Shown here piece after piece: positions 1-43,437 of a stretch of 43,437 nt of DNA (positions are counted from its first letter, which is position 1; the number at the start of each line of letters is the position of its first letter). Origin of the DNA: Deltaproteobacteria bacterium (lineage in GTDB: Bacteria > Desulfobacterota > Desulfomonilia > Desulfomonilales > Desulfomonilaceae). The notes below the pieces were generated by a model that ran no database searches, was not told the DNA's origin, and was given only the letters and a program-made list of their open reading frames with translations. The position numbers were made by a program, and so were the translations under genes. The stretch covers positions 1 to 43,437 of the forward strand of contig VGSG01000026.1 in NCBI GenBank assembly GCA_016875095.1, in the 5' to 3' direction.

Positions 1-136
1 ACAAAATGCCCGACCGGGAAAGAGGAACCGAACTACCGTTTCCCTCGAATTGCAGGCTCGACAAGCGCTGCAATTGAGAAAACCTGCTGATGATGCTACA
101 AGTGAATACCTGGGCTTTCCCGGACGCGCGGCGCAC

Positions 137-1876
137 ATGAACGGCTCGCAGACGAACATCATACACAACAGGGGATTGGTAGCGCTCTTTCGTGGGCTGG
201 CCTTGGCTTATCCGGCGCGCACGGCCCTCGCTCTTATCCTTTCCACACTTTCGGGTCTTGCCGAAGGGCTCGGTATCGCTACGCTTCTTCCGCTGCTCGG
301 AGTCATACTGGACCCGGGCGCAGCGTCCGCGGGCGGCTTGACTGAGCGTATGCTGACCATGCTGGCTGCGGTGGGCGTGGAACCGACAATCGGTTCGCTC
401 CTTACCTTTATTGTTTTCGTGATGCTGCTCAAGTCGGGTCTTTATCTACTGGCTTCCACAACCATCGGTTTTTCCGCGGCCCATGTGGGAAACGACTTGC
501 GAACCTCGCTGACCAAGTCCCTCCTTCGCGCACGGTGGGAACATTTCATCCATTTGCCGCCCGGAGGCATTGCGACCGCGGTAACCGCGGAGGTGAGTCG
601 CTCGCAAAGCGCTTATGTGCTGATGTGTAACCTGATGACCGACGTGGCGCAGGTGGCGATATACGGCGCGCTCGCTCTCATGATCTCGTGGCAGGTGACC
701 GCGGCCGCGGCCGCGTGCGGGACGCTGATCATCGCTCTCCTGTCCGGGCTGGTACGATGGGCCCGCCGGGCCGGTGTCAGACTGACCGAATCCCAGAGAT
801 CGATTACTGGGGGATTGGTGGACGGCGTGCAGGGCATCCAGGCTCTGAAAGCCATGGGGTGCGAAAGACTTCTTGAGCCGTTCCTCAGCAGGACCATCGA
901 AGAGCTGAGACGCGCGCAACGAGATTACGCCATTAGCACCTATACCCTTATCGGACTCCAGGAGCCGGTGACCGTGGTCTTTCTCGCGGTGGGTATTTAC
1001 TTCACCGTCACGGTCTGGCGCGTGCCTTTTGACAACATTATGGTGCTCGGACTCCTCTTCTGGCGGACCGCGATGCGAGTCAACATCCTGCAGCGGAACT
1101 ACCAGCAGGCCGGGGCTCAAGAAAGCGGCTATTGGTCGCTCAAATCCACGATGGACGCGGCGGATGCAGCGGAGGAGCGCTCGCCCGGCAGTGAGATCCC
1201 CTGGCTGACACAGGGCGTTTCCCTTGAACGGGTGACCTTTGCGTACGATGGATCGGCTTCGGTGCTGGAGGACGTGTCACTCACGATCCCCGCGGGTCGT
1301 TTCACCGCAATCGTCGGCGCATCCGGATCGGGGAAGACCACCATCGCCGATCTGATCGTCGGGTTCTTCGAGCCCCAATCCGGCCGTGTCCTGGTAGACG
1401 GCGCTGCGCTCCAACAGATCGATCTGAAGGCATGGCGACGCATGGTCGGGTATGTGGGCCAAGAAGTCACCCTGTTTCACGATACGGTCCTGGCAAACGT
1501 CACGCTCGGTGACGCGTCCATAGGCCGAGCCGGCGCTGAAGAAGCGCTCAAGCAGGCCGGCGCGTGGGAATTCGTCTGCGAGGTGGAACACGGCATGGAA
1601 ACCGTGGTCGGCGAACGAGGCGGAAAGCTTTCCGGCGGTCAGAGACAACGCATCGCGCTCGCACGGGCTTTGGCGCGGAAACCGAAGCTCCTGATCCTTG
1701 ATGAGGCTACCACCGGCCTGGACCCCGAAACTGAAGCCGCAATTTGCGCGACGCTCAAGGAACTCAGCCGAACAGTCACCATCTTGGCTATATCCCACCA
1801 ACCCGCGCTCGTTGACGCCGCTGAATTGGTCTACCGACTCGAACACGGTCGCATAGAACCCGTCGCTAAACCGTAA
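137..1876 (+). CDS. ABC exporter, fused membrane and ATPase domains
   Basis: This is a half-size ABC exporter: an N-terminal transmembrane domain (about residues 1-340) fused to an ATP-binding domain. The nucleotide-binding motifs are clear: Walker A GASGSGKTT at about 394-402, signature LSGGQ at 498-502, Walker B LLILDE at 518-523 and an H-loop in AISHQ. Two such chains would dimerise in the inner membrane and export a substrate, often a lipid, peptide or polysaccharide precursor; the substrate cannot be read from sequence. I chose the ATG at 137 (579 aa), a normal length for the family. The same frame stays open through a TTG at 50 to the window edge without a stop, so a longer N-terminus is possible. 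No strong ribosome binding site precedes either start. The identity as an exporter is secure; the exact role is unknown. Confidence 0.85.
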   Translation: MNGSQTNIIHNRGLVALFRGLALAYPARTALALILSTLSGLAEGLGIATLLPLLGVILDPGAASAGGLTERMLTMLAAVGVEPTIGSLLTFIVFVMLLKSGLYLLASTTIGFSAAHVGNDLRTSLTKSLLRARWEHFIHLPPGGIATAVTAEVSRSQSAYVLMCNLMTDVAQVAIYGALALMISWQVTAAAAACGTLIIALLSGLVRWARRAGVRLTESQRSITGGLVDGVQGIQALKAMGCERLLEPFLSRTIEELRRAQRDYAISTYTLIGLQEPVTVVFLAVGIYFTVTVWRVPFDNIMVLGLLFWRTAMRVNILQRNYQQAGAQESGYWSLKSTMDAADAAEERSPGSEIPWLTQGVSLERVTFAYDGSASVLEDVSLTIPAGRFTAIVGASGSGKTTIADLIVGFFEPQSGRVLVDGAALQQIDLKAWRRMVGYVGQEVTLFHDTVLANVTLGDASIGRAGAEEALKQAGAWEFVCEVEHGMETVVGERGGKLSGGQRQRIALARALARKPKLLILDEATTGLDPETEAAICATLKELSRTVTILAISHQPALVDAAELVYRLEHGRIEPVAKP

Positions 1877-2110
1877 ACCAACAAAAATGAAGGCCCGGGA
1901 AGCGTTTCTTGTAGGATGCGGTGATCCCGCGGAACGCGGAGAACCGCATCGGTCGGGGCTTTCCTAAGAGATGGCGCTGGTTTCGCTCACCGCGCCTCGC
2001 TCTGCATGAAGACCCCTTCCGGTGGGGGCGGCAGCAGCCTTACCAGTCATCTGAGCGTTACCTTCATCAGATTTTCTCTGCGTTCCGGAATTCCTCAAAG
2101 GGGAATACTA

Positions 2111-2249
2111 TGAGTAGCCCTGGGTGAAACCCAGGGAAAGCCGCCTCCCGATAATCCGAAGGAACGACCCTGAAAGGGTCGACCCTTTCAGGGTCGAAAG
2201 AAACTTATTATCGGTGCTGCATACCACGGGTTTCACCCGTGGCTACTCA
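2111..2249. repeat. 139-bp nested palindromic (MITE/REP-like) element
   Basis: The element is built from nested inverted repeats. The outer arms are TGAGTAGCC (2111-2119) and GGCTACTCA (2241-2249). The arms continue inward as two hairpins, CCCTGGGT-GAA-ACCCAGGG (2118-2136) and CCACGGGT-TTC-ACCCGTGG (2224-2242). The next pair is CCGATAAT (2148-2155) and ATTATCGG (2207-2214). At the centre is a perfect 30-bp palindrome (2166-2195) built on GACCCTGAAAGGGTC and its reverse complement. The whole could fold into one long cruciform. It has no coding capacity. I infer a non-autonomous mobile or REP-type repeat; the family cannot be named from one copy. Confidence 0.75.
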
Positions 2250-2288
2250 AGGAGCTCGCCCTTCAGGGGAGAAACGAGGAGTTCGCGT

Positions 2289-2317
2289 CCTTGAAATCAG
2301 AAATTGTGATTTCAAGG
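2289..2317. repeat. Perfect 11-bp inverted repeat upstream of small gene
   Basis: CCTTGAAATCA (2289-2299) is followed by a 7-nt spacer and its exact reverse complement TGATTTCAAGG (2307-2317). There is no T-run after it, so it is not an obvious terminator. It lies about 115 bp upstream of the chosen start of the next gene and could be an operator or an mRNA hairpin. Confidence 0.6.
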
Positions 2318-2431
2318 AGGACCGGCATCGAAAGGCTGTCTCAAGACTACTTCCCCAACCAGGCATGCATTGACTCGTCCGCTTTGGTGATTAGGTTTAG
2401 GCCAGAAGTCATGCGTACGGGAGGACGTGCA

Positions 2432-2740
2432 ATGATTGCCGAGCGATACACACCGACGTGCCTGGAATGGCTTGTGCTGCAAATGCAGGCTGCGGTCCCG
2501 ATGCTGCTGTCCCAAGCGCGAATGCTTTTGAACCTGAAGGATGTTGATGATATCCGTGTCTTCTTCTCCGCCAAAGAACCGGACACCGTTGTCGGAACGC
2601 TCCGTCACCTCAAAGGCGTGCCGGAAGATGTGGTCACCGCGCTCCGAAAGGAGATCGACCGTGAGACCATGGAAAGGGCCAAGGCGCACGGATGGGGGGG
2701 CTGGGTCAAAATCCAGTGGGATGTTCGAGGGCCGGCATAG
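2432..2740 (+). CDS. Short hypothetical protein
   Basis: I do not recognise this 102-residue protein. The frame is open from a TTG at 2291, but I chose the ATG at 2432 because GGGAGGA sits about 7 bp upstream of it, whereas the upstream stretch overlaps an inverted repeat and reads poorly as protein. Visible features are a hydrophobic N-terminal stretch (CLEWLVLQMQAAVPMLLSQ) without charge separation typical of a signal peptide, a charged middle with an FFSAKEPD motif, and a C-terminus rich in Trp/Gly (HGWGGWVKI). It stands alone between two repeat-rich gaps. A real gene is likely, from the ribosome binding site and protein-like composition; its function is unknown. Confidence 0.5.
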   Translation: MIAERYTPTCLEWLVLQMQAAVPMLLSQARMLLNLKDVDDIRVFFSAKEPDTVVGTLRHLKGVPEDVVTALRKEIDRETMERAKAHGWGGWVKIQWDVRGPA

Positions 2741-3199
2741 GAGTTGGGGGATACCGTACTTATATTGCTGCGCGTTGATTTGGAGCCCTTTGCTTCTCCT
2801 CCAAGCCCCCTCACTCCTCTCTTTGTGGGGCGGCCTTTCCAGGCCCCCGGCAGGCTGGAATCCCGCGAGATCGCGGGACTGCCCCACAGGGGAGAGGGTC
2901 TTACAATCCCCTCCCTTGATGGGAAGGGGAAGGGGCATAGGCGTTAAGGTAAGCAGCCCAGTTCTTTCACCCGTCATTCCCGCGGAAGCGGGAATCCAGT
3001 CTTTTCAATCCCGCGGGACGCGGGACTGGACCCCGGATCAAGTCCGGGGTGACGGGCTGGATTTGAGTTAACTATTTGAAACCACATGCCGAGATCCTTT
3101 AACTTAACGCCTATGGGGGGAAGGGGAGGGTGATCTTTTACGCGGCTTTCAATGCCGTCTACTATAAGCCCCCTCTCCGTTTGCCGCCAATTTTGCCGG
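2741..3199. repeat. Intergenic region with nested dispersed repeats
   Basis: There is no gene here. CATAGGCGTTAAG (2936-2948) and its exact reverse complement CTTAACGCCTATG (3103-3115) flank an inner 87-bp unit (2970-3056). That unit has 7-bp ends CCCGTCA/TGACGGG and three hairpins: TTCCCGC/GCGGGAA, a CCCGCG/CGCGGG pair, and CCCCGGA/TCCGGGG. The inner unit resembles the 'GTCATTCCCGCG' dispersed repeats found in many proteobacterial genomes. Outside the 13-bp arms both flanks are G-rich (GGGAAGGGGAAGGGG and GGGGGGAAGGGGAGGG). Another hairpin, TGTGGGGC/GCCCCACA, lies around 2825-2888. Confidence 0.7.
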
Positions 3200-4372
3200 T
3201 TATCTGTTCGCCTTCTTGATGCCCAGGGCGTCGGTGGCAATGATCATCTTCATGATATTGGTCGCGCCTTCCAGGATCTTGTACACCTTGCCGTCTCGCA
3301 ATATCCTGGCAATGGGATACTCGTTGGAATATCCGTACGCGCTCAGCACTTCCAGACCCAGGTTAGGCACTTCATCCGCGGCCTTACACGCATAGTACTT
3401 GGCGATGACCGTTTCCCGCATATTGTTGACGAGTCCGCGATCTTTCTGAATGGCGCATCTCCAAACCAGCGCTCGGGCTGCCTCGGTTTCCGCCACCATG
3501 CGCGCGATAACTTCCTGCACCATTTGATACTGGGCGATGGGTTGGCCGAACTGGTTGCGCTCGTTGGCGTACTTGATCGATTCATCAACCGCGGCCTGGC
3601 AGGTTCCCACAGCGCCCGCGGCCGCGGTGAGTCGCGTGCTGATCAGCTCCTGCATCAAGTACCCGAATCCTTTGCCCTCCTCGCCCAGCAGGTTCCCCGT
3701 GGGAATCCGGACGTCTTCCATGATGATTTCGCCCGTGGGACAGGCCCACAGACCGAGCTTGTCTTTGATCTCTATCGCAGTCACGCCGGGGGAACGCATA
3801 TCCATGACAAAGGCGCTCATTCCTTTGTGTTTGGCCTTCTTGTCGGTCATGGCAAACAGCACGCACATGTCGGCCACCGGCGACCAGGTGATCCACATCT
3901 TCCTGCCGTTGACCACATACTCATTCCCATCCTTGATTGCCGTGGTGGTCATGGCCGCGGTATCAGACGCGGCATCGGGTTCGGTGATGCCGAAGCAGCC
4001 TATCATTTCCGCGGACATGAGCGCAGGGATATATTTCTTCTTGATCTCCTCACTGCCCCACTTGAATATGGAGAGTGCCGTCCCCATGGTTTGCATATTG
4101 AAAGCCACGCGCAGCGACCCCGATGCCCGGCCGATCTCTTCGGTAACAAGCGCATGGGCCAGATATCCCATGCCGTTGCCGCCGTATTCTTCGGGTATGG
4201 GACAGCCGAACAGGCCCAGTTCAGCCATTTTATTGACCAGTTCCCGCTGAAAACGATGCTCTTTCTCGTCTTTCTCCACCACGGGAGCAATTTCTTTTTC
4301 CGCGAATTTGCGAACCATGTCTCGGAGCATCTTGTGCTCTTCGGTGAGTTCCACGTCGTACTCGTCACTCAT
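3200..4372 (-). CDS. Acyl-CoA dehydrogenase, glutaryl-CoA dehydrogenase-like
   Basis: This 390-aa FAD enzyme oxidises an acyl-CoA to the enoyl-CoA, passing electrons to an electron-transfer flavoprotein. The three-part fold is visible: N-terminal helical domain (LTEEHKMLRDMVRKFAEKEI), middle beta domain with GITEPDAASDTAAM and CPTGEIIMEDV, and C-terminal helical domain with RNQFGQPIAQYQ and AYGYSNEYPIAR. The likely catalytic base is Glu368 in the LEGATNI motif. The overall pattern recalls the non-decarboxylating glutaryl-CoA dehydrogenases of sulfate reducers and syntrophs, but substrate choice is inference. Start at 4372 is supported by AAGGAG 8 bp upstream; an in-frame extension to 4465 lacks that support. 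It is transcribed alone, with a small hairpin plus T-run in its leader. Confidence 0.88.
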   Translation of the reverse strand: MSDEYDVELTEEHKMLRDMVRKFAEKEIAPVVEKDEKEHRFQRELVNKMAELGLFGCPIPEEYGGNGMGYLAHALVTEEIGRASGSLRVAFNMQTMGTALSIFKWGSEEIKKKYIPALMSAEMIGCFGITEPDAASDTAAMTTTAIKDGNEYVVNGRKMWITWSPVADMCVLFAMTDKKAKHKGMSAFVMDMRSPGVTAIEIKDKLGLWACPTGEIIMEDVRIPTGNLLGEEGKGFGYLMQELISTRLTAAAGAVGTCQAAVDESIKYANERNQFGQPIAQYQMVQEVIARMVAETEAARALVWRCAIQKDRGLVNNMRETVIAKYYACKAADEVPNLGLEVLSAYGYSNEYPIARILRDGKVYKILEGATNIMKMIIATDALGIKKANR

Positions 4373-4726
4373 GGGATACGCTCCTTGGATTACATTGGAA
4401 AAAGCGCTGCGAAAGCGCTTGCAAGATTCAGCAAGCTTTGAAGAGTTTCCGGGGAAGCGTTTCAAATCCCCCCAGCCCCCCTTTATGAAAGGGGGGTTCC
4501 GCAGACTCCCCCTTTGCTAAAGGGGGATACAGGGGGATTTTGCCCATTTCCCCAAAAACTCCTGCCATTTGAAAGCATGTCCAGGGTTTGTCAGCCGGTT
4601 TTGTCCGCGACATGCCAACGGATCATGATGCCGATGCCTGACAGATACCGTAGTAAGCTCGTCGTGCTAAGAACCACTCTTAGATAGCAGACGGAGCGAA
4701 CGAGCGTCAAGGAATGCATTTGCGGC
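4373..4726. other. Intergenic region with palindromic repeat
   Basis: No gene was found between the acyl-CoA dehydrogenase start and the end of the flippase gene. Positions 4463-4545 hold a repeat made of two palindromes, CCCCCCTTT-atg-AAAGGGGGG and CCCCCTTT-gct-AAAGGGGG, a dispersed type seen in many bacterial genomes. At 4402-4420, AAGCGCT-GCGAA-AGCGCTT forms a hairpin. Read on the minus strand it is followed by T residues and lies in the acyl-CoA dehydrogenase leader. Confidence 0.65.
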
Positions 4727-5755
4727 TTATCTCTTCCCTGACCGTGAAAGCAGGAAGGCCATGAACACAATGCCCACCAGGATCGCGAACCAGAGGGTGC
4801 AGAGTCGAATGAGAAGCACCGCGGGAAGCGCGCTTGAATAACCGATCCCAAGGAAAGCCAGGATGCCCGCCATGCCCGCTTCCGTTCCCCCAATGCCGCC
4901 CGGGAGCATGGAGAGCGCTCCGACAAGCGTGGAAAAAGAGTAGGCAAAATTGGCTTCGAGTAACGTGGCGGAGAGGTCCAGCCCTCGCAACACAAGGTAC
5001 AGCGAGACCGATTCCAGCCCCCATGCCACGGTCGAAATCACCAGGCCCACGAGAAAGACTCGCGGAGTCATGAGTTCCCGACCGGTGAGCAACACCCCGA
5101 GCAGCTTTTGCGCGGGCCACGCCAGGAAAGGCGCGCGACCGATCCTATCCAGGACCGGCCGGTACACGCGCCCCATAGTGAGGAAGATCCCTCCGAACAC
5201 CACGGTCGCCGCACACACAAGGAAGGCGCCACGCCAGGCGCTGAAGAGCAAGAACGAAAACGAGGCCAGGAGCAGCACACCCCACAGGTCCATGAGACGC
5301 TCTACCACAAGGATGCCGACCACCCTGGTGAACGAGACGCCGTGGTCCTCTTTTAGAAAGACCCCTTTGGCCGCTTCACCCATTTTGCCCGGTGTGCCTG
5401 TGAGCGCAAAGCTTGCCAGGAAAACTTCCAAGGTATAGCCGAAGGGCAGCCTGTGCCCGGTCTTTGCCAAATAGTATGCGAAGCGCCACCCGCGCAGAAC
5501 CCATCCGGTAACGACCAACAGCAGCACGAGCGCCAGTGACGTCAGAGGGAAATTCGCCAGAGCCCTGATTGTGGTTTGGTAGTCACTCGCCAGAGTCGCC
5601 GCGGCGTACAACACCGCGCCCACTAAGGCAAAGATCACCACGGATCTGATCACACGGGAATAGGAGACCTCTGACAAGGAAATCTCCGCGACCGGCGCGG
5701 CATTTTCAGGCTCCGAATCCGGGTGCGAGGTTAAGGCTGCTTTCTTTTCAAGCAT
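4727..5755 (-). CDS. Flippase-like integral membrane protein (UPF0104/AglD type)
   Basis: This 342-residue polytopic membrane protein belongs to the lysylphosphatidylglycerol-synthase transmembrane family (UPF0104). Diagnostic motifs are GTPGKMGEAAKGVFLKEDHG followed by VVERLMDLWG, and near the C-terminus LPGGIGGTEAGMAG with IRLCTLWFA. Members are thought to flip lipid-linked intermediates or amino-acylated lipids, but this copy lacks the C-terminal aminoacyl-transferase domain of MprF, so no reaction can be assigned. I chose the start at 5755 (MLEKKAALTSHP), since extending to 5836 would overlap the upstream gene. The ribosome binding site is weak (AAAGAG). A hydrophilic N-terminal tail of about 35 residues precedes the first membrane segment. 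It lies 26 bp downstream of a small secreted-protein gene on the same strand and may be cotranscribed with it. Confidence 0.8.
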   Translation of the reverse strand: MLEKKAALTSHPDSEPENAAPVAEISLSEVSYSRVIRSVVIFALVGAVLYAAATLASDYQTTIRALANFPLTSLALVLLLVVTGWVLRGWRFAYYLAKTGHRLPFGYTLEVFLASFALTGTPGKMGEAAKGVFLKEDHGVSFTRVVGILVVERLMDLWGVLLLASFSFLLFSAWRGAFLVCAATVVFGGIFLTMGRVYRPVLDRIGRAPFLAWPAQKLLGVLLTGRELMTPRVFLVGLVISTVAWGLESVSLYLVLRGLDLSATLLEANFAYSFSTLVGALSMLPGGIGGTEAGMAGILAFLGIGYSSALPAVLLIRLCTLWFAILVGIVFMAFLLSRSGKR

Positions 5756-5781
5756 GTGGGCTCTTTGCGGCAGTATCGCGA

Positions 5782-6198
5782 TCAGGGTTTGCGGGGATCG
5801 GGGAAATAGATACACCTGGAACTGAAAGCGTGCCAAGCCGCGTCCAGTTGCAGTTTCAGGTCACGAAGCTGATAGGTCATTTGGACGTAATTCGGGTCTC
5901 TCTGATTCATCCTCATCGCTTGATGGTAAAGCTGATTGTACGCATGCCAGAGGTTTTGCCAGTTCCTTTCAAGGTTAAGGCAATGGCCGTATTCCGGGTT
6001 GGACAGGTCGGGCCTGAACGCGTATTGGAACTCTCCCTGCGGCATAAACTGACCTGCGGGAGGACCTCCCGGCGGCGCTGTCGGACCTGGAGGGACCGTC
6101 ATCGGGTAACCGGGCGGAGCTTGCGCCTCAGCCACGCAGACCAGGCCGATGAAGAGCACGACCAATATTTGTATGAAGTTCAGCCCTTTCTTGATCAT
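5782..6198 (-). CDS. Small secreted Pro-rich protein
   Basis: This 138-aa protein has a clear Sec signal peptide: MIKKG, a hydrophobic core (ILVVLFIGLVCVA) and a probable signal peptidase I site after AEAQA. The mature start is rich in Pro and Gly (about residues 27-50). The rest looks helical and polar (NWQNLWHAYNQLYHQAMRMN, QLRDLKLQLDAAWHAF) and carries two Cys, in GHCLNLE and SSRCIYF, which could form a disulfide in the periplasm. I do not recognise the family. No lipobox is present. The ribosome binding site is poor. It precedes the flippase-like gene on the same strand, suggesting envelope function, which is inference only. Confidence 0.65.
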   Translation of the reverse strand: MIKKGLNFIQILVVLFIGLVCVAEAQAPPGYPMTVPPGPTAPPGGPPAGQFMPQGEFQYAFRPDLSNPEYGHCLNLERNWQNLWHAYNQLYHQAMRMNQRDPNYVQMTYQLRDLKLQLDAAWHAFSSRCIYFPDPRKP

Positions 6199-6635
6199 GG
6201 TCGCGATCTACACTCTTGGTGGGACAGGCATCCCCGGATCCAGTTCGGGGCAGGCTCTGGCTGTCGTTCTGAGGGCAGGCGAGAGGTCTGCCCTACCATT
6301 CATTTCCTGCGATAGTCTCCTCCTTCGCAGACGCATTGGGATAGCTCCCACCGTCGTTCATTATCGAGTTACGGGGGTACACGAGATCTGTCGAGGAGTC
6401 AAGCCCGGCCGGTCTTCATACCTGGCTCGAAAGAGGGACGCGGTGACCCTCGTTTCCCGTTTGATTATTGCCGCGCGGTTTGACTAAAGAGAAAGGGAGC
6501 GCCATATTTTAGGCAAGATCGATGTGTGTTCGTGTGGCGCCGGTCGTTAGCGCGGGGCTACCGCTCCTGGAAGGGCCGCCGTCAGCCGACCGGTTGCGGG
6601 AATGAAAGACCGTGTCCGAAAACAGGAGATCACCT
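6199..6635. other. Intergenic region, little structure
   Basis: This divergent gap lies between the secreted-protein gene (minus) and the unknown gene at 6636 (plus). The only repeat-like piece seen is an imperfect hairpin at 6232-6250 (CCCCGGA...TTCGGGG), similar to one arm of the dispersed repeat at 2970-3056. I see no RNA gene and no convincing promoter. Confidence 0.5.
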
Positions 6636-7013
6636 GTGAAAGCGAGAGAAAAAGAGATGAACATCAACTGCGATACCCTCGAACTGATCGAGGCGCTGGA
6701 AACACGGGGAAGGGAATTCATGGAAGCCGAGCGCGAAGGACGCGTGTTCGTCGGGCATCAGTTCGACGTGTGTGAGTTTGACAAGTGGAGACGGAAGGTG
6801 AACGATCTTCTCTACGTTCTGGAAGGTTGCGAGGGGATCCACTACCAGCGCTTTTCCAAGGGAGTGACCAAGCCGCATGTGAGAGACCTGGAAACCGGGC
6901 TGAGGGCGCTCAATGCCGCGAGAGACGACATCTACAGCGCGCTCCACAAGCAAGAGCCCGCGCCTCCCTGCGCAGTCAAGAAACTCGGGGGGCTGAGCGC
7001 GGGTTTTGCCTGA
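6636..7013 (+). CDS. Conserved-looking hypothetical protein
   Basis: This is a soluble 125-residue protein of unknown function. The GTG at 6636 is preferred because AGGAGA lies 6 bp upstream; an upstream GTG at 6612 is the alternative. The sequence is strongly charged and predicted helical (DTLELIEALETRGREFMEAEREGRVF, FDKWRRKVNDLLYVLEGCEG, HVRDLETGLRALNAARDDIYSALHK), with no signal peptide or membrane segment. Two isolated Cys are not arranged as a metal site. It converges with the IclR-type regulator, the two stop codons being only 4 bp apart. Reasonably confident as a gene, no function assigned. Confidence 0.6.
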   Translation: MKAREKEMNINCDTLELIEALETRGREFMEAEREGRVFVGHQFDVCEFDKWRRKVNDLLYVLEGCEGIHYQRFSKGVTKPHVRDLETGLRALNAARDDIYSALHKQEPAPPCAVKKLGGLSAGFA

Positions 7014-7017
7014 GCGC

Positions 7018-7851
7018 TCACATGGCTCGCAGTCCGGTCAAGGTGGAGAGTTCCCTTGTAATGGCTTCCGCGGCCTCTTTGGCCAGGCCGGCGGCTTTGC
7101 GTAATTTTGTTTCGGTCAGTTCCGAGCTGAGCCCAACCACCCAGATGCCCGCAACGATTCGACGTCGCAAGCCCATGCCGTAGAAGACCGGCGCCGCGAC
7201 TGCTTTCACGTCGGGGATGTACTCCTCGTTATCGAGAGCCACCCCTTCCCTGCGCACCTTCTCCAGTTCAGCGAGGTATTTCGCCCGCTCGGTGATCGAT
7301 CGCGGGGTGAAGCGGGGAAGCTTGTTTTCTTGAAGGAGTTTTGCCACGGTCTCCTGGTCGGCGTAAGCCAGGAACACTTTCCCTGCCGCTCCCGCGAAGA
7401 TAGAGAGTCTTGTGCCGGCTCGGGTGGATACTTTCAGCTTTTTGGTCGATTCCACCTGGTCCAGGATCAATATGTAATGACGCGTGAACATGCCGAGGAA
7501 AACGTCTTCGTCCAGCTCGCCACCAAGCTTGTTGATATGAGGCCGCGCGTGTCCCACCAGGGGAAGCGAAATTTCCGCGGACTGGGCAAGGTCTCTGAAA
7601 GCATGGCCGCAGGTGTACTTGCGTGTCACTGGATCCCTGAGCACCCATCCTACCTGTTCCAGGGCCGCGAGAATCCCATGTGTGGTGGATTTGGCCAGGC
7701 CAAGGTCCGCGGCTATCCGGCTGATCCCGGGCGTCCCGGGGAAGCCCGCGATGCGATTCATCACCTGAGCCATCTTGAGCACCAGGGGCGCCATGTACGA
7801 TGGGCGTCTTTGCGGGATATCCAGATCCATATCATCTCTCTTCTCGGACAT
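7018..7851 (-). CDS. IclR-family transcriptional regulator
   Basis: This 277-residue regulator has an N-terminal winged helix (about 20-80; GISRIAADLGLAKSTTHGILAALEQVGWVLRD) and a C-terminal ligand-binding domain (about 95-265) with the family's FAGAAGKVFLAY, EGVALDNEEYIPDVKAVAAPVF and GIWVVGLSSELTE stretches. IclR proteins bind small organic acids or aromatics and often control adjacent catabolic genes. It is divergent from the MaoC-type hydratase gene, a possible target. Start chosen at 7851 (MSEKRDDMD); a longer GTG-started form to 7896 is possible, and neither has a strong ribosome binding site. The effector is unknown. Confidence 0.88.
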   Translation of the reverse strand: MSEKRDDMDLDIPQRRPSYMAPLVLKMAQVMNRIAGFPGTPGISRIAADLGLAKSTTHGILAALEQVGWVLRDPVTRKYTCGHAFRDLAQSAEISLPLVGHARPHINKLGGELDEDVFLGMFTRHYILILDQVESTKKLKVSTRAGTRLSIFAGAAGKVFLAYADQETVAKLLQENKLPRFTPRSITERAKYLAELEKVRREGVALDNEEYIPDVKAVAAPVFYGMGLRRRIVAGIWVVGLSSELTETKLRKAAGLAKEAAEAITRELSTLTGLRAM

Positions 7852-8423
7852 GTTTTCGCGCCGGTTCCTTTCCCCACGATTGACGAGTCCAACCACCCGT
7901 GTAAGTAACGTCTATCCGCGACAAATGGAAATCCGCCGTTCTCCGTGGGCTCACTTCGGTCCACGCGGGTGTCGGATCGCGTTTGACCGATAGCAGCGTC
8001 AACGAGCGAGGGAGCCGCGGGCTATTTCACTATGCGGAACTACTCGTTCTTAGTAGTCTCCGCAGACGATCTTGTCAAACGATTTATGTGGCGTATCTTT
8101 CTGTCTCTCGGGGTCCGGATGCTCTTACCGGAAGAGCCGATCACGGTTCCAATCCGTGAACGGGTTGGCGCGCGCACGGGACCTTTCGGCGGCCACAAGT
8201 TGTCGCGCGAGGGCGCGGGCGTGCGCCTTATCACGCATACTTCACAAATTCCGGCAGGTTGGGCTACCATGGACTCATAAGGATCGGACGACCGAGACGC
8301 ATGTGGCTAGTAGGTTGAATGACGCGAAGCCCCGACACTAATGATTATTGAACCATAGATTCGGGCAAGCGCAGGCGGACGCGGAGAACACAAGGAAATC
8401 TTATTCGAGGAGGGAATCCGGTC
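7852..8423. other. Divergent intergenic region, no gene seen
   Basis: About 570 bp separate the IclR regulator from the MaoC hydratase. No frame has coding character and no tRNA fold was found. Two weak sigma-70-like boxes point toward the hydratase: TTCACA-N18-TACCAT (8241-8270) and TTGAAT-N18-TAATGA (8315-8344). The region is long enough for an operator of the IclR protein, but no clear dyad stands out. Confidence 0.4.
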
Positions 8424-8828
8424 ATGCTTCCACGCAAAGGCGATCACGCATCAATGAGCCGGGTCATAACACCGGAGGATATCAGGGCGTTTGCCGATCT
8501 GGGGGGAGACCGGAATCCGGTCCACGTGGACGAGTCATTCGCCGCCAAGACACGCTTCGGACGGCCTATAGCCCACGGCATGTGGGGAGCGACACTCATT
8601 TCAGCCGTTCTGGGGACTCAACTGCCGGGCCCGGGCACGATCTATCTTGGGCAGACGCTCACGTTCCGCGCTCCTGTTTATCCCGGCGACACAGTCACTG
8701 CTGTTGTGACCGTAAAGGATGTGCGAGAAGACAAACCGATCGTGACCCTTGAGACCGTCTGCCACAACCAGCGCGGGGAAAGGATCCTTGAAGGTGAAGC
8801 CGTGGTCTTGGTGGAAGAGGTCCCCTGA
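8424..8828 (+). CDS. MaoC-like (R)-specific enoyl-CoA hydratase
   Basis: This 134-aa hot-dog-fold protein is of the MaoC/PhaJ type, which adds water across an enoyl-CoA to give (R)-3-hydroxyacyl-CoA. The catalytic Asp-His pair is visible as Asp29 and His34 in GDRNPVHVDE, followed by the conserved RFGRPIAHGMWGA stretch and the C-terminal FRAPVYPGDTV strand. The length is normal for a single hot-dog domain. The start at 8424 is supported by GAGGAGGG about 9 bp upstream. Neighbours are a divergent IclR regulator and, downstream, a promoter for the DRTGG gene. Chain-length preference cannot be read from the sequence. Confidence 0.85.
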   Translation: MLPRKGDHASMSRVITPEDIRAFADLGGDRNPVHVDESFAAKTRFGRPIAHGMWGATLISAVLGTQLPGPGTIYLGQTLTFRAPVYPGDTVTAVVTVKDVREDKPIVTLETVCHNQRGERILEGEAVVLVEEVP

Positions 8829-8854
8829 CAACTCGCGCGCCGCTGCTCCGGATC

Positions 8855-8883
8855 TTGACAAGGAGTCTCCGTACTGGTCAAAT
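8855..8883 (+). promoter_or_regulatory. Sigma-70 promoter for the DRTGG/CBS-ATPase pair
   Basis: A perfect -35 box TTGACA (8855-8860) is followed by a 17-bp spacer and TCAAAT (8878-8883, four of six consensus positions). The predicted transcript start near 8890 leaves a short leader before the ATG at 8919. It also argues against the TTG at 8892 as the start. Confidence 0.55.
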
Positions 8884-8918
8884 GCGTTGTTTTGACTGTG
8901 ACAATCTCCGGGGCCATC

Positions 8919-9290
8919 ATGACGATCCGGGACATTATCGAGATCCTTGGGGGGCGGGTCCTGGTCAATAGCGGCGATCTGGATGGTGAGGTTCCGAGGG
9001 GCGGAGCAGCCGATCTGATGAGCGACGTGCTCGCGTTCGGCACCGACGGGATGGTGCTGATGACGGGCCTGACCAATCCCCAGGTGGTCCGCACAGCAGA
9101 CATGGCCGGCATCAACGTGGTAGTCTTTGTGCGGGACAAGACACCTCCTCCGGAAACCGTGGAAGCTGCGCAAGAATCGGGAATTACACTTATCAGCACC
9201 GGCTATACCATGTACGAGGCGTGCGGCAGACTCTATCAGGCCGGGTTGCCCGGTAGGGGATGGGTGAAGATCGAGGAAGATTTCTCGTAA
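8919..9290 (+). CDS. DRTGG-domain protein (copy 1)
   Basis: This 123-aa single-domain protein of the DRTGG type is paralogous to the gene at 13012. Shared features are the N-terminal MTIRDIIEILGG, the D-G-E-V-x-R-G-G-x-x-D-L-M-S-D-V core and the C-terminal YEACGRLYQAG. DRTGG domains are found beside CBS domains and in phosphotransacetylase-like proteins; their ligand is not established, and a sensory role is inferred. The ATG at 8919 matches the start of the paralog; the frame is open back to a TTG at 8892. The next gene begins 3 bp after this stop, so the two are surely cotranscribed from the promoter at 8855. Confidence 0.75.
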   Translation: MTIRDIIEILGGRVLVNSGDLDGEVPRGGAADLMSDVLAFGTDGMVLMTGLTNPQVVRTADMAGINVVVFVRDKTPPPETVEAAQESGITLISTGYTMYEACGRLYQAGLPGRGWVKIEEDFS

Positions 9291-9292
9291 TC

Positions 9293-10255
9293 ATGGGCGA
9301 TCACGATATCAGCAAAGTAGAAGAACTCCTCTACACCATGAAAGTGGAAGACGTCATGGCCGGGGACACGATTGTGGTGGACCCGGAGCTCTCCATGGCC
9401 GAAGTGAAACAGCTCATGGACACGAAACAAATAACCGGCGTCCCCGTGGTGCGAGGGGATCGCATGGTCGGCATCGTGAGTATCTCGGACGTGATCGGCG
9501 CTCTGGAAAAAGGACAGCTTCTTCGGCCCGTGAAGGAACACATGACCACCGACGTGAAGAGTGTCACCAGGGATACCTCGGTCATCGAATTGATAAAGAA
9601 CCTGGGACGCAGGGGCTTTGGCAGACTGCCGGTCCTCAACGGGGAGGGCAAGGTGATCGGTATCGTCACCACCGGCACCCTCTTGAGGTCTCTGCTGACC
9701 CAGATGGAGATGAGTTACCAGAAGAAAGAGCAGGAGAAGCTCCAGCGGTATAGGGCCAGCCACATCTTCGAAGATATCAGCTCCGACGACACCAGTGTCG
9801 TGCTCCGGTACATCGTTGATGACAGGGATTTCACCAACGCGGGGAAGGCCTCGACTATGATCAAGAAGTCACTGCAGAGGCTCGGGGCGCAACCGCCTCT
9901 GGTGCGTCGGGTTGCGGTGGCCGTGTATGAGGCGGAAATGAATCTGGTGATCCACACGGACGTAGGAGGAGAGATCCTTGTGACCATACGGAGAGATCGC
10001 CTCCAGGTCTCCACGGTGGATCATGGTCCGGGGATCGAGAATCTGGATCAGGTGCTTCAGCCGGGCTATTCCACCGCGCCTGAATGGATACGGCAGATGG
10101 GGTTCGGCGCGGGCATGGGTCTGGCGAACATCAAACGGTGTTCCGACGTGATGCGTCTCATGTCGGAGCCTGGAGCAGGAACGCGCTTGGATATCTTGTT
10201 CCTTTTCGGTCCGGGGGGCTTGAGCGGAGCTGCGGGACTCCCAAAAAAATCTTGA
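9293..10255 (+). CDS. CBS-pair protein fused to anti-sigma-type ATPase
   Basis: This 320-residue protein has two tandem CBS motifs (about 10-130; VEDVMAGDTIVVDPELSMAEV and VKEHMTTDVKSVTRDTSV) joined through a charged linker (QKKEQEKLQRY) to a GHKL/HATPase domain (about 180-300). The ATP-site boxes are an N-box EAEMNLVIH, G1 DHGPGI and G2 GFGAGMGLANIKRCSD. The ATPase part resembles RsbW/SpoIIAB anti-sigma kinases, with no histidine phospho-acceptor domain. CBS pairs usually sense adenine nucleotides, so an energy-state-responsive kinase or switch is a plausible role. The start at 9293 follows GAGGAAG; an ATG at 9260 overlaps the preceding gene. It lies directly upstream of the complex I genes, whose promoter overlaps its stop codon. 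Confidence 0.82.
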   Translation: MGDHDISKVEELLYTMKVEDVMAGDTIVVDPELSMAEVKQLMDTKQITGVPVVRGDRMVGIVSISDVIGALEKGQLLRPVKEHMTTDVKSVTRDTSVIELIKNLGRRGFGRLPVLNGEGKVIGIVTTGTLLRSLLTQMEMSYQKKEQEKLQRYRASHIFEDISSDDTSVVLRYIVDDRDFTNAGKASTMIKKSLQRLGAQPPLVRRVAVAVYEAEMNLVIHTDVGGEILVTIRRDRLQVSTVDHGPGIENLDQVLQPGYSTAPEWIRQMGFGAGMGLANIKRCSDVMRLMSEPGAGTRLDILFLFGPGGLSGAAGLPKKS

Positions 10256-10282
10256 CAGGGCTTTTGGGGTCCAGCATAGTAT
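10252..10282 (+). promoter_or_regulatory. Sigma-70 promoter for the nuo operon
   Basis: A perfect -35 TTGACA (10252-10257) overlaps the TGA stop of the CBS-ATPase gene. A -10 candidate TAGTAT (10277-10282) follows at 19 bp, or CATAGT at 17 bp. The leader before nuoA would be about 135 nt, with a GCCGCC/GGCGGC hairpin at about 10387-10402. Confidence 0.55.
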
Positions 10283-10425
10283 GATCTTATCTTTGTGGGC
10301 CCTGTTCGTTGCGTCTGTCGGGGATTCACAAAGGTTTGTTTTTTTTGGCCCATCGCTCTCGAGACCAAAGCCGACATTTCTCCGTGCCGCCGGACGGCGG
10401 CGTTCTACCCTGTGGGAGAACATTC

Positions 10426-10782
10426 ATGGCCGAAAGCTATTTTCCTATCATGGTTATCCTCCTCCTGTCCGCTTTCATCGGTGTCGCCATAGTGGCGCTC
10501 TCCACGCTGCTGGGGCGCAACAGGCCGAGCGAGGTCAAGTTGATGCCGTACGAATGCGGCATGGACCCGATCGGTGACGCGCGGCGTCGGTTTTCGGTGC
10601 GGTTCTTTCTTACCGGCATGCTCTTCATCATCTTCGACATCGAAATCATCTTCCTCTATCCCTGGGCTATCATTTATGACAAACTTATGTTCTTCGGCTT
10701 TGTCGAGATGCTCATCTTCGTCGCCATTTTGGCGGTAGGGCTCGCACACGTGTGGAAAAAAGGGGCCTTGGAATGGGAATAA
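10426..10782 (+). CDS. nuoA: Complex I subunit A
   Basis: NuoA is a small membrane subunit of NADH-quinone oxidoreductase at the junction with the peripheral arm. The 118-aa protein has three membrane segments (about 8-30, 60-82, 88-110). The family-defining loop between the first two reads [22 protein letters not shown], with a conserved Cys near the quinone pocket, followed by the acidic [12 protein letters not shown] helix. The start at 10426 has GGGAG 8 bp upstream; the frame is open back to 10309 but that part is not NuoA-like. nuoB overlaps its 3' end. Confidence 0.95.
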
Positions 10783-11282
10783 GCAGTTACCTCGACAATA
10801 CGGTGCACGTCACCTCTTTGGATTGGTTCATCAACTGGTCCCGCAAGTCCTCCATGTGGCCGCTGGGGTTCGGTCTTGCATGCTGCGCCCTGGAGATGAT
10901 TGCCGCTTTTGTGAGCAGGTATGACCTCTCCCGGTTCGGTATGGAAGTGGCCCGTCCCTCTCCTCGTCAGGCCGATCTCATGATAGTGGCGGGCACCGCC
11001 TCGAAGAAGATGCTCCCCGCGGTATTGCGGATTTACGAGCAAATGGCCGAGCCAAGATGGGTGGTGGCTATGGGCGCGTGCGCATGCAGCGGTGGAATTT
11101 ACAAGAATTACGCGGTCGTGCAGGGAATTGATCGACACCTACCGGTCGATGTGTACGTCCCGGGGTGTCCACCAAGGCCCGAAGCTTTGATCGACGGCCT
11201 GCTTCAGCTCCACGCGCGGGTGATGAAGGAGTCCGGCGGCCGGCGGGCGAAACTCAAATCCGTCAAGGCTGTTTCCCAATGA
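10773..11282 (+). CDS. nuoB: Complex I subunit B (N2 cluster)
   Basis: This 169-aa subunit holds the terminal [4Fe-4S] cluster N2 that reduces quinone. All four ligands are present: adjacent Cys37-Cys38 (LACCALEM), Cys103 (MGACACSGG) and Cys132 (VPGCPPRPE). Thr-Ser-Leu-Asp-Trp near the N-terminus matches the family. I chose the ATG at 10773, which overlaps the nuoA stop; a GTG at 10752 is an alternative. The stop overlaps the nuoC start as ATGA, so the subunits are translationally coupled. Confidence 0.96.
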
Positions 11283-11794
11283 ACCAGCAAGAGATTCGGG
11301 ACAAGCTCTTCGCGCAATTCGGTGAGGAAGTGATCCAGGGCGAGATCCAGTTCCGAGATCAGATAACTCTCACGGTGGATCGCGGCCGAATCACGTCGGT
11401 TTGTCGCTTCTTGAGGGAAGATCCGGAGCTGGCTTTTGATTTCCTCAGTTTCGTGGGCGCCGTGGATAGATTCCCAAATCACCCGAGGTTTGAGGTGCTC
11501 TACCAACTCTATTCGCTCCGGAACAATCATCGGTTCAGAATCAAGGCTCTGGTGGACGAGACCGACTCAGAGCCGGCTGCCATCGATTCCGTGGTTGCCG
11601 TCTGGCCCACCGCGGACTGGCACGAGCGAGAGACGGCGGAGATGTTCGGCATTTCCTTCGGAGGGCATCCGGATCCGCGAAAGTTACTCCTGCCCGATGA
11701 ATGGACCTGCCATCCCTTGAGGAAGGATTTTTCCTTGGATGGATCTGAGGAAGAGACCCCCGATCTGCCCCGAGAAGTAGAGCAAGGAAGTTAA
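11279..11794 (+). CDS. nuoC: Complex I subunit C (30 kDa)
   Basis: NuoC is the 30-kDa peripheral-arm subunit that packs against NuoD; it carries no cofactor. The 171-aa sequence shows the family signature [16 protein letters not shown] at about 115, followed by [14 protein letters not shown] and HPLRKDF. The ATG start overlaps the nuoB stop (ATGA). nuoC and nuoD are separate genes here, unlike the fused nuoCD of enterobacteria. A frame upstream in the same register overlaps nuoB and was not used. Confidence 0.95.
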
Positions 11795-11797
11795 GCC

Positions 11798-12997
11798 ATG
11801 CGCGAGGCGGCGAGTTCCGGTGATACCCGCGTGAGAGAAACATTCGAGCTGAATGTGGGTCCCCACCATCCCAGCACGCACGGAGTGTTTCGGGCCGTGG
11901 TGGAGTTGGACGGCGAGATCGTGGTGAATATTACCCCTTATCTGGGGTACCTGCACCGCGGATACGAGAAAACTTGCGAAGCCAAGACTTGGCACAATGT
12001 CATCCCGCTGGCCGAGCGCTGCGATTACATGGGCGCGACCACCAATTCCTTTGTCTACTGTCTGGCCGCGGAGAAACTCCTCGACGTGGAAGCGCCTGAG
12101 CGTGCGCAGACGATTCGGGTCATCATGGCTGAACTGACGCGGATTTTCAGCCACCTCTTCTGGTTGGGCACCCACGGACACGACGTTGGGGCCATGACCC
12201 CGCTCTTCTACTGCCTGCGCGAGCGGGAGAGCATTATGGACCTTTTTGAGCTGACCGCAGGCGGCCGGCTCATGCCTAACTATCTTCGGATCGGCGGATT
12301 GATCCGGGACCTGGAAGACGGTTTTGTGGAAAAGGCTCGGGAGTTCACCGACCAATTCAACTTCAGGGTGGACGAATACGAAGCGCTGCTGACCAAGAAC
12401 CCCATTTATGTGGACCGCGTCAAGAACATCGGCATTCTGTCCCGAGAAGACGCGATCGCTCTGGGGGCCAGCGGTCCCATGATCCGGGCTTCCGGTGTGG
12501 GGTGGGACATCAGGAAGTCCGAACCATATTCCGGGTACGACCGGTACGATTTCCAAGTGGCTGTGGAACAGGGTTGCGACGTGTATTCGCGGTACCTGGT
12601 TCGCATTAGGGAGATGCGAGAGAGCGCCAAGATTGTTCGGCAAGGGCTGGACATGTTGAAACCGGGTCCCATACGGGCGACTAAGCCCGGAGCGGTCTTC
12701 CCGCCACAGGAAGAGATTTACACGAAAACCGAGGCATTGATTCACCACTTCATGCTTGTTGTGGAAGGCGTCCGGGCCCCGGTAGGCCAGGTGTACCAGG
12801 CTATTGAGTCACCCCGCGGGGAACTCGGGGTCTATCTCGTGAGCGATGGAGGCCCCAATCCGCACCGGCTGAAGTGGAGAGCGCCGGCCTTTGTGAACCT
12901 GGAGACCCTCGCCACCATGACGAAAGGCGCTTTTCTCTCTGACCTGATCGCCATTCTCTCCAGCATTGACATCGTGCTGGCAGAGGTCGATCGCTAG
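11798..12997 (+). CDS. nuoD: Complex I subunit D (49 kDa, quinone site)
   Basis: This 399-aa subunit is derived from NiFe-hydrogenase large subunits and forms the quinone pocket with NuoB. Visible landmarks are the N-terminal GPHHPSTHGVFR with the quinone-site His, RCDYMGATTNSFVY with the partner Tyr, LFWLGTHGHDVGA, and the C-terminal SPRGELGVYLVSDGGPNPHRLKWRAPAF and IVLAEVDR. Hydrogenase metal-ligand Cys pairs are absent, as expected. AAGGAAG precedes the ATG. It ends 14 bp before the second DRTGG gene, where the usual complex I gene order is interrupted by three accessory genes. Confidence 0.96.
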   Translation: MREAASSGDTRVRETFELNVGPHHPSTHGVFRAVVELDGEIVVNITPYLGYLHRGYEKTCEAKTWHNVIPLAERCDYMGATTNSFVYCLAAEKLLDVEAPERAQTIRVIMAELTRIFSHLFWLGTHGHDVGAMTPLFYCLRERESIMDLFELTAGGRLMPNYLRIGGLIRDLEDGFVEKAREFTDQFNFRVDEYEALLTKNPIYVDRVKNIGILSREDAIALGASGPMIRASGVGWDIRKSEPYSGYDRYDFQVAVEQGCDVYSRYLVRIREMRESAKIVRQGLDMLKPGPIRATKPGAVFPPQEEIYTKTEALIHHFMLVVEGVRAPVGQVYQAIESPRGELGVYLVSDGGPNPHRLKWRAPAFVNLETLATMTKGAFLSDLIAILSSIDIVLAEVDR

Positions 12998-13011
12998 GGA
13001 ATGGGGGGATA

Positions 13012-13362
13012 ATGACCCTGGGGGAAGTTGTCAAGGCCCTGAACCTGGAAGTGCGAACCGGCCAGGATCAAATGGACCGCGAGGTTCGGGGAGGGTATGT
13101 CAGCGACCTGCTCAGTGACGTCATCGCGGGCGCGAAAGAGGGTGACCTCTGGGTAACCCTTCAACTCCACCAGAATATCGTGGCGGTGGCGTTTCTGAAC
13201 AACCTGGCGGCCATCATCATAGTCAGCGGCCGTGAACCGAACGCGGACACGCTGGAGAAGGCTGAAGAGCAACAGGTCCCTATTTTGGTGAGTTCGCTTC
13301 CCGGGTATGAAGTTGCGGGTCGTCTGTACCAGATGGGGATTCGACGAAACCATGAGGAATGA
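13012..13362 (+). CDS. DRTGG-domain protein (copy 2)
   Basis: This 116-aa DRTGG-type protein is a paralog of the gene at 8919. Key stretches are MDREVRGGYVSDLLSDV, then GDLWVTLQLHQNIVAVA, AAIIIVSGREPNADTLEKA and the C-terminal GYEVAGRLYQMG. It is closer to the typical short DRTGG proteins than copy 1, with a conserved His in LHQN. A run of G (GGGGGG) about 5 bp before the ATG is the ribosome binding site. It follows nuoD by 14 bp and so belongs to the nuo transcript. A small-molecule sensing role is inferred from context only. Confidence 0.8.
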   Translation: MTLGEVVKALNLEVRTGQDQMDREVRGGYVSDLLSDVIAGAKEGDLWVTLQLHQNIVAVAFLNNLAAIIIVSGREPNADTLEKAEEQQVPILVSSLPGYEVAGRLYQMGIRRNHEE

Positions 13363-13469
13363 TAATTGCGCGCGGAACCGTCTTTGTGGCTCGATCCGGG
13401 CCTGTAAGCACGGCAACGTGTCTTTCGCAAACTTTTGTTGCGGCTTGAGGAGGTGAGTAGCCACGAGAC

Positions 13470-13556
13470 ATGTGTTTCCCACGGAGGATCAGGGCGCCTG
13501 ACCTATCCGCGGGAGAAAAGCCAAATGAAAAGAGAGGGGCGCGCAGGTCGATCTGA
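13470..13556 (+). CDS. Possible 28-aa leader peptide before the PHP gene
   Basis: A short frame starts at ATG 13470 and ends in a TGA at 13554-13556, which overlaps the proposed CTG start (13553-13555) as CTGA, mimicking ATGA translational coupling. GAGGAGG lies around 13446-13452, rather far from the ATG (about 17 bp). The peptide is Arg-rich and unlike known proteins. It may be chance; it is listed because it would explain how ribosomes reach an unusual start. Confidence 0.2.
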   Translation: MCFPRRIRAPDLSAGEKPNEKRGARRSI

Positions 13557-14314
13557 AGCTTTACAGACTGGACCTTCACATTCACACCGTGCTGTCGCCG
13601 TGCACCGAGATTGACGAAATGACCCCGCGGCGGATCGTCCGAACAGCCCGTGACCATGGATTGGACATGATCGCAATCTGCGATCACAATTCCGCCCGTA
13701 ATGTAGCAGCAGTCGTTCGGGCCGCGTCCGGCACGGGACTCTCGGTGATCCCCGGCATTGAAGTCACCACGTCCGAAGAGGCGCACATCCTGGGCCTTTT
13801 CCCGTCGGTTGAGGCGGCCACGGCCATGCAGGACGAGGTCTATTCGCGTCTATTCGGCCAGAACGACGAGAAGGTCTTCGGGTATCAGGTCGTGGTGGAC
13901 GAGCATGATATGGTCGAAGACCTGGATGAGCGCCTCCTCATCGGCGCGACCACAATTCCCACCGACCGAGTGGTGGCCCAGATCCACGAGCTCGGCGGCT
14001 TGGCGGTCGCTTCTCACGTGGATCGGGACGGCTTCGGGATTTTCAGTCAATTGGGATTCATTCCCTCGAATCTGAAACTCGACGCCCTGGAGGTCTCCCC
14101 AAGATCCACCTTCGAAGCTGTCCGAGAACGGCGCGTCCAGGCGAGGCAATACGCGCTTGTCTCATCTTCGGACGCTCATAGGCCGTCGGACATCGGCGCG
14201 GTGCGCACGCTGGCTCGTATGGCTGAACCGACCTTTGACGAGTTGCGCAAGGCCCTGAGCGGCCTGGACGGACGAGCAATTGTCGGGGTTGAGGCGCCCG
14301 GATCGGAGCGCTGA
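13553..14314 (+). CDS. PHP-domain phosphoesterase, apparent CTG start
   Basis: This metal-dependent PHP-domain protein (253 aa) contains all metal motifs: HxH in RLDLHIHTVLSPC, then AICDHN, PGIEVTTSEEAHILGLF, ASHVDRDGF and SSSDAHRPSDIG. PHP domains hydrolyse phosphoesters, as in histidinol phosphatase and polymerase PHP domains; the substrate here is unknown. The first standard start in frame, GTG 13589, lies after the HxH motif and would destroy the metal site. The frame is closed by a TGA about 30 nt upstream of CTG 13553. The CTG gives a family-like N-terminus (xKLYRLDLHIHT), so I use it. An ATG at 13525 is in another frame, so a frameshift is the alternative. The gene sits in the accessory block between nuoD and nuoE. 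Confidence 0.78.
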   Translation: MKLYRLDLHIHTVLSPCTEIDEMTPRRIVRTARDHGLDMIAICDHNSARNVAAVVRAASGTGLSVIPGIEVTTSEEAHILGLFPSVEAATAMQDEVYSRLFGQNDEKVFGYQVVVDEHDMVEDLDERLLIGATTIPTDRVVAQIHELGGLAVASHVDRDGFGIFSQLGFIPSNLKLDALEVSPRSTFEAVRERRVQARQYALVSSSDAHRPSDIGAVRTLARMAEPTFDELRKALSGLDGRAIVGVEAPGSER

Positions 14315-14393
14315 AAAGGATGCGGATCCAAGATCCGCGCCGCCGCCGACCGGCGGGAATATTGGATGTTGACGGGCCGTTTGGCGGTCGGAG

Positions 14394-14939
14394 ATGGAGG
14401 ATCTCTCGCTGCACATTCTTGATGTGGCGGAAAACGGGATTACGGCCGGCGCCAGTCTTGTGCGGATAACCGTTGAGGAGGACACGCAACAGGACAGGCT
14501 TTCGATCACGGTTGAAGACAATGGTCGAGGCATGGCGCCGGATTTTCTGGCGAAAGCCCTCGACCCGTTCGTGACCACGCGAACTACCCGGAAAGTGGGT
14601 ATGGGCCTGTCTTTGCTCCAGCAAACGGCAGCGGAGGCGGACGGCGACCTGAAAGTGGAATCGAGCCCCGGCCGTGGCACAACCGTTCGGGCGACGATGC
14701 GGCACAGTCATATTGACCGCAAGCCCCTTGGGGACATGGCCGTGACCATGATCACGTTGATTGAAGGTAACCCGGACGTGGATTTCACGTATCTCCATAG
14801 GAAAGACGGAAACGAGTTTTCTTTGGATACTCGCGATCTCCGGGAGGAGCTTGAAGAAGTCCCGTTGAACAACCCTGCGGTCATCGAATTCATCCGGAAG
14901 AGTGTGGCTTCGGGGCTGAAAGAAATAAACGCGGGTTGA
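14394..14939 (+). CDS. Stand-alone GHKL/HATPase domain protein
   Basis: This 181-residue protein is mostly one histidine-kinase-type ATPase domain (about 1-105): N-box HILDVAENGITAGA, G1 EDNGRGM and G2 KVGMGLSLLQQTA, then SSPGRGTTVRATM. It has no sensor, no dimerisation/phospho-acceptor helix pair and no receiver, so it is not a conventional kinase. The C-terminal 75 residues (DMAVTMITLIEGNPDVDFTYLH, LEEVPLNNPAVIEFIRKS) form an extension of unknown role. The start at 14394 has no well-spaced ribosome binding site. It follows the PHP gene by 79 bp and precedes nuoE by 43 bp. With the CBS-ATPase upstream of nuoA, this locus has two ATPase-domain proteins tied to complex I. Confidence 0.78.
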   Translation: MEDLSLHILDVAENGITAGASLVRITVEEDTQQDRLSITVEDNGRGMAPDFLAKALDPFVTTRTTRKVGMGLSLLQQTAAEADGDLKVESSPGRGTTVRATMRHSHIDRKPLGDMAVTMITLIEGNPDVDFTYLHRKDGNEFSLDTRDLREELEEVPLNNPAVIEFIRKSVASGLKEINAG

Positions 14940-14982
14940 TCGTTATCACGAACAGAGATTCTCTTTACGGAGCGGAATCAAA

Positions 14983-15498
14983 GTGGAAGAGCGAGACGCG
15001 CTACTCAAGAAGAAGGTTGAGCCCGTTGTGGAGGCTATTCCCGCGGAAAAGCTCGAACAACTGGACGATATCCTCTGTCGGTACGAAGGCAAGCCGGGGT
15101 ACTTGATTCCCGCGCTCAAGGACGCGCAGGAGCTGGTCGGATACCTGCCGCAGCAGGTTCAAGGCCGGGTTGCGGACATGTTGGGTGTGACCTCGTCCCA
15201 CGTGTATGGCGTAGTAACCTTCTACTCGTTTTTCACCATCACGCCCCGGGGCCGGCACACCATACGCCTTTGTTTGGGCACAGCCTGCTACGTGAAGGGC
15301 GCGAAGGATATCCTGGAGAACATCACCAGAGAGGTCGGCATCACGGTGGGTGAGACCTCATCCGACGGTCGTTTCACGCTCGAAGCGGTGCGATGCCTGG
15401 GCGCGTGCGGTCTGGCCCCCGTGCTCCTGGTGGGAGCGGACACCCACGGAAACATCGTGCCCAAAGATACGGTCAGCATTCTCGAAGGATATCAATGA
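14983..15498 (+). CDS. nuoE: Complex I subunit E / HydC-like [2Fe-2S] protein
   Basis: This 171-aa thioredoxin-like [2Fe-2S] subunit partners NuoF in the NADH-oxidising module and may act in bifurcation in HydABC-type enzymes. It has the helical N-terminal domain (RYEGKPGYLIPALKDAQELVGYLP, VYGVVTFYSFF) and four cluster ligands: Cys pairs in LCLGTACYVKGA and in RCLGACGLAP. The start codon is GTG at 14983, preceded by ACGGAG about 9 bp away. Its stop lies just upstream of the next ferredoxin-like gene; an ATG overlapping the stop (15495) also exists. Confidence 0.94.
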   Translation: MEERDALLKKKVEPVVEAIPAEKLEQLDDILCRYEGKPGYLIPALKDAQELVGYLPQQVQGRVADMLGVTSSHVYGVVTFYSFFTITPRGRHTIRLCLGTACYVKGAKDILENITREVGITVGETSSDGRFTLEAVRCLGACGLAPVLLVGADTHGNIVPKDTVSILEGYQ

Positions 15499-15524
15499 GC
15501 AATGATGCGCCAGGAGGTGCGATC

Positions 15525-15911
15525 ATGGCCAAGATCAGCATACAGGATTTGAAAAAGATCAAAGAAGAGCAGAAGGCCAGGATGGTCCTTCGCGAAGGCG
15601 CCCAGCGCGCCAAGATCACGGTTCACATGGGAACGTGCGGCATCGCGGCCGGAGCGCGGGACATCATGGTGCTCTTCAGGGACATTATCGGTGAACGCGG
15701 CCTGGACGATATCATCCTGACCAACTCGGGGTGCGCAGGACTTTGCGCCCAAGAACCGATGATCACCGTGGAGGTCGCGGGCCAGTCCCCCATCAAGTAC
15801 GTGAAACTCGACTCGGCAAAGGCCCGACGCATTTTTGACGAACATGTGATGGCCGGGAACCCCGTGGAGGATTTCGCCCTTGCTCGGGGAAGCGAGACCA
15901 CGGCCCAGTAG
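15525..15911 (+). CDS. Thioredoxin-like [2Fe-2S] ferredoxin
   Basis: This 128-aa protein of the thioredoxin-like [2Fe-2S] ferredoxin family carries the motif HMGTCGIAAGARDIM and, about 40 residues later, SGCAGLCAQEP. Only three Cys fall in these motifs (the first segment has a single Cys), so the cluster may have a different fourth ligand or be altered. It is related to the N-terminal domain of the following NuoF. The start at 15525 is preceded by AGGAGGT 6 bp upstream; an in-frame ATG at 15495 overlaps the nuoE stop. Such a separate subunit is known beside hydABC-type gene sets but is not part of standard complex I. I infer an extra electron carrier docked on NuoF. Confidence 0.8.
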   Translation: MAKISIQDLKKIKEEQKARMVLREGAQRAKITVHMGTCGIAAGARDIMVLFRDIIGERGLDDIILTNSGCAGLCAQEPMITVEVAGQSPIKYVKLDSAKARRIFDEHVMAGNPVEDFALARGSETTAQ

Positions 15912-15973
15912 CGATAGGCGGAGAGACCCGATCCGCTCGCACGCTTCCGGAACAAGGCGGTGGAGAAATATAG

Positions 15974-17770
15974 ATGAGTGCCAGTCCCTATTATCGAATG
16001 CAGTTCTTGCTGTGCGCGGGAACAAGCTGCATTGCCAGCGGTTCGCTTGAAGTCAAGGATGCGCTCCAAAAGGAACTTCTCAAGAGAAACCTCCATGACG
16101 ATGTTCAAATCGTTATGACCGGATGCAACGGTTTTTGCGCCAGAGGTCCTCTGGTGGTGGTTTACCCGGACGGCGTCTTCTATAACCAGGTCAAGCCCGA
16201 GCACGCGCCGCTTATCGTGGAAGAGCACGTGCTCAAGGGTCGTGTCGTCCAGGATCTCCTGTTCAAAGAGCCCGCTGCGAAGGACAGAGTTCCGCTGATC
16301 AACGACATTGATTTCTTCGGTCGTCAGAGGCTGATCGCGCTGAGAAACCGGGGTTTGATCGATGCGGAAAGCATAGATGATTACATAGCGAGGGACGGAT
16401 ACGCCGCGTTGGCCAAGGCTCTTGAATCCATGACTCCTGAGGAGGTTATCGAAGAAGTCAAGAAGTCCGGTCTCAGGGGGCGTGGGGGAGGTGGATTCCC
16501 CACCGGCCTCAAATGGGAAGAGTGCCGGAAGTATGACAATTTCCCCAAGTACACCGTGTGTAACGGTGACGAAGGCGACCCGGGCGCGTTCATGGACCGT
16601 AGCGTTATGGAAGGTGACCCGCATTCGGTCCTGGAGGGGATGGCTGTCTCCGGATACGCGATCGGCGCCAATAAGGGATACATCTACGTGCGGGCGGAGT
16701 ATCCGCTGGCGATTCAGAGGCTTCAGAAGGCCATAGACGACGCGCGTGAGTACGGTCTTTTGGGGCCGAACGTCTTCAACAGCGGGTTTGACTTCGATAT
16801 CGAGATCTATCCCGGCGCGGGAGCGTTCGTCTGCGGGGAATCCACGGCGCTGATGTATTCCATCGAGGGCAAGCGCGGCATGCCCAGGATCAAGCCTCCC
16901 CGGAGCGCGGAAGCGGGGCTGTGGAACCAGCCCACCAATCTCAACAACGTGGAGACCTTCGCGAACGTCAATCCCATCATACTCAACGGCGGTGATTGGT
17001 TCGCGTCCATCGGCACCGAAGGGAGCAAAGGCACAAAGGTCTTTGCTTTGACCGGCGCGATCAACAACGTGGGTCTGGTGGAAGTGCCCATGGGCACCAC
17101 ACTCAAGACCCTGATCTTTGACATCGGCGGCGGCATTCCCAAGAAAAGGAAATTCAAGGCGGCTCAGATCGGCGGCCCCTCCGGCGGCTGTATTCCCAAC
17201 GGCCTTGAAGATGTGCAGATCGATTACGAGTCGCTGACCGACGTTGGCGCCATGATGGGGTCCGGCGGCGTTGTGGTTATGGACGATATGACCTGCATGG
17301 TGGACACCGCACGGTTCTTTACGCACTTCTCGGTGGAGGAATCATGCGGTAAGTGCGTGCCCTGCCGTGAAGGGCTCAAGGTGATGCACGAGAAACTCAC
17401 CGACATCGTGGAGGGCCGCGGGCAGGCGGGAGATATCGAGTTCCTGCAAGAGTTGGGCAAGCATATCGGCTCCACCTCTCACTGCGGACTGGGAAAGGCT
17501 GCCTCCAACCCGGTGCTCTCCACCATACGCTATTTCAAAGATGAGTACGAGGCGCACATCTTCGATAAGAGCTGTCCTGCGCTGGTATGCGTGGATCTGA
17601 TCAAGTTCGAGGTGATCGAAGAGAAATGCACGAAGTGCGGCATGTGCTTCCGAGGATGTCCGACCGGCGCCGTTATCTGGGAAAAGAAACAGGTGGCGAG
17701 GATCGACCTCTCCAAGTGCACAAAGTGCCGCACCTGCATTACGAACTGCAAGTTCGGCTCAATCAGATGA
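15974..17770 (+). CDS. nuoF: Complex I subunit F, long HydB-type flavoprotein
   Basis: NuoF binds FMN and NADH and starts electron transfer. This copy is 598 aa, well above the about 430-450 aa of standard NuoF, because of extra domains. An N-terminal thioredoxin-like [2Fe-2S] domain (Cys14, Cys19, Cys51, Cys55) is followed by the flavin/NADH core (GLRGRGGGGFPTGLKW, NGDEGDPGAFMDR, GAFVCGESTALMYSIEG), the N3 cluster (Cys458, 461, 464 and 504) and two C-terminal [4Fe-4S] ferredoxin motifs (Cys552/555/558/562 and 582/585/588/592). This is the architecture of HydB in electron-bifurcating hydrogenases and of related formate dehydrogenase subunits. Bifurcation is therefore possible but not proven by sequence. 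Confidence 0.95.
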   Translation: MSASPYYRMQFLLCAGTSCIASGSLEVKDALQKELLKRNLHDDVQIVMTGCNGFCARGPLVVVYPDGVFYNQVKPEHAPLIVEEHVLKGRVVQDLLFKEPAAKDRVPLINDIDFFGRQRLIALRNRGLIDAESIDDYIARDGYAALAKALESMTPEEVIEEVKKSGLRGRGGGGFPTGLKWEECRKYDNFPKYTVCNGDEGDPGAFMDRSVMEGDPHSVLEGMAVSGYAIGANKGYIYVRAEYPLAIQRLQKAIDDAREYGLLGPNVFNSGFDFDIEIYPGAGAFVCGESTALMYSIEGKRGMPRIKPPRSAEAGLWNQPTNLNNVETFANVNPIILNGGDWFASIGTEGSKGTKVFALTGAINNVGLVEVPMGTTLKTLIFDIGGGIPKKRKFKAAQIGGPSGGCIPNGLEDVQIDYESLTDVGAMMGSGGVVVMDDMTCMVDTARFFTHFSVEESCGKCVPCREGLKVMHEKLTDIVEGRGQAGDIEFLQELGKHIGSTSHCGLGKAASNPVLSTIRYFKDEYEAHIFDKSCPALVCVDLIKFEVIEEKCTKCGMCFRGCPTGAVIWEKKQVARIDLSKCTKCRTCITNCKFGSIR

Positions 17771-17859
17771 GAAGCTGACATGGAGCGCACGGCGCGATAA
17801 GTGGCGACCGGCGCTGATGGAATTGATTTTGAGACCATCCTGGCGGTGAGAAAGATTCT

Positions 17860-20499
17860 ATGGTTACGCTGACCATTGACGGAGTTGAAGTTACCGTAGA
17901 GCGTGGAGCCAGTATTCTGGAGGCTGCGCAAAAGGCGGGAGTTCGCATTCCGACCCTATGTCACGACAAGCGACTGGTTCCTTACGGCGCGTGTCGGTTG
18001 TGCATAGTGGAAGTCACCTCCAGAGGCCGAACGCGCACGATGCCGGCCTGCTTTAATCCCGCGCGTGAAGGCATGGAAGTGGCGACTCACACACCGAAGC
18101 TCGCTGAAAGCCGCCGAATGCAACTAATGTTGCTGTTGAGATCTCACCCGCTCCTCTGTCCCAGTTGCGATGCGGGTGGGAACTGTCGTTTGCAGGACCT
18201 GGTTCACGAGTACGAGGTGCCCGAACTCCCGTTCACTCGCGAGTCGCGGTACTACCATGTGGAAAATGAGTCCCATTTCATTCGTTTCAACATGAATCTG
18301 TGCGTCCGGTGCGGTATGTGCGTCCGCATCTGCGACGAAGTCCAGGGCGAGAACGAGCTGAGCTTCATCAAACGCGGCATGGAATGCGAAGTTTCCACGG
18401 ACTTCGGACGTCCGCTTCAATGCGAGCTGTGCGGTCAGTGCGCCCAGATTTGTCCGGTGGGCGCCATCGCTTCCAAATGGCTGGTGGGAACCGCCAGAGC
18501 GTTTGAGGTGAACAGGGTAAACACGGTTTGCTCTTTCTGCAGCCTTGGCTGTGTGCTGACCGTGGCGGAGCGTAAGAAGAAAATCGTCGCGGTGTCTTCT
18601 CCCGCGGATAGCCACAACGAAGGCAATCTGTGCGTCAAAGGGCGGTACGGATGGCCGTACGCCTATTCGGAGCAACGGCTGAAAAAGCCGCTTATCCGGA
18701 AGGATGGGAGCCTTCAGGAGGTGGAGTGGAACGAGGCGTTGAGCTTTGTAGCTGAACAGCTCATGGCCATCAAGGGTTCCAGCGGCCCGGGAAGCCTCGC
18801 TGCCCTGGGATCCGAACGACTCACGAATGAAGAGGCGTACGTTTTCAATCGCTTCGCCCGGACGGTGATGGAAACGCCGCACCTCGACCATGCCGGCGGA
18901 TACGGATACAGGGCTCTGGTGGACGGGCTTGGGTCGGCGCTTGGATTCCCTGCGTCAACGAACTCGATTACTGAGATACGGGAAGCCGATGTCATCCTTC
19001 TGTTGGCGGCGGATCTTACCGAAACCCACCCCGTGGCCAAGAACGAGGCCATCATGGCGACGAGCCGGCACAAGGGGGAGCTTATCGTCATAGACGCGGT
19101 GAAGACCAAGCTCACCGGGCGCCGAGGCACGCATCTCATGTGCAAGCCCGGGACCGAGCACTTCGTTGCCTTCGCAATGATCAAAGAGATCATCGACAAA
19201 GAGTTGTTCGATCGGAAGGCGTTGGATTTGCGGGCCGACGGCCTGGATGAGCTGGTCGCGTCCCTTGCGCCTTACGATCCGGACGCGGTGGGCGCTCTTA
19301 CCGGCGTTGACGCGGACACGATCCGCCAGGCCGCTGAGAAGTTCGCTCGGGCTTCCAGGGCTGCGATTCTGCTTACTGACGGCATGAATCGGCCTGCGCA
19401 GAATGTATTGCTGGCGCGAGCCGCCGCCAACCTCGCGGTGATAACAGGCCAAGTGGGCAAGGAATCAGGAGGAGTATTCGTCTTCGGGGAGAAGGCCAAC
19501 GCTCAAGGCGCGATCGACATGGGACTCGCGCCGGATCTCCTCCCCGGATTCCGGCGCCTGGCCGACGAAGAAGGCCGCGCCCGCTTCGAGAAGGCCTGGG
19601 GCGGCCCGCTTCCGCAGGAACCGGGCATGAACGCGGCTGGGATTCTGGAAGCCGCGGAGAAGGGCGCCGTTCGAGGCATCTACGTGGTTGGTGAGAATCC
19701 TCTGGAAACCTATCCGAACCGCGGCCAGGTGGAGCGGGCTCTGGGCAGTCTTCAATTCCTGGTGGCACAGGATCTGTTCCTGACATCGACCGCGCGGTTG
19801 GCTCATGCGGTCCTTCCCGTTGCATCCTTTATGGAGAAGAACGGAACAGTGACGAGCGCGGAACGGATGATCCAGCGCCTGAAGCCGGTATGGAAGTCGG
19901 TCGAACACAAGAGCGACCTGGAGATCTTTACCGCTTTGGCCGCAATGATGGGGAAGCCCGCGATGACGTACCCCGGACCGGAGCGGGTGATGGATGAGAT
20001 CGCTTCGCTGGTGGATGTGTACAAAGGTGTCTCATACGACCGCATCGGCGATCGGGGCATTCAGTGGCCTTGTGTGGACACCGACGATCCGGGCAAACGC
20101 AGGCTCTATGAAGGCGGCTTTCCGGCGGGGAAAGCGCGACTTCAACCTGCGCCGACCTTCCAGGCGTCCCCGAATCAGGGCGGTCCCTTCTATCTGACAC
20201 CGAGTAGCCTGAAATTTCATTCCGGCTCCATATCCCAATTCAGTTTCTCGCTCCTGGAGGTCGTGGCGGGAGCGGTCGCGGAGATGAATCGATCCGACAT
20301 GAAAGCCGTGGGGCTGGTCGATGGGGATAGGGTGCGGATAACCGATTCTTTCGGCGCGTCGATTGCCGTGCGTGCGAAGGGCTCTCGGCGGGCGCCTGCG
20401 GGCGTAGTGATCGTTCCGCAACACTTCTCTGAGGCGAAGCTGAACACGTTGACCCGGTGGGATGACCCCGCTCCGAGGGTAAGAGTCGAAAAGGTCTAG
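17860..20499 (+). CDS. nuoG: Complex I subunit G, FdhA-like without catalytic Cys
   Basis: The large 879-aa peripheral subunit carries an N-terminal [2Fe-2S] domain (Cys34, 45, 48, 64), a His-ligated cluster (His96, Cys100, 103, 109), two [4Fe-4S] clusters (Cys148/151/154/158 and 188/191/194/198) and a further cluster at the start of the molybdopterin-type domain (Cys224, 227, 231, 258). The rest is a molybdopterin-oxidoreductase fold. Where formate dehydrogenases have the Cys/Sec loop, this protein reads LDHAGGYGYRALVDGLGSAL, with no Cys and no in-frame TGA, so it should not be a formate dehydrogenase. It passes electrons from NuoEF toward NuoI. An 89-bp gap separates it from nuoF. Confidence 0.93.
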   Translation: MVTLTIDGVEVTVERGASILEAAQKAGVRIPTLCHDKRLVPYGACRLCIVEVTSRGRTRTMPACFNPAREGMEVATHTPKLAESRRMQLMLLLRSHPLLCPSCDAGGNCRLQDLVHEYEVPELPFTRESRYYHVENESHFIRFNMNLCVRCGMCVRICDEVQGENELSFIKRGMECEVSTDFGRPLQCELCGQCAQICPVGAIASKWLVGTARAFEVNRVNTVCSFCSLGCVLTVAERKKKIVAVSSPADSHNEGNLCVKGRYGWPYAYSEQRLKKPLIRKDGSLQEVEWNEALSFVAEQLMAIKGSSGPGSLAALGSERLTNEEAYVFNRFARTVMETPHLDHAGGYGYRALVDGLGSALGFPASTNSITEIREADVILLLAADLTETHPVAKNEAIMATSRHKGELIVIDAVKTKLTGRRGTHLMCKPGTEHFVAFAMIKEIIDKELFDRKALDLRADGLDELVASLAPYDPDAVGALTGVDADTIRQAAEKFARASRAAILLTDGMNRPAQNVLLARAAANLAVITGQVGKESGGVFVFGEKANAQGAIDMGLAPDLLPGFRRLADEEGRARFEKAWGGPLPQEPGMNAAGILEAAEKGAVRGIYVVGENPLETYPNRGQVERALGSLQFLVAQDLFLTSTARLAHAVLPVASFMEKNGTVTSAERMIQRLKPVWKSVEHKSDLEIFTALAAMMGKPAMTYPGPERVMDEIASLVDVYKGVSYDRIGDRGIQWPCVDTDDPGKRRLYEGGFPAGKARLQPAPTFQASPNQGGPFYLTPSSLKFHSGSISQFSFSLLEVVAGAVAEMNRSDMKAVGLVDGDRVRITDSFGASIAVRAKGSRRAPAGVVIVPQHFSEAKLNTLTRWDDPAPRVRVEKV

Positions 20500-20520
20500 G
20501 AATGACGAAAGGTTGAGCGA

Positions 20521-21564
20521 ATGGATGCCGCCATTCCGATGATTTTGGTTGTGGTCAAAGTTCTCCTGGTGCTGGGCGCGGTCCTGACCCTTGTGGCGTA
20601 CATCACGCTGCTGGAGCGCAAGCTTCTGGGGTGGATACAGGTGCGCCTCGGACCCAATCGGGTTGGGCCGTGGGGTCTGCTCCAGCCGCTCGCGGACGGA
20701 ATCAAGCTCCTCACGAAAGAGGAGATCACCGTGACCAAGGCAAATCGGGTCGTGTACATTCTCGCGCCGATGATCGTTGTGGTTTGTGCGTTGATTCCTT
20801 TTGGAGTGATCCCCTTTGCCAAGGGCCTGGGGCTGGAGCGGCTTCTCGGGGGAGCGGCGGAGCGCTTCGATCTCAATACCGGTGTGATCGCGGACATCAA
20901 CGTGGGTATTCTCTTCATCTTCGCGATATCTTCGTTAGGCGCGTACGGCGTGATCCTGGGCGGCTGGGCGTCCAACAGCAAGTATTCGCTCCTCGGGGGC
21001 ATTCGCACAGGCGCGCAGATGATCAGCTATGAATTGGGCCTGAGCCTCGCGGTGGTGGGCGTGCTTATGATCGCGGGCACCCTGAGCCTTGTTGAGATAG
21101 TAGGGGAGCAGAGCAGCGTTTTGAGGTGGTTCGTGTTTCGGCAGCCGGTGGGATTTCTCCTCTTCCTCATCGCCGGAGCCGCGGAAATTTGCCGGACACC
21201 CTTTGACGTGATCGAATGCGAAAACGAGCTGGTGGCGGGCTATCAGACCGAATATAGCTCCATGAAGTTCGGTCTCTTCTACCTGGGTGAATACGCCCAC
21301 CTGCTCTTCCTAAGCGCGCTGATCACCACACTCTTCTTCGGGGGATGGCAGGGCCCGATTTTCCCCCCCATCGTTTGGTTCATGGGCAAGACCTTCTTTT
21401 TCGTATTCTTCTTCATATGGGTCCGGGCAACCTATCCCCGTCTGCGCTATGACCGGGTGATGGCTTTTGGCTGGAAGGTGCTCCTGCCCGTGGGGCTGAT
21501 CAACGTGATGATGACTGCCTTCATCTATACGGTCTGGCTCCAGTTTACGGGACGGGGATTGTAG
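20521..21564 (+). CDS. nuoH: Complex I subunit H
   Basis: NuoH (347 aa) links the membrane arm to the quinone cavity. It has about eight membrane segments and the family signatures ERKLLGWIQVRLGPNRVGPWGLLQPLADGIKL near the N-terminus (split here by a membrane segment boundary) and RTPFDVIECENELVAGYQTEYSSMKF in the middle, with the acidic loop lining the quinone channel. A purine-rich AAAGG lies about 10 bp upstream of the ATG. It follows nuoG by 21 bp in the same operon. Confidence 0.96.
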   Translation: MDAAIPMILVVVKVLLVLGAVLTLVAYITLLERKLLGWIQVRLGPNRVGPWGLLQPLADGIKLLTKEEITVTKANRVVYILAPMIVVVCALIPFGVIPFAKGLGLERLLGGAAERFDLNTGVIADINVGILFIFAISSLGAYGVILGGWASNSKYSLLGGIRTGAQMISYELGLSLAVVGVLMIAGTLSLVEIVGEQSSVLRWFVFRQPVGFLLFLIAGAAEICRTPFDVIECENELVAGYQTEYSSMKFGLFYLGEYAHLLFLSALITTLFFGGWQGPIFPPIVWFMGKTFFFVFFFIWVRATYPRLRYDRVMAFGWKVLLPVGLINVMMTAFIYTVWLQFTGRGL

Positions 21565-21640
21565 CTCACGGACGGGCGACCGACAATCGGCGACCGATGT
21601 GACGCATTCAATTTTCAACGATCATGTGAGGTTGCGGCAG

Positions 21641-22078
21641 ATGATCATCCCATTGCTACAGGGACTGAAAGTTACCTTAAAGTATTTGTTCGCGAAGAAG
21701 GTAACGCTCCAGTATCCGGATGAGAAACCCCAGTTGGCGCGGCGGTGGCGGGGTAGGCACGTCTTGAAGACGCACGCCTCGGGCAAGATCAAGTGCGTGG
21801 CGTGCATGTTGTGCGCGACTGCGTGCCCTGCGGAATGCATCAGCATCGTGGCGGCCGCGGAGCCGGACAACCGCAAGTACCCTGAGAGCTACGTGTTAGA
21901 CATGGGAAGATGCATCTGGTGCGGCCATTGCGTGGAGGTGTGCCCGAAAGAGGCCATTGAAATGGCCACGGCCTATGAGCTGGCCGAATATACTCGTGAA
22001 GATCTTATCTACGATAAGGAGGCCCTCCTGCAGTCTCCGCAAGAGCGGTACGTCGTCGAAAAGAGAAAGGCCGGTTAA
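21641..22078 (+). CDS. nuoI: Complex I subunit I, 2x[4Fe-4S]
   Basis: NuoI carries clusters N6a and N6b between NuoG and NuoB. The 145-aa protein shows two ferredoxin motifs, CVACMLCATACP and CIWCGHCVEVCP, each giving four Cys ligands, after an N-terminal helical stretch (LLQGLKVTLKYLF). I chose the ATG at 21641, which has GAGG 9 bp upstream; the frame extends to a GTG at 21599. It lies between nuoH and nuoJ as in standard operons. Confidence 0.94.
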   Translation: MIIPLLQGLKVTLKYLFAKKVTLQYPDEKPQLARRWRGRHVLKTHASGKIKCVACMLCATACPAECISIVAAAEPDNRKYPESYVLDMGRCIWCGHCVEVCPKEAIEMATAYELAEYTREDLIYDKEALLQSPQERYVVEKRKAG

Positions 22079-22111
22079 CGCCACTTACTCTGGGAGGTCG
22101 GGGGAATACTC

Positions 22112-22612
22112 ATGGAACTTGTCTACTTTTACATTCTCTCGTTCATTGTGGTCGTTTCGGCCGTCTTCGTTGTCTTTCTGCGCAGGCCGCTGCACAATGT
22201 GCTCTTCATGATACTCACCATGATCGGTGTGGCCTGTTTGATGCTTCAACTCGAGGCGGAATTCATCGCCATGGTTCAACTGATCGTCTATGCGGGCGCG
22301 GTCATGGTCTTGTTCCTCTTTGTGGTGATGCTGGTAAACATCACCCAGGCCGACCTGCTCAGTCAGTTGTCCGCTGTGCGAGGTTGGGCCGGGGCGCTGG
22401 TCGCGTTTGCGATTTTTGGTGTCATCTTGACCGTATTCAAAGTGGGTGGCCAAACTGCGGCCCCCCAAGCGCAAGCGGCTCAGCATCTTACAAACACGGA
22501 ACTGGTTGCGCGAGAGCTCTTCACCACGTATCTGCTCCCGTTCGAGGTTGCGTCGGTGCTGCTTCTTGCGGCCATTATCGGCGCGGTTATCCTCGTCCGG
22601 AAGGGCCGGTGA
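22112..22612 (+). CDS. nuoJ: Complex I subunit J
   Basis: NuoJ (166 aa) is a five-helix membrane subunit next to NuoK. The characteristic third helix reads FIAMVQLIVYAGAVMVLFLFVVMLVN, containing the pi-bulge region, and the last helix ends LLLAAIIGAVILVRKG. A GGGGGAA element precedes the ATG. It is followed by nuoK after 58 bp. Confidence 0.94.
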   Translation: MELVYFYILSFIVVVSAVFVVFLRRPLHNVLFMILTMIGVACLMLQLEAEFIAMVQLIVYAGAVMVLFLFVVMLVNITQADLLSQLSAVRGWAGALVAFAIFGVILTVFKVGGQTAAPQAQAAQHLTNTELVARELFTTYLLPFEVASVLLLAAIIGAVILVRKGR

Positions 22613-22670
22613 GGCGGTCCTCGCGATCGACCTCTCCGGCGCCGGGCGGCTGTTTTTGTAGGAAAGAGAA

Positions 22671-22973
22671 ATGCTTACCTTAGATCACTATCTGGTGTTG
22701 TCCGCGATCCTCTTCTTTCTCGGGGCAGTGGGGGTGATGGTCCGTGCGCAGATCATCGTGGTGCTCATGTGCCTCGAACTGATGCTGAATGCGGTAAATC
22801 TGGCCTTCGTGGCCTTCGCCCGTCATCTGGGTTCCGTGGAAGGGCAGGTGATCGTGCTGTTCGTTATGGTGGTGGCAGCCGCAGAAGTGGCTGTGGGCCT
22901 GGCCATCGCTGTGGCCATATTCAGGCAGAAGGGCGCCGTGGGCATCGACGATCTTCGGGTCATGAAGTGGTAG
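22671..22973 (+). CDS. nuoK: Complex I subunit K
   Basis: NuoK (100 aa, the usual size) has three membrane helices and is related to MrpC antiporter subunits. Two buried Glu of the proton path are visible: CLELMLNAVNLAFVAF and AAAEVAVGLAIAVAIFR. AGGAAAGAG lies directly upstream of the ATG. The next gene, nuoL, follows after 74 bp. Confidence 0.95.
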   Translation: MLTLDHYLVLSAILFFLGAVGVMVRAQIIVVLMCLELMLNAVNLAFVAFARHLGSVEGQVIVLFVMVVAAAEVAVGLAIAVAIFRQKGAVGIDDLRVMKW

Positions 22974-23047
22974 GTTACGAACGCCATTCGGGCACGCGTA
23001 TGAGCCCAAGTGGCATCACTCGTCTAAACTGAGATTGGGAGCCTGGG

Positions 23048-24970
23048 ATGTTTGATCTGGTCTGGTTGATTCCTCTCTTTCCGCTGATCGGCTTCTTCTT
23101 GAACGCCGTATTCGGCAGGGAGTGGCCCGAGAAGGTCAATGGATGGGTGGGCTCGCTCTCCGTGGGCGCCTCCTTCGTGGTGGCGTGCTTGATCCTCAAA
23201 GAGCTTCTGGCGGTCGATCCGGCCTCCCGATCCGTGGAAAAGGTCGTGTACACGTGGATGGTTTCAGGGAACCTGAATGTCCCCGTGGGCTTCCTCATGG
23301 ATCCGCTCGGCATGGTTATGATGATGGTGGTGAGCGGGGTCGGCTTTATCATCCATGTCTATTCAATCGGATACATGCACGGTGAGGTGGGTTACCGGCG
23401 ATATTTCTGCTACTTGAACCTCTTCGTCTTCTCCATGCTTATCCTGGTCTCGGCCAACAATTTCCTGTTGATGTTCGTGGGATGGGAAGGAGTGGGCCTC
23501 TGCTCTTACCTGCTCATCGGCTACTACTATGAAAAGAAATCCGCTGCGGACGCGGGCAAGAAAGCCTTCGTGGTCAACCGGGTCGGCGACTTCGGGTTCA
23601 TGCTCGGCATGTTTCTGCTCTTCGTGACTTTCGGAACGTTCAACTATACCGAGATCTTTGCCGCAGCGCCCAAGCAGCTCGTTCAGGGCGGAATCCTGGT
23701 CACGGGCATCACTCTGCTCCTCTTCGTGGGAGCAACGGGGAAGTCGGCTCAAATACCGCTCTACACGTGGCTTCCGGACGCGATGGAAGGCCCTACCCCT
23801 GTGAGCGCCCTCATTCACGCGGCCACGATGGTCACCGCGGGCGTGTACATGGTCGCGCGGTGCAGCATACTCTTCGCGATGGCGCCGATCTCGCTGTACA
23901 CCGTTGCGGTGATCGGCGGCGCCACTGCGCTCTATGCGGCCACAATCGGCGTGACCCAGTTCGACATCAAGCGAGTGCTCGCATACTCCACCATCAGCCA
24001 GCTCGGGTACATGTTCATGGCCTGCGGCGTGGGCGCATTCGCTTCGGGCATCTTCCACCTGATGACGCACGCGTTTTTCAAGGCGCTCTTGTTCATGGCC
24101 GCGGGGAGCGTGATGCACGCCATGGCCGGCGAGCTGGATATGCGCAAGATGGGTGGCTTGAGAAGACAGCTCCCCTGGACTCACTGGACCTATATTTTCG
24201 GCACACTGGCCATTGCCGGGATCTTTCCCTTTGCCGGTTTCTTCAGCAAGGATGAGATTCTCTTTTACGCCTTTGAGAAACACCTTGGTTTCTGGATTTG
24301 GGGGGCGGTGGCGGCGATTGTCACGTCGTTCTATATGTTCCGCAGTGTCTTCATGACCTTCTGGGGCGAATCGAGGGTAGACGCGCACACGGCCCACCAC
24401 CTGCACGAATCGCCACCGATCATGGTGGCTCCGCTGGTGGTGTTAGCAGTCCTTTCGCTTGTAGGCGGACTGGTCGGTATCCCGATCATCCCGCACTGGC
24501 ACGTGTTCGGCGACTTCCTAGCTCCGGTCTTTGCTCCGGCCAAATCCATTATCGATGCGGGCGCCCACGGCGGACACCACAGTCTGGCGCTGGAATTGGG
24601 CCTTATGGGCATCTCTCTGGGAATTGCGGTGGTGGGCTTCTTCCTGGCCCGTTGGATGTACATCACCAATCCGTCGGCCCCGGACGAGGTGATCAAAGAA
24701 TTCAAGGGCCTGCACACGCTTGTATACAACAAGTACTGGATAGATGAACTCTACGATTTTCTCTTCGTGAATTCAATCGTCCGTTTTTCCCGGTTCCTCT
24801 GGAAGTACTTCGATGACGCGGTCATTGACGGGATCGTCAACGGTTTGGCTGCGCTTGTCAGAGAGTGGGGCAGCGGGTTACGCCGATTTCAAACAGGTCT
24901 GATACGCGACTATGCGTTGTCGGTGCTTCTGGGCGTGCTCGCGGTCATCGGTTACCTGGTATTTCGATAA
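23048..24970 (+). CDS. nuoL: Complex I subunit L (antiporter-like)
   Basis: NuoL (640 aa) is the distal antiporter-like proton-pumping subunit. The conserved core includes FVGWEGVGLCSYLLIGYYY with the key Glu, the TM7 Lys region GKSAQIPLYTWLPDAMEGPTPVSALIHAATMV, and TISQLGYMFMACGVG. The C-terminal extension beyond about residue 500 forms the lateral helix that clamps NuoM and NuoN, and it ends in a final membrane anchor (ALSVLLGVLAVIGYLVF). GGGAG precedes the ATG. Its TAA overlaps a possible ATG for nuoM. Confidence 0.96.
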   Translation: MFDLVWLIPLFPLIGFFLNAVFGREWPEKVNGWVGSLSVGASFVVACLILKELLAVDPASRSVEKVVYTWMVSGNLNVPVGFLMDPLGMVMMMVVSGVGFIIHVYSIGYMHGEVGYRRYFCYLNLFVFSMLILVSANNFLLMFVGWEGVGLCSYLLIGYYYEKKSAADAGKKAFVVNRVGDFGFMLGMFLLFVTFGTFNYTEIFAAAPKQLVQGGILVTGITLLLFVGATGKSAQIPLYTWLPDAMEGPTPVSALIHAATMVTAGVYMVARCSILFAMAPISLYTVAVIGGATALYAATIGVTQFDIKRVLAYSTISQLGYMFMACGVGAFASGIFHLMTHAFFKALLFMAAGSVMHAMAGELDMRKMGGLRRQLPWTHWTYIFGTLAIAGIFPFAGFFSKDEILFYAFEKHLGFWIWGAVAAIVTSFYMFRSVFMTFWGESRVDAHTAHHLHESPPIMVAPLVVLAVLSLVGGLVGIPIIPHWHVFGDFLAPVFAPAKSIIDAGAHGGHHSLALELGLMGISLGIAVVGFFLARWMYITNPSAPDEVIKEFKGLHTLVYNKYWIDELYDFLFVNSIVRFSRFLWKYFDDAVIDGIVNGLAALVREWGSGLRRFQTGLIRDYALSVLLGVLAVIGYLVFR

Positions 24971-24990
24971 TGCATGGAGGAATGCCTTCC

Positions 24991-26580
24991 ATGGATCTTG
25001 CATCCTTGCCGTTGCTGAGTCTTGTGGTCTTCATTCCCCTCGTGGCCGCGGTGATCCTGCTATTTGTCGGCAGGGCGTATGAAACGCTCATGCGCACGAT
25101 CGCGCTCGTATCTATGCTCTTGGATTTGGCCGCGTCGGCCGCAGCGTACTATTTCTTTGACGCGAGCTCGGCAGCCATGCAACTGACCGAGTATCACGTC
25201 TGGGTGCCGACGTGGGGAATTTCGTACAAGCTCGGCATAGATGGAATCAGCCTTTTTCTTGTGCTGCTCACCGGGCTCCTGGGACCGATCGTGATTTTGG
25301 CCTCGTGGGAAGACATCAAGTATAGGGTCAAAGAGTTCCTTATCTCCCTGCTGGCGCTGCAAACCGGCATGATGGGAGTCTTCGTCTCGCTGGACCTCTT
25401 CTTGTTCTACGTCTTTTGGGAAGTAATGCTCATTCCCATGTACCTGCTCATCGGAGTCTGGGGGAACCCGGCCCGGAAGCTCTACGCCGCGATAAAGTTC
25501 GTGCTCTACACCGTCGTGGGCAGCCTGCTGATGCTGGTCGCCATTTTGGCGCTCTATCTTATGGCCGGCAGCGCATCGGGAGAGTACACCTTCGATCTGC
25601 TGAAGCTCTACGACTTCCCGGTTCCCATTTACGCCCAGTTGTGGATGTTCCTCGCGTTCTTCCTCGCGTTTGCCATCAAAGTGCCCATGTTTCCGTTCCA
25701 CACATGGCTTCCGGACGCGCACACCGAGGCGCCGACCGTGGGCAGCGTGGTTCTTGCCGCGGTTCTGCTCAAGATGGGGACGTACGGCTTCATCCGCTTC
25801 GCCATACCGCTCTTCCCCAACGCGGCCATTGATTCGACCTGGTGGATCATGGTGTTGGCCCTGATCGGCATCATCTACGGAGCGTGGGTTGCGATGGTGC
25901 AGGTGGACGTGAAGAGGCTGGTGGCCTTTTCCAGTGTAAGCCATCTGGGATTCGTAATGCTGGGAATGTTCGCGTTCAATGTGCGCGGGGTGGAAGGGAG
26001 CATCCTGCAGATGATCAACCACGGGTTGAGCACCGGGGCTCTATTCCTCATTGTGGGGATCATCTACGAACGGCGACACACGAGGCTCATCGAGGATTAC
26101 GGCGGTATTTCAAAGGTCATGCCGATCTTTGCGGTCTTCTTCATGATCTTTACCCTCTCGTCCATCGGTTTGCCGGGGCTCAACGGGTTCGTGGGCGAAT
26201 TCCTGATCCTGCTGGGCACCTTTGAGGTGTATCCCTGGTTTGCCGTTCTGGCCGCGACGGGTGTGATATTCGCCGCGGTGTACATGCTGTGGATGTTCCA
26301 GAGGGTCATGTTCGGCGAACTCACCAATCCTAAGAATGTGGGCCTCAAAGACCTGAGCTATCGGGAGATCGTCGTGCTCGCGCCGCTGGTGGTATTTGTG
26401 GTCTGGATCGGTGTATACCCGGACACTTTCTTGAAGCCGATGGAGCCGTCAGTTAAACAGTTCTTGAAACAGGTGGAAGTGAAGAAGGCCGCGGTCCTCG
26501 ATCAGGAGAACGGGAAAAAGCTTTCCGCACTGGATCTGGCGGCGCAATCCCATTCTCGGAGAGCGGTGAATGATCGCTGA
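24991..26580 (+). CDS. nuoM: Complex I subunit M (antiporter-like)
   Basis: NuoM (529 aa) is the second antiporter-like pump subunit. Landmarks are FYVFWEVMLIPMYLLIGVWG with the conserved Glu, KVPMFPFHTWLPDAHTEAPT with the TM7 Lys, and FSSVSHLGFVMLG. I chose ATG 24991 because GGAGGA (24976-24981) is spaced 9 bp from it; ATGs at 24970 (overlapping the nuoL stop) and 24982 (abutting GGAGGA) are alternatives. The C-terminal tail after the last helix is hydrophilic and Lys-rich, longer than usual. Confidence 0.95.
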   Translation: MDLASLPLLSLVVFIPLVAAVILLFVGRAYETLMRTIALVSMLLDLAASAAAYYFFDASSAAMQLTEYHVWVPTWGISYKLGIDGISLFLVLLTGLLGPIVILASWEDIKYRVKEFLISLLALQTGMMGVFVSLDLFLFYVFWEVMLIPMYLLIGVWGNPARKLYAAIKFVLYTVVGSLLMLVAILALYLMAGSASGEYTFDLLKLYDFPVPIYAQLWMFLAFFLAFAIKVPMFPFHTWLPDAHTEAPTVGSVVLAAVLLKMGTYGFIRFAIPLFPNAAIDSTWWIMVLALIGIIYGAWVAMVQVDVKRLVAFSSVSHLGFVMLGMFAFNVRGVEGSILQMINHGLSTGALFLIVGIIYERRHTRLIEDYGGISKVMPIFAVFFMIFTLSSIGLPGLNGFVGEFLILLGTFEVYPWFAVLAATGVIFAAVYMLWMFQRVMFGELTNPKNVGLKDLSYREIVVLAPLVVFVVWIGVYPDTFLKPMEPSVKQFLKQVEVKKAAVLDQENGKKLSALDLAAQSHSRRAVNDR

Positions 26581-26604
26581 TCGATGCAATCAGGAGCATA
26601 GGGG

Positions 26605-28050
26605 ATGATTTCGTTACCCGAACTAACCTTTGTCGGTATTCTTCCCGCGTTGCTATTGTGCGCTGCGGGCGTGGTTATCCTTGTGGTAGGTTGGTTTTTG
26701 CGCCGTGGCGTATTGGTGGTGTCCTGCGCAGTGGGCATTGTGGGAATAGCCGCCGCGCTGATCGCAAATAATCCTTTGCGCTTCGCGAACGACAGCGCGT
26801 TCTCCAACATGTTGGCGGTAGATGCTTACTCCTGGTTCCTGAACATCGTAATCCTGATCGCGGCCGGCCTGACCATTCTTATGTCTGTGCGGTACCTGGA
26901 GGATGAAGGAATCGCGATGTACGAGTACTTCGTGCTCGTGCTCTTTGCCGCCGCAGGCATGATGTTCATGGTGGGCGGCGATCATATCCTGATGATTTAC
27001 ATCGGCTTGGAAACCCTCTCCATCTCCATCTACATCTTAGCCGGCGGACTGCCGGAGAGCGTCAAATCCAAAGAAGCCGCGATGAAGTATCTGATATTGG
27101 GCGGCTTTGCGAGCGGGATGTTCTTGTACGGAGCGGCTCTTCTCTTTGGCGCCGCGGGAACGCTGTCACTGACCGGACTCGCGAAGCACTTCCAGGCCGG
27201 TCAAGTGGGCCTGCTGGCAAAGGCCGGCATGGGGCTGATACTGGTCGGCTTCTGCTTCAAGGTATCCGCGGTCCCGTTCCACATGTGGACGCCTGACGTG
27301 TACGACGGCGCGCCCACGCCGCTGACGGCGTTCATGTCAGTGGGTGTGAAAGCCGCGGCGTTTGCTGCGTTCGTGCGGGTCTTCTTCGAAGCTTTGACCC
27401 AGTTCCAAGTCGACTGGACGCAGATCCTGTGGGCGCTGGCCGTGTTGACCATGATCCTGGGCAATGTGGCTGCGGTCGTCCAGGAGAACATCAAACGAAT
27501 GCTTGCATACTCCAGTATCGCGCACGCGGGTTACATTCTCATCGGGATGATCGCCGGGGGAAAGGCGGGTATATCGGGCGTCCTCTATTACTTGCTCGCG
27601 TACACCTTCACCAACCTGGGAGCTTTTGGAATCGTGGCTCTGGTGGGAAGGAAGGGCGAAGCGCGGATCATGCTGAAGGATTACAGGGGACTGGGCAATT
27701 CCAACCCGCTGCTCGCGGTAGCCATGTCCATCTTCATGTTTTCATTAGCAGGAATACCACCCACCGCAGGGTTCATAGGCAAGTTCACCATATTCAGCGC
27801 TGCGTTGGCTCAAGGTTATATCTGGCTTGTTATTATTGCCGTGCTCACCAGCATTGTGTCGGTTTTCTACTATTTCCGGGTCATCATGAAGATGTACATG
27901 GAAACCCCTGAAACTCAGCCGGCCGCGCTCCAGCTCTCCCCCGCCACCGCGGCGGCTCTGATTATTTCCACCGCCGGCGTGCTCTATATCGGAATTTTCC
28001 CCACGACCTATTTGGGGCTCGCGCTGGAGTCGGTCAAACCGCTCTTCTGA
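26605..28050 (+). CDS. nuoN: Complex I subunit N (antiporter-like)
   Basis: NuoN (481 aa) is the third antiporter-like subunit and the last gene of the complex I set. The signature segments are YIGLETLSISIYILAG with the Glu, FKVSAVPFHMWTPDVYDGAPTPLTAFMSVGVKAAAF with the TM7 Lys, and AYSSIAHAGYILIGM. AGGAG lies about 11 bp upstream of the ATG. purQ begins 25 bp after its stop and is probably cotranscribed. Confidence 0.95.
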   Translation: MISLPELTFVGILPALLLCAAGVVILVVGWFLRRGVLVVSCAVGIVGIAAALIANNPLRFANDSAFSNMLAVDAYSWFLNIVILIAAGLTILMSVRYLEDEGIAMYEYFVLVLFAAAGMMFMVGGDHILMIYIGLETLSISIYILAGGLPESVKSKEAAMKYLILGGFASGMFLYGAALLFGAAGTLSLTGLAKHFQAGQVGLLAKAGMGLILVGFCFKVSAVPFHMWTPDVYDGAPTPLTAFMSVGVKAAAFAAFVRVFFEALTQFQVDWTQILWALAVLTMILGNVAAVVQENIKRMLAYSSIAHAGYILIGMIAGGKAGISGVLYYLLAYTFTNLGAFGIVALVGRKGEARIMLKDYRGLGNSNPLLAVAMSIFMFSLAGIPPTAGFIGKFTIFSAALAQGYIWLVIIAVLTSIVSVFYYFRVIMKMYMETPETQPAALQLSPATAAALIISTAGVLYIGIFPTTYLGLALESVKPLF

Positions 28051-28075
28051 CGATCCCCTGGAGCGAAAGCCCTGC

Positions 28076-28885
28076 ATGAAACTGAAAGCTCTGGTTCCCA
28101 CAGGACACGGCATCAACTGCGAACTGGAGACCCGCAGGGCCCTGGAACTGGGAGGATTCCGAGAGATCGACCTGGTCCATCTGAACCTGTTGTCCAGGGG
28201 TGAAGTGGATCCGGCCGACTATCAGTGCATAGTGTTTCCCGGCGGCTTCCTTGATGGCGACGACCTGGGCGCTGCGCAAGCCTGCGCAAATCGCATTCGA
28301 CACTCCCGCGTCAATTCAGAAAGGCTCATCGATCGCCTGGCGCAATTCATCCACCGAGGCGGCCTCATCCTGGGCATCTGCAATGGGTTCCAACTGCTGG
28401 TGAAGCTGGGCATGTTGCCCGCATCCGACGGGGATTACACCGCGCGGCGAATCACCCTCACCGCGAACGAGCGCGGCCGATTCGAGGACCGCTGGGCGCA
28501 TCTCGCGGTTGACCCGAAGTCGCCGTGCGTGTTCACGAAGGGAATTGAACGCCTTTATCTACCGGTCCGCCACGGAGAGGGCAAGATAATCGGGCCTGAC
28601 GAGGAGACCACGCGCAGCTTGGTGGAATCGCATCAGGCCGCGGTGAGATATGCGTCGCCTGAGACGGGCGAGCCGACGATGGAATACCCATACAACCCGA
28701 ATGGCTCCCACGAAGCCATCGCGGGCCTCTGCGACCCGACCGGCAGGGTTTTCGGCCTCATGCCGCACCCCGAAGCCTTCAACCATCGAACCAACCATCC
28801 CCACTGGACCCGCGAAGATCTCCCTGAAGAAGGCCAGGGGATCGCAGTCTTCAAGAACGCGGCAAGGCACATTCTCAGCGCGTAG
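28076..28885 (+). CDS. purQ: Phosphoribosylformylglycinamidine synthase, glutaminase subunit
   Basis: This 269-aa class I glutamine amidotransferase supplies ammonia for the fourth step of purine synthesis. The nucleophile is Cys102 in GICNGFQLLVKLG, and the His231/Glu233 pair lies in LMPHPEAFNH. Other family marks are the N-terminal PTGHGINCELETRRAL, VFPGGFLDGDDLGA and PNGSHEAIAGLCDPTGRV. It is longer than Bacillus PurQ (about 227 aa) but fits the longer bacterial and archaeal class. PurL, its partner, is not in the window. The gene follows nuoN by 25 bp, an odd place for a purine gene. Confidence 0.88.
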   Translation: MKLKALVPTGHGINCELETRRALELGGFREIDLVHLNLLSRGEVDPADYQCIVFPGGFLDGDDLGAAQACANRIRHSRVNSERLIDRLAQFIHRGGLILGICNGFQLLVKLGMLPASDGDYTARRITLTANERGRFEDRWAHLAVDPKSPCVFTKGIERLYLPVRHGEGKIIGPDEETTRSLVESHQAAVRYASPETGEPTMEYPYNPNGSHEAIAGLCDPTGRVFGLMPHPEAFNHRTNHPHWTREDLPEEGQGIAVFKNAARHILSA

Positions 28886-28960
28886 CGACTGGAGCCCTAG
28901 ACGGGCAGGGAGGAAGCGTCCTGACCCTCGCCGACGCACACGAACTTCTTGCGCGTTCTG

Positions 28961-28996
28961 GCGGGTTGCATAACCGCTCCTAGCATTTCTTTTTTT
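28961..28996 (+). terminator. Possible weak terminator after purQ
   Basis: GCGGGTT-GCAT-AACCGC (28961-28976) can pair with one bulge. A run of T (28988-28996) follows about 11 nt later. The gap between stem and T-run makes it a weak candidate for the end of the nuo-purQ transcript. Confidence 0.3.
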
Positions 28997-28997
28997 G

Positions 28998-29026
28998 TTG
29001 TCAGGCAGGGCGGAATAAACTACAAT
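28998..29026 (+). promoter_or_regulatory. Strong sigma-70 promoter for fhs
   Basis: TTGTCA (28998-29003), a 17-bp spacer and TACAAT (29021-29026) give a near-consensus promoter. The predicted start near 29033 leaves a leader of about 98 nt, which contains a small GCAGG/CCTGC hairpin (29085-29098). Confidence 0.7.
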
Positions 29027-29130
29027 CAACGGTCGGTTCTGCGTTCTGGTGCCTTCGATCACGCGCATCATGAATCCCAATCCGGCAGGGTTACCTGCTT
29101 TCGGGTGTAAATTTCTCTGAGGAGGTATTT

Positions 29131-30894
29131 ATGGCTCTGGATCCTACCAAGATGGCTGACTGGCAGGTGGCCGAAGCAGCCGAAGAGACCATGAAGACCG
29201 TTTATCAGCTCCGGGATGAGCTGGGGCTGAAGGAAGAAGAGCTTCTTCCGCACGGTCATTATGTGGCGAAGGTGGACTTCCGAAAGGTGCTCAAGCGAGT
29301 CAAAGACAGACCGGACGGCAAGTACATCGACGTGACCGCGATCACCCCTACGCCGCTTGGTGAAGGAAAATCCACCTGCTCCATGGGTCTGGTGGAAGGT
29401 CTGGGCAAGCGCAAGAAGAGCGTTGTGGCGGCCATCCGGCAGCCTTCCGGTGGTCCGACCATGAACATCAAAGGGTCCGCGGCAGGCGGCGGTCTGGCTC
29501 AGTGCATACCGCTCACGCCTTTTTCGCTGGGTCTCACAGGTGACATCAATGCGATCATGAACGCCCACAACCTCGCCATGGTTGCCGTCACGTCAAGAAT
29601 TCAGCATGAATTCAACTACGACGACGCGGAATGGGCCAAACGGGGCCAGCCCCGGCTGAACATCGATCCTCGAAGAGTGGAATTCGGCTGGATCATTGAC
29701 TTCTGCGCACAGGCCCTGCGGAACATCATGATCGGTATCGGCGGGAAGATGGACGGCTTTACGATGCAGTCCAAGTTCGGGATTGCGGTGTCGTCCGAGC
29801 TCATGGCCATTCTGGCGGTCGCGACAGACCTGAAAGACATGCGTGAACGGATGGGCCGCATCGTGGTGGCTACCAGTAAGGACGGCAAGCCGGTCACCAC
29901 CCGAGATCTCGAGGTGGACGGCGCGATGACCGCATGGATGGTGGAAGCCCTGAACCCCAACCTGTTGCAGAGCATAGAAGGGCAGCCGGTATTCGTACAC
30001 GCGGGTCCGTTCGCCAATATCGCAATCGGCCAGTCCTCCATCATTGCTGACCGGGTAGGTCTCAAGCTCGGTGATTATCATGTGACGGAATCAGGATTCG
30101 GGGCCGACATCGGATTCGAAAAGTTCTGGAACCTGAAGTGCCGCTTCTCCGGGCTCAAGCCGCACTGCGCGGTTGTGGTGGCCACCATCAGAGCGCTCAA
30201 GTGTCATGGCGGCGCGCCTGTTCCCAGGCCGGGCCTGCCCATGCCCAAGGAATATTCCGAGGAGAACGTGGGATGGGTCGAGAAGGGCTGCGAGAACCTG
30301 GTCCATCACATCAATACGGTCAAGAAAGCCGGCATCAATCCGGTGGTGTGTATCAACGCGTTCTACACGGATACGAAGAACGAAATCGCGGCGGTCAAGC
30401 GTATCGCGGAAGCTGCCGGTGCTCGTGCGCCGGTTTCCGAGCACTGGCTCAAGGGCGGAGACGGAGCCCTGGAGTTTGCCGACGCGGTCGTTGATGCATG
30501 CGAAGAGCCCAATGAATTCAGGCTCCTCTATGAACTCAGCCTTCCGCTGAGCAAGAGGATTGAAGTGATCGCGAAAGAGGTGTACGGCGCGGACGGCGTC
30601 AGCTATTCTGCCGAAGCTCAGGAGAAGCTCAAGCTGATGGAGGCCGATCCCGACACCGCCAAGCTGGGCACCTGCATGGTGAAGACGCATCTCAGCCTCT
30701 CCCATGACCCCAACATCAAGGGCGTTCCGAAAGGTTGGGTGCTGCCGGTGCGAGACATCCTTACGTATAAGGGCGCGGGCTTCGTGGTGCCGGTGGCCGG
30801 CGCCATCTCGTTGATGCCTGGAACAAGCTCCAACCCTGCCTTCCGTCGCATTGACGTGGATGTGGAGACAGGAAAGGTCAAGGGCGTCTTCTAG
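29131..30894 (+). CDS. fhs: Formate-tetrahydrofolate ligase
   Basis: This ligase converts formate, tetrahydrofolate and ATP to 10-formyl-THF, the entry to the methyl branch of the Wood-Ljungdahl pathway. The 587-aa protein has the P-loop [11 protein letters not shown] at about residues 73-83 and the family stretches [36 protein letters not shown] and [20 protein letters not shown], ending [19 protein letters not shown]. It is slightly longer than the usual about 557 aa. AGGAGGT lies 5 bp upstream of the ATG, and with the near-consensus promoter it suggests high expression. In syntrophs and sulfate reducers the enzyme may run in either direction. It is a single-gene transcript closed by the terminator at 30976. 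Confidence 0.96.
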
Positions 30895-31350
30895 TTTCTT
30901 GAAGAGCCCTCGTGATCCCTCTTGGCAAAGGAGGGTTGTGAAGGCTGCTTCAGACTGTATCCAATGCTGGAACGAAAAGATCCCGCGAGACACGCGCGCC
31001 TCGCGGGATCTTTCTTTGTTGGGGAAAAGCAGAGCCCGGAACAACTTCCTCCCGCGAGTTCCGCTCATCCCGATGTACTGCCTCCGGGACCCCATCGCAC
31101 AATCCCGGAGGAGCGAGCCCCCTTGCGCACCAGGGGGAGGAGCTCAAGGGCTCTTCCAAACAATAAGCATTGTGCGGGAGGGGTCAAGGGCCGAAAAGCG
31201 CACGCAGAACGACGCGTAGCGCTCGTTCGCTGTTGCCCGCTTGAAAACGAGACAGGACACGCTCATTCCAAAGATCGTCGATCAGGTACCGTAATGATAT
31301 AATTAAACAATTGTCATACGTTTCATCAACTGACCAAGGGGGGTCCGACA
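30895..31350. other. Intergenic region after fhs
   Basis: No gene was found. The region holds the fhs terminator (30976-31020), a few GC-rich inverted pieces, and an AT-rich pocket just before the Cys-rich gene. That pocket contains a perfect TATAAT (31298-31303), but no good -35 box was seen at 16-18 bp. Confidence 0.5.
30976..31020 (+). terminator. Rho-independent terminator after fhs
   Basis: AAAGATCCCGCGAG (30976-30989) and its exact reverse complement CTCGCGGGATCTTT (31000-31013) form a 14-bp stem with a 10-nt loop, followed by a T-rich tail (CTTTGTT). Confidence 0.8.
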
Positions 31351-31632
31351 ATGCGTCTATCAACCGTGCTGGTGGTGGTGTGCATCGCGTTGCTCGCCGC
31401 GATGCTTGACCCATGTGACTGTGTCGGGTGGCAGTGCCCGATTGATCGTTCTCCCCGGCAGGCGCCTGTGAAAAGCCTGAGCGCTTCCTGCGTGGAACAG
31501 TGTAACAAAGCCGGGTACGCCTGCCGCGAGAGCTGTCATGCAAGATTTCACCAGGGCTCCCAGCCTTGGTACAGTTGCATGTGGAAGTGCTCACAGGACG
31601 TCGCGGAGTGCAAGGCCGGATGTTACCCATAA
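31351..31632 (+). CDS. Secreted Cys-rich miniprotein with CX3C repeats
   Basis: The 93-aa protein has a signal peptide (MRLSTVLVVVCIALLAAM). The mature part holds eleven Cys: 22, 24, 29, then 47, 51, 58, 62 and 76, 80, 87, 91. The last eight make two copies of CX3C-X6-CX3C separated by 13 residues, an exact tandem spacing. The middle pairs (58/62 and 76/80) also fit the CX3C-X10-15-CX3C pattern of alpha-hairpinins. I infer a disulfide-stapled helical miniprotein exported to the periplasm or outside; the function is unknown. A strong ribosome binding site, AAGGGGGG, is 7 bp from the ATG. It stands alone, convergent with coaX. I recognise no family, and the regular Cys spacing argues it is a real gene. 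Confidence 0.75.
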   Translation: MRLSTVLVVVCIALLAAMLDPCDCVGWQCPIDRSPRQAPVKSLSASCVEQCNKAGYACRESCHARFHQGSQPWYSCMWKCSQDVAECKAGCYP

Positions 31633-31809
31633 ATCGGTAGTCGGCTCAGAAGGTGACCCGAGGCTCCCAGGGCGCGCGGATTGTCAGATGTGGTTTTCCC
31701 GGAAGCGACGCGGGACAGAGCATTGGTTGTCGGCGTTTCGGGCAGGCCTATCAAAGGACAGGTCTCGACGGGGAAGGAGCTTCATTGACTGACGTAGAGA
31801 GCGCTGCCA

Positions 31810-32589
31810 TCAAGCGCCCTTTGGCGGGCTGTTTCTTGCGTAAAGGATACGCAGGCCCTCCATAGTCAGATCATCTTCGATATCGTCCACCAGCTTAGTG
31901 TGCGCGGAGATCACTCGCGCAAGGCCGCCTGTGGCGATGACACGCGGCCGCGAGTCAAGCTCCTCGAACATGCGCATGAGAATGCCGTCTACGAGGGACG
32001 CATAACCGTACACGATTCCCGATTGAATCGCGGAGGCCGTGTCTTTTGCTATGACCCGCGCAGGCGCGGTCAACTCGACGCGAAAAAGTTTGGAAGCCTG
32101 ATGGAAGAGGGCTTCCGCGGAGATCTTCACACCCGGCGCGATGCAGCCTCCCTCGTACTCACCCGCTTGATTGATGTAGTCAAAGGTCGTGGCCGTGCCG
32201 AAGTCCACTGCAATAAGCGCTATGCGGTATTTCTCATAGGCCGCGACCGCGTTGACGATCCTGTCCGCGCCCACCTCCCGGGGATTATCGTATCTGATCG
32301 GCATACCTGTCTTGATACCCGGACCGACAAAGAGCGGTGTAAGTTTCAGATGTCTCCTGCACAGCGCTTCAAGCGCTCCCATCAACGGCGGAACAACGCA
32401 TGAGATAATGACGCCGTCGATATCGAGAACGTTGAGATTCCCGGCCCGAGCCAGATTCAGCAACGCAACCAAGTACTCGTCCGCGGTCGCGTCCTCCACC
32501 GTGCGGATGCGCCAACTGCCTATTCGCCGATCACCGTCGAAAATCCCGATGACGGTATTGGTGTTCCCCACGTCTATCGCCAGGAGCAT
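31810..32589 (-). CDS. coaX: Type III pantothenate kinase
   Basis: This 259-aa CoaX phosphorylates pantothenate in the first step of CoA synthesis. It is an ASKHA-fold kinase with phosphate motifs DVGNTNTVIGIF (Asp6), the substrate motif GADRIVNAVAAY, and VDFGTATTFDYI with the catalytic Asp. The later GGCIAPGVKISAEAL and IATGGLARVI also match the family. The start at 32589 has GGAGGA 7 bp upstream; an ATG at 32604 overlaps that site and is disfavoured. It has its own promoter (32613-32641) and faces the HDAC gene divergently. Confidence 0.93.
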   Translation of the reverse strand: MLLAIDVGNTNTVIGIFDGDRRIGSWRIRTVEDATADEYLVALLNLARAGNLNVLDIDGVIISCVVPPLMGALEALCRRHLKLTPLFVGPGIKTGMPIRYDNPREVGADRIVNAVAAYEKYRIALIAVDFGTATTFDYINQAGEYEGGCIAPGVKISAEALFHQASKLFRVELTAPARVIAKDTASAIQSGIVYGYASLVDGILMRMFEELDSRPRVIATGGLARVISAHTKLVDDIEDDLTMEGLRILYARNSPPKGA

Positions 32590-32612
32590 CGAATTATCCT
32601 CCATTGCGAGCG

Positions 32613-32641
32613 ACTCTAATGGAAGCTCATTTCGCTGTCAA
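32613..32641 (-). promoter_or_regulatory. Sigma-70 promoter for coaX
   Basis: On the minus strand, TTGACA (32641-32636), a 17-bp spacer and TAGAGT (32618-32613) are seen. The predicted start lies about 17 nt before the coaX ATG. Confidence 0.6.
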
Positions 32642-32707
32642 CGTCGATACATTAGGCGAGGATGTGCTTCTTGAGCGTCTCGCGCCGGTTGGAGAGGCCG
32701 AAAAGCG

Positions 32708-32737
32708 TTGACTGGCCTTGAATGACGGTGGTAACGT
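32708..32737 (+). promoter_or_regulatory. Possible promoter for the HDAC-like gene
   Basis: TTGACT (32708-32713), an 18-bp spacer and TAACGT (32732-32737) point toward the ATG at 32787. The -35 is good, the -10 weaker. Confidence 0.35.
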
Positions 32738-32786
32738 GGGGCGCCGTTTCCAAAGGGGTTTGGTAATCCAGGAAAGGAATAAGGCT

Positions 32787-33851
32787 ATGCAGCCTACCGG
32801 AATAGTAAGGGATCCCGTCTATCTTCTTCACGACATGGGTGCGCACCATCCTGAAAGCCCTCGTCGGCTGGAGGTGGTTTATGCCATGCTGGACAAACAG
32901 GGCGCCAACCTGAACCTAAAGCAGGCGCCGCCGCGAGCGGCGGCGCGGGATGAACTCACGACCAATCACGCGGCGCGCTATGTCGATCGGATCGCGGAAA
33001 CAGCGGGTCGGCAGAGCACGTACTTGGACCCGGACACATCAACGAGCGCCCATTCCTGGGATGCCGCGATCAAAGCGGTCGGCGGCTTACTCAACCTGGT
33101 GGATGAAGCGGTGGAAGGCAAGGTTCGCAATGGCTTCGCGCTGGTTCGGCCCCCGGGCCATCACGCGGAATACGACCGCGCGATGGGTTTCTGTTTGTTC
33201 AATAATGTCGCCCTGGCGGCGCGACATGCGATGAGCAAGCATGGAATGGATCGTATAGCAATCGTGGATTGGGACCTTCACCACGGAAACGGGACGCAGC
33301 ATTCATTCTATGATGATCCCAGAGCGCTCTTCATATCTACTCATCAGTATCCTTATTACCCCGGCACCGGCGCGACCCGTGAGGTCGGATCGGGGAAAGG
33401 CGAAGGATACACGGTGAATGTGCCGCTGGAGGCCGGCGCGGGCGACCAGGATTATGTCGCCATTTTCCAGGTTCTGGTGGCGCCCATTCTACGGGCGTAT
33501 AAGCCGCAGCTCATTCTGGTGTCAGCCGGATTTGACGCTCACCACACCGATCCTCTGGGCGGCATGGCGCTCACGGAGTCGGGGTACGACCAAATGGGAC
33601 GCATCCTCATGGGCCTGGCGGCCGAGCTTTGCTCCGGAAGGCTCGTATTTGCCCTAGAGGGCGGTTACAGTCTGGAAGCGCTCAGAGGTTCCGTGGCGAA
33701 GTTGCTGGGTTCTCTGTCTTCTTTTGACCCGGATGGGGAGGCCACGCCCGAGGCGGTTTCGGTTGAAGATATGCGCCCGCGTGCTCGGAAGTCCTTGGCG
33801 GAATCTCTGGATGCGCAGCGGCGATATTGGCCCGATCTTCAAATGCTGTAA
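32787..33851 (+). CDS. Histone-deacetylase-family amidohydrolase (AcuC/APAH-like)
   Basis: This 354-aa zinc amidohydrolase is of the HDAC superfamily; bacterial members deacetylate polyamines, acetoin-related proteins or other acetyl-amides. The active-site pieces are all present: tandem His125-His126 in RPPGHHAEYDRAMGFCLFNN, zinc ligands in IVDWDLHHGNGTQ and SAGFDAHHTDPLGG, and FALEGGYSLEAL. I chose ATG 32787, with AAGGAATAAGG just upstream; the frame is open to 32718 but family N-termini begin near MQPTGIVRDP. The substrate is not assignable. It is followed by truB after a 116-bp gap. Confidence 0.88.
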   Translation: MQPTGIVRDPVYLLHDMGAHHPESPRRLEVVYAMLDKQGANLNLKQAPPRAAARDELTTNHAARYVDRIAETAGRQSTYLDPDTSTSAHSWDAAIKAVGGLLNLVDEAVEGKVRNGFALVRPPGHHAEYDRAMGFCLFNNVALAARHAMSKHGMDRIAIVDWDLHHGNGTQHSFYDDPRALFISTHQYPYYPGTGATREVGSGKGEGYTVNVPLEAGAGDQDYVAIFQVLVAPILRAYKPQLILVSAGFDAHHTDPLGGMALTESGYDQMGRILMGLAAELCSGRLVFALEGGYSLEALRGSVAKLLGSLSSFDPDGEATPEAVSVEDMRPRARKSLAESLDAQRRYWPDLQML

Positions 33852-33967
33852 TGTGAACTGACGCTGCGGATTTTCGAAGCAAAGCTCCGGGGCGCTCGCC
33901 GAAGCCTCCATGATTCGTTGCGGCGTCCTCTTATGTATGGAAGCTCACTACTTTTTCAGCACCGCGC

Positions 33968-34891
33968 ATGCACGGCATACTTCTCATTGACAAACCTGAA
34001 GGCGTAACGTCGAGTCACGTGGTTCGCGTAGTCAAGAAGCTCGTTCGGCCCGCAAAGGTGGGGCATACCGGCACGCTCGACCCCGCTGCTTCGGGGCTGT
34101 TGGTGATCTTGGTCGGGGCAGGCGCCAGGGCTCTGGACTATCTGGACGAAGCAAAGAAAGAATACCTGCCCACGGTCCTGCTGGGTGAAGAGACCGACAC
34201 CGACGACCGCGAAGGGCGAGTTATGCGCTCCGGAGATCCATCAGGGATCTCGTCGGAGCAGATTGAAGAGGTCCTAAAGCGCTATCGCGGGGTAATCGAC
34301 CAAGTTCCGCCTCACTTTTCAGCGGTCAAGAAAGAGGGCGTCCCGCTGTACAAGCTGGCGCGTAGCGGGACGCTCGTCGATCTGCCTCCACGCAAAGTAG
34401 AGATCTTTTCTCTCACCCTGCTTGATTGGAAACCGCCGCTCCTCGATTTGCACATGGTCTGTTCCAAAGGAACCTATGCGAGAGCTTTGGCGCGAGATAT
34501 CGGCCGTGATCTGAATGTGGGCGGACGATTGGAACGGCTGCGTAGGACTGCGAGCGGCAGTTTTCGGGTCGAAGCCTCAGTCACTCTTGCGGATGTCTCA
34601 GAAGGAGGAGCGGAGCTGATTCGCCAGCGCCTGATAAGTCTGAGCGATGCGCTTTCGCACATACCGACCATACGAGCGCTGGTCCCTGAAATCAAAAGGC
34701 TTATGCGTGGAAGTTCAGTGGTGGCCCCCCGATCGAGGCTGCCTCTGACGGAAGCCAACTCACAACAGTCTCCGAACCTCTTGAAAGTCGTATCACCGGA
34801 CGGGAGCTTGCTTATCCTGGTGAGGCCATTGCCGGCAAGAGGAGAAGTCTCGCTCCAGACTGTCAGAGTCTTCCAAACATATCAGCAATAG
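33968..34891 (+). CDS. truB: tRNA pseudouridine-55 synthase
   Basis: TruB isomerises uridine 55 of the tRNA T-loop. The 307-aa protein begins MHGILLIDKPEGVTSSHVV and carries the catalytic Asp38 in GHTGTLDPAASGLL, then PPHFSAVKKEGVPLYKLAR and the RNA-binding CSKGTYARALARDIG and LERLRRTASGSF. The C-terminal part after about residue 230 is the variable PUA-like region. No clear ribosome binding site precedes the ATG. In many genomes truB lies with rpsO/infB/rbfA; here it stands alone. Confidence 0.93.
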   Translation: MHGILLIDKPEGVTSSHVVRVVKKLVRPAKVGHTGTLDPAASGLLVILVGAGARALDYLDEAKKEYLPTVLLGEETDTDDREGRVMRSGDPSGISSEQIEEVLKRYRGVIDQVPPHFSAVKKEGVPLYKLARSGTLVDLPPRKVEIFSLTLLDWKPPLLDLHMVCSKGTYARALARDIGRDLNVGGRLERLRRTASGSFRVEASVTLADVSEGGAELIRQRLISLSDALSHIPTIRALVPEIKRLMRGSSVVAPRSRLPLTEANSQQSPNLLKVVSPDGSLLILVRPLPARGEVSLQTVRVFQTYQQ

Positions 34892-34946
34892 TAAGTCGCG
34901 GGTGAGGCAAATCGATGCATGACTTGAGTAGAGCAAGGCGCGCGTC

Positions 34947-35354
34947 CTACTCGAAGTCGTACGGGAAGGTGTCTTCCACGTAATCGGCCTCCTGAGTGGA
35001 GAATTCCACGACCCGGCAAAACCGGATCGCTTCCAGGGCATGAGCGCAGCGTGGGGCGATGGTGATCAGATCTCCAGGCGCGGCCACCAGGAGGCCCTCC
35101 TCCCCTGTCTCCACATCCACGTGTCTGATGCGGCACGCGCCGCTGATGACGTAGAAATTTTCGGTCTTGCGTTCGTGGTAATGTCCGCCGCGGAAATAGC
35201 CCTCACCAGCATGGATGTCGAAGTAAACGGGGTTGTATACCGGTCCGACCGGATGAAGTATGGCCATCTCGCCACGCTCCTCAATTATGCGGCGAGGCCC
35301 TGTTTCTTCTCGCCTCGCTGGGAGGCTGATGAGATACGCCTTCTGACGTCCCAT
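34947..35354 (-). CDS. Cupin-fold protein (sugar-epimerase-like)
   Basis: This 135-aa single-domain cupin has motif 1 GGHYHERKTENFYVISGACR with the metal-ligand His pair and Glu, and a weaker motif 2 PGDLITIAPRCAHALEA. The N-terminal part resembles sugar-nucleotide 3,5-epimerase-like or WxcM-type cupins. An acidic tail ends in FPYDFE. The start at 35354 has AAAGGA 6 bp upstream. Function beyond cupin fold is uncertain; a small-sugar isomerase or a binding protein are options. It stands convergent with truB, alone. Confidence 0.75.
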   Translation of the reverse strand: MGRQKAYLISLPARREETGPRRIIEERGEMAILHPVGPVYNPVYFDIHAGEGYFRGGHYHERKTENFYVISGACRIRHVDVETGEEGLLVAAPGDLITIAPRCAHALEAIRFCRVVEFSTQEADYVEDTFPYDFE

Positions 35355-35506
35355 TTATTATCCTTTGTTCCTGCGCCCACCAAGCTCGTTTTCGAAACGG
35401 GTCGATGGCGCTGCAAGAGAGCCTCCGGTTGACCCGCCCGTGGCGCCATGAAACTTTGGCAAATCCTGTGCCGCGGCAAATCGGACGCGAGCGGAATCGG
35501 AGTCAC

Positions 35507-36241
35507 TCAGGAACCATCCTCGTGGGCTGGTTGATTGGCGAACGCGGTTGTGCGGACTCGCAAAATCACCACGGCTCGCCTGGATCCCTTCGGAACCAGG
35601 GAGTAATTCACCGAAAACCTTCGCACGTCCTGCTCGTAGTCCCGGATTGTGTAAGCGTGACTACTTACCTTCCCCCCAGGGCAACTGTACAGGCAGACAA
35701 TGCAACCAGATCGCCACACGGGAATCAACTCCTTATTGCCTCCGAATCGAAGATCGATACCGCGGCCGTCTGAATCCAAGAGCATTTCTTCGAGCTTAAC
35801 CGGTTCCGCTAGCCCGTCCCAGAATACCCGCGCTTCGATCGGAGTCCCGAGAACGCGTCGATCCGGGGCAGAACTCTCCTTGTTTTTCCGTTCCGTCCAC
35901 GCCTTCATTGTGAGATTGTTCCCTGGGACCGCTCCCAGAGCTACCAGCGCATCGTAAACAGTAGCGTCGTCCACGTGCGCGGAAAGGAGGGCCTCACGCG
36001 CCACTCCCCCCCCTTTCCAAACCACAGCGTGGTACCTGGGCGCATGCGTCATCCAATCACCGGAAAACGCGGCGGGCTGAAGATCGACAAGGAATCGAAT
36101 TTCGGAAACGTGGTGATCGATTTGGAGCGGAAATTCTTCACTCAATCCTCTGAATGGCTTTCCGGAAGGAGCAGGCTCCTTGGAGCAACCTACTACGAGC
36201 GTCAGAACAAGAGCGAAACTCAAGAGGTGCGTCCTTATCAT
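35507..36241 (-). CDS. Lipoprotein, YdjY-domain-like
   Basis: This 244-aa predicted lipoprotein has signal peptide MIRTHLLSFALVLTLVVGC with lipobox VVGC, so Cys19 would be lipidated and anchored to the outer or inner membrane. The body resembles YdjY-type domains: YHAVVWKGGGVAREALLS, then VYDALVALGAVPGNN. Near the C-terminus a CX2CX3C cluster (SGCIVCLYSCPGG) could bind metal or form disulfides. The start at 36241 is supported by GGAGG 5 bp upstream. It is divergent from the sigma-54 regulator gene. Lipoprotein status is secure, the domain call moderate, and the role unknown. Confidence 0.7.
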   Translation of the reverse strand: MIRTHLLSFALVLTLVVGCSKEPAPSGKPFRGLSEEFPLQIDHHVSEIRFLVDLQPAAFSGDWMTHAPRYHAVVWKGGGVAREALLSAHVDDATVYDALVALGAVPGNNLTMKAWTERKNKESSAPDRRVLGTPIEARVFWDGLAEPVKLEEMLLDSDGRGIDLRFGGNKELIPVWRSGCIVCLYSCPGGKVSSHAYTIRDYEQDVRRFSVNYSLVPKGSRRAVVILRVRTTAFANQPAHEDGS

Positions 36242-36378
36242 GCCGGCCTCCATCTGGCCCTCGTATGGGACATCTCTTTGTTGATGATGCCGCGGCCTGT
36301 GGAAGGACGCAAGTAGGGAGCGTTCACCTTGCGCCTTGAGCAACATACCAAGAGGCCGAGTATTGCGGTCAGACCGAA

Positions 36379-36407
36379 TTGCCATTTCGAGATATTTGTC
36401 CTACAAT
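36379..36407 (+). promoter_or_regulatory. Sigma-70 promoter for the NifA-like activator
   Basis: TTGCCA (36379-36384), a 17-bp spacer and TACAAT (36402-36407) give a good promoter with a start near 36414 and a 66-nt leader before the ATG at 36480. Confidence 0.6.
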
Positions 36408-36479
36408 TCCGTAAGATATTGGTCGACGGCATACTCCCAGGCACGATCCACGCGCCCAGCGCCTCAATCAAGGTGGCTC

Positions 36480-38030
<1,551 letters not shown>

Positions 38031-38045
38031 CATAACATAAATAAA

Positions 38046-38065
38046 CATACCTCCGCGTAGGTATG
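38046..38065. promoter_or_regulatory. Dyad, possible enhancer site upstream of amtB
   Basis: CATACCT-N6-AGGTATG is a perfect 7-bp inverted repeat centred about 130 bp upstream of the predicted amtB transcript start, a usual distance for an enhancer. It also lies 15 bp after the activator stop codon, but lacks a T-run expected for a terminator. Confidence 0.4.
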
Positions 38066-38158
38066 ACCATCGTCCCGCCCTTATCTCCAGTGCGAGTCCT
38101 CTCCAATAAAAGACCGTGGTTTCACTGGGTTGTAAGTTTCGCGCTCCTTTTCGCGCCA

Positions 38159-38174
38159 TTGGCGCCCTCATTGC
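38159..38174 (+). promoter_or_regulatory. Sigma-54 promoter for amtB
   Basis: TTGGCGC-CCTCA-TTGC has GG (38161-38162) and GC (38173-38174) at exactly 10 bp, the sigma-54 -24/-12 spacing. The predicted start is near 38186, with a leader of about 120 nt before amtB. Confidence 0.65.
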
Positions 38175-38307
38175 CTCTCCTCCCTCGACGTAACCGAGCG
38201 CTCCACCAAGGACCGGCGCGAGCTCGCGATCCGCGACCCCTGCGGCCGATCCGGATTGGGGGCCAACGGTTCCGCCTTGCGATCAATAACCAGAGGAGGT
38301 GTTTCTG

Positions 38308-39510
38308 ATGAACGCTGCCGACACGGCATGGGTGATGGCCAGTTCGGCGCTGGTCCTGTTGATGACTCCCGGGCTTGCCATGTTCTACGGAGGGATGACG
38401 CGGGCCAAGAATGTGCTTTCCACCATGATGCACAGCTTTTTCCTCATGGGACTGGCTTCGGTGGTATGGCTTTTTTGGGGATTCAGCCTTTCGTTTGCTC
38501 AAGGGAACTGGTTCGTGGGGAGCCTGGAGCACTTCGCGCTCACGGGCGTGGGCGCCGACCTGTGGCCCGAAACGAAGATCCCTGGTTCCACGTACATGAT
38601 TTTTCAGTGCATGTTCGCGATTATCACTCCCGCGCTCATATCGGGAGCATTTGCGGAGCGCATGAAGTTCAGCTCCTTCATCGTCTTCACGCTGCTGTGG
38701 CTGACCTTCGTGTACGCGCCGATATGTCACTGGATATGGGGCGGGGGATTTCTTCAGAAGATGGGCGCGCTGGATTTTGCAGGAGGCGCCGTGGTCCACA
38801 TCAATTCCGGAGTCGCGGCCCTCGCGTGCGCGTTCATGGTCGGTAAGCGTAAGGGTTACGGAACCCTGCCCATGACGCCTCACAATCTGACGTTGACTCT
38901 GCTCGGCGCGGGTCTGCTCTGGTTCGGCTGGTTCGGTTTCAACGCGGGGAGCGCGCTGGCGGCCAATGAGAGCGCATCCAACGCGTTCGTCGTGACACAC
39001 ATGGCCACCTCTACAGCCGCGATCTCGTGGGTGTTGGCGGAATGGATAATCCGGGGCAAGCCGACCACGCTCGGTGTGGCTTCGGGGGCGGTGGCGGGCC
39101 TTGTGGCCATAACGCCTGCGGCGGGTTTTGTGGGGCCGGTTTCCTCGGTGATTGTGGGCGGTGTGGCCGGTGTGCTCTGCTATCTGGCGGTCCTGGCCAA
39201 GTCCCGCCTCGGGTACGACGACGCGCTGGATGTGGTGGGAATTCACGGAGTCGGTGGGAGTTGGGGCGCAATCGCGACCGGGCTCTTTGCCGCCAAGGCG
39301 ATCGGCGGCGCTGATGGATTGTTCTTTGGTAATCCGGCTCAGCTCGGAATCCAGATCGTCAGTGTTCTGGCGACCATTGGCTACTCGTTCATGGTCTCTC
39401 TCGTTATTCTCTCCGTGGTGAAAGCGATTATGGGTCTTCGGGTCACGGAGGAGGAAGAAGTAGCCGGCGTGGACACCTCTGTTCACGGGGAGGCGGCCTA
39501 CAATCTTTGA
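38308..39510 (+). CDS. amtB: Ammonium transporter
   Basis: AmtB (400 aa) conducts ammonium across the inner membrane. It has about eleven helices and the twin-His channel: His in DFAGGAVVHINSGVAAL and His in DVVGIHGVGGSWGAI. Other family motifs are MTPGLAMFYGGMTRAKN and WFGWFGFNAGSAL. A cleavable signal peptide seems absent; the protein starts directly near the first helix. The ATG at 38308 has GAGGAGGT 7 bp upstream (a GTG at 38299 overlaps it and is disfavoured). glnB follows after 95 bp, the usual pair in which PII blocks AmtB when nitrogen is plentiful. Confidence 0.95.
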   Translation: MNAADTAWVMASSALVLLMTPGLAMFYGGMTRAKNVLSTMMHSFFLMGLASVVWLFWGFSLSFAQGNWFVGSLEHFALTGVGADLWPETKIPGSTYMIFQCMFAIITPALISGAFAERMKFSSFIVFTLLWLTFVYAPICHWIWGGGFLQKMGALDFAGGAVVHINSGVAALACAFMVGKRKGYGTLPMTPHNLTLTLLGAGLLWFGWFGFNAGSALAANESASNAFVVTHMATSTAAISWVLAEWIIRGKPTTLGVASGAVAGLVAITPAAGFVGPVSSVIVGGVAGVLCYLAVLAKSRLGYDDALDVVGIHGVGGSWGAIATGLFAAKAIGGADGLFFGNPAQLGIQIVSVLATIGYSFMVSLVILSVVKAIMGLRVTEEEEVAGVDTSVHGEAAYNL

Positions 39511-39545
39511 TGAGAGAAGCTCGCGCGGGCGTGTGGTCCCCATGA

Positions 39546-39944
<399 letters not shown>

Positions 39945-40641
39945 AGTCGAGGCGCCTCCACTTCCGGGCTTGGTCTGCCGAAGAGGGCGCAAGGGGGCAG
40001 ACGCCGTGGATCGGAAAAGATCAAGGAACCCGGATTCGGGTCCCGGTTTAAGCCCGGGGCAGGCTTTACGCCGGAATGACGGCATACAATTTCGGTTCGA
40101 CGCGCGGCGGAATGAAAGGGTCGGGCAAATGAGAACCGAGGGAGGGATATTTCCTACCGAAATGTACGCTCCATGGATTAAGTCCTACCGAGCGGTGGGA
40201 TATTGACAGCCTGATCGTGGTTCCCAAAAGACGGGGCGCCGCGCAAGAAGCCGGATATACGCCCGCGATTTTGGTTCCATCAGGGGAAGTGGCATGGTGG
40301 CACACAGATTGCCTCTGGTAACCGGAGTGTAGGTTTGCAGGGAAAACCTACGTGACGGTCAGATAAGGGGCAATCTCGCCGCGTCTTCGGCCGGGGACGG
40401 CTAAGGCATGGGGATCGGTCTGTTGGTGTAGCCGTCAATCGCAACGGGAAGCGGCGGTCTCGCGCATGATGTATTCCCGCCGGGGCATTTGGCCGGGAGC
40501 CTTTATTCCTTGCGCTGCGTCCTTATCTCGGCCACGCTTCACGAAATGAGGCGGCGCCATTGAGCGCGGTGGGCGCTCTTGAACAAGAGTCACACTTACG
40601 GGAAACCGTTTAGAAACCACGGAGTTGAAAAGGAGACAAAG
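39945..40641. other. Long glnA upstream region with repeat, promoter and leader
   Basis: This 697-bp gap has no gene. Positions 40029-40083 are a copy of the 'CCGTCATTCC' dispersed repeat in inverted orientation (CCCGG...CCGGAATGACGG). The glnA sigma-54 promoter is at 40298-40312. The roughly 318-nt leader after it has hairpins GTAGGTTT/AAACCTAC (40329-40351), GACGGCTA/TAGCCGTC (40396-40436) and a CTCTTG/CAAGAG dyad near 40578. Confidence 0.6.
40298..40312 (+). promoter_or_regulatory. Sigma-54 promoter for glnA
   Basis: TGGCAC-ACAGA-TTGC is close to consensus, with GG (40299-40300) and GC (40311-40312) 10 bp apart. Predicted start near 40324. Confidence 0.8.
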
Positions 40642-42054
40642 ATGGAGCCAAGAGAGGTGTTGGAGTTCGCAAAGAAGAACAAAACGGTCATGATAGACCT
40701 CAAATTCATGGACTTTCCCGGATTGTGGCAGCACTTCAGCGTGCCCCTTCATGAGCTTGATGAAGATGCGTTCGAGGCCGGTTTTGGATTTGACGGCTCG
40801 TCGATACGGGGCTGGCAGCCGATCCATGCTTCGGACATGCTGGTGGTTCCCGATCCTGACACCGCGGTAATGGATCCGTTCATGGCTGTGCCGACCCTGT
40901 CGCTGATCTGCAACATCGTGGATCCGATCACTAAGGAGCGCTACTCCAGGGACCCGCGGAACATCGCTCAGAAGGCCGAGGCGTACCTCAAGTACACCGG
41001 CGTGGGTGACACGGCCTATTTCGGCCCTGAAGCCGAATTTTTCATCTTTGACGATGTCCGCTTCGCCTATGGCGCGAACCGGAGCTTCCATCAAATCGAT
41101 TCTGTTGAAGCATGGTGGAACACGGCCCGAGACGAGAGTCCGAACCTGGGTTACAAGCTACGCTACAAAGAGGGCTATTTTCCTGTTCCGCCCAGTGACT
41201 CGCAGCAGGACATCCGGACCGAAGTGGTCATGATTATGGAGAGCCTGGGGATTGTCGTGGAGGCGCAACATCATGAGGTCGCCACCGCGGGCCAAGGCGA
41301 GATAGACATGCGGTTCTCACCACTGGTGAAGATGGCGGACAACTTGATGTGGTTCAAGTACATCCTGAAGAATGTGGCCAAGAGACACTGCATGACCGTG
41401 ACATTCATGCCCAAGCCGCTCTATGAAGACAACGGCTCCGGAATGCACACCCATATCAGCCTCTGGAAAGGCGACAAGCCTCTCTTCGCCGGTGACAAGT
41501 ACGCCGGCCTCTCCCAGGAAGCTCTTTGGGCCGCGGGCGGCATATTGAAGCATGCGCCAGGGCTGTGCGCGCTATGCAACCCGACCACCAACTCGTACAA
41601 AAGGCTGGTGCCCGGTTTTGAGGCGCCGGTGAACCTCGCGTATTCTTCTCGAAATCGTTCGGCTGCGATCCGCATTCCCATGTACAGCCCGTCGCCCAAG
41701 ACGAAAAGGCTCGAATACCGAACACCCGATCCGTCCTGCAACGGTTATCTAGCCTTCAGCGCGATCCTGATGGCCGCGCTGGACGGGATAGAAAAGAAGA
41801 TGGATCCGGGCGAGCCGCTTGACAAAGACATCTATGCGCTCTCGCCGGAAGAGCTCGCGAACGTGCCATCCACCCCTGGAGATCTCTCGGAGGCCCTCAA
41901 GGCCCTTGAGCAGGATCAGGAATTCCTGCTCAAAGGAGACGTGTTTACGCAGGACGCGATTGATATGTGGCTCGAATATAAGAAAGAAAAGGAACTGGAT
42001 CCCATGCGCAGTCGGCCGCACCCGTACGAGTTCGCTCTGTACTTTGATTGCTAG
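40642..42054 (+). CDS. glnA: Glutamine synthetase type I
   Basis: GlnA makes glutamine from glutamate, ammonia and ATP in a dodecamer. The 470-aa protein has the GSI marks [62 protein letters not shown] and NRSAAIRIP. Tyr398 in [11 protein letters not shown] matches the adenylylation site, so control by an adenylyltransferase (not in the window) is likely. AAAGGAG sits 6 bp before the ATG at 40642; the frame is open to 40579 but upstream residues are not family-like. A sigma-54 promoter about 320 bp upstream drives it. Confidence 0.96.
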
Positions 42055-42096
42055 GTTGACGGCGGCCCTACCTCCACTCGGGTCTCATGTTACCAT

Positions 42097-42132
42097 GCAG
42101 CCGCTGGAGCGCAGGCAAACCCCGGCGGCTGC
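42097..42132 (+). terminator. GC-rich hairpin after glnA
   Basis: GCAGCCGC (42097-42104) pairs with GCGGCTGC (42125-42132) over a 20-nt loop. There is no clear T-run, so it is a weak terminator candidate or just a 3' hairpin. Confidence 0.3.
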
Positions 42133-42242
42133 TCCCATCTGTGCTATAGTTCCCCCGAAGAGCCCGCGGCGCGGCATGGCGCAACTGCGGGTCTCGCAAT
42201 CACTGTTGACCGGCCGGGTCTGCCGCGGGAGGTCCACGAGGC

Positions 42243-43437
42243 ATGGGAGTTCTGAGGGTAGCTTTGGCGCAGGTGAATGTGACCGTGGGGGATATCCGGG
42301 GTAATCTGGAAAAGATCGCCTTCTGGATAGAGAGGGCGCGACAGGCCGAGGCGGACGTGGTACTTGCCCCGGAACTCGCCCTCTGCGGATACCCTCCTGA
42401 GGATCTTCTGTTGAATCCCAGTTTTCTCGACGACACCAGCGCGGCCCTCCATGAGTTGTCTCCTCGGACTAAAGGGATAACCGCCATGGTGGGCTTCGCG
42501 GACCGTCAGGACAACAAGGTCTATAATGCCGCGGCCCTGATCCACGACGGCCGCCTGATGGATGTGTACCACAAGATAGAACTGCCGAACTACGGAGTAT
42601 TTGACGAAAAGCGATACTTTGAGCCCGGCAATCGGTGCGTGGTCTGCGACATGAACGAAGTCCGTTTCTTGCTCACCGTGTGTGAAGACATCTGGATTCC
42701 CGGTTCGGTGTGCGAGCGGTTTGCGCTGGAGAGTCGAGCCCAGATCGCGCTGAACATCTCCGGGTCACCTTTCTATGCGGAAAAGCTCGCCAAGCGGGAA
42801 GAGATCGTGAGGCGTTTCGCGGCGGCCACGCGAGCGACCGTGGTCTACAATAACCTGGTAGGAGGGCAGGACGATCTCATCTTTGATGGTGGAAGCCTCA
42901 TCATGGACTGCGACGGAACCGTGATCGCTCGAGCCGAGCGCTTCCGTGAAGGTTTGCTGGTGACGGACGTCGCGGTTCAGGCGCCTCCGGTTGCTATTCA
43001 GGACTGGAACAGTGACCGCGGCGCTCTCGGGTTCCATAGGCTCGAATCAGCCGCGCCGCGAGACCGGAAGCCCGTTCAGCCGACTCCAGCCCGGACCATG
43101 AGTAGAATCGAAGAGATCTACGAGGCCCTGATCCTGGGAACAAAGGATTATGTGGCAAAGAACGGTTTCCGCAAGGTGGTGATCGGTCTGAGTGGCGGGA
43201 TAGACTCCAGCCTGACCGCGGTCATCGCGGTTGAAGCGATGGGAGCGGAGAACGTGGTGGGAGTGACCATGCCGTCCCGGTACACGTCCGAAGGGACCTT
43301 ATCCGATGCGGGGCATCTTGCGCGCAATCTCGGCGTGCGTCTTATCACCGCGCCTCTTGAACAGATCTTCAAGTCCTATCTGGACATCCTGGTGGAACCG
43401 TTCGGCGAAGGAGCGTTGGGTGTCGAGGCGGAGAATC
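42243..43437 (+). CDS. nadE: Glutamine-dependent NAD+ synthetase (3' cut by window)
   Basis: The gene runs off the window end, with 398 codons visible and no stop. The N-terminal nitrilase-type glutaminase domain has its catalytic triad as Glu44 (APELALCGYPPED), Lys111 (YHKIELPNYGVFDE) and Cys147 (LTVCEDIW). The C-terminal synthetase domain begins around residue 280, with the PP-loop SGGIDSS at 317-323. It makes NAD+ from deamido-NAD, ATP and glutamine. GGGAGG lies 10 bp upstream of the ATG. A TATAGT (42145-42150) upstream may be a -10, but no -35 was found. The preceding glnA supplies its glutamine; whether they are cotranscribed is unclear. Confidence 0.94.
   Translation, partial: MGVLRVALAQVNVTVGDIRGNLEKIAFWIERARQAEADVVLAPELALCGYPPEDLLLNPSFLDDTSAALHELSPRTKGITAMVGFADRQDNKVYNAAALIHDGRLMDVYHKIELPNYGVFDEKRYFEPGNRCVVCDMNEVRFLLTVCEDIWIPGSVCERFALESRAQIALNISGSPFYAEKLAKREEIVRRFAAATRATVVYNNLVGGQDDLIFDGGSLIMDCDGTVIARAERFREGLLVTDVAVQAPPVAIQDWNSDRGALGFHRLESAAPRDRKPVQPTPARTMSRIEEIYEALILGTKDYVAKNGFRKVVIGLSGGIDSSLTAVIAVEAMGAENVVGVTMPSRYTSEGTLSDAGHLARNLGVRLITAPLEQIFKSYLDILVEPFGEGALGVEAEN

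What the first reader, a model, noticed from the sequence alone, without database searches (positions are those of the whole stretch)
31351..31632. Secreted miniprotein with a tandem CX3C-X6-CX3C repeat
The spacing of the last eight Cys is exactly duplicated, and the central pairs match the alpha-hairpinin pattern CX3C-X13-CX3C. Three more Cys precede them. A signal peptide and strong ribosome binding site support expression. I know no named bacterial family with this layout; it could be a metal-binding, inhibitory or structural disulfide protein.
Basis: partly seen in the sequence, partly recalled or inferred. Interest (0 to 1): 0.65.

Follow-up and report, generated by a model that had tools for sequence, protein, structure and literature searches.

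The report
Bacterial disulfide-laddered helical hairpin miniprotein
The window encodes a small exported bacterial protein that very probably folds into two helices riveted together by four disulfide bonds, a design known mainly from worm venoms and plant seeds; similar modules recur in scattered related bacteria, and their job is unknown.

Summary
ORF 31351-31632 encodes 93 aa whose last eight Cys are spaced CX3C-X6-CX3C-X13-CX3C-X6-CX3C; 0 of 400,000 shuffles gave this. No sequence homologue was found for this protein in 42 genomes of its class or 395 of its phylum, and none lies downstream of coaX in the relatives examined. The layout itself recurs: the same genome has a second copy, about a dozen other sampled genomes of the phylum have small exported proteins or lipoproteins with it, and so do some Myxococcota. 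An off-face spacing control gave no small exported ORF, against nine (one of them low-complexity). The pattern is better read as mirror-symmetric than as a tandem repeat. AlphaFold2 predicts two antiparallel helices (pLDDT 95) with all Cys pairs in register, and PilY1 inserts in related genomes carry a perfect 12-Cys palindrome. A profile of the layout finds ribbon-worm neurotoxin B-IV and plant alpha-hairpinins in the PDB. No Pfam or NCBIfam family covers it. Best reading: an exported, disulfide-stapled alpha-hairpin used as a rigid binding or inhibitory module at the cell envelope. Fold likely; function inferred; common descent unproven, so convergence is possible.

The parts
31351..31632 (+). 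ORF of the 93-aa Cys-rich exported protein, stop codon included
   Evidence: profile of the layout matches at E 4.7e-10 (the window sequence is one of its 19 rows)
31336..31343 (+). Shine-Dalgarno-like AAGGGGGG, 7 nt before the start codon
   Evidence: sequence
31351..31407 (+). hydrophobic N-terminal export signal (about residues 1-19); cleavage site uncertain, may stay as an anchor
   Evidence: Kyte-Doolittle maximum 3.38; helix 3-18 in the full-length model
31414..31437 (+). N-terminal Cys cluster C22, C24, C29; absent in most other small proteins with this layout; low model confidence
31483..31545 (+). helix 1 (residues 45-65) with C47, C51, C58, C62 on one face
   Evidence: AlphaFold2 domain model, pLDDT 94.9
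31546..31560 (+). interhelical turn (residues 66-70); length of the inter-helix Cys loop varies 5-14 across the sampled small proteins and domains
31561..31623 (+). helix 2 (residues 71-91) with C76, C80, C87, C91 on one face
30979..31015 (+). terminator-like hairpin after the upstream formate-tetrahydrofolate ligase gene, suggesting a separate transcription unit
   Evidence: fold z-score -3.9; the consensus scan did not list it

Best explanation
The gene makes a small exported protein. In the oxidising cell envelope its eight C-terminal Cys form four disulfides (predicted C47-C91, C51-C87, C58-C80, C62-C76) that rivet two antiparallel alpha-helices into one rigid hairpin, an alpha-hairpinin core with two further rungs. 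The hairpin most likely acts as a stable, protease-resistant display scaffold whose variable outer faces and loop bind or inhibit another protein at the cell surface or in the periplasm. Shown: ORF, spacing, recurrence, hydrophobic N-terminus, a VKOR-family gene in the genome. Predicted: hairpin fold. Inferred: disulfide pairing and binding function (my confidence about 0.85 for the fold, 0.4 for binding or inhibition).
For: AlphaFold2 domain model from a 3-row alignment: pLDDT 94.9, helices 2-22 and 28-48; the full-length single-sequence model agrees. Cys at i, i+4, i+11, i+15 lie within 60 degrees of one helix face. Spacing absent from 400,000 shuffles. Same layout in small exported proteins: G156, G311, G135 (three), G001, G077, G041, G161, G018, G201, G324 and own contig C43. 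About 0.07 chance DNA matches expected in the 395 genomes by a simple base-composition model; an off-face X4 control with the same filter gave 3 ORFs and 0 small exported, against 20 and 9 (one of the 9 low-complexity). PilY1 inserts L236 and L237 have 12 Cys as a perfect 6-pair palindrome (0 of 2000 shuffles), which a tandem model explains less well (PilY1 by Pfam). Profile search of PDB sequences: neurotoxin B-IV E 0.0013, then vicilin leader peptides, kappa-KTx, luffin P1, EcAMP1. The model aligns to B-IV over 46 residues, rmsd 2.0. VKOR in the genome. Domain charge runs from -6 to +8 and loops differ, so the scaffold rather than a fixed active residue is what is shared.
Against: No disulfide, expression or activity was measured. 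The set was chosen by Cys spacing, so its invariant Cys are partly circular. Outside the Cys columns the window protein does not fit the other proteins better than its own shuffles (p 0.27), so common descent is not shown. Foldseek E-values to B-IV and hairpinins are insignificant (7.4) and two-helix hairpins are common shapes (Z 5.0). No conserved partner gene was found.
Confidence: 0.6

Rival explanations
1. Two tandem short alpha-hairpinin modules: each CX3C-X6-CX3C folds on itself around its six-residue loop, as predicted for the commonest plant 4C motif.
For: CX3C-X6-CX3C is the most prevalent 4C motif among predicted plant alpha-hairpinins (PMC11591084), and modular plant precursors exist.
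Against: AlphaFold2 keeps one helix through each X6 at about 95 pLDDT; longer PilY1 variants are mirror images, not tandem; the X6 stretches lack loop-like residues in most rows of A1; solved hairpinins named in the review have loops of 12-13 (positions).
Confidence: 0.1
2. A secreted inhibitor or toxin-like peptide (protease inhibitor, antibacterial or antieukaryotic), as alpha-hairpinins and B-IV are.
For: Profile relatives in the PDB are inhibitors, antimicrobial peptides and channel toxins; the fold is stable and displays a loop; Arg in the loop is reminiscent of the Arg of hairpinin trypsin inhibitors.
Against: No immunity gene, dedicated exporter or conserved partner found; several members are predicted lipoproteins that stay with the cell; charge and loop are not conserved; the domain also sits inside PilY1.
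Confidence: 0.2
3. A thiol metal-binding or storage protein (Csp or vanabin style) in which the Cys stay reduced or the surface binds metal.
For: CX3C-rich helices resemble the copper storage protein plan (my recollection); vanabin 2 and a designed heavy-metal-binding peptide appear among structural neighbours (Z 4.0 and 5.4); longer 28-36-Cys proteins exist in the phylum.
Against: Exported to an oxidising compartment; Cys pair in exact antiparallel register; no match to any Pfam metal family; no conserved His or Met pattern or metal-handling neighbours seen.
Confidence: 0.12
4. A radical-SAM-modified peptide (RiPP) akin to NCBIfam TIGR04117, with Cys used for thioethers.
For: Two proteins with this layout touch TIGR04117 weakly (E 0.007, far below cut-off); the own-genome second copy lies after a radical SAM/SPASM and a flavoprotein gene in one apparent operon.
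Against: Orthologues of that radical SAM gene in related genomes lack such a peptide beside them; the window gene has no radical SAM neighbour; export signals point to envelope disulfides.
Confidence: 0.05
5. Not a gene: a chance ORF in the intergenic region between the formate-tetrahydrofolate ligase and coaX genes.
For: Weak codon bias, no sequence-level orthologue, none found downstream of coaX in relatives.
Against: Shuffle test 0 of 400,000; ribosome binding site, hydrophobic start and helix-face Cys layout together; same layout in other exported proteins with a clean control.
Confidence: 0.05

Closest known systems
Neurotoxin B-IV of the ribbon worm Cerebratulus lacteus (PDB 1vib; Pfam PF07822 Toxin_13)
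   Same: Eight Cys in nearly the same spacing on two antiparallel helices, four disulfides, about 50 residues; best PDB profile hit (E 0.0013); 46 residues at 2.0 A
   Different: First helix of B-IV has CX2C where this has CX3C, and its inter-Cys loop is 10; animal venom peptide; the window protein has no Toxin_13 match
Plant alpha-hairpinins (EcAMP1, VhTI, luffin P1, vicilin-buried peptides)
   Same: CX3C-Xn-CX3C helix-loop-helix, Cys1-Cys4 and Cys2-Cys3 pairing (PMC7191063); the inner four Cys fit
   Different: Two disulfides instead of four; plants; the published criteria exclude three or more extra Cys outside the core (PMC11591084)
Mitochondrial twin-CX3C small Tim proteins
   Same: Helical hairpin with CX3C on each helix in an oxidising compartment (recalled; a TIM22 complex chain is listed at Z 3.4)
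   Different: Two disulfides, hexameric chaperones, eukaryotic
NCBIfam TIGR04117 Syntroph_Cxxx (Cxxx-repeat radical SAM target)
   Same: Cys-rich small peptides; weak match to two proteins with this layout
   Different: No match for the window protein; scores far below cut-off; no conserved radical SAM neighbour

Membership tests
alpha-hairpinin | 4C core CX3C-X4-20-CX3C | tested here: met
   C58, C62, X13, C76, C80
alpha-hairpinin | No three or more Cys outside the 4C/6C core (published exclusion rule) | tested here: not met
   C22, C24, C29, C47, C51, C87, C91 lie outside the core
alpha-hairpinin | Two antiparallel helices joined by a loop | tested here: met
   Predicted only: AlphaFold2 helices 2-22 and 28-48, pLDDT 94.9
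alpha-hairpinin | Antimicrobial, inhibitor or ribosome-inactivating activity | not testable with these tools
   Needs an assay
Toxin_13 / neurotoxin B-IV (PF07822) | Pfam gathering score 21 bits | tested here: not met
   No Pfam match for the window protein at E 10; one other protein with this layout reaches 10.9 bits
Toxin_13 / neurotoxin B-IV (PF07822) | Helical hairpin with four disulfides | tested here: inconclusive
   Hairpin predicted; pairing inferred from register; disulfides not measured
TIGR04117 Syntroph_Cxxx | Curated cut-off 50 bits | tested here: not met
   No match for the window protein; 16.4 bits for two other proteins with this layout
TIGR04117 Syntroph_Cxxx | Radical SAM maturase next door | tested here: not met
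   None near the window gene; the link at the own-genome second copy is not conserved
Metal-storage families in Pfam (Csp/DUF326, vanabin) | Pfam match | tested here: not met
   No Pfam family for the window protein at E 10; none of these among ten other members

The most novel reading that the evidence does not exclude
Bacteria of the Desulfobacterota (inferred) and Myxococcota use an unrecognised exported module, a disulfide-laddered alpha-hairpin extendable from four to six rungs, as free miniproteins, lipoproteins and inserts in pilus-tip PilY1 adhesins: a bacterial counterpart, ancestral or convergent, of eukaryotic venom and seed helical hairpins.
Probability: 0.55. Interest if true: 0.65.

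Novelty: new variant of a known kind. Interest (0 to 1): 0.5.

Why it matters
Multi-rung disulfide-stapled helical hairpins are described in worm, scorpion, mosquito and plant proteins; I found no Pfam or NCBIfam model and no paper in the open library searched that describes them in bacteria. If real, they are hyperstable bacterial scaffolds of about 45 residues that could serve as binders, and their presence inside PilY1 would point to a role in adhesion. They also offer a clean test of convergence, since spacing is kept while the rest of the sequence is not.

Tried and rejected
BLAST-type searches with the window protein in class and phylum gave only noise; plasmids none. GTDB contigs by protein: none. 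Viral contigs with a 10-residue loop: overwhelmingly low-complexity or with stops; one Cys-rich non-repeat ORF, L345. PHROGs gave a weak anti-CRISPR hit (E 0.24), discarded. PDB single-sequence hits to coronavirus nsp14 (E 0.02) discarded as Cys-driven. Radical SAM maturation rejected because the link is not conserved. A possible third partial repeat (C22, C29 at period 29) judged chance. Fold search of the full model gave only generic two-helix matches, among them the sea-anemone acrorhagin I.

Full report
Check of the observation. The ORF 31351-31632 is present and reads MRLSTVLVVVCIALLAAMLDPCDCVGWQCPIDRSPRQAPVKSLSASCVEQCNKAGYACRESCHARFHQGSQPWYSCMWKCSQDVAECKAGCYP. The last eight of its twelve Cys are CX3C-X6-CX3C-X13-CX3C-X6-CX3C. 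In 400,000 shuffles of residues 19-93 no sequence gave this layout. The start codon follows AAGGGGGG by 7 nt. The N-terminus is strongly hydrophobic but has no clear cleavage site or lipobox. The gene lies alone between the formate-tetrahydrofolate ligase gene (29131-30894, after which a stable hairpin folds at z -3.9) and the convergent coaX gene (31810-32604); these gene names are from my reading of the sequences. Codon statistics are only weakly supportive.

Relatives of this very protein. No Pfam, NCBIfam or convincing PHROGs match. It is alone at the sequence level in its genome, class (42 genomes) and phylum sample (395). None of 14 related coaX loci has a Cys-rich counterpart downstream. 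So the protein has no detectable orthologue.

The layout recurs. Searching the phylum sample for the eight-Cys spacing with a loop of any length from 5 to 15 residues, then translating, found small exported proteins or lipoproteins in G156, G311, G135 (three), G001, G077, G041, G161, G018, G201 and G324, and a second copy in the same genome on contig C43. All 16 stand-alone proteins examined start with a hydrophobic stretch and several carry a lipobox. A profile of 19 such domains (A1) found matches in 15 of 395 genomes of the phylum at E 1e-4, including one not in the pattern list (L256), and in 10 of 235 genomes drawn from the phylum of L095, which its record title names Myxococcota. Within the class it is sporadic: the window genome, plus inserts in PilY1-like proteins of G386 and G403. 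A control with spacing that puts the Cys on opposite helix faces (X4 instead of X6), run on the same genomes with the same filter, gave 3 ORFs and no small exported protein, against 20 and 9, one of the nine being low-complexity. A simple base-composition estimate for chance DNA matches is 0.07.

Shape. AlphaFold2 on residues 44-93 with three aligned rows gives helices 45-65 and 71-91 at mean pLDDT 94.9; the full-length single-sequence model agrees and leaves residues 19-42 disordered. Positions 0, 4, 11 and 15 of a helix fall within 60 degrees. The pairs 47-91, 51-87, 58-80 and 62-76 all sum to 138, as an antiparallel ladder requires. CX3C-X6-CX3C is palindromic, so tandem and mirror readings cannot be told apart in this protein alone. 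Longer relatives can tell them apart: the PilY1 inserts L236 and L237 have 12 Cys with gaps 4,4,4,7,4 outward-in on both sides, a perfect six-pair palindrome that no shuffle reached, while the best tandem reading pairs four; L263 and L264 have five-pair palindromes. L239, L240 and L241 are less regular.

Comparison with known proteins, made afterwards. The profile's best solved relative is neurotoxin B-IV of a ribbon worm (E 0.0013), followed by vicilin leader peptides, kappa-KTx, luffin P1 and EcAMP1 at weak E-values. The structural second look lists luffin P1, vicilin peptides, B-IV (46 residues, 2.0 A, Z 5.0) and vanabin 2 among many generic helical pairs, which is suggestive only. B-IV is described as a well-defined helical hairpin with four disulfides (PMC6410017); hairpinins pair Cys1-Cys4 and Cys2-Cys3 (PMC7191063). 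By the published exclusion rule for alpha-hairpinins (PMC11591084) this protein is not one, and it fails the Toxin_13 and TIGR04117 profiles. It works like them in outline without being a demonstrated member. Literature searches for the motif and for such hairpins in bacteria returned nothing relevant in the library held; subscription journals are mostly absent from it.

Function. The genome has a VKOR-family gene, so envelope disulfide formation is plausible. Surface charge, loop length and loop sequence vary widely while spacing does not, and the same domain occurs free, as lipoprotein, as C-terminal domain (L144, L265, L267) and as an insert in PilY1. The economical reading is a rigid binding or display module at the envelope; inhibitor or toxin-like use is the main rival. 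A radical SAM link at the second copy is not conserved in orthologous loci.

Limits. The set was collected by Cys spacing, so Cys invariance is partly built in; outside the Cys columns the window row does not beat its own shuffles (p 0.27), although a few subfamilies clearly do. Common descent is therefore open. The host class is inferred as Desulfomonilia of the Desulfobacterota from one relative with a 6.5-Mb genome in two contigs that resembles Desulfomonile tiedjei; this rests on memory and was not tested.

Noticed in passing
L236, L237, L239, L240, L241 (genomes G386 and G403): PilY1-like proteins with PF05567 (tested in L236 and L237) carry a 12-Cys insert; in L236 and L237 it is a perfect palindrome, predicting a six-rung disulfide ladder inside a pilus-tip adhesin.
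   Followed up: partly
L402:5179-8297 (own genome, contig C43): Second copy of the eight-Cys layout at the end of an apparent operon with a radical SAM/SPASM protein, a flavodoxin-like NADPH-FMN reductase and an unannotated 275-aa protein; a related 343-aa protein lies divergently upstream.
   Followed up: partly
L176, L178, L179, L180, L218: Exported proteins of roughly 200-280 aa with 28-36 Cys built of many CX3C-X6-CX3C-like units, similar to each other across genomes; no family searched.
   Followed up: no
L209:660-3401: Three adjacent paralogous exported proteins with an N-terminal carboxypeptidase-regulatory-like region (by eye) and a C-terminal CX3C-X6-CX3C array.
   Followed up: no
L208 and L256 (genome G324): Two paralogous His- and Arg-rich exported versions (domain charge +3 and +8, 4-5 His), possible metal or nucleic-acid binders.
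   Followed up: no
window 10309-28050: A complete-looking respiratory complex I operon with NADH-binding subunits, followed by a PurQ-like gene and formate-tetrahydrofolate ligase; ordinary (by eye).
   Followed up: no
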